From Prevotellaceae bacterium (GTDB lineage: Bacteria; Bacteroidota; Bacteroidia; Bacteroidales; Bacteroidaceae): a stretch of DNA of 64,000 nucleotides. The position numbers and the translations under genes are program-made. Positions 1-64,000 of this stretch are shown one piece after another; position 1 is the first letter of the stretch; the number at the start of each line of letters is the position of its first letter. The notes under the pieces are model-generated. The model made no database searches. It saw only the letters and a list, made by a program, of their open reading frames with translations, and was not told the origin of the DNA. The DNA lies in assembly GCA_029219385.1 (NCBI GenBank), contig JAQXTH010000006.1:16903-80902 (forward strand). The letters run 5' to 3'.

Positions 1-1560
1 TGATAAATTCATGCCTCTCAAAAAGGCTTGCAGGGGAAAGCGGTCAGCAATAAGAGTGGCGGAATATGAATTGTTGTCAGTGTTGTATTTGCCATTGATG
101 CTTAACTTTCCTTTTCCACAATAAATAGTGTTTTTGGATAAGGAGTATGTGTTGCCGTTTATATTTATGTCGCCACCGAGTTGGAGGCCGGCGGGTATGC
201 TTATGGTTTGTCTAAGGTCGCGAGGAATGAGGCCGTTAATGAAAGTTGCGTTTTTGAGAGAGGAGGAGTAGTGAAGTTGTCCGTTGCGTTGACGGGAGTC
301 GAATATCTTGTTTACAATACCGTGAAGCCTCAAATCAAGATTTTCGGTCATGGTAATGTTGCAATAGTCGAGTTCAAGATTGTCGGCCGACCCTTGTGCT
401 CTGAGTTTTACCTCAATATTTTTTGAGGGGAAATGGTCGAATATGTCGTTGAGTGTGTTTGATGTGGCAAGGTTTATGTCTTGTTTGCCTATTTCTCCGT
501 TGAGTTTTATTTCAAGTTTGTCGTGAGGATTGTTGCTGAGGGCAGAGAATGGCAGCAACACTGTTGCATCGAGTTTTGAGTGGGGCGTCTCAATGTGTGT
601 GTCGTTGAGGTTAATGCGTGTGGAGTCGTAGTGTAGTTTGGTGGAGAGTCTGTTGATTGTCAGCCCACATTGTTCGGCGAGGGCAAGGCGGTTGATGTCG
701 GCGTTGATACCTTTGTTGTCGAAACAGAAATCAGAGACATCGAGTGAGAGCGATGTGAGCAAAATGTGGTTAGTGTCGAGTGGTCGCGGAGTGTTTGTTG
801 TGTCAAACGGGATATGGCTGATGTCGTAGTTTATCTTGCGCGCACCCAGAGAGGTGTTTTCTATTCTGTAAATGTTTTTTTTGAGGTCGAGGATAGTGTT
901 GTTTGCTGTCAGTCGGGCGACATTGCCACCCACGTTTATCGTGTCGCCGGGCGTGTGGAGACAGAATTGTGTATCGGATATGTCTATCTTGTTGAGTTTT
1001 ATTAACCAAGGAGAGGGTTTGGAGGTGGTGGTGTCTTGTTGGGCGGTGTCGCTCAGGGTGATGTTGATGTCTGCTTTTTGAAATCTCACCTTGTTGATGT
1101 CTATATGATTTTTATCAAGGTCGCAAATTGCAGGTTTGTCGATTGCCAGAAGATTGAAACGACCATCGATGTTTATGTCACTAACAAGATCTTTGGTGTT
1201 GAGACGTGTTTTGTGAAGTTCAAATCCGTTGAGTTCTATTTTTTTCTCAATCAGAGGTAATAATTTTACGTCGAGCAAAAGTTGTTGAGCAGCCACAATG
1301 GTGTCGCCACGGTCGGTTGCACTCATGTTGTCAATGAGCAGGTCGAGTGGAAAGGAAAGCCTTATTTTTGAGATTTTAATGTCCAAACCGGTTTCGCGAC
1401 TAAGAACTTCTGTGGTTTTGTTTTTTATAATTTGTTGCACGGGCGGCAGATATACGACTATGGCCAATAACAAAAAAAGCATAACAATGCTCAGCGCAAT
1501 AAACGCAGAGCATCGAAATGCTTTTTTCAATATTTTCTTTATTCTTGTTTTAAATTTCAT
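1..1560 (-). CDS. TamB/AsmA-like inner-membrane-anchored translocation/assembly protein, partial (C-terminus beyond the left edge)
   Basis: Open minus-strand frame from ATG at 1560 to the window edge, absent from the ORF track because it has no stop here. Reads MKFKTRIKKILKKAFRCSAFIALSIVMLFLLLAIVVYLPPVQQIIKNKTTEVLSRETGLDIKISKIRLSFPLDLLIDNMSATDRGDTIVAAQQLLLDVKLLPL...; N-terminal TM plus the 'VQ..I.......LS..TG..I.I..I.L.FPL.L.I.....' pattern typical of AsmA/TamB. Confidence 0.85.
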   Translation of the reverse strand, partial: MKFKTRIKKILKKAFRCSAFIALSIVMLFLLLAIVVYLPPVQQIIKNKTTEVLSRETGLDIKISKIRLSFPLDLLIDNMSATDRGDTIVAAQQLLLDVKLLPLIEKKIELNGFELHKTRLNTKDLVSDINIDGRFNLLAIDKPAICDLDKNHIDINKVRFQKADINITLSDTAQQDTTTSKPSPWLIKLNKIDISDTQFCLHTPGDTINVGGNVARLTANNTILDLKKNIYRIENTSLGARKINYDISHIPFDTTNTPRPLDTNHILLTSLSLDVSDFCFDNKGINADINRLALAEQCGLTINRLSTKLHYDSTRINLNDTHIETPHSKLDATVLLPFSALSNNPHDKLEIKLNGEIGKQDINLATSNTLNDIFDHFPSKNIEVKLRAQGSADNLELDYCNITMTENLDLRLHGIVNKIFDSRQRNGQLHYSSSLKNATFINGLIPRDLRQTISIPAGLQLGGDININGNTYSLSKNTIYCGKGKLSINGKYNTDNNSYSATLIADRFPLQAFLRGMNLS

Positions 1561-1806
1561 AGTGAGGCAAAAATAAACAAAAAATTGCAGATATGTTGTT
1601 AAAGACTTAGTTTTTTAGTGTTGGTTTTGTCGAAAAGAGGTGAAGAGCGATAAAGATTATACAAGAAAATGTGGTGTAGACTTCATTGTAGACGAAATAG
1701 TGGAAAAATGTTGTTTGTTGCAAAGTTAGTGTTTTGGCTGAGAAAAAGGGTGTTTAGTGGTGAAATATTATTATCTTCGCACAATAGAACTAAAAAAATC
1801 AATATT

Positions 1807-3789
1807 ATGATTAAGAAAATCTTTGTTTGCTTGACTTTTGTTTGTGGTTCGTTGGTTGGTTTTGCTGACACACGATGGTCAATTACTCCGGATGGCGGTA
1901 TATCGTGTAGCGGTAGTAAATTTGTTGGTCACAAAGACCATATTGAGATGAGTGGCAAACGTGTTTCGGTGGTTCTGCGATACGGAATTGACGCAAGAGG
2001 TTCGTTTAGTGTTGAAAAGGGTATGGTGTGGCCAATGTTGCGCACAGTGCCAAACAATACCCATGCTTCGCTGATGAAACGAGTGGGTTGGGATATGATT
2101 GACAATCTTTTTGTGAACAATCGCAAACTTGCCAATGAAAAGGTGGAGAAGATCTCTTTGCGCGGAATGCTTACGGTTGAAAGTATTTTTGAAGGCAATA
2201 TAAAGGTTGTGCGCACCTATTTCCCCTCTACCGAGCAACCAGCAATGATAGAACGTATGGTGGTGTCAAACATGGGAACGACAGACACAAAAGTTTATAT
2301 GCCCTATACTGATAATATTATGCTTACGGATCCCAAGAAAGGTGTTAGCGGCTCTTATGCCATACGCATGAGGGTGTCTAATCCGTTGTCGCTCAATCTC
2401 GCTCCCGGAAAATCCATAGAGTTTTGCGGAACTATTTCGGCTTCTGTTGAGGGAGAAAAAAAGCTTGACGTGGATTGCGAGAAAGAATATTCAGCGCGAA
2501 AGGCATTTGTTGATGCCCTCGACGACAACCTCACTCTCGTTTGTCCCGACACGGTTCTGAACCGTATGTTTGCTTTTTCTAAGATACGTGCTTGTGAGAG
2601 TATCTACGAAACGGCAGGTGGCCCAATGCACGGACCGGGTGGAGAATCATATTATGCTGCTATATGGGCTAATGACCAGGCCGAATACATCAATCCCTAT
2701 TTTCCTTTTACGGGATATGATTATGGCAACAAATCTTCGCTCAATAGTTATTTGATGTTTGCTCGCTTCATGAACTCAGAGGGCAAACCAATCCCATCGT
2801 CGATTATTGCAGAGGGAAAGGATATTTGGAATGGAGCCGGTGACCGTGGAGATGCCGCTATGATAGCATACGGCGCGGCACGATATGCCCTTGCGCGTGG
2901 CAATGCAGACGAGGCTCGACAGTTGTGGTCACTCATAAAGTGGTGTCTGGATTATTGCAAGTCAAAGATAAATGCTCAGGGAGTGGTAAATTCTGATAGC
3001 GATGAGTTGGAAGGTCGTTTCCCCTCGGGCAAAGCCAATTTGTGTACGTCGAGTCTTTATTATGACGCTTTGGTTTCTGCGTCTTATCTTGCCCCACTCA
3101 TGGGTGAGCCTGCCGATGCCAAGGTTTATTCTGCCCAAGCAAAGCGTCTGCGCAAAAATATCAATACATATTTTGCCGGACCGGTGGAGGGGTTTGATAC
3201 CTATGCCTATTATAAAGGAAACGATGTGTTGCGCTCTTGGATTTGCATACCGTTGGTGATGGGCATTGATGAGAAGGCTCCGGCAACGCTCGATGCTTTG
3301 TTCTCTCCGTTGCTCTGGACAGAAAATGGTATGCTCACACAATCACATACCGAAACTTTTTGGGATCGCACTACGCTCTATGCTCTGCGCGGTGCGTTTT
3401 GTGTGGGAGCAACAGAAAAGGCGATAGAATTTCTTCATCGTTATTCGACCACAAGATTACTGGGTGATCATGTGCCATACGCCATTGAGGCATGGCCCGA
3501 GGGCAGTCAACGTCATCTCTCGGCTGAGAGCGGATTATATGGGCGCATCATAACAGAGGGACTATTCGGCATTCGACCGACCGGCTTCAATTCGTTTGTC
3601 ATCACTCCGCGATTGCCAAAAAATTGGAATAAAATGGAGTTGAACCACATTCGTGCGTTTGAGGCAGACTTTAATGTCTGCGTTGAACGACGCGGCAAAA
3701 AAATTGCTGTTGTTGTTTCGCAGCAGAGTGGAGATCAGACTTTCTTAATCAGCGAAGGAAAATCGGTGAGTGTGGTGCTCAAACCTTAA
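1807..3789 (+). CDS. Secreted six-hairpin glycosidase-like protein
   Basis: ORF 1669..3789; likely start at M 1807 (MIKKIFVCLTFVCGSLVGFA signal peptide). Has GPGGESYYAAIWANDQAEY and the C-terminal 'GLFGIRPTGFNSFVITPRLPKNW' typical of (alpha/alpha)6 glycosidases. Confidence 0.75.
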   Translation: MIKKIFVCLTFVCGSLVGFADTRWSITPDGGISCSGSKFVGHKDHIEMSGKRVSVVLRYGIDARGSFSVEKGMVWPMLRTVPNNTHASLMKRVGWDMIDNLFVNNRKLANEKVEKISLRGMLTVESIFEGNIKVVRTYFPSTEQPAMIERMVVSNMGTTDTKVYMPYTDNIMLTDPKKGVSGSYAIRMRVSNPLSLNLAPGKSIEFCGTISASVEGEKKLDVDCEKEYSARKAFVDALDDNLTLVCPDTVLNRMFAFSKIRACESIYETAGGPMHGPGGESYYAAIWANDQAEYINPYFPFTGYDYGNKSSLNSYLMFARFMNSEGKPIPSSIIAEGKDIWNGAGDRGDAAMIAYGAARYALARGNADEARQLWSLIKWCLDYCKSKINAQGVVNSDSDELEGRFPSGKANLCTSSLYYDALVSASYLAPLMGEPADAKVYSAQAKRLRKNINTYFAGPVEGFDTYAYYKGNDVLRSWICIPLVMGIDEKAPATLDALFSPLLWTENGMLTQSHTETFWDRTTLYALRGAFCVGATEKAIEFLHRYSTTRLLGDHVPYAIEAWPEGSQRHLSAESGLYGRIITEGLFGIRPTGFNSFVITPRLPKNWNKMELNHIRAFEADFNVCVERRGKKIAVVVSQQSGDQTFLISEGKSVSVVLKP

Positions 3790-3795
3790 TGGTTG

Positions 3796-4572
3796 TCATG
3801 GTTTGAGAATGTAGAAACTCGATGTGGTGAAGAAATTCCTTAGCCAGGGAATGCTGCCGATAATAGGGGAGAGCTTGCGAGGCTTCATGTGAAATTTCAC
3901 TTCATAGTGTGGGTTGATAAAATAAAAACGTCTGTCCAACACTTGCAACTGCTCTTTTTTCACAAGTTTCTCAAACAGTTCGATGCTGCATTTCGTGGTT
4001 TTGATGCTCATCAACTCATCGATTATGTCTTGAGGTTCTTTACCCCATTTCAATATGGCCTTGTAAATTTGTCGCGGCAAGATATGGTAGAAAGGCAAGT
4101 GGCTAAGCCATTTGCCGTGGCAGATTTGCTGATGTCCGCCAAAGGGCATTTGCCACGCGGGAAATGACATGAAGACCACTCCGCCCGGCTTGACATATTT
4201 TTTGAGATTGGCAATAAATGTGCGTTTGTCATCAATATGTTCCAACACATCGTGACAAATAATCAAGTCAAACTGATATTCAAGTTCTTTCACCTTGAAG
4301 ATGTCTGACGCTAAGAAATCGCCTTTCAGTCCCAACTCGGCAAAACACTCTTTTGCTACCTCTATGCGCGAGGGTGACATATCCACTCCAAACACATCGA
4401 AACCTTTCTCTGCAAACGGCACAAGATTGCCACCATCACCGCAACCTATTTCAAGCACTCGCATATTTTCCATGAGTTTCTTGAATTGGGTGATGTAGGG
4501 CAGATAATATTTTTGACTTGTGTGGGCAAGCTCCTTGAAGTATTGTCGGCGGTTTATTTGACGTTGTTGCAT
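3796..4572 (-). CDS. Class I SAM-dependent methyltransferase
   Basis: VLEIGCGDGGNLVPFAEKGFDVFGVDMS (motif I), FDLIICHDVLEHI, KPGGVVFMSFP. Confidence 0.88.
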   Translation of the reverse strand: MQQRQINRRQYFKELAHTSQKYYLPYITQFKKLMENMRVLEIGCGDGGNLVPFAEKGFDVFGVDMSPSRIEVAKECFAELGLKGDFLASDIFKVKELEYQFDLIICHDVLEHIDDKRTFIANLKKYVKPGGVVFMSFPAWQMPFGGHQQICHGKWLSHLPFYHILPRQIYKAILKWGKEPQDIIDELMSIKTTKCSIELFEKLVKKEQLQVLDRRFYFINPHYEVKFHMKPRKLSPIIGSIPWLRNFFTTSSFYILKP

Positions 4573-6215
4573 GATTGTTTAGTTTTTATTAGTTTAAAAA
4601 TGTAGAAGACTGCGTGGCTGACTCCTATTAGCAGGGCGATTATAAGCAGTGTTGGGTCTGAATGCCAACCGGCAGAGTATTGATGCCAAAGTCCGGTGAT
4701 GAGACACAATGCAGACACAATGCAAGCTAACCAAAGCAGTGTCACGATACCTTTGCGCGACGATGATGGCTCAAGCCTGCTGCGGCGCATTCCATAGGCA
4801 TAGTAAATGTCGAGACCGATGAGCATCCATACCACAAGGCGAATCCATGTGTCGGCAGGCAGACTGAGTGCCACTATAAGGCATGAAACAATTCCTAAAA
4901 TGGGTATCAAAGGAACCAAGGGCACTTTGAATGTGCGTTTTGCTTCGGGCATAGACTTGCGCATTATGATAATGCCGGCGCAAACAAGGATAAAGGCAAA
5001 CAGTGTTCCGATGCTGCACATCTCGCCTGCAATTCCTGCCGGAATGAATGCTGCCAACAATCCTACCACAGTCATAAGCAAGAGGCTGTTGTGGGCGGGA
5101 GTGCGATATTTCTTGTGCAACCGAGAGAAAAAAGGCGGAAGCATTCCGTCGCGGCTCATGCTCATGAAAACACGGCTTTGCCCCATGAGAGTGCCCATTA
5201 TCACCGAACAGTAGCCTATCAGTATGGCCAACACGATGGCTTTGTTGAGCCAGGGATAGGCCGGTTGTATAACTCCGTTCACATCGGGAGCCCCCATTTT
5301 TGAAATTGCTATGGCAACAGGAGCAATGCCTTCTTTCCCGCTGAACTCGCTATAGTGGGCAACGCCCGTCATCACATGGGCAAACAACAAGTAGAGTATG
5401 AGGCAGGCTGCCAACGACCCTAAAATCCCAATCGGCATATTGCGTTTGGGATTTTTTGTTTCCTGGGCGGTGGTGCTTACTACGTCAAATCCTAAATATG
5501 CAAAAAACACAATGGCCGCACCGCGAAACACTCCCGAAATGCCAAATTCACCCGCTTTGCCGGTGTTTTCGGGAATGAAAGGTGTATAGTTGTCTGCGTC
5601 TATATATTTCCAACCCAAAACGACAAATGCCACAATCACCCCGACTTTCAACAACACAATAATGAAATTGAAGGCAGCACTTTCTTTTGTGCCTCTCACA
5701 AGCAGCAGGCTGATAATAATTACAATCACCATTGCCGGAATGTTGATTATGCCTCCGTCCCAGGGGCATGAGGTCAGTTCGGGTGGCAGGGCGATGCCTA
5801 TATCGTGAAGGAAAGTAACGAGATACCGACTCCACGAAATGCTCACTGTGGTGGCCGCCACACTATATTCCAAAACAAGATCCCAACCGATTATCCACGC
5901 CACAAGTTCGCCCATTGTGGCATAGGAATACGTGTAGGCACTTCCGGCAATTGGTATCATCGAGGCAAACTCGGCATAACAAAGTCCGGCAAAACAGCAA
6001 CACACCGAGGCTATTACAAACGACAGTGCTATGGCTGGTCCTGCATTGTTGGCAGCCACCAAGCCTGTGATTGAGAACAAGCCGGCTCCCACAATGGTGC
6101 CGATTCCTATTGCTATGAGACTTGCCGGCCCAAGCACACGCTTGAGCGAGTTGTTACCTTGGGCGGAGGCTTCTTTCTGTAGCAGGTCTAATGGTTTGCG
6201 TATAAATAGTGACAT
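4554..6215 (-). CDS. APC-family amino acid permease
   Basis: Polytopic; SLIAIGIGTIVGAGLFSITG and FFAYLGFDVVSTTAQETKNPKRNMPIGI are cationic amino acid transporter signatures. Confidence 0.9.
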   Translation of the reverse strand: MSLFIRKPLDLLQKEASAQGNNSLKRVLGPASLIAIGIGTIVGAGLFSITGLVAANNAGPAIALSFVIASVCCCFAGLCYAEFASMIPIAGSAYTYSYATMGELVAWIIGWDLVLEYSVAATTVSISWSRYLVTFLHDIGIALPPELTSCPWDGGIINIPAMVIVIIISLLLVRGTKESAAFNFIIVLLKVGVIVAFVVLGWKYIDADNYTPFIPENTGKAGEFGISGVFRGAAIVFFAYLGFDVVSTTAQETKNPKRNMPIGILGSLAACLILYLLFAHVMTGVAHYSEFSGKEGIAPVAIAISKMGAPDVNGVIQPAYPWLNKAIVLAILIGYCSVIMGTLMGQSRVFMSMSRDGMLPPFFSRLHKKYRTPAHNSLLLMTVVGLLAAFIPAGIAGEMCSIGTLFAFILVCAGIIIMRKSMPEAKRTFKVPLVPLIPILGIVSCLIVALSLPADTWIRLVVWMLIGLDIYYAYGMRRSRLEPSSSRKGIVTLLWLACIVSALCLITGLWHQYSAGWHSDPTLLIIALLIGVSHAVFYIFKLIKTKQSCNNVK

Positions 6216-6221
6216 GAAGAA

Positions 6222-7244
6222 TTATTGTTTTTCTGATATTAGTTCGCGAGTTTGTTCCATCAATTCAAAGAGTTTGTCGGCCGTTTCGGCTCGGAGCATG
6301 GCAATGCGGTGTTCTCTAAAGTTTGCAATGCCTTTGAATAGGGGGGTTGCAGCCAAATGGCGTCTCACATGGAGAATGCCCCGATATTCATCGAGATGTT
6401 CAATGCTGGTTTTAACTTGCTGTTTGAGCACGTCGAGTTTCCAATCGGGCGACATGGGGGTGTGGTTGCTCTCTATCGTTTTACTTGTGTCGATTGGCGA
6501 GTCGGGGTGGAGGGCATCGTGTATCTCTTTGAAAATCCACGGACGACCAAACGACGCGCGTCCTATCATTATTGCGTCTACGCCATATTGCTCGAAAGCG
6601 TCAATGGCTTTTTGGGCGCAGTCAATGTCTCCATTGCCTATTATGGGAATGTGTATTTCCGGGTTTCGTTTCACTCTGCCTATGGGTTGCCAGTCGGCAG
6701 AACCGGTATACATCTGTGAACGAGTGCGTCCATGAATGGTGAGTGCTTTTATGCCTTGTTGTTGCAGGAGTGGGGCGAGTTGCTCTATTATTATGTTGTT
6801 GCAATCCCAGCCGAGGCGTGTCTTCACGGTGACAGGAATGCCTACTGCATCGGTCACGGCCTTCACAATGTCAATCATCAGCTCAACGTTTTGTAATAGG
6901 CCGGCTCCGGCTCCTTTTCCGGCAACTCTCTTCACAGGACAACCAAAGTTGAGGTCGATAATATCGGGTTTTGAACGGCTTTCCACGATTTTTGCTGCCT
7001 CGGCCATTGCCATAGGGTCTTTGCCATATATCTGGATTGCAACGGGGCGTTCCTCCTCGCAAACATTGAGTTTCAGGAGCGACTTGTTGACCATGCGCGT
7101 CAAAGCATCACACGAAACGAATTCCGAATAAACCATGTCGGCCCCCATCTGCTTGCACAAAAGGCGGAATCCGATGTCGGTGACATCTTCCATCGGAGCC
7201 AACAACACGGCTCTGTTGCAAAGAGTGATGTTTCCTATATTCAT
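6222..7244 (-). CDS. dusB: tRNA-dihydrouridine synthase (DusB-like)
   Basis: LAPMEDVTDIGFRLLCKQMGADMVYSEFVS, DLNFGCPVKRVAGKGAGAGLL, IHGRTRSQMYTGSADW, GNGDI. Confidence 0.9.
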   Translation of the reverse strand: MNIGNITLCNRAVLLAPMEDVTDIGFRLLCKQMGADMVYSEFVSCDALTRMVNKSLLKLNVCEEERPVAIQIYGKDPMAMAEAAKIVESRSKPDIIDLNFGCPVKRVAGKGAGAGLLQNVELMIDIVKAVTDAVGIPVTVKTRLGWDCNNIIIEQLAPLLQQQGIKALTIHGRTRSQMYTGSADWQPIGRVKRNPEIHIPIIGNGDIDCAQKAIDAFEQYGVDAIMIGRASFGRPWIFKEIHDALHPDSPIDTSKTIESNHTPMSPDWKLDVLKQQVKTSIEHLDEYRGILHVRRHLAATPLFKGIANFREHRIAMLRAETADKLFELMEQTRELISEKQ

Positions 7245-7266
7245 GATTTACAAGAATAGAATTTGA

Positions 7267-8961
7267 CTACTTCATGCTGTTGAGCCACGAGCGAGCTTCT
7301 TCATCGCCCAGTTCGATTGCTCTCTCCAGATTTTTGCGTGCCTCAGTCTTGTTGCCAAGTTCTCCATAGGAAATGCCGGCCAACTTGTAGGAGTCGGGGT
7401 CGTTGGCATCTAGTTTTCTTGCTTGTGCGGCTGTCAGGATTGCTTCTTCGTAGTTGCCTGTGCGGGTTTCGATAAGTGCTTTCTCGATATAATAGACATA
7501 TTCGTTGGGGTTAATGGCAATGGCTCGTTCGATGTCGGCCAAGGCCTGTGGGTAGAAATTAGACTTTATTTCGGCTTGTTCTTTGATATAGAAAAATTTG
7601 TCGTTAAGGTTTCTCAACCCCACTATATCTTGATAGTCCTGATAACCTACTACTGCCTCGCGATAAAAACCATAGCGGTCGTATTGTTGGGCTCGGTAGT
7701 AGACGTAGGGCGCGGCATCTTCCTTATAGGGCTTGATGAAACGCACCACGGCACTGTCGAGCAGAGCCAATATCACAGTAGAGTCGCCACCTGCCATTTG
7801 CAATGAGCGCGATTGGCAAAACAAGTTTTCCGATGAGCGGAAATTCGTCTTGTTTATTTTGTCATAGGTGTCGTAAGCCTCATGATATTTTTTTAAGGCA
7901 TAGAGACATTTGCCTTGTTGCATGAGATAGATTGGCGTGGGCTGTAGTTCGTAGGCTTGTTTTATCTCTGCGAGCGCACGGTTGAGCGTCCAATCTTTGT
8001 AAGGGGAATACGATTTGTCTTGATTGAGATTATAAAGCATCACGCTCATGTTATAGTGAATGTCGGCCTTGTCGGTGCATTTGCCGAGAGCCTCATTATA
8101 GATTTGCTCAGCCTTGGAATATTGTTTGTTGCTTGCATAAAACAGTGCGCTTTGGTTGTAGCCGAAGGAGTTTTCCGGATATTTGGTGATGAAATCGTTG
8201 AGGCTCACGGCATACGATATGGTATCTTCAGAGTTTCGCGCAAAGAGATAGAGGTAGCTTGCGGCCTGTTTCTCATCGTCGGGCAGTTGTTTGGCTATAT
8301 GTATGTTGTTAAGCGAGGGGTCGGCAGCCGACATGGTCGTGATTTTCAGCGCATCGAAAAACTCAATGCCTATGGCATACATGCTTCCGCCGTTGGCGGA
8401 GGCATTTTTTTGTATCACTCCTACAACTTTGTTGTCGGCAGTTAGCAGTGGAGTTCCTATGAGGCTTGTGTCTGCCGTGGCCGACAGTGTATAGTATGTG
8501 AGACCGCTGTATTCGTCGGCCTGTGTCACTTTTACTTCAGCAAGGGGCTTTTTCTTTTCTTGTTTGTTGTTTACTATATATGCTTTGTCGCCTATTGCCA
8601 GTTTTTTGTTTGCCAAAGAGAGGGGAGTGATGTCGGGGGTATTGGCAATGGTGAATTTTGCCACGTCATAGAGGTCGTTGGCTCCACTTATGCGCAGGGC
8701 AGTGTGAGTATTGTTTTTGGGGTCGGTCACCACGGCTTTTACTGCATTGCGCAACAAGGTGTAGGGCGAAACCACGGATAGAACGTTGCTCTCGTTGCTG
8801 CTGTCGGCGGCTACGATAAAACCGGTTGCCCTGCCCGTTGTTTGGTTGTTGATGTCGGTGGCAGTGATGCTTACAATCGGTAATTGAAATTTTTTGTCGC
8901 CTGCTCCATAAGACAAAGTGCAGACAAATGTTGCTATTAAAATAAGATTTAGTATTTTCAT
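7267..8961 (-). CDS. Secreted protein with an N-terminal trypsin/HtrA-like domain (apparently non-catalytic) and C-terminal TPR repeats
   Basis: Signal peptide; TGFIV...VVSPYTLL...YDVAKFTI...TSLIGTPLLTADNKVVGVI fold pattern; multiple TPR motifs. Confidence 0.75.
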   Translation of the reverse strand: MKILNLILIATFVCTLSYGAGDKKFQLPIVSITATDINNQTTGRATGFIVAADSSNESNVLSVVSPYTLLRNAVKAVVTDPKNNTHTALRISGANDLYDVAKFTIANTPDITPLSLANKKLAIGDKAYIVNNKQEKKKPLAEVKVTQADEYSGLTYYTLSATADTSLIGTPLLTADNKVVGVIQKNASANGGSMYAIGIEFFDALKITTMSAADPSLNNIHIAKQLPDDEKQAASYLYLFARNSEDTISYAVSLNDFITKYPENSFGYNQSALFYASNKQYSKAEQIYNEALGKCTDKADIHYNMSVMLYNLNQDKSYSPYKDWTLNRALAEIKQAYELQPTPIYLMQQGKCLYALKKYHEAYDTYDKINKTNFRSSENLFCQSRSLQMAGGDSTVILALLDSAVVRFIKPYKEDAAPYVYYRAQQYDRYGFYREAVVGYQDYQDIVGLRNLNDKFFYIKEQAEIKSNFYPQALADIERAIAINPNEYVYYIEKALIETRTGNYEEAILTAAQARKLDANDPDSYKLAGISYGELGNKTEARKNLERAIELGDEEARSWLNSMK

Positions 8962-10607
8962 TGCTTAAGAAGGGTTTTTGCATTTGATATGGCTGCGTCG
9001 GTTATTATTTCGCCCGATAGCATTTTGGCTATTTCTCCGACTCTTTCTTCATTGTTGAGTTTCTCGATATGAGTATGGGTGGCATCTGTCGTGCTGTCTT
9101 TGTAGACTCTGTAGTGGTGTTGCCCCTTTGCGGCAATCTGCGGCTGGTGAGTAATACAAATCACTTGACGGTCGTGTTGTGTCATTTCGTTCATGAGAAC
9201 AGCCATTTTTTCAGAAATCTTGCCGGAGACTCCCGTGTCTATCTCGTCAAAGATAATGGTAGGCAATTCTTTGTGGAATGACAGCAGGGCTTTCAACGAC
9301 AACATCACGCGCGCCATTTCTCCGCCCGAGGCGATCTTTGAAAGATTGCGGGGTGGCATGTTTTTATTGCTGCTAAAAAGAAAACACACGTTGTCGTTTC
9401 CCCTTGGTGTGAAATCTTCGGTTTTGGATATTTCAACTTTAAAGACCACATCGGGCATTCCCAAAGAGCGAAGTTGAGAGGCAATGTATTCTTCCACGGA
9501 GAGAGCCGCTTTTTGTCGCGACAGCGAGATGCTTTCTGCTGCCTTTGTGACAAGCTTTCTGAGTTTGTCGCACTCTTGTCGCTTTTCTTCGATCAGTTCG
9601 TCACAGTTTGTGATATTGTCTATTTCTTTAGCGGTGGAATCCCTCAATTCAATCAGAGCGGCAACGCTCTCTGCGTGGAATTTCTTTTGCAGCGTATAGA
9701 TTGTGCTAAGCCGATCGTTGACGAAATCGGCTCTTTCGGGGTCGAACTCTATATCGTTGAGTTTTGACGATAGTTCCGAACTGATGTCGTCCAACTCTAT
9801 GTTGCAACTCTCAATGCGAGTGGCAAAGGGGGCTGCCTGTGGATATACGTTTGCTATTCGGTTGAGCGAAGAGTGAGCCGAACGCAGATTGTCGAGCAAG
9901 TCGTTAATGCTTTGGCTTGCGCCATAGAGAGCCTCTTTTATGCTTTCAGCATTGTTTAGCATGAGTTGCTCTTGCTCTAAATCCTCTTGCTCGTGTTCCA
10001 CAAGGTTGGCAGCCGTGAGTTCTTTGTGGTGAAATTGCAGGCGGTCAAGGTCTTCCGCCCGGTTTTTGCTTTGTGTCTCTATTTCGCGGAGTTCTTTTTC
10101 GCTTTTGCGTAGCAAGGCATATTGTGTGGTATATTCGTTGAGCTCGGTTTCGTTGTTTGCCACTGAGTCTATTACATCGAGCAGAAAGAAACCGTTGTTG
10201 AGCAACAGGTTTTGGTGTTGTGAATGAATGTCAATGAGAAGCAAACTGAGGTCTTTCATGGTCGACAGAGCCACGGGAGTGTCGTTGATGAAAGCACGGC
10301 TTTTGCCGGCAGCGGTCAACTCGCGCCTTATGATACATTCGTCTCCGTCTGCGTCAAGGTCGTGGTCTTCAAGAAAAGCGGAGATGTCGGGGTTTGATAT
10401 GGAAAATATCGCTTCGGCCACACAGCGTTTTGCCCCCGGACTTATTGCTGCCGTGTCGGCCCTGCCACCTAAAACTAAAGCCAGGGCACCAAGTAGAATA
10501 CTCTTGCCAGCTCCTGTTTCTCCGGTGATTACAGAAAATCCCGACTCAAAATCAATGTCGAGATTGTCTATCAAAGCATAGTTTTGTATGTGAAGGTTTT
10601 TGAGCAT
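8958..10607 (-). CDS. recN: DNA repair protein RecN
   Basis: MLKNLHIQNYALIDNLDIDFESGFSVITGETGAGKSILLGALALVLGGRAD; IFDEIDTGVSGKISEKMAVLM; ITHQPQIAAKGQHHYRVYK. Confidence 0.97.
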   Translation of the reverse strand: MLKNLHIQNYALIDNLDIDFESGFSVITGETGAGKSILLGALALVLGGRADTAAISPGAKRCVAEAIFSISNPDISAFLEDHDLDADGDECIIRRELTAAGKSRAFINDTPVALSTMKDLSLLLIDIHSQHQNLLLNNGFFLLDVIDSVANNETELNEYTTQYALLRKSEKELREIETQSKNRAEDLDRLQFHHKELTAANLVEHEQEDLEQEQLMLNNAESIKEALYGASQSINDLLDNLRSAHSSLNRIANVYPQAAPFATRIESCNIELDDISSELSSKLNDIEFDPERADFVNDRLSTIYTLQKKFHAESVAALIELRDSTAKEIDNITNCDELIEEKRQECDKLRKLVTKAAESISLSRQKAALSVEEYIASQLRSLGMPDVVFKVEISKTEDFTPRGNDNVCFLFSSNKNMPPRNLSKIASGGEMARVMLSLKALLSFHKELPTIIFDEIDTGVSGKISEKMAVLMNEMTQHDRQVICITHQPQIAAKGQHHYRVYKDSTTDATHTHIEKLNNEERVGEIAKMLSGEIITDAAISNAKTLLKQ

Positions 10608-10610
10608 GGG

Positions 10611-11540
10611 CTATTTGAGCATTTGTTTCCAATAGGCAGATTGAGATGCGTTTATTTTGGTGAGCAGTTCAAAGATGGGTTGTTTTTTGCTTTCGTTTTC
10701 CTGTCCCCGATAAATGCCAACAATCTCATCGCGTTTATACTCGCTGAACATCAGCGGCCAGCTGCTCATGGGCTTGTTTGAGCGAGCCTCTTTGAGCAGG
10801 TCGAAAGACTCGGTGATGGCGTTGCGGGCAAGGTCGGGGTTTTCGGTCATTTGGTCCATGCCCTCGCGGTGGTATTTATATTGCATTTGTCTGAAAGGCG
10901 AAAACTTCTCTTCAAGATAATCGTTGAGAATGCCAAATCGGTTGGTGGCATCGTCAAAGGCTTTCCAACCCTTCACGTTGAGCGTTTGCGAGTTGTTGAC
11001 AATGGTCATGGCTTTTTCGAGCATTTCGGTGCCGCCAAGTGGCGACATCGTGTCCATGTCTATTCCGATTATTAGGTAGGCGTAATAGGCGAGCAGGGCA
11101 GTGAGCGAGTTTTCAATGTTCTCTTCGTTAAATTCGAGTTGGTCAAATTCGTGGAATGTGAAACTGAAATCTTTGTCTTTTTTGCTGAATGTCACAGTGT
11201 TGTAGGTAGAGCCATAGATGGGGCGCTGGGCGGTTATGTAGGCATCACACGTTGTCAAGCCGTTGTCGCTGCTATATTTGTTGATGATTATGTTAAAGCC
11301 ACACCTTATGCGCTCGTTGTTGGCAAACTGCATGTTTGTCCACTTGCGTTCGTTGAGGAAAGTGGTGACCGACTGCTTCAGATTATCAAACACGGCCTTA
11401 TTGGTTCCATCGAGGCGCGAGGTGTTAATCTCAACATTTGCGTTAAGTTCCTGAGCCGAAACAATGGTTGACGAACCAATTGTTGCAATCGTGAACAGTG
11501 TGCATATCATTATGTTGTGGAAATACTTTTTCATAATCAT
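10611..11540 (-). CDS. DUF4835 family protein (PorD-like)
   Basis: Signal peptide, QELNANVEINTSRLDGTNKAVFDNLKQSVTTFLNERKWTN; located between recN and coaBC as is common in Bacteroidetes. Confidence 0.85.
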   Translation of the reverse strand: MIMKKYFHNIMICTLFTIATIGSSTIVSAQELNANVEINTSRLDGTNKAVFDNLKQSVTTFLNERKWTNMQFANNERIRCGFNIIINKYSSDNGLTTCDAYITAQRPIYGSTYNTVTFSKKDKDFSFTFHEFDQLEFNEENIENSLTALLAYYAYLIIGIDMDTMSPLGGTEMLEKAMTIVNNSQTLNVKGWKAFDDATNRFGILNDYLEEKFSPFRQMQYKYHREGMDQMTENPDLARNAITESFDLLKEARSNKPMSSWPLMFSEYKRDEIVGIYRGQENESKKQPIFELLTKINASQSAYWKQMLK

Positions 11541-11570
11541 TCGTTTTGTGCCGCTTTTGTGTGGTAGGTC

Positions 11571-12782
11571 TCATTTTTGTTGCTCCCAAAGACTTGTGAG
11601 AGTGTTGACGATGTCGTTGGCAACCTCGTCTTTGTTCTTCAAGGGATAGTTGGTGGTTTCTCCCGAGCGGTTGATGATGGTTATTTTGTTTGTGTCCACG
11701 TTAAAGCCCGCTCCTTTGTCGCGCAAAGAGTTTAGTACGATGAAATCAAGGTTTTTCTTCAAGAGTTTTTGTTGGGCGTTGTGTTGTTCGTCGTTTGTTT
11801 CGAGCGCGAAGCCCACGAGTTTTTGTTTGTCGGTTTTTTGTTGGCCGAGTGTGGCGGCAATATCGTGGGTGGGTTGGAGTGTGATGACTTGTTCTCCTTT
11901 CTCGCGTTTTATTTTTGTGTCGGCTTTTTGCATGGGCGTAAAGTCGGCCACGGCTGCGCTGAGAATTGCTGCGTCACACAGGGCGAAGTTTTCAGTGGCG
12001 GCCAGATACATCTCTTGTGCGCTTTCAACCTTGATTAACTTCACGCGCGGGTGGTTGATTGTCAGTTGTGTAGGCCCGCTTATGAGAATCGTGTCGGCTC
12101 CTCTTTGCGCACATTGTCGCGCTATGGCATATCCCATTTTCCCGCTCGAATAGTTACCAATAAATCTTACGGGGTCTATTTTTTCGTATGTAGGGCCGGC
12201 GGTAATCATAATGGTTTTGTCGGCAAGCGTTTGGTCAGTGGTGAGAAACTGTTCTATTGTGCTAAAGATGTTTTCGGGTTCTTCCATGCGTCCTTTTCCA
12301 ACGAGTTTGCTTGCGAGTTCGCCCGAGGTTGGCTCAATGATATGGTTACCATACGAACGCAGAGTCTCAAGGTTTTTCTGTGTGGCGGGGTGTCTGAACA
12401 TATCAAGATCCATGGCGGGAGCCACAAAAACCGGTGCTTTCATCGAGAGATATGTTGTGATGAGCATATTGTCGGCAATGCCGTTGGCCATCTTGCCGAT
12501 GGTAGAGGCAGTGGCCGGGGCAATCACCATTGCGTCGGCCCACAGTCCAAGGTCTACGTGACTATGCCAACTGCCATCGCGTTGGGCGAAAAACTCGCTT
12601 ATCACGGGTTTGGAGGTGAGGGCAGAGAGGGTGACGGGAGTGATAAATTCCTTGCCGGCAGGCGTGATGACCACTTGCACTTCCGCTCCGGCTTTCACAA
12701 ACAATCTTATGAGCGAGCAGGCTTTATATGCTGCAATGCTGCCGGTAATTCCCAATACAATATGTTTGCCTGTGAGTGTCAT
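11571..12782 (-). CDS. coaBC: Bifunctional phosphopantothenoylcysteine decarboxylase / phosphopantothenate-cysteine ligase
   Basis: MTLTGKHIVLGITGSIAAYKACSLIRLF; MITAGPTYEKIDPVRFIGNYSSGKMGYAIA. Start set at M 12782 rather than the ORF-track 12869. Confidence 0.96.
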   Translation of the reverse strand: MTLTGKHIVLGITGSIAAYKACSLIRLFVKAGAEVQVVITPAGKEFITPVTLSALTSKPVISEFFAQRDGSWHSHVDLGLWADAMVIAPATASTIGKMANGIADNMLITTYLSMKAPVFVAPAMDLDMFRHPATQKNLETLRSYGNHIIEPTSGELASKLVGKGRMEEPENIFSTIEQFLTTDQTLADKTIMITAGPTYEKIDPVRFIGNYSSGKMGYAIARQCAQRGADTILISGPTQLTINHPRVKLIKVESAQEMYLAATENFALCDAAILSAAVADFTPMQKADTKIKREKGEQVITLQPTHDIAATLGQQKTDKQKLVGFALETNDEQHNAQQKLLKKNLDFIVLNSLRDKGAGFNVDTNKITIINRSGETTNYPLKNKDEVANDIVNTLTSLWEQQK

Positions 12783-13591
12783 GATTGTTTTTCTCTTTGT
12801 TTGAATTGCAGATAGAGTTGTGTGAGTTTGTGTTTCGTGTCGTATGCAAAGTCGCCTTTCTGCATCCAATCATAGTATGAGGGATCTTGCTTGAAAACCT
12901 CATCGAGTAGCCGACCCTTGTATTTCCCGAAATTCACCACCACCCGGCCTTCTTCATCGTAGACCAATCGCGAAGCGAAGTCTACGGAGTTGCCTCGCTT
13001 GCTAAACTCAGCCAATGCAGCAACGTCGTTTTTCAGAATGTCGGGATATTTGTCGAGTTGTGCCTTGAGCACCTCGTAGGTGGCGGCCACGTCGGCCAGG
13101 GCCGAGTGTGCGCTCACTTCTTTGCCATCTACGTTGATGCCTGCCTCCAGGTCTTTGCCACAATAATATTTGTAGGCGGCCACAAGCGTGCGCGGTTCGA
13201 GTTTGTGATAAATGTTTTGCACGTCAATCAGTTTGCGCTTTGAGAGGTCGAGGTCGATACCTGCCCGGTGAAATTCTTCCACGAGCAGGGGAATGTCAAA
13301 TTTATTTGAGTTGAAGCCGGCAAGGTCGCAACCCTCGAAAAATTGTTTCATGCTCTTGGCGACTTGCTTGAAGGTGGGCTCGTCTTTCACGTCGTCATCG
13401 GTGATGTGGTGCACGGCGGTGGCTTCGGGCGGAATGGGCATTTCGGGATTAAATCGTCGGCATTTGCATTCTTCCGTGCCATTGGGGAAAACCTTCGTGC
13501 AACTTATTTCCACTATACGGTCTCTCTGTATATTGGTGCCGGTTGTTTCAAGGTCGAAGAAAATTATGGGGTTGCTGAGGTTTAGTTTCAT
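12779..13591 (-). CDS. DNA polymerase III epsilon-like 3'-5' exonuclease
   Basis: IIFFDLETTGTNIQRDRIVEISCTKV (ExoI), LAGFNSNKFDIPLL (ExoII), SAHSALADVAATYEVL (ExoIII). Confidence 0.93.
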   Translation of the reverse strand: MKLNLSNPIIFFDLETTGTNIQRDRIVEISCTKVFPNGTEECKCRRFNPEMPIPPEATAVHHITDDDVKDEPTFKQVAKSMKQFFEGCDLAGFNSNKFDIPLLVEEFHRAGIDLDLSKRKLIDVQNIYHKLEPRTLVAAYKYYCGKDLEAGINVDGKEVSAHSALADVAATYEVLKAQLDKYPDILKNDVAALAEFSKRGNSVDFASRLVYDEEGRVVVNFGKYKGRLLDEVFKQDPSYYDWMQKGDFAYDTKHKLTQLYLQFKQREKQS

Positions 13592-13604
13592 GTTGTGTTG
13601 ACAA

Positions 13605-14735
13605 TTAGTTGGTGATGAGCAGAGGCATGAGCAACATGAGTAGTTCGGTGTTTTCCTCTTGCTCAGAGGGCAAAATCAGTCCGGCGCGACTGGGGTCGGA
13701 GAGTTTAATTACTACTTCGTTGCTGTTTATGCGGTTGATAAGTTCATAGAGAAAGTCGCCTTGAAATCCCACTTTGAGATTTACTCCGTCGTATTGGCAC
13801 ACGATTTGTTCTTCTGCCGATTGGGCATAATTGTTGTTTTCGGCAGACAGGGTAATCTTGTCGTTGCCAAATTGCAGTTTCACGAGGCAAGTCGCCTTGT
13901 CGGCAATGGCAATGGCACGTTTCAGAGCCGAGAGAATGGAGAGGCGGTCTATTATGGCGGTGTTGTCGTTGTTTTGGGGAATCACCTTGCGATAGTTGGG
14001 GTAGGGGTCGGAGAGCAGACGGCAATACATGGTGAAAGTGCCGATGCTGAAAGAGGCGTTGCCCTCGGTGTTTGAACTGACGTTTATAACACCATCGGTT
14101 TTGTCAATCATCGAGCAGATGATATTGATAGGTTTGGGAAGAATCACGAAACTTGTTGTGAGATTGTTTTGTCCTTCACTTTTGATCAGCGTGCGCGACA
14201 GTTTGCGACCATCGCTTGCCACAACAGCAAATTCATCGGGAGTAATGTCGAAAAACACACCTTGCATTACCAGACGGGCCTTTTCGGTGGCGGTGGCAGC
14301 CATTGCGTTGCCCAAAGCGCGGCTTAACGCCTTTGAATTAACCGGAAAAGATGAAATTTCGCCCTCTATGTTTTTTAGTGCAGGAAAGTCGTCGGCACTT
14401 TCGCCCTGTATCACCAGATGACCGTTTTGAAAGTCAATGTTTATTTGCAGCGAAACAGTGTCGACATCGAGTGTCACGGGTTGCTCCGGCATAGTGCGGA
14501 GAATTTCAATCATGCGTTTCGACTCGATGGCAAACCTGCAGTCGCCCGATGAATCGGCAATAGGCATTGACGAAGTCAGCGTAATCTCGCGGTCGGTGCT
14601 TCTAAGATAGAGAGTGTCGTCTTTAATGTCAAAAAGCACGCACAATTCTATCGGTGTTACGTTTTTTGTGGGAACTACTTTGTCGAGTATTTGCAGTTGG
14701 TCAAGCAATTCTGCGCTGTTAAGTGTGTATCTCAT
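13605..14735 (-). CDS. dnaN: DNA polymerase III subunit beta (sliding clamp)
   Basis: Full-length clamp: ELLDQLQILDKVVPTKNVTPIELCVLFDIKDDTLYLRSTDREITL...; C-terminal LLMLLMPLLI. Confidence 0.95.
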   Translation of the reverse strand: MRYTLNSAELLDQLQILDKVVPTKNVTPIELCVLFDIKDDTLYLRSTDREITLTSSMPIADSSGDCRFAIESKRMIEILRTMPEQPVTLDVDTVSLQINIDFQNGHLVIQGESADDFPALKNIEGEISSFPVNSKALSRALGNAMAATATEKARLVMQGVFFDITPDEFAVVASDGRKLSRTLIKSEGQNNLTTSFVILPKPINIICSMIDKTDGVINVSSNTEGNASFSIGTFTMYCRLLSDPYPNYRKVIPQNNDNTAIIDRLSILSALKRAIAIADKATCLVKLQFGNDKITLSAENNNYAQSAEEQIVCQYDGVNLKVGFQGDFLYELINRINSNEVVIKLSDPSRAGLILPSEQEENTELLMLLMPLLITN

Positions 14736-14766
14736 AATTATATTGTTATTTTATTATCTTAAAGCA

Positions 14767-14774
14767 CAAAGGTA
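14767..14774 (-). promoter_or_regulatory. Bacteroidetes -7 element (TACCTTTG) upstream of dnaN
   Basis: Minus strand reads TACCTTTG, matching TAnnTTTG, about 30 nt before the dnaN ATG. Confidence 0.5.
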
Positions 14775-14966
14775 ATTATTTTTTTTGTTTTGTCGGTAAG
14801 ACGGTAGGTTAAAATAGTGTTTTGGCAATGTTTATTTATATAATAAGGTAGAGAGTTTGTTTCTCAGGATCGTTTCGGTGTTGGGAATAAAAATAATTGG
14901 GTGTTTTTTGTTGGTAATAAAATAAAATGTCGTAATTTCGCTTTTACGAACAGAAACGTTGAAATT

Positions 14967-15344
14967 ATGCAAATCGAATTAGAAGGAAAGATTATTAAAG
15001 CCTTGGAATTGCGCTCGGGATTGAGTGCGCGCACGGGCAATGAGTGGCGACGCCGTGACTATGTGTTGGAGACTCCCGGTCAATATCCGCGCAAATGTGT
15101 TTTTACGGTGGCTGACGGTAATATTGATTTATTTAATCTCACAGAGGGTAAAATGGTGAAGGTCACTCTCTCGGTTGATGCCCATGAGTATGAGGGTCGT
15201 TGGTTTAACGACTTCCGTGCCATCGGGGTGGCCGACCCTGTAGCTACACAAACAGTGGGCGGAGCAACGCCTGTTGGTACGACTGCACCCATCGGAGCAC
15301 AGCCTCAAACACCTCCCTCAAATGCCGCACTGCCTTGGGAGTAG
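14967..15344 (+). CDS. DUF3127 domain protein, copy 1
   Basis: MQIELEGKIIKALELRSGLSARTGNEWRRRDYVLETPGQYPRKCVFTVADGNID...; start at M 14967. Confidence 0.85.
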   Translation: MQIELEGKIIKALELRSGLSARTGNEWRRRDYVLETPGQYPRKCVFTVADGNIDLFNLTEGKMVKVTLSVDAHEYEGRWFNDFRAIGVADPVATQTVGGATPVGTTAPIGAQPQTPPSNAALPWE

Positions 15345-15403
15345 TGTGTTGTGAGAGATTGATAGCAAATATGATTTTTTGATTACTCTTAACAGACAAT
15401 ATC

Positions 15404-15814
15404 ATGCCTACAATACAAGGAAAAATTATCGCGGCTCTCGAACCGCGCTCCGGTCAAAATGATCGTGGACCGTGGATGGTGCAGGAGTTTGTGCTCGAAT
15501 CCTATGACCAATATCCGCGCAAGTGTTTGTTCTCGGTTTTTGGTGCCGATCGCTTGCAACAATATAATATTAAAGCGGGAGATGATCTCTCGGTTGACAT
15601 CGACATAGATGCTCGCGAATACAATGGACGCTACTATAATTCGGTGCGTGCATGGAGGGTGACCCATATCCAGGCTCCTGTGGCGCAGGCTGCCATGTCG
15701 CCTGTGGCAAACCAACCGTTTGCAGTACCACAATCCGGTGTGGCTGTTGCTCCACCGCCTCCCATCGCTTCCGACCCTCTGGGTGGTGACACTGGCGAAG
15801 ACTTGCCGTTCTAA
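15404..15814 (+). CDS. DUF3127 domain protein, copy 2 (tandem paralog)
   Basis: MPTIQGKIIAALEPRSGQNDRGPWMVQEFVLESYDQYPRKCLFSVFG...; aligns with the preceding protein. Confidence 0.85.
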   Translation: MPTIQGKIIAALEPRSGQNDRGPWMVQEFVLESYDQYPRKCLFSVFGADRLQQYNIKAGDDLSVDIDIDAREYNGRYYNSVRAWRVTHIQAPVAQAAMSPVANQPFAVPQSGVAVAPPPPIASDPLGGDTGEDLPF

Positions 15815-15832
15815 ACAAAGGAAAAGAAAAAT

Positions 15833-15865
15833 AAAAATCCGGCCGATTGCGAGCCGGATTTTTTT
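15833..15865 (+). terminator. Intrinsic terminator after the DUF3127 pair
   Basis: AAAAATCCGGC-CGATTGCGA-GCCGGATTTTTTT. Confidence 0.9.
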
Positions 15866-15907
15866 GCTGTTGGGCAATGATATTTTGTTTCTGACAGACC
15901 ACGATTT

Positions 15908-16006
15908 TATAGTTCGCTAACTTAGCGAACTAAAGCACCCTAACTTAGCGTGCTATAACACCCTAAGTTAAGAAACTATAGCACTCTAAATTAGGAAACT
16001 ATAATT
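15908..16006. repeat. Mosaic palindromic repeat, copy 1
   Basis: ATAGTTCGCTAACTTAGCGAACTAAAGCACCCTAACTTAGCGTGCTATAACACCCTAAGTTAAGAAACTATAGCACTCTAAATTAGGAAACTATAAT; four ~24-bp units with CTAAnTTAG-like cores; second copy at 37891. Confidence 0.9.
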
Positions 16007-16088
16007 TTTACGATGTAAGTTGAAGGGAGAATATTGTCTTTGAAAATTAATTTCGCTCTAAAACTTCTCGCGTTATAATAATAAAGTA

Positions 16089-16217
16089 CTAAACGGTGTG
16101 TCATAATAGCCAATATGCTGCATTGCTATCGTCTTCGGGCTTGGTCATGTATTTCAAGTACACTCCCTGCGTCCTCAGACTCAGTGCCTTGCATTTTGAC
16201 TATTCTGACGCACCTTA
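16089..16217. repeat. Intergenic element bounded by long imperfect inverted repeats (MITE-like or structured RNA)
   Basis: Left arm CTAAACGGTGTGTCATAATAGCC (16089-16111), right arm GACTATTCTGACGCACCTTAG (16198-16218), complementary with a few mismatches and a 2-nt gap. Confidence 0.6.
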
Positions 16218-16300
16218 GAGGGTGAAACCAAAATCTTAATTTTGACATATCCTCAGGCACAAATAAAAAGTTTTTGCGGACACTAAAAAATGGTAATATA

Positions 16301-16337
16301 AAAAAAGGGGAACATCGCACTCGATGTTCCCCTTTTT
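16301..16337 (-). terminator. Terminator downstream of hisS
   Basis: AAAAAAGGGGAACATCG-CACT-CGATGTTCCCCTTTTT. Confidence 0.92.
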
Positions 16338-16353
16338 GTGTTGTATGCCCCTG

Positions 16354-17712
16354 TTATGAAAGTTTCTCGATGAGTTGTTGGGGAGAGAGTTGCATTTGTT
16401 CACCCGTTGTCATGTCTTTAAGGGAGACAAGTCCTGAGTTAATCTCGTTTTCACCAATCAGCGCGATATATGGCACTCCGATGGCGTTTGCATAGCTCAT
16501 TTGTTTTTTCATCTTGGTGATGTCGGGATAGATTTCGGCGCTAATGCCGTGTTTGCGCAACATGGTGGCCGTTTTGAGGCAACAGGCAGCTTCTTTCTCT
16601 CCGAAGTTGATGAACAAGACCTTGGTGACAAGGGTGGTGTCGGTTGGATAGAGGTTGAGTTGGTTCAGCACGTCGTAGATGCGGTCGGCACCAAACGAGA
16701 TACCCACACCGCTGAGACCGGGCATTCCGAATATGCCTGTGAGGTTGTCATATCGACCACCGCCGGTGATAGAGCCTATTTCTACATCGAGGGCTTTCAC
16801 CTCAAATATGCAGCCGGTGTAGTAGTTGAGGCCGCGTGCGAGGGTGAGGTCTATGGTGACTGTGTTGTTGAGGTTAAGTGATTCGAGCGAGTCGATCACA
16901 AAACGAAGTTCCTCTACGCCCTTTTTGCCCGTTTCATCATTGGCAAGCAGGGTTGCCATTGTGTCGAGTTGCTGCGAATTGTTGCCCTCAATATTGAAAA
17001 TGGGCATAAGTTTTTCGATGCCTTCGGGCGAGATGCCGCTTGTGGCAAGTTCTGCCTTCACGTTGTCGAGACCGATTTTGTCGAGTTTGTCTATGGCCGT
17101 GGCAATCTCAATCATTTTTTGCGGAAATCCGATGAGGTTGGCAAGGCCGGCGAGAATCTTGCGGTTGTTGATGTGAATGGCCACCCTTATGCCGAATTGG
17201 CTGAACACAGTGTCGACAATCTGCATTAGTTCAACCTCGTTGAGCAGCGAGTCAGACCCCACAATGTCGGCATCGCATTGGTAGAACTCTCTGTATCGTC
17301 CCTTTTGCGGACGGTCGGCACGCCACACGGGCTGTATCTGATAACGCTTGAACGGCATTTGCAATTCGTCGCGGTGTTGCACTACATAGCGTGCAAAGGG
17401 CACGGTGAGGTCATAGCGCAATCCTTTTTCGCACAGACGGGCAGCCAAGCGGCCTGTTGCACCGTCTTGCAGTTCTTCGGCTGTGATGCCTTTGAGGAAA
17501 TCGCCCGAGTTGAGCACCTTAAATAATAGTTTGTCACCTTCTTCGCCATATTTGCCCATCAGCGTGGAGAGATTTTCCATGGCAGGTGTCTCTATCTGGT
17601 GGAAACCATAGAGGCTGTAGACGTGGCGAATTGTGTTGAAGATATAATTGCGTTTAGACATCTCGGTGGGCGAGAAGTCTCGTGTGCCTTTAGGTATGGA
17701 TGGCTTATTCAT
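16354..17712 (-). CDS. hisS: Histidyl-tRNA synthetase
   Basis: [58 protein letters not shown]. Confidence 0.97.
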
Positions 17713-20248
17713 TTGATGTTTGTTTTTTCTGTTTTTCTTTCTTTATAGATATGCCGATGGCAGCAAGAAGTCCTGCTATGAGCAATGCGATGGAGATATA
17801 TGCCAAGGTCTCGGTGGTTTGTATGGAGGCTGGTTTATATTCCATGTGAATGTTGTGTTTGCCGGCAGGAATGTAGGCAGTGCGCAAGATATAGTTGGCT
17901 CTGCCCAATTCGAGGGGCTTGCCATCGAGGGTGGCAGTCCAGCCCGGGTAGTAGACTTCTGAGAATACGGCCACACCGCCGGTCGGTGAGTTTGATTGAT
18001 AGTCGAGCGAGTTGGGCTCGTAGTGTGTGAGGCGGATGGTGCTTGTAGAGTCGTGAGCAATGTTTGTGGCGTTGTTGCCAAAGGTTGATTTGAAACTGTT
18101 GTCGACCACTGCCACGCGATGGAGGTCTTCGTCGTTTAGTGCGTCTATCTCGGCTCGGGCGTTGTCTACAAATTTCACTTGGTCTACAAACCATGCGTTG
18201 CCCATGGCAAAGGGGTTGTGGACGGCAAATGTCTCTTTTCCTTCTGCACTTAGGATAAAGTATTTGCAGTTAAGCATGTTTAGCACAGGAAAGAGACTGT
18301 CTCCCTTTATTGTGGTGAGATCGCCTTGGGAGGTGTTGTATGCTTTGACAACCTGTTGCATTTCGCTTGGTCTGCCACGGCCGGGGGTAGGCGATATGTA
18401 GTTGTCGATGATGTCTTGATAGCGTCCGAGTTTCACCGCACTATATCCGCCAATGCTTTTGTGGAAGTAGGAGGTTTCGTTTTCGTTGAATGTGTTGGTG
18501 GTGAAATTCAAGACACGGTAGTTGGGGTCGGGGTCTGCCAGAATTTGCTCATCGGCCGAGGTCTTGACAAACGAGTTGTGTATTTGGTCGGGCATTACAA
18601 ACATATCGTCGTTGAGATAGCGTTTGTTGACAGCATACATATCAATGAGGCACAATAGGGAGATTGCCACCAACGTGGGTATTGCCTTGAGTTTGTTTTT
18701 TGCAAACAGCCACACAAAGGCTGCGCCAATGATAATGAAGAAGAAACTGCGCCATGCGTCGGCTGCGAAAATGGCTTTGCGCACCATGGTGAGGTCGGCA
18801 AGCAGTTCGGGATATTGTGCAAGCTGTTCTTGTTCGCGCAAAGAAGTGTAGGACGGAAAAATGCTCGGCACGAGGGCAAAGAGCAGCGCTATGCCGGCTG
18901 TAAGGGCGAGGGCTCCGTAGAATTTCCACATTTTGTGTCCCAAGGCTTCGCTTTTTTCTTTTAGGATTTTAGCGAGAGCCATGATGGCCAGCAACGGTAT
19001 GGTGAACTCGGCAATTACGAGTATAGACGACACTGTGCGAAATTTATTGTAGAGTGGCACGTGGTCTATGCAGAATTGCGTGAACCCCATGAAGTTGTGA
19101 CCCCATGAGAGCAGGATAGAAATCAAGGTGACGACAAGAAGTGCCCATTTCATCGGACCTTTCACCACAAACCAACTTAAAACAAACAAGAAGATGATGA
19201 ATGCTCCGACATAGACAGGACCCGAAGTGCCCGGCTGGTCGCCCCAATACATTCCCATCACGTTGTAGTATTGGGTGTATTCTCCTTTTTCCATGGCAAT
19301 TTCGCTGTTTGAGAGTGGCACCGAGGCTCCTCCTTTGGCGTTGGGGATAAGGAGAGTCCATGTCTCGTCAATGCCGTATGACCATTGGGTGATATATTCG
19401 GGCGAAAGACCGCTTTTGTGTGAACTGCCTTCGACAGCGAGGTCGCTGCGGCCACGCATGGTCTCTTTGCTGTATTGGTAGGTGTGGTAGAGGTTTGAGA
19501 TATTGGTGCAAACGGCAATGAGTGCTGCCACGGCGATAATGGCGGTCGCTTTGAAAAAATGCGATAGTTGTTTCTTGCGATAGGCATCAATAAACCATGC
19601 CACTGCCATTGCAAACATCACCAAAAGGAAATAGTAGGTCATCTGCAAATGGTTTGACAAAATCTGGAACGAGAGAAACAGTGCCAACACGCAACCGCCC
19701 CACAGGTATCGACCTTTGTAGCACATCACCATGCCCGCTATGGTGGGTGGGATGAATGCCAAGGTGAGCAGTTTCCAGATGTGGCCTGCTCCGATTATGA
19801 TGAAGTAATAAGACGAGAAAGCCCACGCTATTGCTCCAAGCACCGACAATAGTGGTTTGAAGCCAAACGAGCGCATCAGTATATAGAAACCCAGCAGCAG
19901 AATAAAGACATACATCACCACGGTGGGCAGTCCTAATTCATAGATGCTGCGCAATGCGCTAAGAGTGGTGCGCGAATCGTATGAGGGAGCCATTTGGTAG
20001 GTCGGCATTCCTGAGAAGAGGGAGTTGGTCCAGCGTGTTTCTTCGCCTGTGCGCTCGTGGTAGAGCGACAGTTCGTGATTGCTGCCTATGGCTCCGGTGT
20101 GGTCGGAGCCCGAAAGCACCATTCCTTCGCTCACGGGGGTGAGGAAATAGATAAATCCTATTGCCACAAAAAAGATAATGGCAGCGACATCGGGCCAGAT
20201 TTTTTTGAATAGTTGCATTTTGAGAGTTGTGTTGTGGTTTGTTGACAA
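17705..20248 (-). CDS. YfhO-like multi-spanning membrane protein
   Basis: N-terminal polytopic region ([20 protein letters not shown]-type loop) and C-terminal '[41 protein letters not shown]' characteristic of YfhO. Confidence 0.85.
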
Positions 20249-20257
20249 TAGAATAGA

Positions 20258-21673
20258 TCAATATCTGTAGTTGTCGGCTTTGAATGGGCCTTCGGGGCTG
20301 ACACCGATATAGGCAGCCTGCTCGGGAGTGAGTTTGCTGAGGTGGGCACCGATGCGTTCGAGGTGGAGGCGTGCCACTTCTTCATCGAGTTTCTTTGGTA
20401 AGACATAGACTCCTTTTTCGTATTTATTTGTGAAGAGTTCGATCTGTGCCAAAGTTTGGTTTGTGAACGAGTTGCTCATCACGAAACTCGGGTGGCCGGT
20501 GGCGCAGCCGAGGTTCACGAGTCGTCCGTCGGCAAGCAGGGTGATGTGATGCCCGTCGGGGAAGAGGTAACTGTCTACTTGCGGTTTGATATTGGTGCGT
20601 TTTATGCCTTCTACCTGTTTGAGTTTTTCTACTTGAATTTCTGAGTCAAAGTGACCAATGTTGCACACAATGGCCTCGTCGGGCATTTGCTTCATGTGTT
20701 CTACGGTAATTACGTCGATGTTGCCCGTTGTGGTGACAAACACGTTGCCACGTGGGGCAGCCTCGTCCATGGTGACAACTTCATATCCCTCCATGGCTGC
20801 CTGAAGTGCACAGATGGGGTCAATTTCTGTCACCAAAACGCGTGCGCCATAACTCTTGAGGCTCTGGGCACAGCCTTTACCCACGTCACCATAGCCTGCC
20901 ACAACAGCCACCTTGCCGGCCAGCATCACGTCGGTGGCACGTTTGATACCGTCGACCAGACTTTCGCGACAGCCATATAGGTTGTCAAACTTGCTCTTGG
21001 TGACGGAGTCGTTGACGTTGAAAGCGGGGAAGAGCAGTTCGCCCTTGGCTTGCATATTGTAGAGGCGATGAACACCGGTTGTGGTCTCTTCGCTTACTCC
21101 TTTGATGTTTGAGGCAAGCTCATGCCAATAGCGTGGTTTTTCGGCAAGCACTTTTTTGAGTATCAGTTTCAACTCGCGTTCGTCTTCGCTGCCTGAGGGT
21201 GTGTCGAGAACGGAGGGGTCGTCTTCGGCCTTCACTCCGAGGTGTATCATGAGAGTGGCATCGCCACCGTCGTCAACAATCATGTTGGGGTATTCAGAAC
21301 CATAATTAAGTGCCTGGAGTGTACACCACCAATAGTCTGCGAGATTTTCGCCTTTCCATGCAAAGACAGGTGTGCCTCCGGTGGCAATGGCTGCTGCTGC
21401 ATGGTCTTGGGTGGAATAGATGTTGCAGGAGCACCATCTCACTTCTGCACCCAGTGTCTTGAGTGTTTCTATCAGGAGGGCTGTCTGAATGGTCATGTGG
21501 AGCGACCCCATTATTCGTGCGCCTTTGAGTGGCTTTGTTTCACCATATTTTGCTCGCAGAGCCATGAGGCCCGGCATTTCGTGTTCGGCTATTCTCATTT
21601 CTTCACGACCAAATGCAGAGAGGTTTTGATCGGCAATTTTGTAGGGAAGATTGCTAAATACTGATTGTGTCAT
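20258..21673 (-). CDS. ahcY: Adenosylhomocysteinase
   Basis: [64 protein letters not shown]-terminal KADNYRY. Confidence 0.98.
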
Positions 21674-21721
21674 AATGATATGCTTAAATATTGTTATTTT
21701 TCATTTATTAAATAAGGTAAG

Positions 21722-21729
21722 CAAAGTTA
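21722..21729 (-). promoter_or_regulatory. Bacteroidetes -7 element (TAACTTTG) upstream of ahcY
   Basis: Minus strand TAACTTTG, about 50 nt before the ahcY ATG. Confidence 0.5.
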
Positions 21730-21798
21730 CTAATTAAATTTCGTTATTTATTCCTTTGGTTCGACTATTTAGCGTTGTGACTTGTCGACAGTTGTTTT

Positions 21799-24543
21799 TC
21801 AATGGGTTTTGGCTGCGTGGCATGACGAAATGATTTTGTGGCTTTTCAAAAGGTGGTATCCCTCGCGCACCCATAAGACAAGCGATGAGGCGATAATGAT
21901 TATTGCCCAATCTTGGAGACTCAGGCTGCATACGTTGAAGAATTTTTGCAGTCCGGGAATTTCCACCATTGCTATCTGGCCGGCAAATATGATTGTGACG
22001 ATGGTGAGCAGTCCTTTGCAACCTTTAAAGTGTAGTGCGCTGCGCCCGGTTTCGTATGCACGAGAGTTGAAGAGATAGAAGAAATGGGTCATTACAAAGA
22101 TTGTGAACAAGAGGGTCAACTCGTAGGTCGTGACGTGATTTTTTTTGCCCAATGTTACAAAGAGGAGGTCTGTCATGCTGCGAATGTCGGAGTGTTGGAA
22201 CACATAGAGCAAAGCCAATAGCAGCACGAAGAAAAATCCACCCACTCCCACAATGTTGATTATCATTGATTTGTTGAGAATAAAGGCGTGGCGGTTGCGC
22301 GGTTTTTCGAGCATCACACTTTGTGAGGGGGGCAGCGAGGCCAAAGCCATGGCGGCAAAGGTGTCCATTATGAGGTTTATCCATAGCATTTGGGTGACGG
22401 TGAGAGGCGACTCTGTGCCCATGAACGCGCCACACAACACGAGGAAGCAGGCCGTTACGTTTACGGTGAGTTGGAAGAGAATGAAACGCTGTATGTTTTT
22501 ATAAAGTGAGCGTCCCCACATCACGGCCTTTCCTATGCTCGAAAATGAGTTGTCGATGATTGTGATGTCGGAGGCTTCTTTTGCCACCGATGTGCCATCG
22601 CCCATGGAGAGCCCCACGTGGGCGGCTTTGAGTGCCGGTGCGTCGTTGGTTCCGTCTCCGGTGACGGCCACCACATGGCTTTTCTCTTGCAAGGCTTCTA
22701 CTAATCGTTTTTTGTCCATTGGCCGGGCGCGCGCGATTATTTTGATTTTTTCTACGCGCTCGGGCAGTTCTTGATCGGAAAGAGCCGCAAATTCGGTGCC
22801 CGAAATGATATTGTTTTCATTGTCACGGCTTGTCCAAAGTCCGATTTGTCGACCTATCTCCATGGCTGTGAGCGGAGTGTCGCCGGTGACAATCTTGATG
22901 TTTATTCCTGCATTAGTGCATTCTTTGATGGCTTCAGCCACATCGGCCCTGACGGGGTCTGATATGGCAGCGACACCGATGAAACAGATATTTTGCGAGT
23001 TGACGGTGTCGTTTTCAATGGGCGTTTCGTCGTCGTTGAGAATTTTGTATGCAAAGCCGAGTGTGCGCATGGCGTGGTGTTGGTATTCTTCCAATTGTTT
23101 GTAGACCTCGGCTTTGTCGGCAGGCGTTGTGTCTGACATCTCAAAAACAACCTCGGGTGCACCTTTTATATATAATATCTTTTTGCCGGGCATGGCTGTA
23201 GAATTGACAACGCTTGCCATATATTTGCGCTCGGTGGTGAAGGGCAGTTCTTCTATAATGGTTGTGTTGTTGCGTATTGTGCGGTAGTCGATACCGTTGT
23301 TTTTGAGCCATATAAGCAATGCTCCCTCAGTGGGGTTGCCCAACACTTGAGGGTTGTCGGCTTGGGTGAAGTCAATAGACGCAGTTGAGTTGACTGCTAT
23401 GCCTTCGTATATAAGTTTGTGGGAAACAGTTGTGTTGAATATTTTCATGCTGTCTACTTTCATGCGGTTTTGAGTGAGAGTGCCGGTTTTGTCGGTGCAA
23501 ATCACGGTGGTGGCTCCCATAGTCTCGCATGAGTGGAGTTTGCGCACGAGGTTGTTTGTTTTAAGCATTCTTCTCATCGAATAGGCCAGCGACAAGGTTA
23601 TGGCCATTGGCAGCCCCTCGGGCACGGCCACAACTATTAGTGTGACGGCAATCATGAGTGTTTGCAATACGTATGCAATAAATGGTGCTGCATGTTGAAA
23701 GGAGTCGAATAAGTCTGTGCCGTAGGTCAGGAGATAAAGAATTATGCGACACACTATGATGACAAAAGCAAAGATGTAACTAAACCGTGAGATCCAGAAG
23801 CCGAGTCTGTCGAGTTGCTCATTGAAAGGGGTCTTTTTTCCATCGTCTATTTGTGATGCTACGAACACTTTGCCTTGCTCGGTTTTGTCGCCTACGGCAG
23901 TGACAATCATTCTGCCGTGTCCCTCCATCACTTTGGTGCCTTTCAATACATGATTGGTGGGGTAGGTTGCTTCGGGTTCAAAGTCTTCCTCTCGGCAACT
24001 TTTGAGGCAAATAGGTTCACCGGTGAGTGAGGACTCGTCGACTTGAAGTCGCACGGATTGCAATAGTTCACCATCGGCGGCAATTTCTTCACCCGTGTTA
24101 ATCAAGACAAGGTCGCCCACAACGACATCGCGACGGGCTATGTGCGTCACATTTCCATTGCGCACTACCTCAACCGGTTCGTCGTCGTTTACTCGGTTGA
24201 GTATGTCGAATTCCTTGCCGGCCTTATATTCAAAATAAAATGCCAACCCTGTGGCCAATAAAATTGCAACAAAAATACCGACAGGTTCAAAAAAGACTTC
24301 TATGCTTTTGTCGAGACCTGAATATTCATAGATAGATATGCAAATCGACAGTATGCCCGCTATCAGCAGAATAACTATCAGTGGGTCACGGAATTTCTCT
24401 AAGAATTGTTTCCATACGGGGGTCTTTGCAGGTGGAGTTAGAACGTTGCGGCCGTGCTTGCTGCGACTTTCTGCGACTTGGGCATCGTTAAGTCCCTTAA
24501 AACTAAACTCTTGTTTCATCTTCTCCGTGTTTTGAGGTGGCAA
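21799..24543 (-). CDS. Calcium-translocating P-type ATPase (PMCA/SERCA-like)
   Basis: VICTDKTGTLTQNRM phosphorylation motif, VAVTGDGTNDAPALKAAHVGLSM hinge, DESSLTGEP. Confidence 0.95.
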   Translation of the reverse strand: MPPQNTEKMKQEFSFKGLNDAQVAESRSKHGRNVLTPPAKTPVWKQFLEKFRDPLIVILLIAGILSICISIYEYSGLDKSIEVFFEPVGIFVAILLATGLAFYFEYKAGKEFDILNRVNDDEPVEVVRNGNVTHIARRDVVVGDLVLINTGEEIAADGELLQSVRLQVDESSLTGEPICLKSCREEDFEPEATYPTNHVLKGTKVMEGHGRMIVTAVGDKTEQGKVFVASQIDDGKKTPFNEQLDRLGFWISRFSYIFAFVIIVCRIILYLLTYGTDLFDSFQHAAPFIAYVLQTLMIAVTLIVVAVPEGLPMAITLSLAYSMRRMLKTNNLVRKLHSCETMGATTVICTDKTGTLTQNRMKVDSMKIFNTTVSHKLIYEGIAVNSTASIDFTQADNPQVLGNPTEGALLIWLKNNGIDYRTIRNNTTIIEELPFTTERKYMASVVNSTAMPGKKILYIKGAPEVVFEMSDTTPADKAEVYKQLEEYQHHAMRTLGFAYKILNDDETPIENDTVNSQNICFIGVAAISDPVRADVAEAIKECTNAGINIKIVTGDTPLTAMEIGRQIGLWTSRDNENNIISGTEFAALSDQELPERVEKIKIIARARPMDKKRLVEALQEKSHVVAVTGDGTNDAPALKAAHVGLSMGDGTSVAKEASDITIIDNSFSSIGKAVMWGRSLYKNIQRFILFQLTVNVTACFLVLCGAFMGTESPLTVTQMLWINLIMDTFAAMALASLPPSQSVMLEKPRNRHAFILNKSMIINIVGVGGFFFVLLLALLYVFQHSDIRSMTDLLFVTLGKKNHVTTYELTLLFTIFVMTHFFYLFNSRAYETGRSALHFKGCKGLLTIVTIIFAGQIAMVEIPGLQKFFNVCSLSLQDWAIIIIASSLVLWVREGYHLLKSHKIISSCHAAKTH

Positions 24544-24747
24544 AATTACTTCTTTTGATATTTATATCCAAACAAACAATGTTATAAACAATTAAATGAA
24601 TTATGGCTTGGGCTGAAAATGCGTGGAGGAGGGAGAAGTGTCTTTCGACTTGTTAATTGAAGTTGATAAATAAACAAATATCATAGAATAATAGAGCATA
24701 TTCATCTTATTTAAGGAAAACATTGGGGCAGACATACATTTTTCCTT

Positions 24748-24785
24748 TTATTTAACAGTTTTGTAACAATTTTGTAATAACTTTG
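24748..24785 (+). promoter_or_regulatory. Pho-box-like triple 11-bp direct repeat merging into a -7 element
   Basis: TTATTTAACAG / TTTTGTAACAA / TTTTGTAATAA in strict 11-bp phase, last unit overlapping TAACTTTG (24778-24785), ~28 nt before the Na/Pi transporter ATG. Confidence 0.55.
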
Positions 24786-24812
24786 CGAGCGAATTTTAAC
24801 GAATATATTTCA

Positions 24813-26507
24813 ATGGACACAATTGTAAACATTTTTTCGCTGTTGGGCTCTCTCGGCCTTTTTCTTTATGGAATGAAGATAATGAGTGAAGGTCTTGAGA
24901 AGTTTGCAGGCGACAGGCTGCGCAATATCTTGGCCGCAATGACAAAAAATCGTGTAATGGGAGTTCTTACGGGTATATCCGTGACGGCTTTGATACAGTC
25001 TTCATCGGCAACCACCGTGATGGTAATTTCTTTTGTCAACGCGGGATTGATGACTTTGGTGCAGGCTATCGGCGTGATAATGGGTGCCAACGTCGGCACA
25101 ACGGTGACGGCGTGGATAATCTCGGCCATTGGTTTCAAGGTGAATATCGCGGCTTTTGCCCTGCCGTTGCTTGCCATTGGAATACCGTTGATTTTCAGCA
25201 ACAATTCTCAACGCAAGTCGATTGGAGAATTTGTCTTTGGCTTTTCTTTCCTTTTCATGGGCCTCAGTTTCCTTCAGGAGTCGGCCAATAATCTGGATGT
25301 GGGTTCTGCTGTTGCACTGATGCTCTCAAAGGTGGCTGACGGTGGTTTCTTCACCATATTATTGTTTGTGATTGTAGGTGCGTTGGTCACAATGCTTGTG
25401 CAGGCTTCGGCGGCAACAATGGCCATCACGCTCATGTTGTTTGATATGCATATAGAGGGCTTTGGGCTCGAACAGGCAGCTGCGCTCGCGATGGGTCAGA
25501 ACATTGGTACGACAATCACTGCATTTATTGCTTCGCTCACGGCAAACACACAAGCGCGACGGGCAGCCTTGGCCCACATGTTTTTCAATGTGTTTGGTGT
25601 GATTGTGGTGTTGTTGATATTCTATCCTTTCTGCAACGGTATCAAGTGGTTTGTGGAGAATGTAATGATGTCCGGTTCCAACGAGATGTTTCAGTTGTCG
25701 GCATTCCACACAGCGTTTAATGTGTTCAACACGCTGTTGCTTATAGGCTTTGTGAAGCAGATAGAGCAGTTTGTCTGCAAAGTGTTGCCTCAGAAAGAGG
25801 AGAAAGAAGAACCGCGCTTGCGTTATATCACGGGTGGCTTGCTCTCAACTGCCGAGTTGTCTATATGGCAGGCTCGCAATGAGGTTAGTCTGATGGCCGA
25901 GCGTTGTCACCGAATGTTGGATATGGTCAGAACTGCCCTTAATACTGAGAAAGACAGTGATTTTGAAAAAATATATAAGCGCATTGAGCATTACGAGCAA
26001 ATCACCGACAATATGGAGAGTGAGATTGCCGAATATTTGCGCAAAGTGACGGAGGGTCGTCTTTCAGCATTCTCTAAAAAACATATTGCTCACATGTTGC
26101 GCGAGGTTGACGAACTTGAGTCGGTCGGTGACTCCATGTATCATCTTGCACGCACATTATCGCGCAAGAGACAACATGAACCTGCTCCGTTTACCAAAGA
26201 ACAGATAGAACATATGGAGGAGATGATGAACTATACAGACCAAGCTCTCACGAAAATGTACCACAACTTATGTGACAACAGCAAAGCATTGCTTGATCTG
26301 AGTCAATCTTATTATGTAGAAAACAAACTTAACGAGTTGCGCTCTAAGTGCCGCGAAGAAAATCTCGAAGCAATAAATTCGGGAGCATACGGCTATCGCC
26401 TTGGCACATTCTTTAATGATTTTATTGCAGAGTGTGAAAGAATTGGCGACCATGTGGTCAATGTCGTGCAGGCAGAAAACAGTGCACGTCAGCCGATAGA
26501 AGAATAA
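24813..26507 (+). CDS. Na/Pi cotransporter family protein with C-terminal PhoU-like domain
   Basis: LGLFLYGMKIMSEGLEKFAGDRLRNILAAMTKNRVMGVLTGISVTALIQSSSATTVM; VGTTVTAWI; second QASAATM repeat; start at M 24813. Confidence 0.93.
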   Translation: MDTIVNIFSLLGSLGLFLYGMKIMSEGLEKFAGDRLRNILAAMTKNRVMGVLTGISVTALIQSSSATTVMVISFVNAGLMTLVQAIGVIMGANVGTTVTAWIISAIGFKVNIAAFALPLLAIGIPLIFSNNSQRKSIGEFVFGFSFLFMGLSFLQESANNLDVGSAVALMLSKVADGGFFTILLFVIVGALVTMLVQASAATMAITLMLFDMHIEGFGLEQAAALAMGQNIGTTITAFIASLTANTQARRAALAHMFFNVFGVIVVLLIFYPFCNGIKWFVENVMMSGSNEMFQLSAFHTAFNVFNTLLLIGFVKQIEQFVCKVLPQKEEKEEPRLRYITGGLLSTAELSIWQARNEVSLMAERCHRMLDMVRTALNTEKDSDFEKIYKRIEHYEQITDNMESEIAEYLRKVTEGRLSAFSKKHIAHMLREVDELESVGDSMYHLARTLSRKRQHEPAPFTKEQIEHMEEMMNYTDQALTKMYHNLCDNSKALLDLSQSYYVENKLNELRSKCREENLEAINSGAYGYRLGTFFNDFIAECERIGDHVVNVVQAENSARQPIEE

Positions 26508-26522
26508 GGGAGTGGGAGAGAG

Positions 26523-26720
26523 TTAGTCGTCATCGTCGTCGTCCCATTCGTCTTCGAAGTCATCGTCTTCGAAGTCGTCATCAAAATATGTCCAATCTTC
26601 TATTTCTTCTCCGATATGGCTGTGTGATGTCCGGTAGTCTTTGGTGAGTAAAAATCTTCCAACTTCTTGATCTAAAAATCTGTGAGTAGCGTTCATTGTG
26701 TTGGTGATTAACTCAGACAT
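26523..26720 (-). CDS. Small protein (65 aa) with poly-acidic C-terminus
   Basis: MSELITNTMNATHRFLDQEVGRFLLTKDYRTSHSHIGEEIEDWTYFDDDFEDDDFEDEWDDDDDD; the ORF-track start 26765 is probably too early. Confidence 0.55.
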   Translation of the reverse strand: MSELITNTMNATHRFLDQEVGRFLLTKDYRTSHSHIGEEIEDWTYFDDDFEDDDFEDEWDDDDDD

Positions 26721-26818
26721 GCTGCTATAAATACAATTAGGATAATAATGCCTATGATTCTGCATTTGTTGTAGAGACGTTTGATTTCTTGTGCTTGCTG
26801 TGTGTCCATAGTTTTCAT
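26708..26818 (-). CDS. Putative 36-aa single-TM small membrane protein overlapping the acidic small protein
   Basis: MKTMDTQQAQEIKRLYNKCRIIGIIILIVFIAACLS*; 13-nt overlap with the downstream start ATGTCTGAGTTAA. Below the ORF-track length cutoff. Confidence 0.5.
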   Translation of the reverse strand: MKTMDTQQAQEIKRLYNKCRIIGIIILIVFIAACLS

Positions 26819-26918
26819 TTCTTATAATTCACATTGCAAAATTAGTTGCGCAAAATTACAAAGCCACTACAATGTTGTTACGATTGCGTCAAATTAAATA
26901 GATGGTTCTTTAAAAAAG

Positions 26919-26960
26919 AAAAAGGAGTTGCGACAAATGAAAAGTCGCAACTCCTTTTTT
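26919..26960 (-). terminator. Terminator downstream of purL
   Basis: AAAAAGGAGTTGCGAC-AAATGAAAA-GTCGCAACTCCTTTTTT. Confidence 0.9.
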
Positions 26961-26981
26961 ATTGTATTATAAAGCCTTATG

Positions 26982-29900
26982 TTACTTTGTTTTTTCCTCA
27001 ACCCATTTACGAGCATTTACAAAGGCCTCTATCCATGGGGTAACGTCGTCTTGCAGGCGTTCCTTGGGATATGTACCGCATTGCCAGGGGAAGAATGCAC
27101 GTTCGGGGTGGGGCATCATGGCGAGATGACGACCGTCGGGCGAACAAATTCCCGCGGTGGTATAGTCTGACCCATTGGGGTTGGCGGGATAGCCGTCGTA
27201 ACTGTATTTCAACACAATATTATATTTTTCTTCGGGATAAGGCAGGCTGAAACGACCTTCACCGTGAGCAACCCAAACACCGAGTTTGTTGCCACTCAAT
27301 GAACCCAACATCACGCTGCGGTTGGTCTGAACGGTGACACCGACATATCCGCTTTCAAACTTGTGGCTCACGTTGTGGAGCATTTTGCTGCTGTTTTCCA
27401 ATTCGGGATTAACAAGTCCGAGTTCTACCATCAATTGGCAACCGTTGCACACACCGAGCGACAGAGTGTCTTGGCGGGCATAGAAGCGGTCGAGGGCGGC
27501 TTTAGCGCGTGGATTATATAGGAATGCGCCGGCCCAGCCCTTTGCCGAGCCAAGTACGTCTGAATTTGAGAAACCTCCACAGAACACAATCATGTTTATG
27601 TCGTCCAGAGTTTCGCGGCCGGTGATAAGGTCGGTCATCATCACGTCTTTAACATCAAAACCTGCAAGATGAAGAACGTATGCCATTTCGCGCTCGCCGT
27701 TGGTGCCTTTTTCTCTTATAATGGCAGCCTTGACACCACTTTTTTCTCTGCGGTCGGGCGAGATGCCATATTGGCTGAATTTGCCGGAAAAATCGTTGTT
27801 GTATGCAAATTCTACAGGTTGCAGTTTGTAGTTGGTGAAGCGTTGGTCTGCCTGTCCGTTGAAACTTTGTTTCGTGTCGAGCAAATAAGAGGTGTGATAC
27901 CACACATCGCGCAGATAGTCTATGCCGAATTGATGTGTGATGTTGTCTTTGCTTAGCAATATATGTCGTTCGTCACAAGGTTTGCCGAGTTTCACAAATG
28001 CAACCCCTGCTTCGTCGAGGATTTTCTTAAACGCAGTTTTGTTAGCATCGGCAATTTGCACCACAACACCCGGATTTTCTGCAAACAATATTTTGACAAG
28101 GTCATCTTCCTTAAATCCGTCTGCGTTGATTTCCATACCGCCTTCGGTGTTTGCAAAACACATTTCGAGCAGTGTGGTGATGAGACCACCGGCAGAAATA
28201 TCGTGGCCGGCCATTATGAGACCATCTGTCACAAGTTGTTGCACGGCGTTGAATGCGCTTTTGAAATAGTCGGGATTTTTGCAGGTGGGAACGTCGCTAC
28301 CCACACGACCGAGACTTTGGGCAAAGGCCGAACCACCGAGGCGCAGTTTGTCGAAACTGAAGTCTATGTGGTAGAGTGTAGACTTTGTTTCGTTAACCAC
28401 AACGGGCGACACTACTTTGCGAATGTCGCTCACCTGGCCTCCGGCACTTACTATCACCGTGCCCGGAGAGATTACCTTTTCTCCGTTGGGGTATTGCTGG
28501 GAGAGCGAAAGAGAGTCTTTGCCGGTGGGCACATTGATGTTAAGTTGGCAGCAGAAGTCGCTCAATGCCTCAACAGCTTTATAGAGACGGGCATCCTCGC
28601 CTTTTTGCGAGCGACAGGGCCACATCCAGTTGGCAGAGAGCGATACACTGTCGAGGCCCTCCTCAAGGGGAGCCCACACGATATTGGTGAGGGCTTCAGA
28701 AACAGACAAAACAGACCCGGCTTCGGGACTTGCCAAACCTGCCTGAGGTGCATGGCCAATAGCGGTGGCAATACCTTTTTTGCCCCTATAGTCTAATGCC
28801 ACCACTCCGCAGTCGCTCAATGGCAATTGCAATTCGCCCTGACATTGTTGGCGAGCCACCTTGCCCGTCACGGAGCGGTCTACCTTGTTGGTGAGCCAGT
28901 CTTTGCAGGCCACGCTCTCCATCTGCAACATTTGTGTGAGATATTCGGAGATATTGCTCTCTTCGTATTGAGGGTTTTCATATTTGCGCTCAACGGTTTC
29001 GTCTACCATCACGGTTTTGGGCGAGTGGCCAAACATTTGTGCAACATCAAGGTCGAAAGGCTTTACCCCGTCGGCTTGTATGAAAGAGAAGTGTGCGTCG
29101 CCCGTGGTCTCGCCAACTACATACATAGGGGCACGCTCGCGCTCGGCAATTTGTTTCACATGGTCGATATGTTTTTCGTCGATGAGCAGTCCCATGCGTT
29201 CTTGGCTTTCGTTGGCAATAATCTCCTTGGCTGACAAGGTCTTGTCACCGATTGGCAGTTTTGACATATCGATTTGACCGCCACATTCTTCTACAAGTTC
29301 AGAGAGACAATTCACGTGACCTGCCGAGCCGTGGTCGTGAATGGAGACAACAGGGTTCACATCTTCTTCGCAAAGAGCGCGAATAAGGTTATAGTCTCTT
29401 TTTTGCATTTCAGGGTTGGCGCGTTGCACGGCGTTGAGCTCAATACCGTTGGAGTAGCGACCCGTGTCGACTGAAGAGACAGAACCACCGCCAAGGCCAA
29501 TGCGATAGTTATCGCCACCAACCACAACAACCTTGTTGCCTTTTTGAGGCTGTTTCTTGAGGCAGTCGCGCTTTGTGCCATAACCCACTCCACCGGCAAG
29601 CATTATCACTTTGTCGTAGGCATATTTCTCACCGTTTTCATGGTGCTCAAACGTTAATACAGAACCGGTGATGAGCGGTTGTCCGAATTTGTTGCCAAAG
29701 TCGCTGGCTCCGTTGGAGGCCTTGATAAGAATTTGTTCAGGACTTTGATAGAGCCATTTTCTCACGGGCAGTATCGTTTCCCACGACCTCTCGCCATCGA
29801 GACGGCTATATGCTGTCATGTAGACGGCTGTGCCGGCAATAGGCCACGAACCCACACCGCCTCCCATGCGGTCGCGTATCTCGCCACCGGTGCCGGTCGA

Positions 29901-30683
29901 GGCTCCGTTAAAGGGTTCGACCGTGGTTGGGAAATTGTGGGTCTCAGCCTTTAAGGAAATCACGCTTTCGATGTCTTTAATAACAAAATAGTCGCTTGTG
30001 CTTTGGTCGTGTGGGGCAAACTGCTCTATGATGGGACCTTGCGAAAAAGCGACGTTGTCTTTATATGCAGAAAGGATATGGTGAGGATTTTCCTGCGTCG
30101 TCTTCTTGATCATGGCAAAGAGCGATGAGGGCATTTCTTTGCCGTCTATTATGAATGTTCCGCCAAAAATTTTGTGACGGCAGTGCTCAGAATTTATCTG
30201 GGCAAATCCAAACACTTCAGAGTCGGTCAACTTGCGCCCGAGTTGCCCCTCGACTTTATGGAGATATTCTATTTCTTCGGGTGAAAGGGCAAGACCTTCT
30301 TCCTCGTTGTATTCTTCGATGTTTTCGATTATTTTGATGGGCGCGGGCTTGATGTTGATGTCAAAGATTTTGCCGTCAAGTTTCTTATACAGACGTTGTA
30401 GCATGGGGTCGTGGTCGGCCTCTGCGTTGTCAACGGGAAAATACTCTTCTATGCGCTCCACTCCGTTGATGTTCATGTTTTGGGTGATTTCAACGGCGTT
30501 TGTGCTCCACGGAGTGACCATCTCCCTGCGCGGACCGATAAAAAAACCTTCCACCACATCGCTCTCTATCGGCTTTGCATTGCCAAACAACCAACATAGA
30601 GCGTCAGAATTTTCTTTGGACAGAGTTTCTTTTACTTCTACAGCGATTACGCTGCCTGTCGGGGTCTTAAAAAACTGTATCAT
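26982..30683 (-). CDS. purL: Phosphoribosylformylglycinamidine synthase
   Basis: NSEHCRHKIFGG; LKAETHNFPTTVEPFNGASTGTGGEIRDRMGGG; C-terminal glutaminase LGVCNGCQLMVELGL. Confidence 0.98.
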   Translation of the reverse strand: MIQFFKTPTGSVIAVEVKETLSKENSDALCWLFGNAKPIESDVVEGFFIGPRREMVTPWSTNAVEITQNMNINGVERIEEYFPVDNAEADHDPMLQRLYKKLDGKIFDINIKPAPIKIIENIEEYNEEEGLALSPEEIEYLHKVEGQLGRKLTDSEVFGFAQINSEHCRHKIFGGTFIIDGKEMPSSLFAMIKKTTQENPHHILSAYKDNVAFSQGPIIEQFAPHDQSTSDYFVIKDIESVISLKAETHNFPTTVEPFNGASTGTGGEIRDRMGGGVGSWPIAGTAVYMTAYSRLDGERSWETILPVRKWLYQSPEQILIKASNGASDFGNKFGQPLITGSVLTFEHHENGEKYAYDKVIMLAGGVGYGTKRDCLKKQPQKGNKVVVVGGDNYRIGLGGGSVSSVDTGRYSNGIELNAVQRANPEMQKRDYNLIRALCEEDVNPVVSIHDHGSAGHVNCLSELVEECGGQIDMSKLPIGDKTLSAKEIIANESQERMGLLIDEKHIDHVKQIAERERAPMYVVGETTGDAHFSFIQADGVKPFDLDVAQMFGHSPKTVMVDETVERKYENPQYEESNISEYLTQMLQMESVACKDWLTNKVDRSVTGKVARQQCQGELQLPLSDCGVVALDYRGKKGIATAIGHAPQAGLASPEAGSVLSVSEALTNIVWAPLEEGLDSVSLSANWMWPCRSQKGEDARLYKAVEALSDFCCQLNINVPTGKDSLSLSQQYPNGEKVISPGTVIVSAGGQVSDIRKVVSPVVVNETKSTLYHIDFSFDKLRLGGSAFAQSLGRVGSDVPTCKNPDYFKSAFNAVQQLVTDGLIMAGHDISAGGLITTLLEMCFANTEGGMEINADGFKEDDLVKILFAENPGVVVQIADANKTAFKKILDEAGVAFVKLGKPCDERHILLSKDNITHQFGIDYLRDVWYHTSYLLDTKQSFNGQADQRFTNYKLQPVEFAYNNDFSGKFSQYGISPDRREKSGVKAAIIREKGTNGEREMAYVLHLAGFDVKDVMMTDLITGRETLDDINMIVFCGGFSNSDVLGSAKGWAGAFLYNPRAKAALDRFYARQDTLSLGVCNGCQLMVELGLVNPELENSSKMLHNVSHKFESGYVGVTVQTNRSVMLGSLSGNKLGVWVAHGEGRFSLPYPEEKYNIVLKYSYDGYPANPNGSDYTTAGICSPDGRHLAMMPHPERAFFPWQCGTYPKERLQDDVTPWIEAFVNARKWVEEKTK

Positions 30684-30736
30684 ATTTAACTGTTAAATGT
30701 TTTCGTGACAAAACGAGTGTTTGTTTATCTATATTG

Positions 30737-30744
30737 CAAAGTTA
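30737..30744 (-). promoter_or_regulatory. Bacteroidetes -7 element (TAACTTTG) upstream of purL
   Basis: Minus strand TAACTTTG. Confidence 0.5.
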
Positions 30745-30924
30745 CAACTTTTCACAACACCGACAAACGTGTAATTATATTATTTTTGGTTTTCGTCTAA
30801 ATATGTGGCAGAACTTTGATTGCTTGACTTGTTGTGGCTTGGGATTGTGGAGAATTACTCTCTTTAAACTTGGAGAAGAGAAAAAATAGCAATAATTTTG
30901 CATAAAAATAAATTAAGCGTTGAA

Positions 30925-32913
30925 ATGTCTAACAAGGTAGTAAATAGTTTTTGTTTGTTTCTGCTGTTGCCGGTCTATGCTCTTTCTGTCTTTGGGCAGG
31001 TCGACACAACTTTGGCTCGAAAGCAGCTAAAGGAAGTGGTCGTGAAGAAAAGGCAGAGTGGAAACCTTCTTAAGTCTGCGACACCGCGACAGAATGTTTC
31101 TCACGATGAAATGGAGCAAATTGGCGCAATCAACGTGAGCGAGGCTATAAAACACATGGCTGGAGTGACCTTGCGCGACTATGGTGGCGCGGGTGGAATG
31201 AAGACGGTGAGCATTCGTGGACTTGGGGCGCAATTCACTGCTGTCAATTATGACGGAGTGGCTGTGAGCGACATTCAAAACGGTCAGATTGATTTGCAAA
31301 GATACACTCTCAGCGGCATTGGCAACGTGTCGCTGCAAATAGGTGATGGAACCGATATTTTTTCGTCTGCGCGCAATGCGGCCCTCCCTTCCTTGATAGA
31401 AATCAATACGTCTTTACCGACCGACCAAAATCCACATCTTCTTGCCCAAACAACTATTGGCGCGTGGGGCTACACGGCTCCGTCTGTGAAGTTTGACAAA
31501 TCTTTTGGAAAACTGTCACTCTCATTGGTGGCAGACTATGTTTATGCCGAAAACGACTATCCCTTTACGGTCTATAATGTTTCCGAGCGCATTCACAAGC
31601 GCCGCGTTCACTCTTTGATGAATCAAGGGCATGGCGAGGCAACGCTTGGTTATCGTTTCAACGACAGCCATTATCTCTCGTTGAAAGCATACTATTATGA
31701 CAACGACCGTCAATTGCCGGGCATAGTGAGATACTATACTTCTGAGAGCGAGCAAAACCTAAGGGAACGCAACGCTTTTTCGCAGTTGCAGTATAGGGGC
31801 AGACTGTCGCGCAAGGTGAGTCTCAAGAGCGCGGCCAAATGGAATTGGGCTTCGTCTGACTATAAGGATTTGCTCTATACAAATCGCATTATGGACGCTC
31901 GCTATTTCCAACGAGAGGGTTATCTCACAAATGCGTTGCTATGGTCTCCCTTGCGCGACATTTCTTTGTCGGCGGCATCTGACTATATTTATAATTCGCT
32001 CAACAGCCGTTCTAAGACATCGGTTAATCAGCGTCCTGTGCGCAACACGTTTCTCAATACTGTTTCTGCTCGCTGGAACCGCGACAATTTGTCGGCGAGT
32101 GTGAGGTTGCTTCACTCTGTCTACCTTAATGATACACACATTGGAGAAAGTGGGCGCAATTATCGTCGTTTTACTCCTTCGGCAGCATTGTCTTTCAAGC
32201 CCACGCGAGAAATAAATGTGAGAATGTCATGGAAGAAGATTTTCAGAATGCCATCGTTTAGCGACCTCTATTATTATCATTTGGGCACAAAAGATCTTAA
32301 ACCGGAGCAAACCACGCAATATAATGTCGGTGTAACACTAAATCATCGCTTTTCACCGCGGTTTGAGGCAGAGGCTACGGTCGATGGCTATCTAAACAAG
32401 GTGAGAGACAAGATTGTCTCTGTTCCTGTCAATTTATTTGTGTGGCAGAATATCAACGCCGCCAAGGTGACGGTGAAAGGACTTGATTTCACTGCTGCGA
32501 TGAGATATGCCGTCAATAGACATCACAGCGTTAAGCTTAGGGGTCACTATTCTTTCCAACAAGCAGTAGACCGTTCGAGTGTCGGCTCTGCGTCATACGA
32601 CAAGCAGATTGCTTATATGCCTCGCCATACTTTCAGCTTTGTTGCTACATGGGAAAATCCATGGGTTGGACTTTCTGTTGATGCCGATGGTCAAAGCCGA
32701 CGTTGGGCAACCAATTCCCATGCTGTCGATACAGACATAAGCGGATATGCAGAGTTTGGCGCAACTCTGTTTCGCAAGTTTTCTCTCGGCAATCGACAAA
32801 CTTTAAATGTGTCGTTCTCTCTTACCAATATCTTTAATAAGCAATACGAAGTAGTGGCCCACTATCCAATGCCAGGTCGCGGGTGGCGAACTTCACTTTC
32901 GTATTCTTTTTAG
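30925..32913 (+). CDS. btuB: TonB-dependent outer-membrane receptor, probable BtuB-type
   Basis: Signal peptide, plug domain (LKEVVVKKRQ..., INVSEAIKHMAGVTLRDYGGAGGMKTVSIRGLGAQFTAVNYDGVAVSD), 22-strand barrel pattern ending ...RGWRTSLSYSF; immediately upstream of a B12 riboswitch operon. Confidence 0.75.
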   Translation: MSNKVVNSFCLFLLLPVYALSVFGQVDTTLARKQLKEVVVKKRQSGNLLKSATPRQNVSHDEMEQIGAINVSEAIKHMAGVTLRDYGGAGGMKTVSIRGLGAQFTAVNYDGVAVSDIQNGQIDLQRYTLSGIGNVSLQIGDGTDIFSSARNAALPSLIEINTSLPTDQNPHLLAQTTIGAWGYTAPSVKFDKSFGKLSLSLVADYVYAENDYPFTVYNVSERIHKRRVHSLMNQGHGEATLGYRFNDSHYLSLKAYYYDNDRQLPGIVRYYTSESEQNLRERNAFSQLQYRGRLSRKVSLKSAAKWNWASSDYKDLLYTNRIMDARYFQREGYLTNALLWSPLRDISLSAASDYIYNSLNSRSKTSVNQRPVRNTFLNTVSARWNRDNLSASVRLLHSVYLNDTHIGESGRNYRRFTPSAALSFKPTREINVRMSWKKIFRMPSFSDLYYYHLGTKDLKPEQTTQYNVGVTLNHRFSPRFEAEATVDGYLNKVRDKIVSVPVNLFVWQNINAAKVTVKGLDFTAAMRYAVNRHHSVKLRGHYSFQQAVDRSSVGSASYDKQIAYMPRHTFSFVATWENPWVGLSVDADGQSRRWATNSHAVDTDISGYAEFGATLFRKFSLGNRQTLNVSFSLTNIFNKQYEVVAHYPMPGRGWRTSLSYSF

Positions 32914-33027
32914 TTTAGGTGGAAATTTATATAACTCAACTTTAATGACATTAAAAGGATTTGTTTTGTTTTTAAGACGTAACGCAGAAAAATCGACTTA
33001 TTTGTGTCTCTTTCAAAAATAAATACA

Positions 33028-33035
33028 TACTTTTG
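33028..33035 (+). promoter_or_regulatory. -7 element (TACTTTTG) of the riboswitch transcript
   Basis: TACTTTTG immediately 5' of the riboswitch. Confidence 0.45.
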
Positions 33036-33040
33036 CAGTC

Positions 33041-33212
33041 GCAAAGGTACTCCGTTGGGAGTTTAACAGGGAATTCGGTTAGAATCCGAAGCAGTACTCG
33101 CTGCTGTATGTTCCATTGTGTGAGGTGCATAGAAAGCCACTGACTGCAAGCACGGCTTGCAATGGTTGGGAAGGCGCACCGAGCGGGACGAGCCAGAAGA
33201 CCTGCCTTTTGC
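33041..33212 (+). ncRNA. Cobalamin (B12) riboswitch
   Basis: AACAGGGAATTCGGTTAGAATCCGAAGCAGTACTCGCTGCTGTATG ... GCCACTG ... TGGGAAGGCGCACCGAGCGGGACGAGCCAGAAGACCTGCC matches conserved cobalamin riboswitch blocks. Confidence 0.95.
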
Positions 33213-33396
33213 CTCGACAATTTTGAAGTCTGCGAGTGTCGGACGGATAAAAACAAATGCTTGTAAAGCAAGTCGCGCTTTCGTCAACGGTGGGGACGGA
33301 AGAGTTTCTCGTGTGTTTTAACAAAAAACACGCGGGCGACGTGGTATGATTATATACATAATGTAATAACGTAATATTATCAAAAACAAAAACATC

Positions 33397-34479
33397 ATGA
33401 AAAATCTTTGGAAATTTGCGCTGCTCTTTGCCGGCGCACTCACTTTCACCGCTTGTAGCGACGAAGACAAAAATCCCAATCCTGACCCTGACCCCGTTGT
33501 GACAGTCACCGGTGTCTATGTACTCAGCGAAGGCAATTATAACAACAACATTGCCGGAGACCTTACACTTTATAATCCCGAGACAAAAGAAGTCTCAAAC
33601 GGTTTGTTCAAATCAGTGAACGAACGTGCATTGAGTGGCACGTCAAACGACGGTGTTGTCTATGGCTCTAAACTTTATATTGCCAACACCGATGAGAATA
33701 TCATAGAAGTGTGTGACGCAAAAACAGCTCGTTCCATCGGAAAAATCAATCTTAATGGTGCACGTTGCATTGAGCCTTACGACGGCAAAATCTATGTCAC
33801 CTCATTTACCGGCGCAAAGGTGGCTAAGATAGACACCACGTCGCTTGCTGTTGAGGCAACGGCAGAGGTTGGTGACAATCCCGAGGGGCTCGTCATTGCC
33901 AACAACAAACTCTATGTGGCTAATTCCGGTTACGGCATGGGTAACACGGTTACAAAAATCAATCTCGCTAATTTTGAGGTTGAGGCAACCCTCACCGTTC
34001 CTACCAATCCTGTAGACTTGTTTGCCGAAGGAAATGAACTTTTCTTGCTTTCATCGGGCAAATACAAGGCAGACTATAGCGGCTATGAAGAAAATCCTGC
34101 CATCTATGCGATGACTGCCGATGGAGTTACAACCAAGATCTGCGATGCTACCATTGCTGCTATCGGAGGTGGAAAAATCTATCTTGTCGACAACAATTAT
34201 TATTCCACCACCGGCATTGGCTATCAGGTTTATGACATTGCCACAAAGCAGGTTGGTGCCTGGGAACTTGAAGAAAAACCGTTCTCGCCCTATGCCATAG
34301 GCGTTAATCCCTCAAACGGTGATATATATGTCACATCACACAATTCTATTGATTATGGAACCGGCGTTCTTTATCCTGATTATAGTGGCAACGGCTATAC
34401 CTTGCGTTTCGATAAAGACAACAAGAAACTCGATCGCTTCAATATTGGAGTGAATGCCGGCACTGTAATATTTTTCTAA
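33397..34479 (+). CDS. btuG: BtuG-like surface lipoprotein (DUF5074 / YVTN-type beta-propeller)
   Basis: Lipobox LTFTACSDED; repeated propeller blades (VYGSKLYIANTDENIIEVCDAKT, PEGLVIANNKLYVANSGYG); directly downstream of the B12 riboswitch. Confidence 0.8.
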   Translation: MKNLWKFALLFAGALTFTACSDEDKNPNPDPDPVVTVTGVYVLSEGNYNNNIAGDLTLYNPETKEVSNGLFKSVNERALSGTSNDGVVYGSKLYIANTDENIIEVCDAKTARSIGKINLNGARCIEPYDGKIYVTSFTGAKVAKIDTTSLAVEATAEVGDNPEGLVIANNKLYVANSGYGMGNTVTKINLANFEVEATLTVPTNPVDLFAEGNELFLLSSGKYKADYSGYEENPAIYAMTADGVTTKICDATIAAIGGGKIYLVDNNYYSTTGIGYQVYDIATKQVGAWELEEKPFSPYAIGVNPSNGDIYVTSHNSIDYGTGVLYPDYSGNGYTLRFDKDNKKLDRFNIGVNAGTVIFF

Positions 34480-34489
34480 AAACTCTTGA

Positions 34490-35632
34490 TTGCCTATAAA
34501 GATGTTACTGAGACTGACACATATTGCTTTTGTTGCGGTGTTGCTTGCTGCCCTTGTTTCGTGTGAAAACAATTCTGCGATAAAACGCAAGGGTGGCGAT
34601 ACGCTCGACATACAATATTCCCGATTGCTCACCATTGAGCGTTGCGAGGGTTATAAACTCGTGACGGTGGCCGATCCCTGGAAAGAAAACGCTGTGCTTC
34701 ATCGCTATGCTCTTGTCGAAAGAAATAGCGCAATTCCATCGGGACTTGACGCAGATGTCACGGTTTTGAGAGTGCCGCTCAAAAAAATATGTGTCAGCAC
34801 CTCGGTGCATGTGAATGTCTTCAAACAACTCAATGCGCTTGAGAATGTTGCTTCTGTCTGCGACACGGAATATATATTGGATAGTCTCGTGCTCGCTCGT
34901 GTGAAAAATGGCATTATTGGCAATGCGGGCAGCAGCATGAACCCCAACATAGAACAAATAATTGCCTTCGATACCGATGCTTTGCTCATGTCTCCTTTCA
35001 AGGGTACGAGTTATGGCTTGCTCGAGAAAACGGGCTTGCCTATCGTGGAGTGTGCTGACTATATGGAGACATCGGCGCTGGGCAGGGCCGAATGGATAAA
35101 GTTTTATGGTATGCTTGTGGGCAAAGAAAGCCAATCCATCGAGTATTTTAATGGAGTGAGAGACCGTTATCTGAAACTCAAGACTGCTGCTGCAAAGGCT
35201 GCCCAACGGCCACGTTTGCTTGTCGATATGCTCAATGGCTCTACTTGGTTTCAGCCCGGTGGCAACAGCATCTATGGGGCGATGTTCAGAGATGCGGCGG
35301 CCGACTATTCCATGGGGTGCAAAGATGTGAGTGGCACTCAGGCCTTGTCGCTGGAAAGCGTGATGAAGCAATCGCTCGATGCCGACGTGTGGCTTATCAA
35401 ATATGGTCGCACACAAGACTATACCTATCATTCGCTGGCAGGGCAAAACAAGGCTTACACTCGCTTTAAGGCATATAAGACACACAAAATATTTGCTTGC
35501 AACACATTCAAGACTGCCTATTACGATGAGGTTCCATTTCGTCCCGACCTTTTGTTGGCCGATCTTGTAGAGATATTCCACCCCGGCCTGCTGCCCAATC
35601 ATAAACTCAACTATTATTTACCACTCGATTGA
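34490..35632 (+). CDS. btuF: ABC transporter substrate-binding lipoprotein, BtuF/FecB-type
   Basis: Lipobox-like LLAALVSCENN; VLRVPLKKICVSTSVHVNVFKQLNALENVASVCDTEYI; ...YYDEVPFRPDLLLADLVEIFHPGL. Confidence 0.85.
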   Translation: MPIKMLLRLTHIAFVAVLLAALVSCENNSAIKRKGGDTLDIQYSRLLTIERCEGYKLVTVADPWKENAVLHRYALVERNSAIPSGLDADVTVLRVPLKKICVSTSVHVNVFKQLNALENVASVCDTEYILDSLVLARVKNGIIGNAGSSMNPNIEQIIAFDTDALLMSPFKGTSYGLLEKTGLPIVECADYMETSALGRAEWIKFYGMLVGKESQSIEYFNGVRDRYLKLKTAAAKAAQRPRLLVDMLNGSTWFQPGGNSIYGAMFRDAAADYSMGCKDVSGTQALSLESVMKQSLDADVWLIKYGRTQDYTYHSLAGQNKAYTRFKAYKTHKIFACNTFKTAYYDEVPFRPDLLLADLVEIFHPGLLPNHKLNYYLPLD

Positions 35633-36651
35633 CTAAAAACACCATGAGACAGACTTCTTTGCTGATTACCGTTTCTCTCTTTTTGTTGTTTATTCTTGTT
35701 TTCCTAAACTTATTTAGCGGTTCGGTGTCTTTTTCGATGGCCGATGTCGTGGCTGCCCTTACGGGTGGTGAAACGAGCGACACGGTGAGGTTTATCGTTG
35801 TGGAGTCGCGTCTGCCCCAGGCGGTCACGGCAATGTTGAGTGGGGCGGCATTGGCCGTGAGCGGACTGATGATGCAGACCGTGTTTCAAAATCCGTTGGC
35901 AGACCCCTCGATTTTGGGTGTCAACAGTGGGGCGAGCCTTGGTGTGGCTGTTGTGATGTTGCTTTTGGGAGGTAGTGTGTTAACCGCCGGCAGTGTGGCC
36001 GGTGGTTTTTTGCTTATTGTGCTGGCGGCTTTTTCCGGGGCGTTGCTCATAATAGTTTTGTTGTTGGTGTTTGCCAATCATGTGAGGAGCAACACCACGT
36101 TGCTGATTGTCGGCATAATGGTGAGTTATGTCACCTCGTCGGCCATTTCGTTGCTCAACTACTATGCCACCGAACAAGGGGTGCACAGTTATGTGATGTG
36201 GGGCTTAGGCAATTTTGGGGGTGTAAATCTCAAGGTGCTTCCATATTTCTCTGTTGTTGTGGTGGGTTGCATAGTGTTGGGTGTTTCGCTTATAAAACCG
36301 TTGAATGCCCTTTTGCTCGGCAATCGTTATGCTGAAAATCTTGGTGTTGACGTAAGGCGCACTCGCTCGTTGATGTTGTTTGTAACCGGCATGGTTTCGG
36401 CTGTTGTCACGGCGTTTTGCGGTCCGGTTTCGTTTGTGGGACTTGCCGTGCCTCATATTGCACGTTTGTTGAGTCGGTCGGCCAATCATCTTGTTCTTGT
36501 GCCGCTCACATTGTTGATTGGTGCCGATTTGGGCTTGGCTTGCAACCGCATTTGCTCTTTGCCGTCAGATGGCACTCTGATTCCTCTCAACGTGATAACA
36601 CCCTTGTTTGGAGTGCCGGTGATACTCTATGTCTTGTTGCGGCGCAGATAG
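35629..36651 (+). CDS. btuC: FecCD/BtuC-type ABC transporter permease
   Basis: LSGAALAVSGLMMQTVFQNPLADPSILGVNSGASLGVAVVML; FCGPVSFVGLAVPHIARLL; GTLIPLNVITPLFGVPVILYVLL. Confidence 0.93.
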   Translation: MTKNTMRQTSLLITVSLFLLFILVFLNLFSGSVSFSMADVVAALTGGETSDTVRFIVVESRLPQAVTAMLSGAALAVSGLMMQTVFQNPLADPSILGVNSGASLGVAVVMLLLGGSVLTAGSVAGGFLLIVLAAFSGALLIIVLLLVFANHVRSNTTLLIVGIMVSYVTSSAISLLNYYATEQGVHSYVMWGLGNFGGVNLKVLPYFSVVVVGCIVLGVSLIKPLNALLLGNRYAENLGVDVRRTRSLMLFVTGMVSAVVTAFCGPVSFVGLAVPHIARLLSRSANHLVLVPLTLLIGADLGLACNRICSLPSDGTLIPLNVITPLFGVPVILYVLLRRR

Positions 36652-36733
36652 GCCGAAACAGACAACAACGGTCGACTTTTTGCTGCTGAAAGATAGAAAA
36701 TTGTATTAAAATTTCATTCAATCAAATAAAAAA

Positions 36734-36850
36734 GATTATCTTTGCGACAGAGACGCGAAAATAGGCTGCATCTCGGCAGAGAAATCGGTAAACCGTTTCT
36801 CTGCGCTCGATTTGCACTATCTTTGCGAACAAAGACGCGAAAATAGGCTT
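36734..36850 (+). repeat. Tandemly duplicated promoter/leader segment
   Basis: GATTATCTTTGCGACAGAGACGCGAAAATAGGCT (36734-36767) and CACTATCTTTGCGAACAAAGACGCGAAAATAGGCTT (36815-36850), each containing TATCTTTG. Confidence 0.75.
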
Positions 36851-36893
36851 ATGCCGACATAGACGGATAATTATCTTAAAACATATAAATATT

Positions 36894-37808
36894 ATGAAAC
36901 CAACACTTTTTCTTCTCGCAGCAGGAATGGGCAGTCGATATGGTGGTCTCAAACAGTTAGACACCCTCGGCCCTCATGGTGAAACCATCATGGACTATTC
37001 TATCTATGATGCAATCAAGGCCGGATTTGGCAAAATAGTATGGGTAATTCGCAAGGATTTTGAGGAGCAGTTCCGCAAACAGGTGCTTGCCAAGTATGAA
37101 GGTCATGTTCCCTGTGAACTTTGTTTTCAGGCTCTCGACGCACTGCCCGAGGGCTTTACCGTGCCCGAAGGACGCCAAAAACCCTGGGGAACCAATCATG
37201 CTGTGATGATGGGCAAGGATGTTGTTAAAGAACCGTTTGCTGTGCTCAACTGCGACGACTTCTACGACAGAGATGCTTTTATGGTTTTGGGAAAATTCCT
37301 CAGCGAATTGCCCGAGGGTAGCACCGGCAAATATGCCATGGTGGGTTTCCGTGTAGACAACACTTTGAGCGACAGTGGAACAGTGAGCCGTGGTATTTGC
37401 GAATACGACCCTGCAACACACCACCTCACCTCGGTTGTGGAACGCACCAAAATTGAACGCCACGATGGCATCGTGCAATATCTTGATGAAGAGGGCAACT
37501 GGGTAAGCATTCCCGACACCACTCCTGTCAGCATGAATTTCTGGGGTTTCACTCCCGACTATTTCCAACACAGCGAGGAATATTTCAAGGTTTTCCTTTC
37601 CGATCCCAAAAATCAGGAAAATCTCAAGAGCGAATTTTTCATTCCTCTTATGGTTGACCACCTCATCAAAACCGGCAAGGCAACTTGTGAAGTGCTCGAC
37701 ACCACTTCAAAGTGGTTTGGCGTGACATATCCCGAAGACCGTCCGGGCGTGGTTGAGAAATTTGCCAAACTTGCCGAGATTGGTCAATATCCCGAAAAGA
37801 TGTTCTAA
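36894..37808 (+). CDS. Nucleotidyltransferase (NTP_transferase fold, sugar-phosphate type)
   Basis: TLFLLAAGMGSRYGGLKQLDTLGPHGETIMDYSIYDA; VLNCDDFYDRDAF. Confidence 0.88.
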   Translation: MKPTLFLLAAGMGSRYGGLKQLDTLGPHGETIMDYSIYDAIKAGFGKIVWVIRKDFEEQFRKQVLAKYEGHVPCELCFQALDALPEGFTVPEGRQKPWGTNHAVMMGKDVVKEPFAVLNCDDFYDRDAFMVLGKFLSELPEGSTGKYAMVGFRVDNTLSDSGTVSRGICEYDPATHHLTSVVERTKIERHDGIVQYLDEEGNWVSIPDTTPVSMNFWGFTPDYFQHSEEYFKVFLSDPKNQENLKSEFFIPLMVDHLIKTGKATCEVLDTTSKWFGVTYPEDRPGVVEKFAKLAEIGQYPEKMF

Positions 37809-37827
37809 TTTTTTTTCATGTAATTAT

Positions 37828-37868
37828 AAGGGTCTGTTGCTCCTATAGGGGTGGCAGGCCCTTTTTTT
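37828..37868 (+). terminator. Terminator after the nucleotidyltransferase gene
   Basis: AAGGGTCTG...CAGGCCCTTTTTTT stem (one G-U-type mismatch) with T-run. Confidence 0.7.
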
Positions 37869-37890
37869 GGGGAAAAATGTCGCAGAATTT

Positions 37891-37989
37891 TATAGTTCTC
37901 TAACTTAGCGAACTAAAGCACCCTAAGTTAGCGTGCTATAACACCTTAAACTAAGAAACTATAGCACCCTAATTTAGGGAACTATAATT
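37891..37989. repeat. Mosaic palindromic repeat, copy 2
   Basis: ATAGTTCTCTAACTTAGCGAACTAAAGCACCCTAAGTTAGCGTGCTATAACACCTTAAACTAAGAAACTATAGCACCCTAATTTAGGGAACTATAAT; about 8 mismatches over 97 nt to copy 1 by eye. Confidence 0.9.
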
Positions 37990-37996
37990 CTCTTTT

Positions 37997-38024
37997 AAAA
38001 AAACGACCAAAAGGTCGTTTTTTT
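37997..38024 (-). terminator. Terminator downstream of manA
   Basis: AAAAAAACGACC-AAAA-GGTCGTTTTTTT. Confidence 0.85.
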
Positions 38025-38051
38025 GGGGTGTATGCTCTTGGAAGAAAGGGA

Positions 38052-39113
38052 TTATCTGCTTGTGAGATGAAAGAAGCGGTTAATTTTGTTGGCAATGCTC
38101 GTGTCAAGATTGTCGATAAATGTTTCTAAAATCTTTACTTTGCCATCAATGGGCACAATGTCGTAGTCAGCAAGTTCTGCAGGAATGAGACAACTGTTTC
38201 CCTCTCTTAAAGTGGTGGGGGTAGGATTGTTGCCCATGCGCGGTTTTATGGTGCAAGTGCCACTCAGACACACAGTGATGACAAACGAGTCATATTTTAT
38301 CATGTTGCGGTGAAAAGACTTCTCCACGTCTATCACCCTGATGTTGAAAAACGGGCTTTTTATCACCGGTACAGCCTTTTGTGTCTTTTCCATATAGTGC
38401 ACACGATAATCATCGAGCACTTCATAGTCGATAGCTTCTTTTGCCTTGTCTATGTGCAATTCTCTTGGCTCTCCATTGATGTCTTTGCGGTTATAGTCAA
38501 AAATGCGATAGGTGAGGTCGCTGCTTTGCTGCACTTCAACCAACAGAATGCCGCCACAAATGGCATGCACCCTGCCCGACGGAATATAAAACACATCGCC
38601 CGTTTTCACTTCGTGGCGTGCCAAAACATCGCAAATGCTGCCGTCTTTGGTGCGGCAGGCAAACTCGTAGGGGGTGATATGCTCTTTGAAGCCCACAAAG
38701 AGGCTTGCGCCTGGTTCGGCATCAATTACATACCACATTTCGGTCTTGCCCCTTTTTCCGTGATGTTTCATGGCCATTTCATCGTTGGGATGCACCTGTA
38801 TGCTGAGGTCGTGGCGTGCGTCGATAAATTTCACCAACAAGGGCATTTCCCGCCCATACTTCTCAACCACGGATTTGCCAAGTATGCGTTCTCCGAATTG
38901 TTCGATGATTTCAGTGATTTTTGTTCCCCTATATTGGCCGTTGCTTATAATGCCGGGTCGTTCGTCAATGGCACTCACTTCCCAACTTTCGCCAATGGGT
39001 CGTTTGTCATCTTCGAGACCTTTCCATGCTTTGAGGCGCGACCCGCCCCAAACCACTTCTTTCATGTTGGGTTCAAACAAGAGGGGGTATAGTGTTATGT
39101 CTTTTGTTTCCAT
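38052..39113 (-). CDS. manA: Class I mannose-6-phosphate isomerase
   Basis: LLFEPNMKEVVWGGSRLKAW; LSIQVHPNDEMAMKHHGKRGKTEMWYVIDAEPGA; GDVFYIPSGRVHAICGG. Confidence 0.95.
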   Translation of the reverse strand: METKDITLYPLLFEPNMKEVVWGGSRLKAWKGLEDDKRPIGESWEVSAIDERPGIISNGQYRGTKITEIIEQFGERILGKSVVEKYGREMPLLVKFIDARHDLSIQVHPNDEMAMKHHGKRGKTEMWYVIDAEPGASLFVGFKEHITPYEFACRTKDGSICDVLARHEVKTGDVFYIPSGRVHAICGGILLVEVQQSSDLTYRIFDYNRKDINGEPRELHIDKAKEAIDYEVLDDYRVHYMEKTQKAVPVIKSPFFNIRVIDVEKSFHRNMIKYDSFVITVCLSGTCTIKPRMGNNPTPTTLREGNSCLIPAELADYDIVPIDGKVKILETFIDNLDTSIANKINRFFHLTSR

Positions 39114-39137
39114 CTGAGAGGTGGAGTGTGGATTGCC

Positions 39138-40217
39138 TTACATTATGTCATCGCCAAACTTCAGTTTTGCATCATTCATTATTCGCCTCACGAGGGCAGG
39201 ATCGTCTTTTTTGCAAATCATCAGCATTTTGTCGTTTTCTACCACGATATATCCCTCCAGCCCTTGTGCCACGACCACTTTGTCAGACGAAGAATAGAAG
39301 AGGTTCTCCTTGCAGTCGTAGAGCAGGTTGCGCGAACCGAGTGCAACGTTTTTGTGAGCGTCTTTTTGGTGAAGGTCATAATAGTTTTTCCATGTGCCTA
39401 CATCTGCCCAACCAAAGTCGCAGGGAGAGATGTAGACATTTTCGGCATGTTCTAAGATTAGCATATCAATAGATTGAAACCTTATGCGCGCATATTGTTC
39501 TTCCATCACGCGACTCGCGTCTTCAACCACAATCGAACCGTTTACGAGAGCTGCCATCTTTTTCACATAGGGATAGTCTTCTTCCATTGCACGGAGCATG
39601 GTGTTTACTTTCCAGATAAAAATGCCGGTGTTCCAATAAAACTCACCGCTGTCGCAGAATATGCGTGCAAAGTCGATGTTGGGCTTCTCCGTGAAACTTT
39701 TCAGTTTCATAAATCCATCGATATTTTCTTCGCCTATTTGCAGATAGCCATAACTTGTGGCAGGGCGTGTGGGCTTGATGCCAACGGCCACGAAATTGCC
39801 CGTTTCATCGACAAATTTCAGTCCTCGCGCCATTTGGTTTTCAAACGACACAACATCATATATAATCTGGTCGGCAGGTGCGGAAATAACGTTGGCTTCG
39901 GGGTTGCGCCCAACAATGTGCATGAGGGTGAGAGCCGTGGCAGGCACGGTGTTGATTTGCAGAGGCTCGGCAATGATATGCTTGGGGTCAACTTCGGGCA
40001 GTTGTGCGCAGACGAGTTCTGTGTATTCTTTATAAGTGCTGATATATATATTTTCGGGCGGCACAAGTTTTGAATACCTGTCGTAGGTCATTTGAAGCAT
40101 AGTGCGCCCCATGGCAAAAAGGTCGAGGAACTGTTTTGGCTTTTTCGACAGACTGATAGGCCAAAGTTTCGAACCTATACCTCCCGCCAAAATAATGCAG
40201 AAATTGTTTTTGTTCAT
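39138..40217 (-). CDS. manC: Mannose-1-phosphate guanylyltransferase
   Basis: NNFCIILAGGIGSKLWPISLSKKPKQFLDL; APADQIIYD; FTEKPN; FGWADVGTWKNYYDL. Start at M 40217. Confidence 0.94.
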   Translation of the reverse strand: MNKNNFCIILAGGIGSKLWPISLSKKPKQFLDLFAMGRTMLQMTYDRYSKLVPPENIYISTYKEYTELVCAQLPEVDPKHIIAEPLQINTVPATALTLMHIVGRNPEANVISAPADQIIYDVVSFENQMARGLKFVDETGNFVAVGIKPTRPATSYGYLQIGEENIDGFMKLKSFTEKPNIDFARIFCDSGEFYWNTGIFIWKVNTMLRAMEEDYPYVKKMAALVNGSIVVEDASRVMEEQYARIRFQSIDMLILEHAENVYISPCDFGWADVGTWKNYYDLHQKDAHKNVALGSRNLLYDCKENLFYSSSDKVVVAQGLEGYIVVENDKMLMICKKDDPALVRRIMNDAKLKFGDDIM

Positions 40218-40452
40218 AACCAATGCGTTTAAGGGTTGTTGTTCTGTTTGCGTTGCTAAGTTAGGCATTTTTCCATAACCGCAAAGATTTTTTGTGCTAA
40301 AAAACGTAATGCCAAACAAAATTATGCAAACGTTATTTTCTTGTTTCTTTAAAAGGCAAGGACCTTTCATGCCTGTCTTTTCGAGCAGAGTGAAATATAA
40401 TAAGCGATTTGGGTCAAAACGAGACTATTTTGGCAAAAAAGTCTTCAAAAAA

Positions 40453-40484
40453 TTTGCCATATTAAAAATAAAGCCTTACCTTTG
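40453..40484 (+). promoter_or_regulatory. tRNA-Leu promoter
   Basis: TTTG (40453-40456), 20-nt spacer, TACCTTTG (40477-40484): close fit to the Bacteroidetes sigma-ABfr consensus. Confidence 0.7.
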
Positions 40485-40508
40485 CCGAGCATTTCGCACG
40501 ACTACCAA

Positions 40509-40590
40509 GCCCAGATGGCGGAATTGGTAGACGCGTTGGTCTCAAACACCAATGCCGCAAGGCGTGCCGGTTCGATCCCGGCTCTGGGTA
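40509..40590 (+). tRNA. tRNA-Leu (CAA)
   Basis: GCCCAGATGGCGGAATTGGTAGACGCG; anticodon arm TTGGT-CTCAAAC-ACCAA; T arm GCCGG-TTCGATC-CCGGC; acceptor TCTGGGT. Confidence 0.95.
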
Positions 40591-40591
40591 C

Positions 40592-40627
40592 AAAAAAAGG
40601 GAGCGGAGTAATCTGCTCCCTTTTTTG
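40592..40627 (+). terminator. tRNA terminator
   Basis: AAAAAAAGGGAGC-GGAGTAATCT-GCTCCCTTTTTT. Confidence 0.88.
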
Positions 40628-40722
40628 TGTTTATAGATTTCGCAGAGATGTGTGGAGATACATATAATATTAGCGCAGCTGTCTAAGAGAATCAGTTCGG
40701 CTTCTCAATGAATAATATGACT

Positions 40723-41295
40723 TTAAATGAACTTAATCAACTTGTGTATTATTAGCTTAATTGAAGATGTCGTATTGTATAGTGATGTCTCATGACTTTT
40801 TAGAAATTCTGTAGTAACCTGAAATCTCTTCTCGTCGAAAAACTCACCACCAGTAACCCATTTATAATACGTAGTTGTTAATTCCAGCAAATTCGCTCCC
40901 TTTGTTTTCTCTAAAAACTTAGGAAAAGATTCCTTTATTTCCTTATTTATACAGTCAATAATAAGATCTGCTTTGTGAAATATCATTCTAACTTCTTTCC
41001 TTGCCACTTCTAATTGTATTTCTCCTTTTTGGAGCTTTGAGAAAATCTCCGAGTTGTGTTCATACAAAGCTGATAGTTCTTTTAAATCAGTCACGACAAT
41101 ATCTCGAACAATATCTTTTTTGTTTAAGGCCTTTGTTAAATAAATTACAGCAATCGAAAGAACTATTGTTGCGACTAGCATTAATAAGTCAACAATATTC
41201 ACTTTGAAATCCCATATTCCTTGTATAAAGAGTATAACCATGGCAGAAACAAAGCAACCAGATAGAAAACCAAATAGGCCTATTAAAAACTTCAT
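40723..41295 (-). CDS. Hypothetical membrane protein (two N-terminal TM helices, helical cytosolic domain)
   Basis: MKFLIGLFGFLSGCFVSAMVILFIQGIW...VDLLMLVATIVLSIAVIYLT...; last gene of the island operon. Confidence 0.75.
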   Translation of the reverse strand: MKFLIGLFGFLSGCFVSAMVILFIQGIWDFKVNIVDLLMLVATIVLSIAVIYLTKALNKKDIVRDIVVTDLKELSALYEHNSEIFSKLQKGEIQLEVARKEVRMIFHKADLIIDCINKEIKESFPKFLEKTKGANLLELTTTYYKWVTGGEFFDEKRFQVTTEFLKSHETSLYNTTSSIKLIIHKLIKFI

Positions 41296-41296
41296 A

Positions 41297-41626
41297 CTAT
41301 TTCTTCGTAGGATTCTTAATTTCTTCTATAATTCTTTCCTTTCTAGTCTCGCTTTCTGTTGAAATAAAGACTATCGTATCAAGTACAACATTGGCACTGT
41401 ATTCTATTGATAGTTTCCCGAACGAACCAGAAACAAATGAAGAAGGATAACCCCATACCCCATCAAGGTTTATTTCCAACTTCACACCACGTTGCCTTGC
41501 TTCCTCAAATTTGTTTTTGAGGATTTCTTCATAAAACTGTTGACCAGAGTTTGGTCCATCTTTCCGATACCTAGCACCTGGTGAATCGGAAAAGTCATTT
41601 TTGATGTTAATGCAAATATTATCCAT
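41297..41626 (-). CDS. STAS-like protein (DUF4325)
   Basis: GARYRKDGPNSGQQFYEEILKNKFEEARQRGVKLEINLDGVWGYPSSFVSGSFGKL; overlaps the upstream gene by 8 nt. Confidence 0.7.
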   Translation of the reverse strand: MDNICINIKNDFSDSPGARYRKDGPNSGQQFYEEILKNKFEEARQRGVKLEINLDGVWGYPSSFVSGSFGKLSIEYSANVVLDTIVFISTESETRKERIIEEIKNPTKK

Positions 41627-42662
41627 TTGTTTGATCTTTTATAAGTTCCCAATATAAACACGTTCCTTGAAAATTGCTTTTAAGCTTTTCCGCATCTCTT
41701 GTTTTGAGATTAATTTTAACATCATTACTGATGATATAAGCTCTTCCAAAAACGTGCTGTTGACTATTTCTAGCAATTTGAGGAATTCCTTTTCCTCTTA
41801 TATTGTTATCTATAATCTCCCGAGACTTTATTTTCCCATCTAGCAAATCTTGTACCAAATCTACATTATGTGAAATTCCTATCCAATTTGTCAATTTCTT
41901 ATATTTACTTACAGGTAAGCTATCAAAAATACCAACCCCAAGGTCTATAAATGAATAGCACGTCTTTCCGTCAGGGTCATTATAGGTGTAAAGCCACCAC
42001 TTAGTGGTACCTGCTTGTTTCTTATTTGCGTGGTTGTTAGTGTTAGACATTGCTTCGACAATCATTTCATATAAATCGGAAAAAGGTTCTGTACTTGAAA
42101 ATACATGCTTCGTTCCATAAAGACATGCTTGCTTTGCAATTTCTGGTTGTACTTGAAAATGACTTTCTTTGTGCAGTAAGTTAACGTCCTGCTTTTGTGC
42201 TGACTTCATAAGTTTGCTTGAACTGACAAACTTATAAAACCCTGACTCTGCAAAGAGTTTAAGTAGTTTTGGTTTTTTTGGAGCATTGCCTGACAATTTA
42301 CCATATTTCCCATAAAAATGAGCATCATTAGCACAAGCAACTAATAAGGCTATTGCATCTGGAGAAAGGTTCTGGACATTTTCGATATCCATTATTACTT
42401 TTTCCTTTTTATGCAATAAAGATTTGCAGTCATTAATGTAGCTTACAACCGCATCTGTGTTATCGATAAGAGAAAAATTACTTGGCGAAACCTTTGTAAT
42501 ATCTTTCTTCTCATTAACACGTTTTCTCTCTGCAATATCTAGTTTTCGTGACAAAAGTCTTCTACGTCGCCTCCTTATTGCAAGGAGATGGCGTTTCTTC
42601 ATTTCAGACCTCTCACGCGAAAGCTGATGCTTATAAGCCTTATATCGTTTACTTTTTCTCAT
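41619..42662 (-). CDS. STAS-like domain plus GHKL/HATPase domain protein
   Basis: N-terminal basic region; VIMDIENVQNLSPDAIALLVACANDA...FAESGFYKF (STAS-like); IVEAMSNTNNHAN (N box); FIDLGVGIFDSLP (G1 box); GKGIPQIARN (G2-like). Confidence 0.7.
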   Translation of the reverse strand: MRKSKRYKAYKHQLSRERSEMKKRHLLAIRRRRRRLLSRKLDIAERKRVNEKKDITKVSPSNFSLIDNTDAVVSYINDCKSLLHKKEKVIMDIENVQNLSPDAIALLVACANDAHFYGKYGKLSGNAPKKPKLLKLFAESGFYKFVSSSKLMKSAQKQDVNLLHKESHFQVQPEIAKQACLYGTKHVFSSTEPFSDLYEMIVEAMSNTNNHANKKQAGTTKWWLYTYNDPDGKTCYSFIDLGVGIFDSLPVSKYKKLTNWIGISHNVDLVQDLLDGKIKSREIIDNNIRGKGIPQIARNSQQHVFGRAYIISNDVKINLKTRDAEKLKSNFQGTCLYWELIKDQTNG

Positions 42663-42691
42663 TCAGACATTATAAGGACTACTATCTACTA

Positions 42692-44290
42692 TTATTCAAG
42701 TATTATTTCCCAGAAACCGCCTTTATCGGGACCTACACGATGGAGAAACTTACCACGCATGGCTTCGATATTGCGATAAATCGAAGTTTCGCTAATTCCG
42801 ACGTTATTTGCCAACTCTGCTCTCGAGATATACGGATCTTCTATCATCAGTTCTAATATCTTGATTCTATTAGCTGTTAATGTCTCTCCCAATGCAGCTG
42901 CCTTTTTTCTCAACTTTTCTGTTACTTTGCCATGATTTTCTGCTACCTTTTCTGCTACCTTATTATGGTTTTCTGCTACCTTTCTACCGTTTTCTGTGAC
43001 GTTTACATTCACCCTTTCATCATTTACATTCACCTTTTCACTCACCTTTGGCACTGTAATCTTCAGGATGAACTCGTCAGTCCTAAAAGATGGAATATTC
43101 GCACCATTAGCCTCTTGCTCACGATAGATACGGTCAAAACCCTCGCCGAATTCCTTCACAAAATGATATGCTTTGAGGAATGCAGCTATTTTGGGATTAC
43201 GAGAGAAGTGGGTATGCCGGATATTGTTAGGTTTTACTTGTCCTGGGAGTTTGCCCGGAGACTCGAACACCAACCGATCATCAAACATTTTGATTTGTAT
43301 CTCCGTGCCCTTAATGTTGTAGGCTCGATGGCAACAAGCGTTGACTGTCATCTCTTGAATGACAAACTCAGGATAGTCACGTTTTGTCACGAACTGGGCA
43401 TGTTGTCCTAGAAACGTATGCTCACGAACCTGCGTCTCGATAAACTCAATCGTCTTCTTGACTTGGTTCAAGATGGTTCCCTCAAATGTAACATCCTTGA
43501 TGACATTCATCTCAGCACCCACCTTCTCGTCAACACCTTCATATCTGATGAAACGTGTGCGGGCACGAGGGAAGAACTTCTGGGGATACTTGCCAAAGAG
43601 AAGAATGCAAGCGGTGCTCACCTTCTCTTCACCATTGACCTCCGGTCGAGCCTGCTCACGCTCGGCTGAGCTGATGCGAGCATCGCTCTGCTCTCGTTTA
43701 ATCGCAGCCTTCTTGTTGGGCTTCACAAAACCATTGTTCTCTCGCAAGTATTGCAGGGGACTTTTCCCATAGCCGACCAATTTGGCATAGTCGGCAACGG
43801 CATCCATGTCAATGTCATCGATGGTTGCGTCATATACTGCTGTATCTTCGTAGTAGCGTTCCCCTTTGTCGTACATCAGCTGCACTCGCTCGTCAAACGT
43901 TAGTTTCCGGCTCTTGTCACCTACACGCATAAAGGCTTCATCTGCCTGGTTGGTATGCAGGCTCGAGCTGGCAGGAATCTCCATCAATAGGATACGGTTC
44001 TCGTTCCCATCCTTATCCGTGCAAGGAAGGTATGAGCAAGTCACAGGAACCGATGGATTGCAGAAATCAAACGGCACACGCAGCAGTTCGTTCAACTTCT
44101 CTGTATGCTGGTCAACACCTTCAATCTTCCGAGTCTTATCCGACACGCCTATGGCAATAACACCACCATCAGCATTGGCAAATGCTACAATGGGCACAGC
44201 CAAAGCCTTCGGCTCTATTTGAATGCTCTTGCAATCAAATGTCTGGTCTTCCTTGCGAGTAGTTATTTCTTGTATGGTCATCATAAGCAT
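42692..44290 (-). CDS. AlbA_2/Schlafen-like ATP-binding protein with repetitive linker and C-terminal winged HTH
   Basis: EDQTFDCKSIQIEPKALAVPIVAFANADGGVIAIGVSDKTRKIEG (AlbA_2); ANRIKILELMIEDPYISRAELANNVGISETSIYRNIEAMRGKFLHRVGPDKGGFW (wHTH). Confidence 0.85.
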   Translation of the reverse strand: MLMMTIQEITTRKEDQTFDCKSIQIEPKALAVPIVAFANADGGVIAIGVSDKTRKIEGVDQHTEKLNELLRVPFDFCNPSVPVTCSYLPCTDKDGNENRILLMEIPASSSLHTNQADEAFMRVGDKSRKLTFDERVQLMYDKGERYYEDTAVYDATIDDIDMDAVADYAKLVGYGKSPLQYLRENNGFVKPNKKAAIKREQSDARISSAEREQARPEVNGEEKVSTACILLFGKYPQKFFPRARTRFIRYEGVDEKVGAEMNVIKDVTFEGTILNQVKKTIEFIETQVREHTFLGQHAQFVTKRDYPEFVIQEMTVNACCHRAYNIKGTEIQIKMFDDRLVFESPGKLPGQVKPNNIRHTHFSRNPKIAAFLKAYHFVKEFGEGFDRIYREQEANGANIPSFRTDEFILKITVPKVSEKVNVNDERVNVNVTENGRKVAENHNKVAEKVAENHGKVTEKLRKKAAALGETLTANRIKILELMIEDPYISRAELANNVGISETSIYRNIEAMRGKFLHRVGPDKGGFWEIILE

Positions 44291-45021
44291 TAATAAACTA
44301 TTGGGAATTCTTGAACTATTTTTCCATTTATAAGTTTGCCATTTTTCCTTTTATTACGTTTAATTCCATCACATCCCCATGTTCCCCATTGTTTAAAAAA
44401 GAATGGTATGTTTAGTTGATGAGCTTGGTTCATTATGTTTACGACCCATTTTTCATTCATGGGCCTAGCAGAAACACCACTTTCACCACCAACAATAATC
44501 CAATTTATTCCATCTAGTTCCAATTCTCCTAAATCTTCCAGAAGGGGCTCACATGATAAAAATTTCACTTTCGCATCAAGGTGTCTAATTGAATCAATCC
44601 GTTCAATAGCATTCCTATTTTCTACAGTAACACCGATCCATGCGTTAGGTGGAATAACTCTGCTTTCAAAATACTCTGCCATCCGCTTCGCTCTTTTCGT
44701 TAGTATTTGATATGTATGTTGAGGAGTATCTTTAATAACGTTAAACACCTTGTCAATGAAATTAAAAGAAATTTTCTCATTGAACAAATCGCTCATAGAG
44801 CAGACAAAAACAGTTGATTGCTTTCTCCAGTTGTATGGTTCCAACAAATCTTCCGGATGTTCTGTGGGTATGAAGTTGTTCGCATACTTTGGATTACCCA
44901 TAGCAAACAAACGCCTTGTCATCATCTCTGCATAACAATGACGACATCCTTCAGAAATCTTATTACACCCTGTGACTGGATTCCAGGTTCGTTCTGTCCA
45001 TTCTATTTTGGTTGTTCTCAT
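44290..45021 (-). CDS. DUF5131 / phage Gp37-Gp68 family three-Cys-motif protein
   Basis: IEWTERTWNPVTGCNKISEGCRHCYAEMMTRRL; NWIIVGGESGVSARPM. Confidence 0.9.
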   Translation of the reverse strand: MRTTKIEWTERTWNPVTGCNKISEGCRHCYAEMMTRRLFAMGNPKYANNFIPTEHPEDLLEPYNWRKQSTVFVCSMSDLFNEKISFNFIDKVFNVIKDTPQHTYQILTKRAKRMAEYFESRVIPPNAWIGVTVENRNAIERIDSIRHLDAKVKFLSCEPLLEDLGELELDGINWIIVGGESGVSARPMNEKWVVNIMNQAHQLNIPFFFKQWGTWGCDGIKRNKRKNGKLINGKIVQEFPIVY

Positions 45022-46172
45022 TTCAGTTCTATTTTATATATATTTGCCTTATGAATATTTGTTGCCTGTTTGTTGTAAGTGCCCAAAATCTTAACTCTAT
45101 TCTCTTTTATCATAGAATCCATTACTTCAACAAACAATTTGGGCTCACAGCCGCATTCTAAGGCATAATCCAATCCTGTAATATTGTCTTTAATGGTAGA
45201 ATGAAGTATTTTTTCTTTGATTTCCTTAATTATACGTGTCTTCTTATTTGTATATAGTGGGTCGTAAAACAGTGTACCAGGTTCAAAATCATTATAAAGA
45301 TTACAATTTGACTCTCCTGCTTGTCTATCTTCCTTCCAACAAACCTTGACAAACTTTTCCATTCCTAGCGAATGAGCAGAACCAAAAATTAGCCCATAGT
45401 AATTGCTTCCTTTTTGAATTGTAAAAGAATGTAGATAATACTTTTTATCTACAGGAATCAAACTCCTAAAATAATCCGTTATAACCTTATGACATTCCTT
45501 TGGTTGTGTTTCATCAAATGAAATTTTATTTTTTTTGAAATAGGCTGTAACAGCAGGTAAATCCTTAAATCGTTTAATAAAAGAAGATGCTATGAAGAAG
45601 ATAAAGTCTGTTGTCGGTGAATTAACCAATTTAAGAAAAACATCATCATTAATTTGCTTAAAACCATATTGATCAAGCAAAATAAATTTTGCATATTTTG
45701 CATTGGACAATATCTGATTTAATCTTCTGTTGTTAATCAATGAGGAGAAATCTTGTGATTCAAAAAAGAATGCATTTTGAAAAGGACATACCTTTTCTAT
45801 ACATTGTGATTTGCATAGAGTAAATTCTGCCGACACATTAGATTCTAGTTCTGTCCTCTTAACTTCATCTAATTCATTATAACCAAATGTAATAAATGGG
45901 ATTCCTCTCTTCAACAATGATTTGCAATGTTGCCGTTTATCACCTCGCGCTTCTTGGAAAAGTATGATTGGAGATCCTGGGTGTTGGGCGATATCTTTAC
46001 CACTTCCAGCAAACATATCATATACAAATATGTGCGAGATGAATTTGTTGTGAACAAACACAGGGTACCATTCACGGAAACATTGCCGAAATATTTCTAA
46101 TTTCAGCATTGTTTCTTCAGTAAATACATCTTTATTTATATCCTTTTTAGCCATATAGCCTAATCCACTCAA
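45018..46172 (-). CDS. tcmP: Three-Cys-motif partner protein TcmP
   Basis: KLEIFRQCFREWYPVFVHNKFISHIFVYDMFAGSGKDIAQHPGSPIILFQEA; KFILLDQYGFKQI; overlaps the DUF5131 start by 4 nt. Confidence 0.85.
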   Translation of the reverse strand: MSGLGYMAKKDINKDVFTEETMLKLEIFRQCFREWYPVFVHNKFISHIFVYDMFAGSGKDIAQHPGSPIILFQEARGDKRQHCKSLLKRGIPFITFGYNELDEVKRTELESNVSAEFTLCKSQCIEKVCPFQNAFFFESQDFSSLINNRRLNQILSNAKYAKFILLDQYGFKQINDDVFLKLVNSPTTDFIFFIASSFIKRFKDLPAVTAYFKKNKISFDETQPKECHKVITDYFRSLIPVDKKYYLHSFTIQKGSNYYGLIFGSAHSLGMEKFVKVCWKEDRQAGESNCNLYNDFEPGTLFYDPLYTNKKTRIIKEIKEKILHSTIKDNITGLDYALECGCEPKLFVEVMDSMIKENRVKILGTYNKQATNIHKANIYKIELK

Positions 46173-46177
46173 TCTAA

Positions 46178-47035
46178 TTATTCCAATTGCTTTCTATATA
46201 CAGCATCTAATGTTTGGCCGTCTTTATCTTTCCAGACGAGCCAACCGTTATTGCTACTACCAATGCAGAAGTCGGCAGCTGTGCTGGGGCTTGGGAAAGT
46301 CTTGTCTGATTCCAATTCCAACTTGTCACCATTGTTGATGGTATAATCCTTGAGAAGATTCTCACGTTTCTCTTTCCATGTAAACGATGGAACAGACGAC
46401 TTTGCAATAATGCTACCCTTTAAAACTGTAAATCCATTAGCATCATAGAAACCTTTGGCGTTACAACCACGCCCCTTAGTATAGAACAGATGCTCTTCCT
46501 TTGGCTTTGCCACATCAAATATATTGCAACCAATAAAAGATGTTAGGAACTTCACATCTTCAAAGAATCCCTCCATATCATCTTTTCTATACTCAGGTAG
46601 ATTAGGTGCCTTTGGCGTTTGCTTATTCTCATTTAGCACAAAATTATTGGAAGCCTTTGCCTCTGCGATTGCCCTATGCTCCAAGTATTGCACATCAGCC
46701 TTTGTCATCGCAGCATCTTTCGAGATAAACAGCAATGCCTTTTGCCAAAACACCTTTTTGCTATCGTGGTCTTTAACGCGTTCACGAAAGTTCTCCGTTT
46801 CACCAATGTAAGCCTTTGGCTTGGTTGCCTCATCCTCACCCAATAAGATATAAAATGCAGGTGTCTGCAACTCCTGTCGCTCATTCAGAATAGAAAGATT
46901 AGAACGAGGAATCACATACATCTGGCAAATCTTATTGCTGATGAACACATACTGAGTCCCCTTCGGATCTCCATCTATCAAATATGTCGTTACTGTTTTG
47001 CCCATGAGACTATATTTCAATTTATGCGTTTCCAA
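46178..47035 (-). CDS. GIY-YIG nuclease-family protein with C-terminal DUF4357
   Basis: FYILLGEDEATKPKAYIGETENFRERVKDHDSKKVFWQKALLFIS; LEHRAIAEAKASNNF; C-terminal AADFCIGSSNNGWLVWKDKDGQTLDAVYR. Confidence 0.85.
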   Translation of the reverse strand: METHKLKYSLMGKTVTTYLIDGDPKGTQYVFISNKICQMYVIPRSNLSILNERQELQTPAFYILLGEDEATKPKAYIGETENFRERVKDHDSKKVFWQKALLFISKDAAMTKADVQYLEHRAIAEAKASNNFVLNENKQTPKAPNLPEYRKDDMEGFFEDVKFLTSFIGCNIFDVAKPKEEHLFYTKGRGCNAKGFYDANGFTVLKGSIIAKSSVPSFTWKEKRENLLKDYTINNGDKLELESDKTFPSPSTAADFCIGSSNNGWLVWKDKDGQTLDAVYRKQLE

Positions 47036-48635
47036 AAATCTCAGATTCCAATTCTTTATATATTTGTGTATCTTCTGTAATTAATGGAACTATTGTATCC
47101 CTAAGGAAAGCATCTTTTGTGTTTCCACATTTCGTTAATAACAATAATCGCTTTAGTTCTGTATAGATCTTTCCACTTGCGGATTTTATATCGTCTGTAG
47201 GATTGCCTCTTCCAATACTTTCAGTTATCGCTTGTTTCTTAAAGTTAAGGCACTCTGTAATTTTGTCTTCTTGACTCAGAGAAGTGCATAACTTTGTGAT
47301 TATCTCGTCATCTAAAAGATAGCATTCTATATGTCGCTTGTTTAGTACTTTAATACCTTTTGTTTTCAAATCATTTATTTCTCCTTCACTTTTATCATCT
47401 CGATCTACAAATTTTATTATTGTAGAATTTTTAAGAACTTGTGAGATGATTTTCATACTAATGTTGTTTTCATCTTCAAGTTCAGAACAAGAACCAATTG
47501 ACACAAATGAAGTATCAGGGTATTTTGAGGCAAAAATACGACTATAAATCTGAGCATCAAAATTCTTATAGGCTCTTCCTTGTACAGTTCCTTCACAAAA
47601 AACAACTCTTTGTGGAGCAATCAATTTCGCAAAGTCACCAAATGCAAGTTCTAAGAATTTATTCCAGATAGTAGCATCTATAGTTGAAGGTCGAATAACG
47701 ACAGAAGCATCGAAATCCATATCTGTAAAATTCAAAAAGCAAACTGTATTTGGATATTTTTCTTCCAATTCTTTTGCAGCTTTAAGCATTCCAATGGAAT
47801 GAGTTGATAACCATAATTGGGAGTTATTAGGAATTAAATTGTACAATTCAGACAACAATTTTGCTTGTAAAGCTGTATGCATATGAGTTTCCGGCTCATC
47901 AATACAATATACGGTATTATCAAAATAAGTAGCCTTGATTACCAAATCAAGCAATAAATCAAAAGCCGATTTTTCACCAGCAGATAGGTTCTTGTAATGG
48001 AAACTTTCAGAACGTCCTTTCGTGAAATAGAAACTGCCATTAGCAAGTGGATCTCCGATGGAGGCTAATTGCAAATCATCAAAAACATTATTAAGCGAAT
48101 TCTTTATTTTACCAGTCAATTCTTCTCTCAGGTCTTTTACAGACTTATTGTCATTCTTTGAGTTAAAGACTCCAGACAATGTATTTGATACCAACCTTTG
48201 GTAATTCTCTGATACGGACATGTCTGTATTCATCAAAGTATCAAATTTCATTTGATCTTTAGGATTACCGAGCCGTGATAAGCTTGATGTTGTAAAATCC
48301 GGTTCATTTCTATGGGCAGTACGAAAATAAAAACGTCCATGAATACTATTGCGATCATTCAAATCTGTGTCGTATGTCGATAATTGTACTTGATGAGAAT
48401 ACCAGTCACCATTTTCTTCTGTCTCTATATCACTTTTTTTGAAGTAATAATCTTTATTGCCAACTCTGTTAAAACCACGCCATTTATACCAATGGTTCAG
48501 GGCTTCAAATACAGAGGTTTTACCACACCCATTAGGTCCTACAAGAATAACAAGCTTTGCAGTTTGAGGAATTCCTGTAATAGTTAGATCTGTAAATCGC
48601 TTGAACTTATTTAATTTGACTTCTCTTATTTTCAT
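47022..48635 (-). CDS. AAA ATPase fused to a TOPRIM/DUF4435-like C-terminal domain (OLD/PARIS-like architecture)
   Basis: LVGPNGCGKTSVFEAL (Walker A), LSAGEKSAFDLLL, YCIDEPETHMH (Walker B), LWLSTHS; C-terminal VVFCEGTVQGRAY...IIKFVDRDDKSEGEI...RHIECYLLDDEI. Confidence 0.8.
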   Translation of the reverse strand: MKIREVKLNKFKRFTDLTITGIPQTAKLVILVGPNGCGKTSVFEALNHWYKWRGFNRVGNKDYYFKKSDIETEENGDWYSHQVQLSTYDTDLNDRNSIHGRFYFRTAHRNEPDFTTSSLSRLGNPKDQMKFDTLMNTDMSVSENYQRLVSNTLSGVFNSKNDNKSVKDLREELTGKIKNSLNNVFDDLQLASIGDPLANGSFYFTKGRSESFHYKNLSAGEKSAFDLLLDLVIKATYFDNTVYCIDEPETHMHTALQAKLLSELYNLIPNNSQLWLSTHSIGMLKAAKELEEKYPNTVCFLNFTDMDFDASVVIRPSTIDATIWNKFLELAFGDFAKLIAPQRVVFCEGTVQGRAYKNFDAQIYSRIFASKYPDTSFVSIGSCSELEDENNISMKIISQVLKNSTIIKFVDRDDKSEGEINDLKTKGIKVLNKRHIECYLLDDEIITKLCTSLSQEDKITECLNFKKQAITESIGRGNPTDDIKSASGKIYTELKRLLLLTKCGNTKDAFLRDTIVPLITEDTQIYKELESEIFGNA

Positions 48636-48726
48636 TCTTTATCCTCCCATCTTTTTATAATGCGAAGAAATCTGTCTTGCATTATCTTTTTTAGTATTGG
48701 ACATCATGATAGAGTCTTTACCTTTT

Positions 48727-51700
48727 CTACTTCAAATACTTATCCAAAATTTTTTGCTTCACAACTATATAATCTTGCATTTTTTTCTTCAGGTCAGCTA
48801 TCTCATTCTCCAGTTTAATGAGCTGTTGAGCCACTTTGTTCTGCGTTTCAATGTCTGGCAACATGATAGAGAGAGCTTTGACACGTTCTGTTGACGAACG
48901 GTTAGAACGTGAGAACCGTTCCGCCTCACCTGCTTTCAGAAGAGGATAGACCAAATACTTTGGATTGACAACGGTTTCATCCAGGACTCTGATTACGCCA
49001 CAATGGTCTGTTGGATTGAACGGTTTTTCGGCCTCTTGGTAATTAACCATCCAGTCGCCATCTATGCCCCATAGAACAGATGGCTTCGAAAAGTCAGAAA
49101 GCACAGAGTTACTGGTTTTACCAAATGGCTCAAACACATTGGCACTAAACACGTCATACACTCCGTCTTTCACAATATCAGACTTTAAGACACGGCGGCC
49201 AATGGATATATCAAACAAGTCTGCACGGTTGAGACTGATGGAATTGTTGGTCTTCATCTGCGATTGACGCATCAATTCTTCGATTTCCTTTTCTATCTCA
49301 ATTATACGAGACGAAGCATTGATATAATCGTTGTCTTGCTCTTGACATTCCTCTGCGATTTTTCTTTGCACCTCCACAAGTGGAGCCTTCGGTATTAAGA
49401 AGTTTGGTATGACCTTCTTGTCACCACGAGGCATCTTTAGTCCAGTTTTTCCTACCATCATGTAGTCGAAGAAAATGTCAGATGAAAGGATTGCATACAG
49501 GTATTCTGACAAATAATCTGATGGCTTGGCATTTCTGAACACAAGAACATCATTTGAACACCCTCCGTCGTGTTCGGCAAGCCATATCTTTTTTAGATAA
49601 GGTCTGATGTTTGAAACCAGAATATCATCCTTTTGATACTTTGTTACATTACCTACCTCGGGCACATCGTTATATGGAGTTATTCCTGCACGATTTTGCA
49701 GCATGTTGGCTGTCGTTACATAACTTGACGGTGATATGCTAGAATATGCTACCTTTTCAGAAATATATGGGCTTACAACGCCTAATTTTTCTAATGGGTA
49801 TTTGCTTTGTATCTGGGGATATGATAGAACCGGGGTTGTCTTGATAGACTTTGAAAAGTCTGCCCGTTTGAAATCAATTAAATCTGCAAGATCATATACT
49901 TCAACATAATCCATCAACTCATCAGGAACAGAAACTTCTCCATTCGCGAAGTTTTGTCGTATTATGGAGTTAATCTTCAAATCATCTTCCAAATCTTGTG
50001 GATTGAATAAGGGCGTTTGAATACCCTTTATACCTTCAATTTGATGCATAGTGTCATCGTCTTCTCCATTGCCTTCATCGTCAGAGGTACTTTGCGTTGA
50101 AACATTCAAATACTTAATACCCTCGTTGCCCTTGCTGTCACTCCATTCATAACCCAAGAATCGCTTAATGTTTGTTGTTCCTGAGGGCGACTTGACGATA
50201 ACCACAGGATTGGGCGTAATTTTTGCTAATATGAAATAATATACCTTTTCTTTCTCGATGGCAATGACGAATTGCAAGAAAGCTTTAGTTCCTTGCCTTT
50301 TCTTTTCATCCTCAGATAGTTTTCTATATGCTTGAGTATCTTGGCGGCCCTTGAATTTTGCCCTGATTTCCTTTGCTTGGGTACAAACTCCCTTCATCGC
50401 GTTGCGTTGATTGCCAAAGAAGGCTGTCTTATAGGCTTGGATGGTATCATGTTCCATAAAGTTCTCCGTCATATTGCCAGAAAGGAATGCATGATAATCT
50501 TCCCAATTGAAATCGCAGTGGTCACAATATGCTTGCAGCAAATCTGTGTCATCATAGATGTCATTGGACTCGCACTTTTCATAATTACAGAACCAGCAAT
50601 TAACCCTATTCTGATAGTGCTCTGCATCGGGCGTATTGGTTTCCTTGCGTCGTAAGAACATCGTAACAGTATTGGTTCCTGTCTTGCCAAACGTTCCACT
50701 ACCAAACTCTACCAAAGCCACGATGTCGAACTTTTGGAGAATTATTTCACGCCCCTTGGCATAAATGCCACCTTTGTTTAGAACAGAGACAGGAAGTATG
50801 ATACCTGCAACACCACCTGCCTTTAATAACTGGGCAGCACGCTCGATAAAGAATATCTCAATGGCATTATTCTTGGCAATATTAAGGCCATCATTGAAGA
50901 GAGAATAATGCTTTCGTTGACTCTCCGTCAGGGTCTCTAAGAAACCTTTAACCGAATAAGGTGGATTAGCTATCAGAACATCGTATGACGCCTCTCTAAC
51001 ATTTTCATTTGGAACCAAAGCATCAGAATAAATTATCTTCGTCTCATCATGACCATACATGAAGGCAGAAACCTTAGACACCTTAGACAGGCGGTATTCC
51101 TTTTCTATACCTGTGATATGTGCATAATACTCATTTAATGGTATTGAGGGACGATACTTCTCCACGTAATCTTTTATCTGTACTGCATATTCTGTCAAGA
51201 AATGTCCTGCGCCACAAGCGTAGTCTATAGCAGAAGGGATATCCTCGCAGTTCTGAATAATCCGTTCCAAAGGAAGTGAAGAAACGAGGAAGCGCACTAT
51301 TGGCATAGGCGTGAAGAATTGGCCTTCGCTCTGCTTGACACCTTTATTCAGGAAACCTTCAAACAAATCGCCAAGCAACTGGTTTTGATCAGAGTCTTTC
51401 AGTTTAATGTCCTGTAACATCTTGACCACCTTCAATAAAATGGCTGCATTCTGTTCAAAGAGTTTTTTATTGTGTACGCTGATGAAAGAAAAGTCGTTGT
51501 CAGAGAAGAACTTCAGGGCACGGAAATAGCTTTTGATGGTCTTTTTTGTCGCATCTGGGTCATTCTTGAATCGACGGAATGCTTTCTCAATCTCACCATC
51601 CTCTATGTAAGTAACATCTTCATTCAAGAAGCGTTTCATACCATCACGATAAAGACGCTGCAAGCGGTCTTGCAAGCGGTAATCATCATCATATGCAGAA

Positions 51701-52611
51701 CCTTTCCAGTAGAAATTCAAGTCATCAGGATTGCTTGTCTCATCCACGACTTTTGCAAGGAAGAGGTTCACCAGTTTGTCAAAAGCATTCTCATATCCTC
51801 CAACATTGTGTTGACGCAGAATCAAGGCGAACTCATTATACTTTTTCTGAATGGTATCGCTGTCAACAGACTTCAGGTCTTTTGTTGTGTACTTGTTCTT
51901 ACCAATTCTGTATGGTTCTATTTCGTCCTCGAAAAGACCTCGCGTTGCATAATCATCATGGTAGGTTTCATGCCATACTCTATAAAGTTTCTTGTTGTTG
52001 TCTGCATCTTTGTAGCTCCTAGCAGTTTCTTCATTGGCTAGTTTCTCTTCGTTATCTTGGACATTAATGAGATGATAATTTTGTTCTATCCTTCCATCAA
52101 TAATATCAGCAGTATATAGACAAAGGAACTTCGTGGAGCGTTCCTGTTGGAAATAACTAAAGAGTTGGGCACCATCTTCTTTTGTGTCTGCCCATGCTCC
52201 ATCAAACTCTCGTCCCCAAGTCTTACATTCAATAATCAACAAAGACTCCTTATCCTCGTCTGAGCCATCAAAACCACCATTTTTAAAGGTCCTGACCCAA
52301 ACATCCGCATAGCCACCTTTGGCTGTATGTCCCAATTTCCATGCAGGTTCTAACTCGATATGAATAGGATTGTAGCCTTTCCGTAAAAGGCGATCGACAC
52401 AATGTAACACGACAAGATTTTCTGGTTCCAAGAGATTGCAAGTCGTTTCTCGACCAATAGAAATACCACATTCGCTATAGAAGATATGTCCGTCACCACT
52501 AATATCAACCTTTAGTGGCTCGTTAACATTCTTATATTTTTTTGTATATATGTTGCCATCGTGCTCAAATTCAAGCAAGTTTAGCAATTCTTTAATATTG
52601 TCTTTAGTCAT
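48727..52611 (-). CDS. Single-chain restriction-modification enzyme: PD-(D/E)xK nuclease, N6-adenine methylase and HsdS-like specificity domains
   Basis: GGYADVWVR...SLLIIECKTWG (D..ExK); SEGQFFTPMPIVRFLV, AIDYACGAGHFLTEYA, DVLIANPPYSVKGF (N6 MTase); two C-terminal TRD-like segments each followed by a coiled coil. Confidence 0.9.
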   Translation of the reverse strand: MTKDNIKELLNLLEFEHDGNIYTKKYKNVNEPLKVDISGDGHIFYSECGISIGRETTCNLLEPENLVVLHCVDRLLRKGYNPIHIELEPAWKLGHTAKGGYADVWVRTFKNGGFDGSDEDKESLLIIECKTWGREFDGAWADTKEDGAQLFSYFQQERSTKFLCLYTADIIDGRIEQNYHLINVQDNEEKLANEETARSYKDADNNKKLYRVWHETYHDDYATRGLFEDEIEPYRIGKNKYTTKDLKSVDSDTIQKKYNEFALILRQHNVGGYENAFDKLVNLFLAKVVDETSNPDDLNFYWKGSAYDDDYRLQDRLQRLYRDGMKRFLNEDVTYIEDGEIEKAFRRFKNDPDATKKTIKSYFRALKFFSDNDFSFISVHNKKLFEQNAAILLKVVKMLQDIKLKDSDQNQLLGDLFEGFLNKGVKQSEGQFFTPMPIVRFLVSSLPLERIIQNCEDIPSAIDYACGAGHFLTEYAVQIKDYVEKYRPSIPLNEYYAHITGIEKEYRLSKVSKVSAFMYGHDETKIIYSDALVPNENVREASYDVLIANPPYSVKGFLETLTESQRKHYSLFNDGLNIAKNNAIEIFFIERAAQLLKAGGVAGIILPVSVLNKGGIYAKGREIILQKFDIVALVEFGSGTFGKTGTNTVTMFLRRKETNTPDAEHYQNRVNCWFCNYEKCESNDIYDDTDLLQAYCDHCDFNWEDYHAFLSGNMTENFMEHDTIQAYKTAFFGNQRNAMKGVCTQAKEIRAKFKGRQDTQAYRKLSEDEKKRQGTKAFLQFVIAIEKEKVYYFILAKITPNPVVIVKSPSGTTNIKRFLGYEWSDSKGNEGIKYLNVSTQSTSDDEGNGEDDDTMHQIEGIKGIQTPLFNPQDLEDDLKINSIIRQNFANGEVSVPDELMDYVEVYDLADLIDFKRADFSKSIKTTPVLSYPQIQSKYPLEKLGVVSPYISEKVAYSSISPSSYVTTANMLQNRAGITPYNDVPEVGNVTKYQKDDILVSNIRPYLKKIWLAEHDGGCSNDVLVFRNAKPSDYLSEYLYAILSSDIFFDYMMVGKTGLKMPRGDKKVIPNFLIPKAPLVEVQRKIAEECQEQDNDYINASSRIIEIEKEIEELMRQSQMKTNNSISLNRADLFDISIGRRVLKSDIVKDGVYDVFSANVFEPFGKTSNSVLSDFSKPSVLWGIDGDWMVNYQEAEKPFNPTDHCGVIRVLDETVVNPKYLVYPLLKAGEAERFSRSNRSSTERVKALSIMLPDIETQNKVAQQLIKLENEIADLKKKMQDYIVVKQKILDKYLK

Positions 52612-52670
52612 ATAGTGTGGTTTTCTTATTCCGTTCTATTTTTAGAAAAAAATACATCTCTTTTATGTAA

Positions 52671-53081
52671 TCATCCAATTTTGGCTGATTCAGATTCAGG
52701 TATAATGCCTCGTTCTGTGAGCATCTTATGCACAGCGGCATTATTATCGACATATTCCCGTGTGATGGATGCTTCGCCTTGGAGATTTTTTGATTGAATA
52801 TTTACATTGGTCATTTCATTCGCAAGATCTTTCGCCATTGTGTCAATACTCGATGTGATTTTCTTCTCAGCATCGAAATCCACTTCCAGCAGGTCTTTGA
52901 TGTCAACCTGTAACAGGCGAGCGATTTCTACGAATTGTGCCATGGAGGGCTGTATCTTGTTGGTTTTCCACCGTGAAACAGTCATGTCGGTGACACCCAT
53001 CTGTTCGGCAAGCCAACGGTTGGTGATTTGCTTGTCGGCCAATACCACTCTGATTCTGTTTTGGCAATCTTTCTTGGTCAT
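52671..53081 (-). CDS. XRE-family HTH regulator with DinD-like C-terminal tail
   Basis: NRWLAEQMGVTDMTVSRWKTNKIQPSMAQFVEIARLLQVDIKDLLEV (HTH); AKDLANEMTNVNIQSKNLQGEASITREYVDNNAAVHKMLTERGIIPE (DinD/BRO-type tail). Confidence 0.8.
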   Translation of the reverse strand: MTKKDCQNRIRVVLADKQITNRWLAEQMGVTDMTVSRWKTNKIQPSMAQFVEIARLLQVDIKDLLEVDFDAEKKITSSIDTMAKDLANEMTNVNIQSKNLQGEASITREYVDNNAAVHKMLTERGIIPESESAKIG

Positions 53082-53412
53082 CTATTTTGATTTTAGCTAT
53101 TTACATGTGCAAAAATAAACATAATTTGTTAAGCTGCCCAAGTTGATGTTGAATAATATCTCGTTTTTGGCACTTTTTGTGTTTCTAACTCCTTGTTTTG
53201 CATACGACCCGACAAAATTACACAGTGTCTTTTTGCATTTAGTACATCTCTTTGCTATATATGCGCAATGTGGACTAAACTTATTTCTCTTTCGCCAGTA
53301 AATGAATCAATGCTATAGGTTGAGTGTTGGCAGGCTGTTGATGGCGAAAAAGAATATCAACTTGTCATGATTTTACATCTGTAGAAAATCACTGTTTCGT
53401 TTTCTCATACAC

Positions 53413-53451
53413 AAAAAAGAGGATAAGCCACATCGGCTTATCCTCTTTTTT
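53413..53451 (-). terminator. Terminator downstream of mutB
   Basis: AAAAAAGAGGATAAGCC-ACATC-GGCTTATCCTCTTTTTT. Confidence 0.92.
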
Positions 53452-53522
53452 GTGTGCCTTGCAATGCAAGGGGAATATTCTTTGAAATCCAAATCGGTCT
53501 GTTGAGTTATTTGGGTAAAAGA

Positions 53523-55688
53523 TTATTCTTCGAGCAACAGTTTCATGAGTTCTACGGCAGAGTAGGCAACCGAGGTGCCGGGACCGAAAATGGCAGCCAC
53601 TCCTGCTTTGTAGAGGAAGTCGTAGTCGTTGACGGGTATCACACCTCCGGCTGTCACCACGATGTCTTCGCGGCCAAGTTTCTTGAGCTCTTCAATAACA
53701 GCAGGAATGAGTGTCTTGTGACCGGCGGCGAGAGAACTAACACCGAGAGCATCGACATCGTTTTCTACTGCCTGACGTGCAGACTCGGCCGGAGTTTGGA
53801 ACAACGGTCCCATGTCTACGTCGAAACCGCAATCCGCATAGCCGGTGGCGACCACCTTTGCTCCGCGGTCGTGGCCGTCCTGACCCATTTTGGCAATCAT
53901 GATTCGCGGACGACGACCCTCTTTCTTTGCAAACTCCTCGGTGAGGCGACGTGCCTCCTGGAAATAGTTGTTGTTTTTGCTTTCTGATGAATACACGTTG
54001 GAAATGGTTTTGATTACGGCTTTATAGCGACCCACCACGGCTTCGCAGGCATCAGAGATTTCTCCGAGCGTACATCTGAGACCGGCTGCTTTCACAGCGA
54101 GGTCGAGCAGGTTGTTCTCGCTCTTCTTTCCGTCTTTGAATTCTTGCACACATTTTGTGATTTCGGCAAGGGCTGCTTTGCAGGCTGCCTCATCGCGGTT
54201 TTTGCGCAGTTCGGCGAGCGAGGCCTCTTGTTGTTTGCGCACTGCGGTGTTGTCGATTTCGAGAATGTCGATAGGATCTTCGTGGTCGAGACGATATTTG
54301 TTGATACCGACAATCACCTGCTTGCCGGTGTCTATGCGGCCTTGTGTGCGTGCGGCAGCCTCTTCGATACGCATTTTTGGCACACCGGTTTCAATGGCTT
54401 TTGCCATGCCACCGAGTTTTTCGATTTCCTCGATGTGTGCCCAAGCTTTGTCAACGAGTTCCTGGGTGAGTTTCTCAACATAGTAAGAGCCTGCCCACGG
54501 GTCGATGTGTTTGCACACTTGTGTCTCGTTTTGAATATAGATTTGTGTGTTGCGGGCAATACGGGCTGAAAAGTCGGTGGGCAGGGCGATGGCCTCGTCA
54601 AGGGCGTTGGTGTGGAGTGACTGGGTGTGGCCCAACACGGCAGCCATAGCCTCGATACAGGTGCGGCCCACGTTGTTAAATGGGTCTTGCTCTGTGAGCG
54701 ACCAACCCGAAGTCTGTGAGTGGGTGCGCAGAGCCATCGACTTGGGATTCTTTGCTCCGAAACTCTTCACAATCTTGGCCCACAACAAGCGGCCGGCACG
54801 CATTTTTGCGATTTCCATGAAGTGGTTCACGCCAATGGCCCAGAAGAATGAGAGGCGCGGAGCGAAAGCATCCACGTCGATGCCGGCGTTGACACCTGCG
54901 CGGAGGTAGTCGATACCATCGGCCAGAGTGTAGGCCAATTCTATGTCGGCGGTTGCTCCGGCTTCCTGCATGTGATAGCCCGATATGGAGATAGAATTGA
55001 ATTTAGGCATCTTTTGAGAAGTAAACTCAAAGATGTCGGCGATAATCTTCATTGAGAATGCAGGCGGATATATATATGTGTTGCGCACCATAAACTCTTT
55101 GAGGATATCGTTTTGAATCGTGCCGGCCATTTCTTCGAGTTTGGCTCCTTGTTCCAGACCTGCGTTGATATAGAATGCGAGAATGGGCAACACGGCTCCG
55201 TTCATGGTCATCGACACCGACATTTTGTTGAGGGGAATGCCGGCAAACAACACCTTCATGTTTTCGAGTGAGCAGATAGACACACCGGCCTTGCCCACGT
55301 CGCCTATCACACGTTCGTTGTCGGGGTCGTAGCCACGGTGTGTGGGCAGGTCGAATGCCACCGACAGACCTTTCTGGCCACTGGCGAGGTTGCGACGATA
55401 GAAAGCGTTGCTCTCTTCTGCTGTCGAGAAACCGGCATATTGACGAATGGTCCACGGGCGGAAAGGATACATCATGCTATACGGACCACGCAGGAAGGGC
55501 GGAATGCCGGCGGCAAAGTCGAGGTGCTCCATGCCTTCGAGGTCTTCTTTAGTATAGACAGGCTGAATGTCTATCTGTTCGGGAGTTTTCCAGTTGGCAC
55601 TAATGCCTTTCTCCTTTTGCCAGTCTTGGCCGTTTTTGGCTTCAATACCGGCATAAATGTTTATGTTGTTGAATGTTTTTCTTGCCAT
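53523..55688 (-). CDS. mutB: Methylmalonyl-CoA mutase large subunit
   Basis: Start M 55688. [93 protein letters not shown] (B12-binding DGHDRG). Confidence 0.98.
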
Positions 55689-55692
55689 AGCT

Positions 55693-57534
55693 TTAAATTC
55701 CCAATTTAGCGTTAAACTCTTTGAGTGTCTGGAGTTGGTCCACACGCACATGAATAAAGTTTTCTATGCCGGCGGCTTTGAGTTCATCGCTGCAGGCGGG
55801 TGCACCTGCCACAACAAACATTGCACTGTCGCCTACGGCCTTGAATGCGGGGATAGCATATTCTGCATATTCGTCGTCGCTTGAGCAGAGCACCACGATG
55901 TCGGCTCCGGCCTCGCGTGCGGCAGCGGCTCCGGCCTCTACGGTCTCAAAGCCGAGGTTGTCGATCACTTTATATCCGGCGGCGGCGAGGAAGTTGCAGC
56001 TGAATTGTGCGCGAGCCTGGCGCATGGCGAGGTTACCTATGGTCAGCATAAATGCCACGGGCACTTTCTCTGCCTTCTCTGTGGTGAGGCGCAGATTTTC
56101 AAAGTCGCTTGCCAAGCGCGAAGCTTTGATGGCAGTAATCTCTGTTTCGTTTCCGCAACATTTGCAGCAGCATTTTGTCGGGGTCTTGCCTTCGCTCGTC
56201 TCGGTGAAGTTGGGGAATTGGTTTGTGCCGAGAATAAACTCCTTGCGTTTGCCGGCGTTGGCGTGACGCTTGGCGTTGGTCTCGGTGATGGTGGTTTGCA
56301 CCTTGCCGGCTTTTGCCTGGGCGAGGAAAGCTCCGTCTTCTTCAACAGCGAGGAAGAGAGCCCATGCCTGTTGGGCGAGGGCATCGGTGAGGTGCTCAAG
56401 GAAGTAACTGCCGCCTGCCACGTCAACGATTTTGTCGAAGTGGCATTCTTCTTTCAATAAAAGTTGTTGATTGCGGGCAATGCGCTCGGCAAATTCTGTG
56501 GGAGTTTCAAAGGTCTCGTCAAACGGTGTCACCACAATACTCTCCACACCTGCCAAGGCGGCCGACATGGTTTCGGTCTGTGTGCGCAGCATATTTACAT
56601 AGCTGTCAAACAGCGTGAGGTTATATGTGGTGGTGGTGGCGCATACGTGCATCTTTGCGCTTTCCTTGCAAGGAGTATATTGACTCACGATTTGTGCCCA
56701 AAGGAGGCGTGCAGCGCGGAACTTTGCGATTTCCATAAAGTAGACGCCGTTTATGCCCATGTTGAACTTTATGTTTTGTGCTGCCAATTCGGGTGAAACT
56801 CCGGCATCGACCATTTCTTGCAGATATTCGTTACCCCAAGCGAGAGCGTAGCCGAGTTCTTGATAACTGAAGGCTCCACTGTTGGTGAGAGTGGCGGAAT
56901 TGACAGCCACACCGCGGAAATTGGGATATTCGGCAAGCGTTTCGACAACCTCTTTCAGTTGTGCTAACAGAGCAGAGGTGTCTTTTCCTTTAGAGAGCAT
57001 TTTCTCGATCGGGTCAAAAGAGATTGAGCCTTTCACAGCTTCCTTTGCATAGCCTTTCTTGGTGAAATAGTCGGCCAAGAGTTTTGCAAGTTCTGCTGTG
57101 TGGCGTTGGCAGGTCGTGAAATTGAGTTCCACGCAGTCGGCGCAGATACCGTCGAGCAGGGTCTCGATGTAGTCGGCATTCAATTTCTCGGCAGGCACCT
57201 TGAAACCCAGCGAGTCAATTCCCTTGTTGAGAATGTCGAGGGCCTTGGTGTTGGCTTCCTTGGCACAGTCGCACTTAATGTTTTGGCGCACATACCAAAT
57301 GTTGTTGGCGGTTTTGTTGCCTCTGACGTATGGAAATTCGCCGGGGAGGGCGTTTGTCGCAGCGAGGTCTTTGATGTCCTCTCTTTGATAGAAAGGTTGC
57401 ACGTCAAAACCCTCATTGGTGCGCCATACCATTCGCTTGTTGAAATCTGCTCCTTTCAGGTCTACCTGAATTTTGTCGAGCCATTCTTGTTTGCTGACAG
57501 GAGCGAAATCAGAAAAGAGTTTCTTGTTTTCCAT
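55693..57534 (-). CDS. mutA: Methylmalonyl-CoA mutase small subunit
   Basis: Start M 57534. [23 protein letters not shown]; mutase fold with degenerate B12 domain; adjacent to mutB. Confidence 0.96.
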
Positions 57535-57580
57535 TATTGTTTTAAGTATGATTAAAATGTTGCTTAACTTATTCAATCTT

Positions 57581-57588
57581 CAAAGGTA
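57581..57588 (-). promoter_or_regulatory. Bacteroidetes -7 element (TACCTTTG) upstream of mutAB
   Basis: Minus strand TACCTTTG ~47 nt before mutA ATG. Confidence 0.5.
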
Positions 57589-57736
57589 AGCCTTTTTTTA
57601 TTTCCGACAAGGTTTTGTCGTAGGAAAAATAAAAAAGCGTATTTTTGTGTTGCAATCATGGTGGAGTTTGGCTATAAATATGCAACTTTGCTGTTGTTGT
57701 GTGCTGTGTGGCACAGTGTGGTTTTTATTTTAATTT

Positions 57737-60208
57737 TTGGATATGCAGTTGAAGAACAGAAAAAAATTATCGTGGTGTCGTTTTGTTGTTGCCGTGTGTG
57801 TGTTGTTGTCATTGTTGTCGATTGCTCCTTTGGTGGCAGAGTCGGCAAATGTCGGTGTGGATAAAGGGGAGTGTCGTCTTGCTCCTCATGCCTTTGGGAA
57901 TGTTGACAAGCGTTTGTTGTCTAACTCTTGGGGCGCATATTGGATTGGAGTGCCCGGTGAGAGTCCGCGTGAGTATGGCGTGCGTCTTTTCCGCAAGAAG
58001 ATAGAGGTTGACAAGGCAACGATGGGCGAGCGTTTCCTTGTCCATGTCTCTGCCGATGAGCGTTATAAACTGTATGTCAACGGAGTGCAGGTGAGCGAGG
58101 GGCCGGCGCGTGGCGATATGCTCAACTGGAAGTTTGAGACGATAGACTTGCGTCCTTATCTTCGTGAGGGTGAAAACGTTTTGTGTGCCACAGTGTGGTT
58201 TTTTGCCACTTCCCGACCTGCCGCCCAGACTACATACGGTGAGTGTGGTTTCTTGATGCAGGGCGACACTCCGCGCGAAGATATTGTGAACACCAACAAC
58301 ACTTGGCGCTGCATTTCCAACAAGGCATATTCCATTTGTCGAGAGGGCAGGGTGAGAGGATATTTCGCTGTGGGGCCCAACGAGCAGATCGACATGAAAC
58401 TCTATCCCCACGGTTGGCTCAATCCGGATTTTGACGACACGAAATGGAAAAAGGCCTACGGGCAGTTTCGGGCGGCCATGAAGGGCACTCCCGACTATCC
58501 TTTTCGACAACTTGTAGAGCGCACCATTCCCACGATGCAACATGAGCCGATGAAACCGTTGGTTTTAAGGGAGACAGAGGTTGACGGAAAGAAGACCATT
58601 TTTCCTTTGTCTTCGCAGAAAACTTTTTCTTCATTTAAGGTTGAGGCAAACTCTCGTGCCACGTTCTTGCTCGACCAACAAGAGTTGGCCACCGGCTATC
58701 TCAATATGCTTTTGTCGGGTGGAAAAGACGCAGTCGTAACGATAGGCTATGCCGAGACAATGTTTCAAAAAACTGCATCGGGTTCGCTCTTGCCATTGGG
58801 CAATCGCGACAGTGTCGAGGGAAAAGTGTTCTTGGGCTATAAAGACCGCATTATTTGCGATGGAACCGATAATTTTCGTTTCTCTCCCCTTTGGTGGCGC
58901 ACATGGCGTTATCTCTTGATTGAGGTCGAGACAAAAGACGCTCCACTCTTTGTCAATGAGCTTCGGGGCGAGACCTCCATGTATCCTTTTGAGAGAGTAT
59001 CTTCGTTTTCCGCTCCCGAAGCCCCCATTCTTTCTCGTATGCTCGATGTTGGGTGGCGCACGGCTCGTCTTTGCGCCAACGAGACATACATGGATTGTCC
59101 CTATTATGAACAACTGCAATATTTCGGCGATACACGCATACAGACAATGATAACCATGTTCAATACTCGTGATACCTTCATGGTGAAACAGGCTTTGGAG
59201 ATGGGAATGCAGTCGATGTTTGCCGACGGATTGACCCAAAGTCGCTACCCCTCGTCGATACTTCAGGTTATTTCGAGCTATTCGCTCTCGTGGTGTGGCA
59301 TGGTCTATGACTATTGGATGTATCGCGACGATCCCCTCGAGGTGAAGAAGTTGTTGCCTTCCGTGAGGCGCATTTTAGCATGGTTTGAGCAATATGTGCG
59401 CCCCGATGGCAGCATGGAGAAAATTCCTTTTTGGTTTTTCTGCGACTGGGCGGGCAATTTCCCTCTCGGAATGCCCATACGCCAAGACGACGGCTATTCG
59501 GCATATCAGGAACTTGTCTTTTTGAAATCACTCGAAGAAGCTGCCGCCATGGAGAGAGCCTTGGGCATTGCCGGCATGGCAGAACACTATGAAGCTCTTC
59601 AGAAAAAGATACGCAACAATTTCGTCGAGCGATATTGGGACGAGTCGAAACAACTCTTTGCTGACACCAAAGACCGGCGTAGTTATTCGCAGCACACAAA
59701 CATCATGGCAATACTGTGCGACATATTGCCATCGGCTAAAAACACCGATTTGTGTCGGCGCGTGATTGAAGACAAATCGCTCACCCAAGCCACCATATAT
59801 TTCAGATATTATCTCTTTGCCGCTATGAAAAAAGCAGGTCTTGCCGACCTCTTCCTTGACCAACTCGACATCTGGCGCAACCAACTCGATGAGGGCATGA
59901 CAACATGGGCGGAAATGCCCTCGCCCACGCGTTCCGATTGCCATGCGTGGGGAGCAAGTCCCAATGTCGAACTTTTTCGCATTGTCTTGGGTATAGACAG
60001 CCGTGCGCCCGGTTTCAAAAAAGTGGAGATAAAACCATCGCTTGGAAAATTGCGCGAGGTCAGTGGAATCATTCCTCATCCGCGCGGAGAGATAAGTGTC
60101 TCGCTACGTCTTTTGCCCGATGGCAGACTTGAAAAAGACATTTCCGTGCCCGAGGGAGTGGAGTGTGATTTCGTTTGGCGTGGCAAAACCCACAAAATTT
60201 CGCGATAG
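57737..60208 (+). CDS. Secreted alpha-L-rhamnosidase-like glycoside hydrolase (GH78-like)
   Basis: Signal peptide; ARLCANETYMDCPYYEQLQYFGDTRIQTMITMFNTRDTFMVKQAL; YQELVFLKSLEEAA; SPTRSDCHAWGASPNVELFRIVLGI. Confidence 0.88.
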   Translation: MDMQLKNRKKLSWCRFVVAVCVLLSLLSIAPLVAESANVGVDKGECRLAPHAFGNVDKRLLSNSWGAYWIGVPGESPREYGVRLFRKKIEVDKATMGERFLVHVSADERYKLYVNGVQVSEGPARGDMLNWKFETIDLRPYLREGENVLCATVWFFATSRPAAQTTYGECGFLMQGDTPREDIVNTNNTWRCISNKAYSICREGRVRGYFAVGPNEQIDMKLYPHGWLNPDFDDTKWKKAYGQFRAAMKGTPDYPFRQLVERTIPTMQHEPMKPLVLRETEVDGKKTIFPLSSQKTFSSFKVEANSRATFLLDQQELATGYLNMLLSGGKDAVVTIGYAETMFQKTASGSLLPLGNRDSVEGKVFLGYKDRIICDGTDNFRFSPLWWRTWRYLLIEVETKDAPLFVNELRGETSMYPFERVSSFSAPEAPILSRMLDVGWRTARLCANETYMDCPYYEQLQYFGDTRIQTMITMFNTRDTFMVKQALEMGMQSMFADGLTQSRYPSSILQVISSYSLSWCGMVYDYWMYRDDPLEVKKLLPSVRRILAWFEQYVRPDGSMEKIPFWFFCDWAGNFPLGMPIRQDDGYSAYQELVFLKSLEEAAAMERALGIAGMAEHYEALQKKIRNNFVERYWDESKQLFADTKDRRSYSQHTNIMAILCDILPSAKNTDLCRRVIEDKSLTQATIYFRYYLFAAMKKAGLADLFLDQLDIWRNQLDEGMTTWAEMPSPTRSDCHAWGASPNVELFRIVLGIDSRAPGFKKVEIKPSLGKLREVSGIIPHPRGEISVSLRLLPDGRLEKDISVPEGVECDFVWRGKTHKISR

Positions 60209-60426
60209 TTGCATAAGTCCAAATCAAAAGACGGATTTAGAAGAAAACCAATCCTGAAGAGTATATTTATGCGCATTTTAAGTTTTTTTTGACTTGAGAA
60301 GTGCGTAAGTATGTTTTTTTTAACGGATTTTTATGGCGGTTTTGTATAAAATAAATATATTTGCGCACTTTTAAATGCGACAAACAGATAAAACCTTTTT
60401 TTATTATTAACTTTAATCAATCTATT

Positions 60427-63400
60427 ATGTTCAAACAAGTACGTTTCACACTTCTCTCGCTCCTTGTCTTATTGGCATTTGGAGCGAACCGGGCGTTTGC
60501 AAACGGCACGCTTGTCGATGGCGTTTATTACATCTTTGATGAAGCCAATCGCACAGCCACCGTTACTTACTCCGGTCCGAGCGTGCCTGCTGCAGCCGGT
60601 GACAATAACGGCTACAGTGGTGACGTTGTCGTACCCGGCTCAGTTTATTACAACGGGTATGAGTACACTGTAACAACGATTGGAGAAGGCGCATTCAAGT
60701 TCGCCAGCATCAACTCTCTCGTGGTTGGTGAGGGCTGTACCACAATCGCCGGTTCGTCATTCAACAATGCAAATATTGCAGTGTCGATGACGCTTCCAAG
60801 CACTGTTACAACCATTTCCGGCGCCGGTGACAATGGTGCGGGTTCCACTTGCCCGACGATTATCATCGGTTCGCTCGAAAAAGGCTCGCAACTTACCGCG
60901 ATCAATGGCAGTTTCATGTACAACGCCAATGTAAATGACGTTTACATGTATGGCACCAATCCTGCCACTACCGTGGGTGCTTATGCGTTCTCCAAGGCTC
61001 CGAAGATTCACGTTCCCGACATCTCGCTTGCTCTCTATCAGGCTTGCGGTTGGGCGAAAGACGGTTGGAGTCGCACACGCAACTTTGTAGGCGATATCAA
61101 CGTTCCCATGAGTTGGGAGGATTTCCAAGCAAATCTTGCAACTTATGTTGCCAAAGGTGTTAAGAAGGGTGACAGTCCCAACACCTTTGCAGAAGGCGAA
61201 GAAGTCAATGCTTATCTGGCTGCTCTTGATGCGGCAAAGGCCATGACAGAAGGTACTTCGAGCGACGACATGAAAGCCGCTGTGAAGACTCTTGAAAATA
61301 CCTATGCTGCTCTTCCCGCTGCCTTACCTCTCACCGAGGGCTATTATTATATGGTAAACAACTATGAGGCATATAATGAGAAGTATGGTGTTTATCCCGC
61401 CATATTTACAGCTCCCGAGTTTGTGAGAAGTTCAGGTGCTTCGGCTTGTCTCTTCGACAAGTTTGATGCCAACAATGCAAACTATATCTATAAGCTTACT
61501 GCAAAAGAAGGTCTCGAGGGAGGCTTCTATGCTCAGAATGCTGCCACCGGTTGGTATCTCAACACCGGTGATGGCGACACATGGTATGGTGAAGTGACCA
61601 CTTGCTCCGAAACTGCTGTCAATGCACAGATATTCAAGGCCTATGGCGTGGGTAACGGTGCTTTCTGGGTGGCAGACGAAACCGATACAAACGTGAGTCG
61701 TGCCATTAGTGGAGCTGCAAGTGTTCCTTCGCGCAACTACGTTTTTGGTTGGACTACATTTGCCGATGTTGTTGCTGACAATCTCAAAGGCTACAACACA
61801 TGGACCCTTATTCCTGTTGCAGAAGAAACGGTTACAACGCTTGTTGCAAAAGCCGAAGAAGAAAAGGCTGCCAAGGCTGCCATTCTTGCAGAACTTGAAC
61901 CTCTCTATGCTTCATTGGCCGACTTGGCAACTGCTGTCAACAACGGTGAGGCTCCCTACGACACCATGAACGAAGAGGTTGTGGCAAACTTCAAAAACGC
62001 ATACGCCACAGCCAAAACTCTCGTTGCCATCAAGAAATACAATCAAGGCGTTTCTTCCGAGACCTACACCAACGGTTTGGCTAATCTCAAAGCCACAAGA
62101 CAGGCTCTCGTTGAGGCAACTCCCGTAAATCTCGAAGATGGTTACTATTATATCGTAAATGCTGCTTCTGATTTCAAGAACAATCACGATGGTCAAAATG
62201 CCGCAATGTGTATCGACGTGGCAGGCGAACCCATCAAATGGGCTCTCTTCGACAACTCTCAGGAGAAATTCGTGATGGAGATAAAGAAGCAGGATAGTGG
62301 CAACTACTTAATCAAGGGTTATTCTACCGGTGCATATTTTGCTTCTACTGAACAACCCGATACCTATTCTAATCCGGTATTTACCTCGCTTGATGCTCCT
62401 GTAGAGCAGATTATCAAGCACTACGAGAAATATTCCGAGGGTGCTTATGTAATCCATAATGTTGTGAACGGATGGGATTGGCATCCCCTGGGCAACAATG
62501 CTGGTAAAGGTGTCAGTGGTAGCATTGTGGGCTGGCCGGCTTATATGTCGGAGGTTTCCACATGGAATTTCGTTAAGGTTACCGACGAAGATTGGGCTGC
62601 AATCGAACAGGGCAAACGCACCGAAGAGGCCAAGGCACTGCTCAACGAGGCAAATCTTGCCCTTCTTGACAATGTTTCCGAGTGGACCACAAACGCTACT
62701 TTGATCAAGAGCGACGCAAGCAACCTTTCGACCAATGCTACTTCGCTCGACCTTGGCAAACTTGTCAATGGCAATCTTAGCGAAACAACCGAGACATGGG
62801 CTCAATATCCTTCTTCTGATGCCTACCTCCAGGTAGAAATCGACGATGCCGATTTGTGCAGCGATTTGCGTCTCTCTATCGCTCCGCGCACCGGTCAATA
62901 CTACAAGGCCGACACTCCCAAGAGTTGGATTGTAACAAAGTCCGATGATGGTGAAAATTGGAGTTATGTGGGTGAATACTCGACCGACCCCGATGCCATT
63001 GCCGAAGGTCAGTTGTTCACATATCCCGTAATCAGTCTTGGCAGCACTGCCAAATATGTGCGTTTCACCTCTCCTGTGGCTATCGAAAATCGCACCGGCA
63101 AGACAACCCACTTTGCCCTCGGCGAGTTTAAACTTGAGTCTGTTTCAGCTGCAGCCACAATCGACGATGCAAATGTAAGCGCGGCTTACACTGCTCTCGT
63201 CAATGCTATCGACGAACTCCGTCAGGCTGTTGATGCAAATACTGTAACCGCAGATCAGAAAACTGCTTTTGAAACTGCTTACGACACCTATGCTGCTGCT
63301 ATAACGGAATACAACATTCCGGGCGGCGTCTGGGAGATTGCATCCGAGGCTACTGCTCCCGCAGCAGGCAAGACCTACGCCATCAAAAACGTGACCAATG

Positions 63401-64000
63401 CCAACTACCTCACCATGAAGGGTGTTGAAGGCAATGTCAACGTATTGAACAACACCGGCGTGTGGACCCTCGAAGCCACCGGCGAACAAGAAGACGGTCT
63501 CGACACCTACTACTTCAAGTCGGTAGACAACGGCCTCTATTGGAAGAAAGAAGACTGGGCCAACGAACCCGAAGGCTACGACGGCTTCGACATCCACGGC
63601 TATGCAGGTCTCAACACCTACTTCACCGACAATACCGCTGAAGCCATCAAGATCACCGTGGCAGCCTGCGGCTCAACCGACAACTGGCGTTCAGCCGACG
63701 GAGGCGAACAAGGCTATATCCTCGCCACCGCTTACGACGGCAAGCAACTCCGCCTCGGCCAGCAGCGCGGCACCGATGCTACCTTCGAGCCCTACAAGGA
63801 TGATCTCGCATGGGAGTTCTATGAGGCAACATTCAACAACGACATCCGCGCTGAGTTGGCAGCAGTCGTTGCAACTTGCAACATCGACCTCGCCACCGCC
63901 ACCACAGGCGACAAGCCCGGCTACTACAATGCCGAGAAGATAGCCGCCTACAGCGCAGCCCTCACCGCAGCTCAGGGTATCACCGATGAAAGCACCAAAA
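60427..64000 (+). CDS. Large secreted surface protein, partial at right edge: BspA-like LRR segment, repeated FIVAR-like helical segments, F5/8-type-C-like segment
   Basis: Open frame from ATG 60427 (MFKQVRFTLLSLLVLLAFGANRAFA) to the window end, absent from the ORF track because it has no stop here. VVVPGSVYYNGYEYTVTTIGEGAFKFASINSLVVGEG; NAYLAALDAAKAMTEGTSSDDMKAAVKTLENTYAAL; SAAYTALVNAIDELRQAVDANTVTADQKTAFETAYDTYAAA. Confidence 0.88.
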   Translation, partial: MFKQVRFTLLSLLVLLAFGANRAFANGTLVDGVYYIFDEANRTATVTYSGPSVPAAAGDNNGYSGDVVVPGSVYYNGYEYTVTTIGEGAFKFASINSLVVGEGCTTIAGSSFNNANIAVSMTLPSTVTTISGAGDNGAGSTCPTIIIGSLEKGSQLTAINGSFMYNANVNDVYMYGTNPATTVGAYAFSKAPKIHVPDISLALYQACGWAKDGWSRTRNFVGDINVPMSWEDFQANLATYVAKGVKKGDSPNTFAEGEEVNAYLAALDAAKAMTEGTSSDDMKAAVKTLENTYAALPAALPLTEGYYYMVNNYEAYNEKYGVYPAIFTAPEFVRSSGASACLFDKFDANNANYIYKLTAKEGLEGGFYAQNAATGWYLNTGDGDTWYGEVTTCSETAVNAQIFKAYGVGNGAFWVADETDTNVSRAISGAASVPSRNYVFGWTTFADVVADNLKGYNTWTLIPVAEETVTTLVAKAEEEKAAKAAILAELEPLYASLADLATAVNNGEAPYDTMNEEVVANFKNAYATAKTLVAIKKYNQGVSSETYTNGLANLKATRQALVEATPVNLEDGYYYIVNAASDFKNNHDGQNAAMCIDVAGEPIKWALFDNSQEKFVMEIKKQDSGNYLIKGYSTGAYFASTEQPDTYSNPVFTSLDAPVEQIIKHYEKYSEGAYVIHNVVNGWDWHPLGNNAGKGVSGSIVGWPAYMSEVSTWNFVKVTDEDWAAIEQGKRTEEAKALLNEANLALLDNVSEWTTNATLIKSDASNLSTNATSLDLGKLVNGNLSETTETWAQYPSSDAYLQVEIDDADLCSDLRLSIAPRTGQYYKADTPKSWIVTKSDDGENWSYVGEYSTDPDAIAEGQLFTYPVISLGSTAKYVRFTSPVAIENRTGKTTHFALGEFKLESVSAAATIDDANVSAAYTALVNAIDELRQAVDANTVTADQKTAFETAYDTYAAAITEYNIPGGVWEIASEATAPAAGKTYAIKNVTNANYLTMKGVEGNVNVLNNTGVWTLEATGEQEDGLDTYYFKSVDNGLYWKKEDWANEPEGYDGFDIHGYAGLNTYFTDNTAEAIKITVAACGSTDNWRSADGGEQGYILATAYDGKQLRLGQQRGTDATFEPYKDDLAWEFYEATFNNDIRAELAAVVATCNIDLATATTGDKPGYYNAEKIAAYSAALTAAQGITDESTK

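What the first reader, a model, noticed from the sequence alone, without database searches (positions are those of the whole stretch)
40509..53451. tRNA-Leu-adjacent ~12.4 kb defence-type island in one operon-like array
Seen: tRNA-Leu(CAA) is followed by ten genes all on the minus strand with short gaps or overlaps, bounded on the right by spacer and the mutB terminator. The content (R-M-S enzyme, AAA-TOPRIM, GIY-YIG, TcmP/DUF5131, AlbA_2, HATPase/STAS) is accessory, while both flanks are core genes. Known: tRNA genes are common integration sites. Inference: this is a horizontally acquired multi-system defence island. No integrase or clear attR copy of the tRNA 3' end was seen, so it may be an immobilised or recombination-exchanged hotspot.
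Basis: partly seen in the sequence, partly recalled or inferred. Interest (0 to 1): 0.7.

Follow-up and report, generated by a model that had tools for sequence, protein, structure and literature searches.

The report
Kinase-switch membrane module in defence island
A gut-type bacterium carries a borrowed block of ten likely anti-virus genes, and the last three form a widespread, previously unnamed three-gene switch in which a DNA-sensor-like kinase probably controls a small membrane protein that may act as a cell-stopping effector during phage attack.

Summary
In detail: tRNA-Leu(CAA) at 40509-40591, then ten tightly packed minus-strand genes (40723-53081), 38% G+C against 47-50% in the flanks. 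The genes tested are absent or only distantly matched in sister species. The content is a mosaic defence island: a IIG restriction-modification enzyme, an OLD-like ATPase, a GIY-YIG protein, the TcmP+DUF5131 candidate pair, an AlbA_2 protein, and a final trio. The tRNA-hotspot idea is not supported: no integrase, no att repeat, and flank order is not conserved in the genus. The most interesting part is the trio: a STAS-GHKL kinase (K), a DUF4325 STAS-like protein (S) and a membrane helical-bundle protein (M). K-S-M order recurs in 136 of 155 DUF4325 loci from Bacteroidota, Spirochaetota, Patescibacteria, Clostridia, Proteobacteria, plasmids and temperate phages. PADLOC and NCBIfam lack it; phage families call it unknown. 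The closest known systems are CapK/CapS and VapKSC (EMBO J 2026); the best solved-structure match of S is VapS. In K-S-M the PIN toxin VapC is replaced by a membrane protein, so it is not VapKSC but a new effector variant of the same switch. The mechanism (K phosphorylates S, S frees M) is inferred and untested.

The parts
40509..40591 (+). tRNA-Leu(CAA), left border of the island
   Evidence: ARAGORN; the manC-tRNA-Leu link is kept in sister genomes G001 (L054) and G018 (L260) but what follows differs
40593..40626 (.). terminator-like hairpin between the tRNA and the end of the operon
40723..41295 (-). M: 190-aa membrane-anchored helical-bundle protein (two N-terminal hydrophobic segments), third gene of the K-S-M module, proposed effector
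   Evidence: hydropathy; AlphaFold2 model pLDDT 90.9; no PIN or other Pfam domain above cut-off
41297..41626 (-). S: 109-aa DUF4325 STAS-like protein, proposed phospho-switch
   Evidence: PF14213 E=1.6e-9; family profile best PDB hit Escherichia VapS 9z7o, E=3.3e-4
41619..42662 (-). K: 347-aa basic-helix + STAS + GHKL (SpoIIAB/RsbW-like) kinase
   Evidence: AlphaFold2 pLDDT 89.9, three parts; N-box E203-x3-N207-x3-H211, G1 D240xGxG244, G2 G292; Foldseek hits to histidine-kinase ATPase domains and STAS antagonists
42692..44290 (-). SLFN AlbA_2 + HATPase_c_4 + winged-helix protein, 532 aa
   Evidence: Pfam PF04326 5.7e-19, PF13749 1.3e-19, PF13412 4.1e-8
44290..45021 (-). DUF5131 protein, 243 aa; PADLOC candidate PDC-M30B
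   Evidence: PF07505 4.8e-101; PDC-M30B 2e-111
45018..46172 (-). TcmP three-Cys-motif partner, 384 aa; PDC-M30A
   Evidence: TIGR04474 98.6 bits over cut-off 53; PDC-M30A 8.4e-107
46178..47035 (-). GIY-YIG + DUF4357 protein, 285 aa; PADLOC candidate PDC-S14
   Evidence: PDC-S14 3.7e-84; DUF4357 8.8e-19; relatives occur without the neighbouring ATPase
47022..48635 (-). AAA_21/AAA_15 ATPase with TOPRIM-like C-terminus (OLD/AriAB/PtuA-like), 537 aa
   Evidence: PF13304 5.1e-20; AriAB model 3.7e-33, ATPase-Toprim_I-B 8.2e-15
48727..52611 (-). Type IIG restriction-modification-specificity enzyme, 1294 aa
   Evidence: PADLOC REase_MTase_IIG, 1547 bits, residues 1-1294; N6_Mtase and Methylase_S
52671..53081 (-). 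XRE/Cro-type HTH protein, 136 aa, first gene of the operon
   Evidence: PF13443 4.2e-10
53413..53451 (-). terminator hairpin of mutB, right border
   Evidence: sequence read directly

Best explanation
The block is a horizontally acquired mosaic defence island probably read as one operon. Its last three genes are a self-contained module, called K-S-M here. K is a kinase with a nucleic-acid-binding-type basic helix, a STAS domain and a SpoIIAB/RsbW-like GHKL domain. S is a small STAS-like protein with an invariant serine at or next to the phospho-serine position of VapS. M is a membrane-anchored helical-bundle protein. The most likely mechanism follows CapKS and VapKSC. In quiet cells S binds M and keeps it inactive. 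A phage-associated signal, probably single-stranded or damaged DNA sensed by K, switches the kinase on. K phosphorylates S, S lets go of M, and M damages or depolarises the inner membrane, stopping the cell before phages are released. Shown by sequence and model: the architecture, the kinase motifs, the linkage, the spread on phages and plasmids, and the membrane segment. Inferred: the signal, the phosphorylation, the S-M binding and the membrane toxicity.
For: Module identity: 155 of 160 fetched loci give a DUF4325 ORF; 141 have K directly upstream and 136 have K-S plus a third gene. K-S and S-M genes usually overlap (112/141 and 103/148). Third genes: 147 of 155 (fetched loci plus the founding members) link into one family by phmmer, and 137 of those 147 have a hydrophobic N-terminal segment, against 1 of 137 for S. 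Distance matrices K-S, K-M and S-M correlate at r = 0.77, 0.86 and 0.69, above all 500 permutations. Kinase: E203 98%, N207 99%, D240 99%, G242 99%, G292 100% of 137; STAS and HATPase_c_2 Pfam hits in a homologue; confident model. DNA-sensor hint: the first 50 residues of K have median net charge +14 against +2 for other K windows. S: the only credible PDB hit is Escherichia VapS. M: all-helical model, no PIN. Defence context: neighbours of trios hit 273 PADLOC models in 150 proteins, against 5 models in 126 control proteins. Mobile context: Marinobacter phage AS1 beside a Cro/CI gene, annotated plasmids, and IMG/VR neighbours with CI, CII, integrase, portal and terminase. Precedent: CapKS and VapKSC biochemistry, PMC13373217.
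Against: No experiment exists for any K-S-M. Whether M is toxic, or binds S, is unknown; M could instead be a sensor. The VapS phospho-serine S48 aligns by sequence with position 62 (S/T in 83%, P in 12%), one residue before the invariant S63. The loci were retrieved with peptide patterns one of which contains S63 and F64, so their 100% conservation is partly built in; the window and the six members found through K also have them. Foldseek hits for K are E about 0.002 or weaker. Some loci duplicate each other, so counts are loci, not independent events. The PADLOC contrast counts models, not proteins, and uses one core-genome control.
Confidence: 0.55

Rival explanations
1. K-S-M is a signalling module in which M is the receptor, not the effector: M senses the envelope state and feeds K, and S controls another target such as transcription.
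For: M has a membrane anchor and a helical bundle; weak fold hits include chemoreceptor ligand domains such as Tar 2asr and PcaY 6s18. Known stressosome systems (RsbRST) use STAS-GHKL partners to pass signals (own knowledge).
Against: The basic N-terminal helix of K points to nucleic acid as its input. The gene order K-S-effector matches VapKSC. Fold hits are all E > 0.01 and mostly designed bundles.
Confidence: 0.2
2. The trio is a toxin-antitoxin or addiction module that stabilises mobile elements and is not mainly a defence system.
For: It sits on plasmids, phages and islands, and next to other toxin-antitoxin genes (MazEF-type in L229, HepT/nucleotidyltransferase in L068, NadS/RelE in L231).
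Against: VapKSC, the closest characterised relative, is both toxin-antitoxin-like and anti-phage. Chromosomal copies sit among restriction genes.
Confidence: 0.2
3. The ten genes form one co-operating ten-gene defence system rather than a mosaic.
For: One strand, overlaps and very short gaps through most of the array.
Against: GIY-YIG homologues (up to 78% identical) lie without the ATPase in all other loci seen. K-S-M stands alone in many genomes, for example beside tRNA-Ser in L064. Gene G+C varies from 0.31 to 0.46 within the array.
Confidence: 0.05
4. The island entered by site-specific integration into tRNA-Leu(CAA).
For: It starts 131 bp past the tRNA 3' end; the manC-tRNA-Leu link is kept in G001 and G018.
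Against: No integrase in the block, no second copy of the tRNA 3' end in the window, and no border repeat above 11 bp. The right flank, mutB, is not linked to this tRNA in relatives.
Confidence: 0.15

Closest known systems
VapKSC (VapK STAS-GHKL kinase, VapS STAS antitoxin, VapC PIN toxin; PMC13373217)
   Same: Three-gene operon with a STAS-GHKL kinase lacking an HTH, then a small STAS protein, then a third protein; the S profile finds VapS as its best solved structure; found near defence genes
   Different: The third protein is a membrane-anchored helical bundle, not a PIN nuclease; K has a long basic N-terminal helix; S is DUF4325 and the serine register differs by one residue in the sequence alignment
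CapK + CapS regulators (HTH-STAS-GHKL kinase and STAS-wHTH repressor; PMC13373217)
   Same: STAS-GHKL kinase next to a STAS substrate; association with restriction-modification genes
   Different: No HTH domain on K, no winged helix on S, and no downstream immune operon here
SpoIIAB/SpoIIAA and RsbW/RsbV partner switches
   Same: GHKL serine-kinase motifs and a STAS partner
   Different: No sigma factor gene among the ten genes; K has its own STAS domain; a membrane protein is the third member
PADLOC candidates PDC-M30 and PDC-S14, and Type IIG restriction-modification
   Same: TcmP+DUF5131, GIY-YIG and the IIG enzyme in the same island match these models at nearly full length
   Different: No difference detected by sequence; ordinary members

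Membership tests
VapKSC | VapK: STAS and GHKL domains without an HTH | tested here: met
   AlphaFold2 model with helix 5-51, STAS 54-140, GHKL 173-340; GHKL motifs; STAS and HATPase_c_2 hits in homologue L063
VapKSC | VapS: STAS domain with a conserved Ser/Thr that is phosphorylated | tested here: inconclusive
   STAS relationship to VapS met; the position aligned with S48 is S/T in 83%, while the next residue S63 is invariant; phosphorylation not tested
VapKSC | VapC-like PIN nuclease as third gene | tested here: not met
   40 third genes: no PIN hit; all-helical model
VapKSC | Kinase activation by single-stranded DNA and protection against phage | not testable with these tools
   needs biochemistry and plaque assays
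CapK/CapS | N-terminal HTH on the kinase and C-terminal wHTH on the STAS protein | tested here: not met
   K begins with one long helix; S is 109 aa, DUF4325 over residues 27-93
CapK/CapS | Immediately upstream of an immune operon on the same strand | tested here: not met
   K-S-M is the 3' end of the operon; the next feature is the tRNA
Type IIG restriction-modification | Single polypeptide with nuclease, N6-methylase and specificity regions | tested here: met
   PADLOC REase_MTase_IIG aligned over residues 1-1294, E=0
PDC-M30 (TcmP + DUF5131) | Adjacent TcmP and DUF5131 genes | tested here: met
   4-bp overlap
tRNA-integrated genomic island | Integrase plus direct repeat of the tRNA 3' end | tested here: not met
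   no integrase among the ten genes; no border repeat above 11 bp, no second tRNA 3' end

The most novel reading that the evidence does not exclude
K-S-M is an unrecognised, cross-phylum anti-phage system in which a nucleic-acid-sensing STAS-GHKL kinase releases a membrane effector from a DUF4325 inhibitor. It would show that the CapK/VapK kinase-switch cassette is exchanged among transcription repressors, nucleases and membrane effectors.
Probability: 0.45. Interest if true: 0.8.

Novelty: new variant of a known kind. Interest (0 to 1): 0.64.

Why it matters
A GHKL-STAS kinase switch controlling immune genes was described only in 2026, with two outputs: a repressor and a PIN toxin. K-S-M appears to be a third output, a membrane protein. 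It is carried by temperate phages, plasmids and chromosomal defence islands in several phyla, and the defence and phage family libraries searched hold its parts only as unknown or not at all. If the mechanism holds, proteins now labelled 'unknown function' (DUF4325, phrog_3364) gain a testable role, and defence annotation tools gain a missing system.

Tried and rejected
The tRNA hotspot was tested by comparing manC, mutB and tRNA-Leu(CAA) surroundings in congeners and not supported. An OLD-type ATPase + GIY-YIG two-gene system, suggested by the 14-bp overlap, was rejected because GIY-YIG homologues never sit beside the ATPase elsewhere. M as a PIN toxin was rejected. Fold searches of M against PDB and viral models gave only generic helical bundles. 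A direct VapK comparison failed: no VapK sequence was available, and a VapS search of plasmids gave one weak hit without a kinase. A seven-row alignment of K was too diverse for the collection scan. No E. coli carrier was found by DNA similarity. A viral-contig scan with the window kinase alone found nothing. Sigma-70 promoter scanning gave no more hits than shuffles and does not cover Bacteroidota promoters.

Full report
Observation. ARAGORN finds tRNA-Leu(CAA) at 40509-40591 and the ORF list gives ten minus-strand genes from 53081 down to 40723. Gaps between them are short or negative. G+C drops to 0.38 against 0.47 and 0.50 in the flanks.

Content. Profile searches give, in transcription order: an XRE HTH protein; a full-length Type IIG restriction enzyme (PADLOC, 1547 bits); an AAA/TOPRIM-like ATPase; a GIY-YIG + DUF4357 protein (PDC-S14); TcmP and DUF5131 (PDC-M30A/B); an AlbA_2-HATPase_c_4-winged-helix protein; and three last genes for which PADLOC and NCBIfam have no convincing model (the membrane protein has only a weak N-terminal ZorB match, E=0.00046, 17.9 bits). 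Pfam knows one of these three, as DUF4325.

Is it an acquired island? In 18 congeners TcmP is absent and the IIG enzyme has one 42% relative. The kinase-like gene is absent from all other members of the genus searched and has a single 30% relative among 60 relatives. Some of these genomes are incomplete (63-99%). Per-gene G+C ranges from 0.31 to 0.46, and GIY-YIG homologues up to 78% identical occur without the ATPase. This fits a mosaic of independently mobile modules. The genome belongs to the same family group as Bacteroides ihuae, because G200 contig 3 and NZ_FNVX01000005.1 have the same length and match coordinates; that assignment is an inference.

Is it a tRNA hotspot? manC and mutB lie apart in relatives. 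Downstream of mutB the genes differ from relative to relative. manC-tRNA-Leu is kept in G001 and G018, but in G001 core genes (an FtsX-like permease, RbfA, MetRS) follow. No integrase, no second tRNA end and no border repeat above 11 bp were found. Gene order is heavily rearranged within the genus, so integration and rearrangement cannot be told apart.

The final trio. A search for the 347-aa protein in 393 genomes of the order found four other carriers, and a plasmid search found a Leptospira interrogans plasmid. All have the same order: kinase-like protein, DUF4325, small protein usually with an N-terminal hydrophobic segment. One trio sits alone beside tRNA-Ser (L064) and one beside a BsuBI/PstI restriction gene. 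A scan of GTDB genomes with five DUF4325 proteins gave 378 relatives and IMG/VR gave 238; 80 of each were fetched. Of 155 loci with a DUF4325 ORF, 141 have the kinase directly upstream and 136 have the full trio. Record titles include Bacteroidota, Fibrobacter, Treponema, Clostridia and Oscillospiraceae, several Patescibacteria, Hydrogenimonas and a gammaproteobacterium.

K. The AlphaFold2 model (61 sequences, pLDDT 89.9) has a long helix 5-51, a STAS-like part 54-140 and a GHKL part 173-340. Foldseek returns histidine-kinase ATPase domains and STAS antagonists, at modest E-values; the profile search returns RsbW, SpoIIAB and a STAS antagonist at or beyond the edge of significance. The N-box, G1 and G2 residues are nearly invariant in 137 sequences; K was not the bait of that scan, so this is not built in. 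The first 50 residues are strongly basic: median +14 against +2 elsewhere in K.

S. The family profile has one credible hit in the PDB, Escherichia VapS (9z7o, E=3.3e-4). From the alignment, VapS chain residue 66 (S48 after subtracting an 18-residue tag, an inference from the chain length of 134 and the stated 116 residues) aligns with position 62, one before the invariant S63. Position 62 is S or T in 83% and P in 12%. Which serine is modified is open. One search pattern contains the S63-F64 motif, so its full conservation among the fetched loci is partly built in; the six members found through K also have it.

M. Third genes form one family by single linkage (147 of 155), with a hydrophobic N-terminal segment in 137 of 147, no PIN domain, and a confident all-helical model (pLDDT 90.9) without a specific structural relative. 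K, S and M distances correlate strongly, although shared ancestry contributes to this.

Context. Immediate neighbours of the fetched genome trios match 273 PADLOC models in 150 proteins (specificity subunits, GmrSD-type HEC-06, methylases), against 5 models in 126 proteins from the mutB/manC regions of relatives; Pfam adds recombinases, integrases, TIR and Fic. In viral contigs the neighbours include CI-like repressors, CII-like activators, integrases, portal and terminase proteins, and in Marinobacter phage AS1 the trio lies near a Cro/CI gene. PHROGs holds K (phrog_3364) and S (phrog_5816) as unknown function and has no M. No PADLOC model hits any of 61 K proteins at 1e-5.

Known systems. 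CapK/CapS and VapKSC were described in June 2026 (PMC13373217). [quoted passage not shown] VapS holds the PIN toxin VapC in check, and mutating VapK, VapS or VapC abolishes protection against phage Bas42. The authors searched for vapKSC by requiring vapC nearby, which would pass over K-S-M. A search for follow-up papers found none in the held library, and DUF4325 is mentioned in two held papers, neither about defence by title. The library lacks preprints and most subscription journals, so absence there is weak evidence of novelty.

Verdict. The island is an ordinary mosaic defence island in a rearranged region. Its last module is a widespread K-S-M cassette that works most probably like VapKSC with a membrane effector. 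It is not a member of VapKSC because the PIN toxin is absent. Architecture and linkage are well supported; signal, phosphorylation and effector action are inferred.

Noticed in passing
L299 (Vibrio vulnificus NZ_CP015514.1), locus 1719-4339: A DUF4325 gene on the megaplasmid has no kinase upstream; it follows divergent ImmA/IrrE-type and hypothetical genes and precedes a 126-aa hypothetical. It may be another use of the STAS-like protein.
   Followed up: no
window 41297-41626 and L188 7965-8333: PHROG family phrog_5816 is 441 positions long with DUF4325 only at its C-terminal end (about 339-441), so some phages may fuse S to another protein, possibly K.
   Followed up: no
L065 199-483 and window 52671-53081: In genome G329 a small HTH gene 45% identical to the window's HTH lies head to head with the K-S-M trio; the HTH may be a regulator shared between such loci.
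   Followed up: no
window 36894-40370 and congeners G007, G011, G016: Gene order in this genus is strongly rearranged: tRNA-Leu(CAA) and manC have different neighbours in nearly every relative.
   Followed up: partly
window 42692-44290: The AlbA_2 gene has host-like G+C (0.456) amid genes of mostly 0.31-0.41, and its best PADLOC match is the N-terminal half of a pAgo model (5.6e-30), probably through the AlbA_2 and ATPase regions.
   Followed up: no

Follow-up and report, generated by a model that had tools for sequence, protein, structure and literature searches.

The window, by which we mean the whole 64,000-nt stretch of DNA analysed here, carries three tightly packed genes on the minus strand. 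The first encodes a kinase-like protein of 347 aa (K, 42662-41619), recognised through an AF2 model, profile matches, Pfam matches over family members, conservation of the ATP site, and hhalign comparison. The second encodes a STAS-like DUF4325 protein of 109 aa (S, 41626-41297), recognised through PF14213, hhalign comparison to VapS, and alignment column counts, and the third a membrane protein of 190 aa (T, 41295-40723), recognised through AF2 and hydropathy. K and S overlap by 8 nt (41619-41626), and a single nucleotide (41296) separates S from T, exactly as a preliminary description of this DNA had given strand and coordinates.

Upstream of the trio, co-directional defence-type genes detected with Pfam, PADLOC, and NCBIfam occupy 42692 to 53081 of the minus strand and encode HTH, type IIG RM, AAA ATPase (AriA/PtuA-like), GIY-YIG/DUF4357, TcmP, DUF5131, and AlbA_2-HATPase_c_4-wHTH proteins, with the last of these genes followed by 29 nt and then the start of K. 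Beyond T, a plus-strand tRNA-Leu(caa) (40509 to 40591; ARAGORN, Rfam) forms the island border. The low-GC, co-directional defence-type island (40600-53100) extends from this tRNA-Leu to methylmalonyl-CoA mutase genes; its GC content is 38%, compared to 34% in the trio and 46-50% in the flanks, and no integrase was found in it. The 3' end of the tRNA-Leu is present only once in the genome (87.6% complete), so that a search for an att repeat at this tRNA yielded no att site. The preliminary description had the trio closing a defence-type operon with no sigma factor nearby; in agreement with this, the window copy forms the last part of the defence-type island (Pfam, PADLOC), and none of the ten island and trio proteins was recognised by Pfam as a sigma factor.

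Several island genes resemble candidate defence systems. DUF5131 and TcmP (44290-46172) match both subunits of the PADLOC candidate system PDC-M30, and the GIY-YIG/DUF4357 protein (46178-47035) corresponds to the PADLOC candidate PDC-S14; an 89% identical relative of the latter lies at L006:14527-15354, about 6 kb from the trio copy of that locus, in a different arrangement. The C-terminal part of the AAA ATPase (47022-48635) weakly matches DUF4435 (AriAB/PtuA-like), and this is possibly a one-gene PARIS-like protein. The upstream defence-type genes are not common to trio relatives, and represent context outside the conserved module.

The STAS proteins of CapK/CapS and of VapKSC are phosphorylated by a STAS-GHKL kinase, whereupon CapS lets go of DNA and VapS frees the PIN toxin VapC (PMC13373217, EMBO J 2026). 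Given that CapKS controls adjacent immune operons (PMC13373217) and that the window trio follows the last gene of a defence island by 29 nt, K and S could be read as regulating the transcription of the nearby defence genes in the manner of CapKS, T being an accessory. However, we consider this very unlikely: Pfam detected no HTH in K or in S, which at 109 aa consists of STAS alone, and the N-terminus of K was modelled as a single helix; moreover, the trio is last and not first in the operon, and its relatives have no constant downstream operon.

Conservation and distribution of the trio

Relatives were scanned for with the DUF4325 alignment alone in a genome collection (85,488 species) and in IMG/VR viral contigs, which returned 388 and 170 DUF4325 relatives, respectively; we examined the top 80 from each set. 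K lay directly upstream of DUF4325 at 153/160 of these loci (76/80 genome and 77/80 viral), and at 150 of the 160 (73/80 genome and 77/80 viral) DUF4325 was immediately followed by an ORF of 100 aa or longer. Given that the loci were chosen by DUF4325 alone, these counts indicate that the three-gene arrangement does not reflect chance. The scan pattern was specific for this DUF4325 subfamily, and the percentages therefore describe the subfamily and not all DUF4325 proteins. The preliminary description had called for a genomic-neighbourhood search and regarded rare co-occurrence of the three genes as an argument against its proposal; the search showed that the three-gene order is kept without the rest of the island.

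Trio loci were found in at least eight phyla (Bacteroidota, Bacillota, Patescibacteria, Pseudomonadota, Acidobacteriota, Latescibacterota, Spirochaetota, and Campylobacterota) as well as in prophages. Within the phylum of the window, K was matched in 5 of 399 sampled genomes, namely the window's own and four others; these four relatives shared 22-27% identity in K and, in otherwise unrelated surroundings, retained all three genes. The pairwise distance matrices of the three proteins were correlated (K-S 0.63, K-T 0.74, S-T 0.50; permutations at most 0.06), showing that K, S, and T are inherited as a unit, and the 41 sampled trio Ks formed one clade (support 100/99). Identification of the trio as a widespread, unnamed bacterial and prophage module is well supported.

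No function is attached to the trio in PADLOC-DB, NCBIfam, or PHROGs. K and S had no match in PADLOC-DB, T had weak single-member matches only, and the E. coli trio proteins had no match in this database either. The module is common, judging by the numbers of close DUF4325 relatives from a single scan of genomes (388) and of viral contigs (170), and is missed by PADLOC-DB. In one locus, on an Acinetobacter wuhouensis plasmid (L167, ~6270-10135), ISAba14 directly precedes a short annotated K (492 bases) and a second ISAba14 copy follows T; this trio looks broken.

Architecture of K, S, and T

K comprises a polybasic N-terminal helix (residues ~2-51), a STAS region (~54-155), and a GHKL ATPase/kinase region (~173-341), in accordance with its AF2 model (pLDDT 92), in which a long helix of ~50 residues precedes a STAS-like and then a GHKL-like region. 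The window K alone had no Pfam match in a single-sequence search; across its family, 21/109 members matched HATPase_c or HATPase_c_2, and 5/109 matched STAS. The ATP site was nearly invariant over 121 trios, including the N box (E203 in 120/121, N207 in 121/121), the G1 box (D240 and G242, both 121/121), the G2 box (G292, 121/121), and GT333-334 (119/121). An additional residue, W222, was conserved in trios only (121/121). The N-terminal extension had a median length of 59 residues and a median net charge of +15, and its charge was +5 or higher in all 121 trio Ks. The preliminary description had recognised the STAS segment and GHKL N and G boxes of K, which both stand, but had missed this conserved basic helix; it had also named the lack of an HATPase fold in the 42 kb ORF as a counterargument, and the AF2 model, profile matches, and Pfam all point to a GHKL-like fold being present. 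Given its intact N-box glutamate, K fits a predicted kinase.

Searches of the K profile against the PDB returned SpoIIAB (E 5e-4) and also RsbW, with weaker matches to STAS proteins, while a fold search matched RsbV and, separately, the catalytic domains of histidine kinases, all with E values of at least 0.001. The SpoIIAB and RsbW matches could suggest a classical anti-sigma/anti-anti-sigma switch acting on a sigma factor encoded elsewhere in the genome. We regard this as extremely improbable, as no sigma factor occurs among the window neighbours or beside the first relatives, K has a STAS region of its own and groups with VapK, and phages carry the module from one phylum to another.

S had been described as a stand-alone STAS-like DUF4325 protein, and it indeed passes the cut-off for PF14213 (E 1.6e-9). 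Its residue S62 aligns with S48 of VapS, a column occupied by Ser/Thr in 108/121 trios and in 26/28 VapS-like proteins; the remaining 13/121 trios have another residue at this position, which counts against a phosphorylation switch. The adjacent S63 is Ser in 120/121 trios and has no counterpart in VapS. Given that S62 falls on the VapS S48 column and that S63 is near-invariant, either residue may be the putative phospho-acceptor. Trio S proteins share an N-terminal motif (~DFS..PG.RY..DG..SGE.F, residues 11-31) with an invariant Arg that is absent from VapS; the trio-only residues in this region are R19 and F31 (both 121/121), G28 (120/121), and S27 (115/121). This motif may mark a T- or K-binding surface. 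S is probably an antitoxin as well as the predicted phospho-acceptor of the system.

For T, the AF2 model (pLDDT 92) shows two N-terminal TM helices (~2-24 and ~34-60) and then a cytosolic helical bundle, as anticipated in the preliminary description. T is the most variable of the three proteins; hydropathy revealed an N-terminal hydrophobic segment in 96% of 121 members, with usually two hydrophobic segments in the genome set and one in the viral set. Profile, PADLOC-DB, and PDB fold searches returned no convincing family match or homology to a known toxin, which counts against T being a toxin, and the PDB fold search found unspecific helical bundles only. Two candidate identities were rejected: the MotB-like Zorya protein ZorB, with ZorB2 matched by 1 of 65 members (4.6e-4) and ZorB1 by one (0.005), and an SLATT 2TM effector, given an hhalign probability of 0.4% between the T family and five SLATT_4 proteins.

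By analogy with the third gene of VapKSC, T is probably the effector, that is, a candidate toxin, and could be freed by the switch. A membrane anchor combined with a cytosolic helical bundle is also receptor-like, and partner-switching STAS/GHKL systems often have membrane inputs. T could thus be a membrane sensor that signals to S and K in a stressosome-like relay, the output being a soluble process or a gene elsewhere, for example, with K and S acting on a prophage repressor or a host target; that prophage copies of the trio often adjoin repressors is in line with this. We consider this reading the main rival but an unlikely one, given that copies on prophages, plasmids, and chromosomes have no conserved output gene beside them, that K has a candidate sensor helix of its own, and that the gene at the position of T in VapKSC is a toxin.

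Genomic addresses and a proposed phosphorylation switch

Among 5,426 complete E. coli genomes, 20 carried one trio type (~99.7% identity or more), in all cases on the chromosome. In the three that were inspected (D3, 2014C-3097, and TB4019), the trio lies in P2-like prophages between gpA (replication endonuclease) and gpQ (portal), with companion genes that differ among the three. T of the D3 prophage has the accession WP_119743262.1, and the corresponding S is WP_042005410.1. The gpA-gpQ interval of P2-like phages is the old/tin hotspot, which harbours validated anti-phage systems and also non-defence cargo (PMC9122126); the latter counts against a defence role. P2 old/tin and other systems of this hotspot share the address of the trio, whereas their proteins are unrelated to it. 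A three-gene system without clear domains has been validated against P1 (PMC9122126), and there is a risk that it is a member of the trio family. The E. coli trio accessions were not named in the open-access literature searched, and could appear in a preprint or closed-access paper.

In other viral contigs, 24 of 150 neighbouring genes (from up to 57 contigs) matched phrog_4 (transcriptional repressor) and 15 matched phrog_6201 (CI-like), counts which may overlap. The trios of Marinobacter phage AS1 and Francisella phage KIRK are likewise placed near repressors; DUF4325 is mentioned by name in two papers of the literature searched, and one of these lists the KIRK trio without a function. The lambda rexAB operon, which includes a small membrane protein, resembles the trio in address only, that is, beside CI-like repressors. 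Outside prophages, neighbours were mixed, consisting of integrases, RM genes, and ordinary genes; some copies reside on plasmids and genomic islands, and many chromosomal copies lie among ordinary genes, which counts against an anti-phage role. The hotspot position of the E. coli trio (PMC9122126), the CI-like repressor neighbours, the defence-type island of the window, and homology to VapKSC support an anti-phage reading.

Occurrence on prophages, some plasmids, and genomic islands, together with a three-gene layout resembling toxin-antitoxin systems, would also suit a plain addiction or maintenance module of mobile elements with no phage-specific role. We find this quite improbable, given that a kinase devoted to the system, its ATP site conserved, is more than such a module would need and implies a regulated trigger, and that the E. 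coli trio sits in a hotspot of validated anti-phage systems (PMC9122126).

Instead, we favour reading the trio as a self-contained anti-phage module that resembles toxin-antitoxin systems and is switched by phosphorylation, and assign a probability of roughly 0.6 to the mechanism as a whole. It builds on what was observed in sequence or model, namely the three-gene unit, the folds, the intact ATP site of K, the kinship of K with VapK and of S with VapS, the anchoring of T in the membrane, the co-evolution, and the hotspot address. Given that the third gene of VapKSC encodes a toxin released by phosphorylation of the S protein (PMC13373217), S would by analogy restrain T, K would phosphorylate S, and T would thereby be freed. 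At rest, S would sit on the cytosolic part of T and prevent its activity. K would be activated by a trigger that its polybasic helix helps to sense, most likely nucleic acid that phage infection produces or uncovers; judging from the anatomy of the proteins, this helix would sense nucleic acid or acidic lipid, and T would act on the membrane. K would then phosphorylate a Ser/Thr at the start of S helix 2 (S62 or S63), the phosphorylated S would let go of T, and free T would damage or depolarise the inner membrane, so that the infected cell would stop growing (abortive infection). Whether the trio represents a widespread and as yet undescribed class of phosphorylation-gated toxin-antitoxin immunity seems to us an evenly balanced question. 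In such a class, a GHKL kinase with a polybasic helix would sense infection otherwise than through the aromatic ssDNA pocket of CapK/VapK, DUF4325 would be the antitoxin and the membrane protein the effector, and prophages, P2-like and others, would carry the system to compete with other phages. Given its presence in E. coli prophages, the module is directly testable in laboratory E. coli.

Comparison with known kinase-STAS systems

The preliminary description had compared the trio to SpoIIAB/SpoIIAA. These proteins and RsbW/RsbV share with it the principle of a GHKL kinase acting on a STAS partner, but the trio K has its own STAS, there is no sigma factor, and a membrane protein is the third member. 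According to hhalign and the literature, the closest relatives are instead VapKSC and CapKS (PMC13373217), and the switch principle can therefore no longer be called undescribed, as it had been; the trio itself lacks a PADLOC-DB catalogue entry. A trio with a membrane protein, distinct K and S, and a hotspot position was not found in the literature searched, while the switch principle was published in 2026. It is almost certain that the trio belongs to the kinase-STAS superfamily that includes CapK/CapS and VapKSC.

The diversity of this superfamily was apparent in a PF14213 census of 399 Bacteroidota genomes (loci L173-L235), which recovered four layouts. VapKSC-type loci, with K, a DUF4325-type VapS, and PIN, numbered 19 (L175-L181, L192, L193, L203, L204, L207, L209, L211, L218, L222, L225, L232, and L234); the K of L177 had a weak, unrelated PADLOC-DB match only. 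These loci came via the DUF4325 census, whereas VapS-fragment searches of plasmids and viral contigs returned no usable VapKSC locus. In a second layout, common in one Bacteroidota genus, GHKL and a C-terminal DUF4325 are fused in one protein of ~340-430 aa, many with an N-terminal HTH (L182-L202 and L233; for example, L187:685-1701 and L191:1468-2499), and these fusions resemble single-chain kinase/STAS regulators. Six loci (L210, L212, L213, L215, L216, and L221; also L206, L208, and L214) paired K and S with neither a recognised VapC nor a T of the trio type, and their outputs may differ; in L215, the profile overlooked a PIN-like ORF. The trio was the fourth layout.

CapK is an HTH-STAS-GHKL kinase and CapS a STAS-wHTH repressor (PMC13373217). 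The trio resembles this pair in combining a STAS-GHKL kinase with a STAS partner near immune genes, and in having an N-terminal extra part before the STAS domain of the kinase. In contrast to CapK/CapS, K lacks an HTH and S a wHTH, and the operon includes a gene for a membrane protein.

VapKSC, whose operon protects against phage Bas42 (PMC13373217), has the same gene order of kinase, STAS protein, and third gene. K is homologous to VapK (hhalign 99.5%, E 3.9e-22) and S to VapS (hhalign 95.4%, E 2e-8), and Escherichia VapS (9z7o, E 0.013) was the sole notable match of the DUF4325 profile in the PDB. However, the third gene of the trio encodes a membrane protein and not the PIN toxin VapC, no VapC-profile (PIN-type) match being found among all ORFs of 165 loci. 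Trio K has a polybasic helix of ~59 residues before the STAS region, where VapKs mostly have 5-28 residues; S has the extra N-terminal motif (R19, S27-G28, F31); and the sampled trio Ks fall in their own clade, outside that of VapK. Activation by ssDNA was shown for CapK and inferred for VapK (PMC13373217). The aromatic residue at alignment column 98, which by our mapping is likely VapK F54/CapK W68, is F/W in 14/17 VapKs, is likewise conserved in 8/9 other Ks, and is F/Y in only 3/121 trio Ks, a difference that counts against the proposed switch. Given that a membrane protein replaces the PIN toxin, that K carries a +15 basic helix, and that the probable ssDNA-sensing aromatic residue is missing, the trio is not VapKSC. 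With its membrane protein, the trio would add a third type of output to a kinase/STAS immune switch reported so far with the repressor CapS and the PIN toxin VapC, apparently together with a different sensor in K. It also suggests a candidate role, that of a phospho-switched antitoxin, for the Pfam family DUF4325, which the literature hardly covers.
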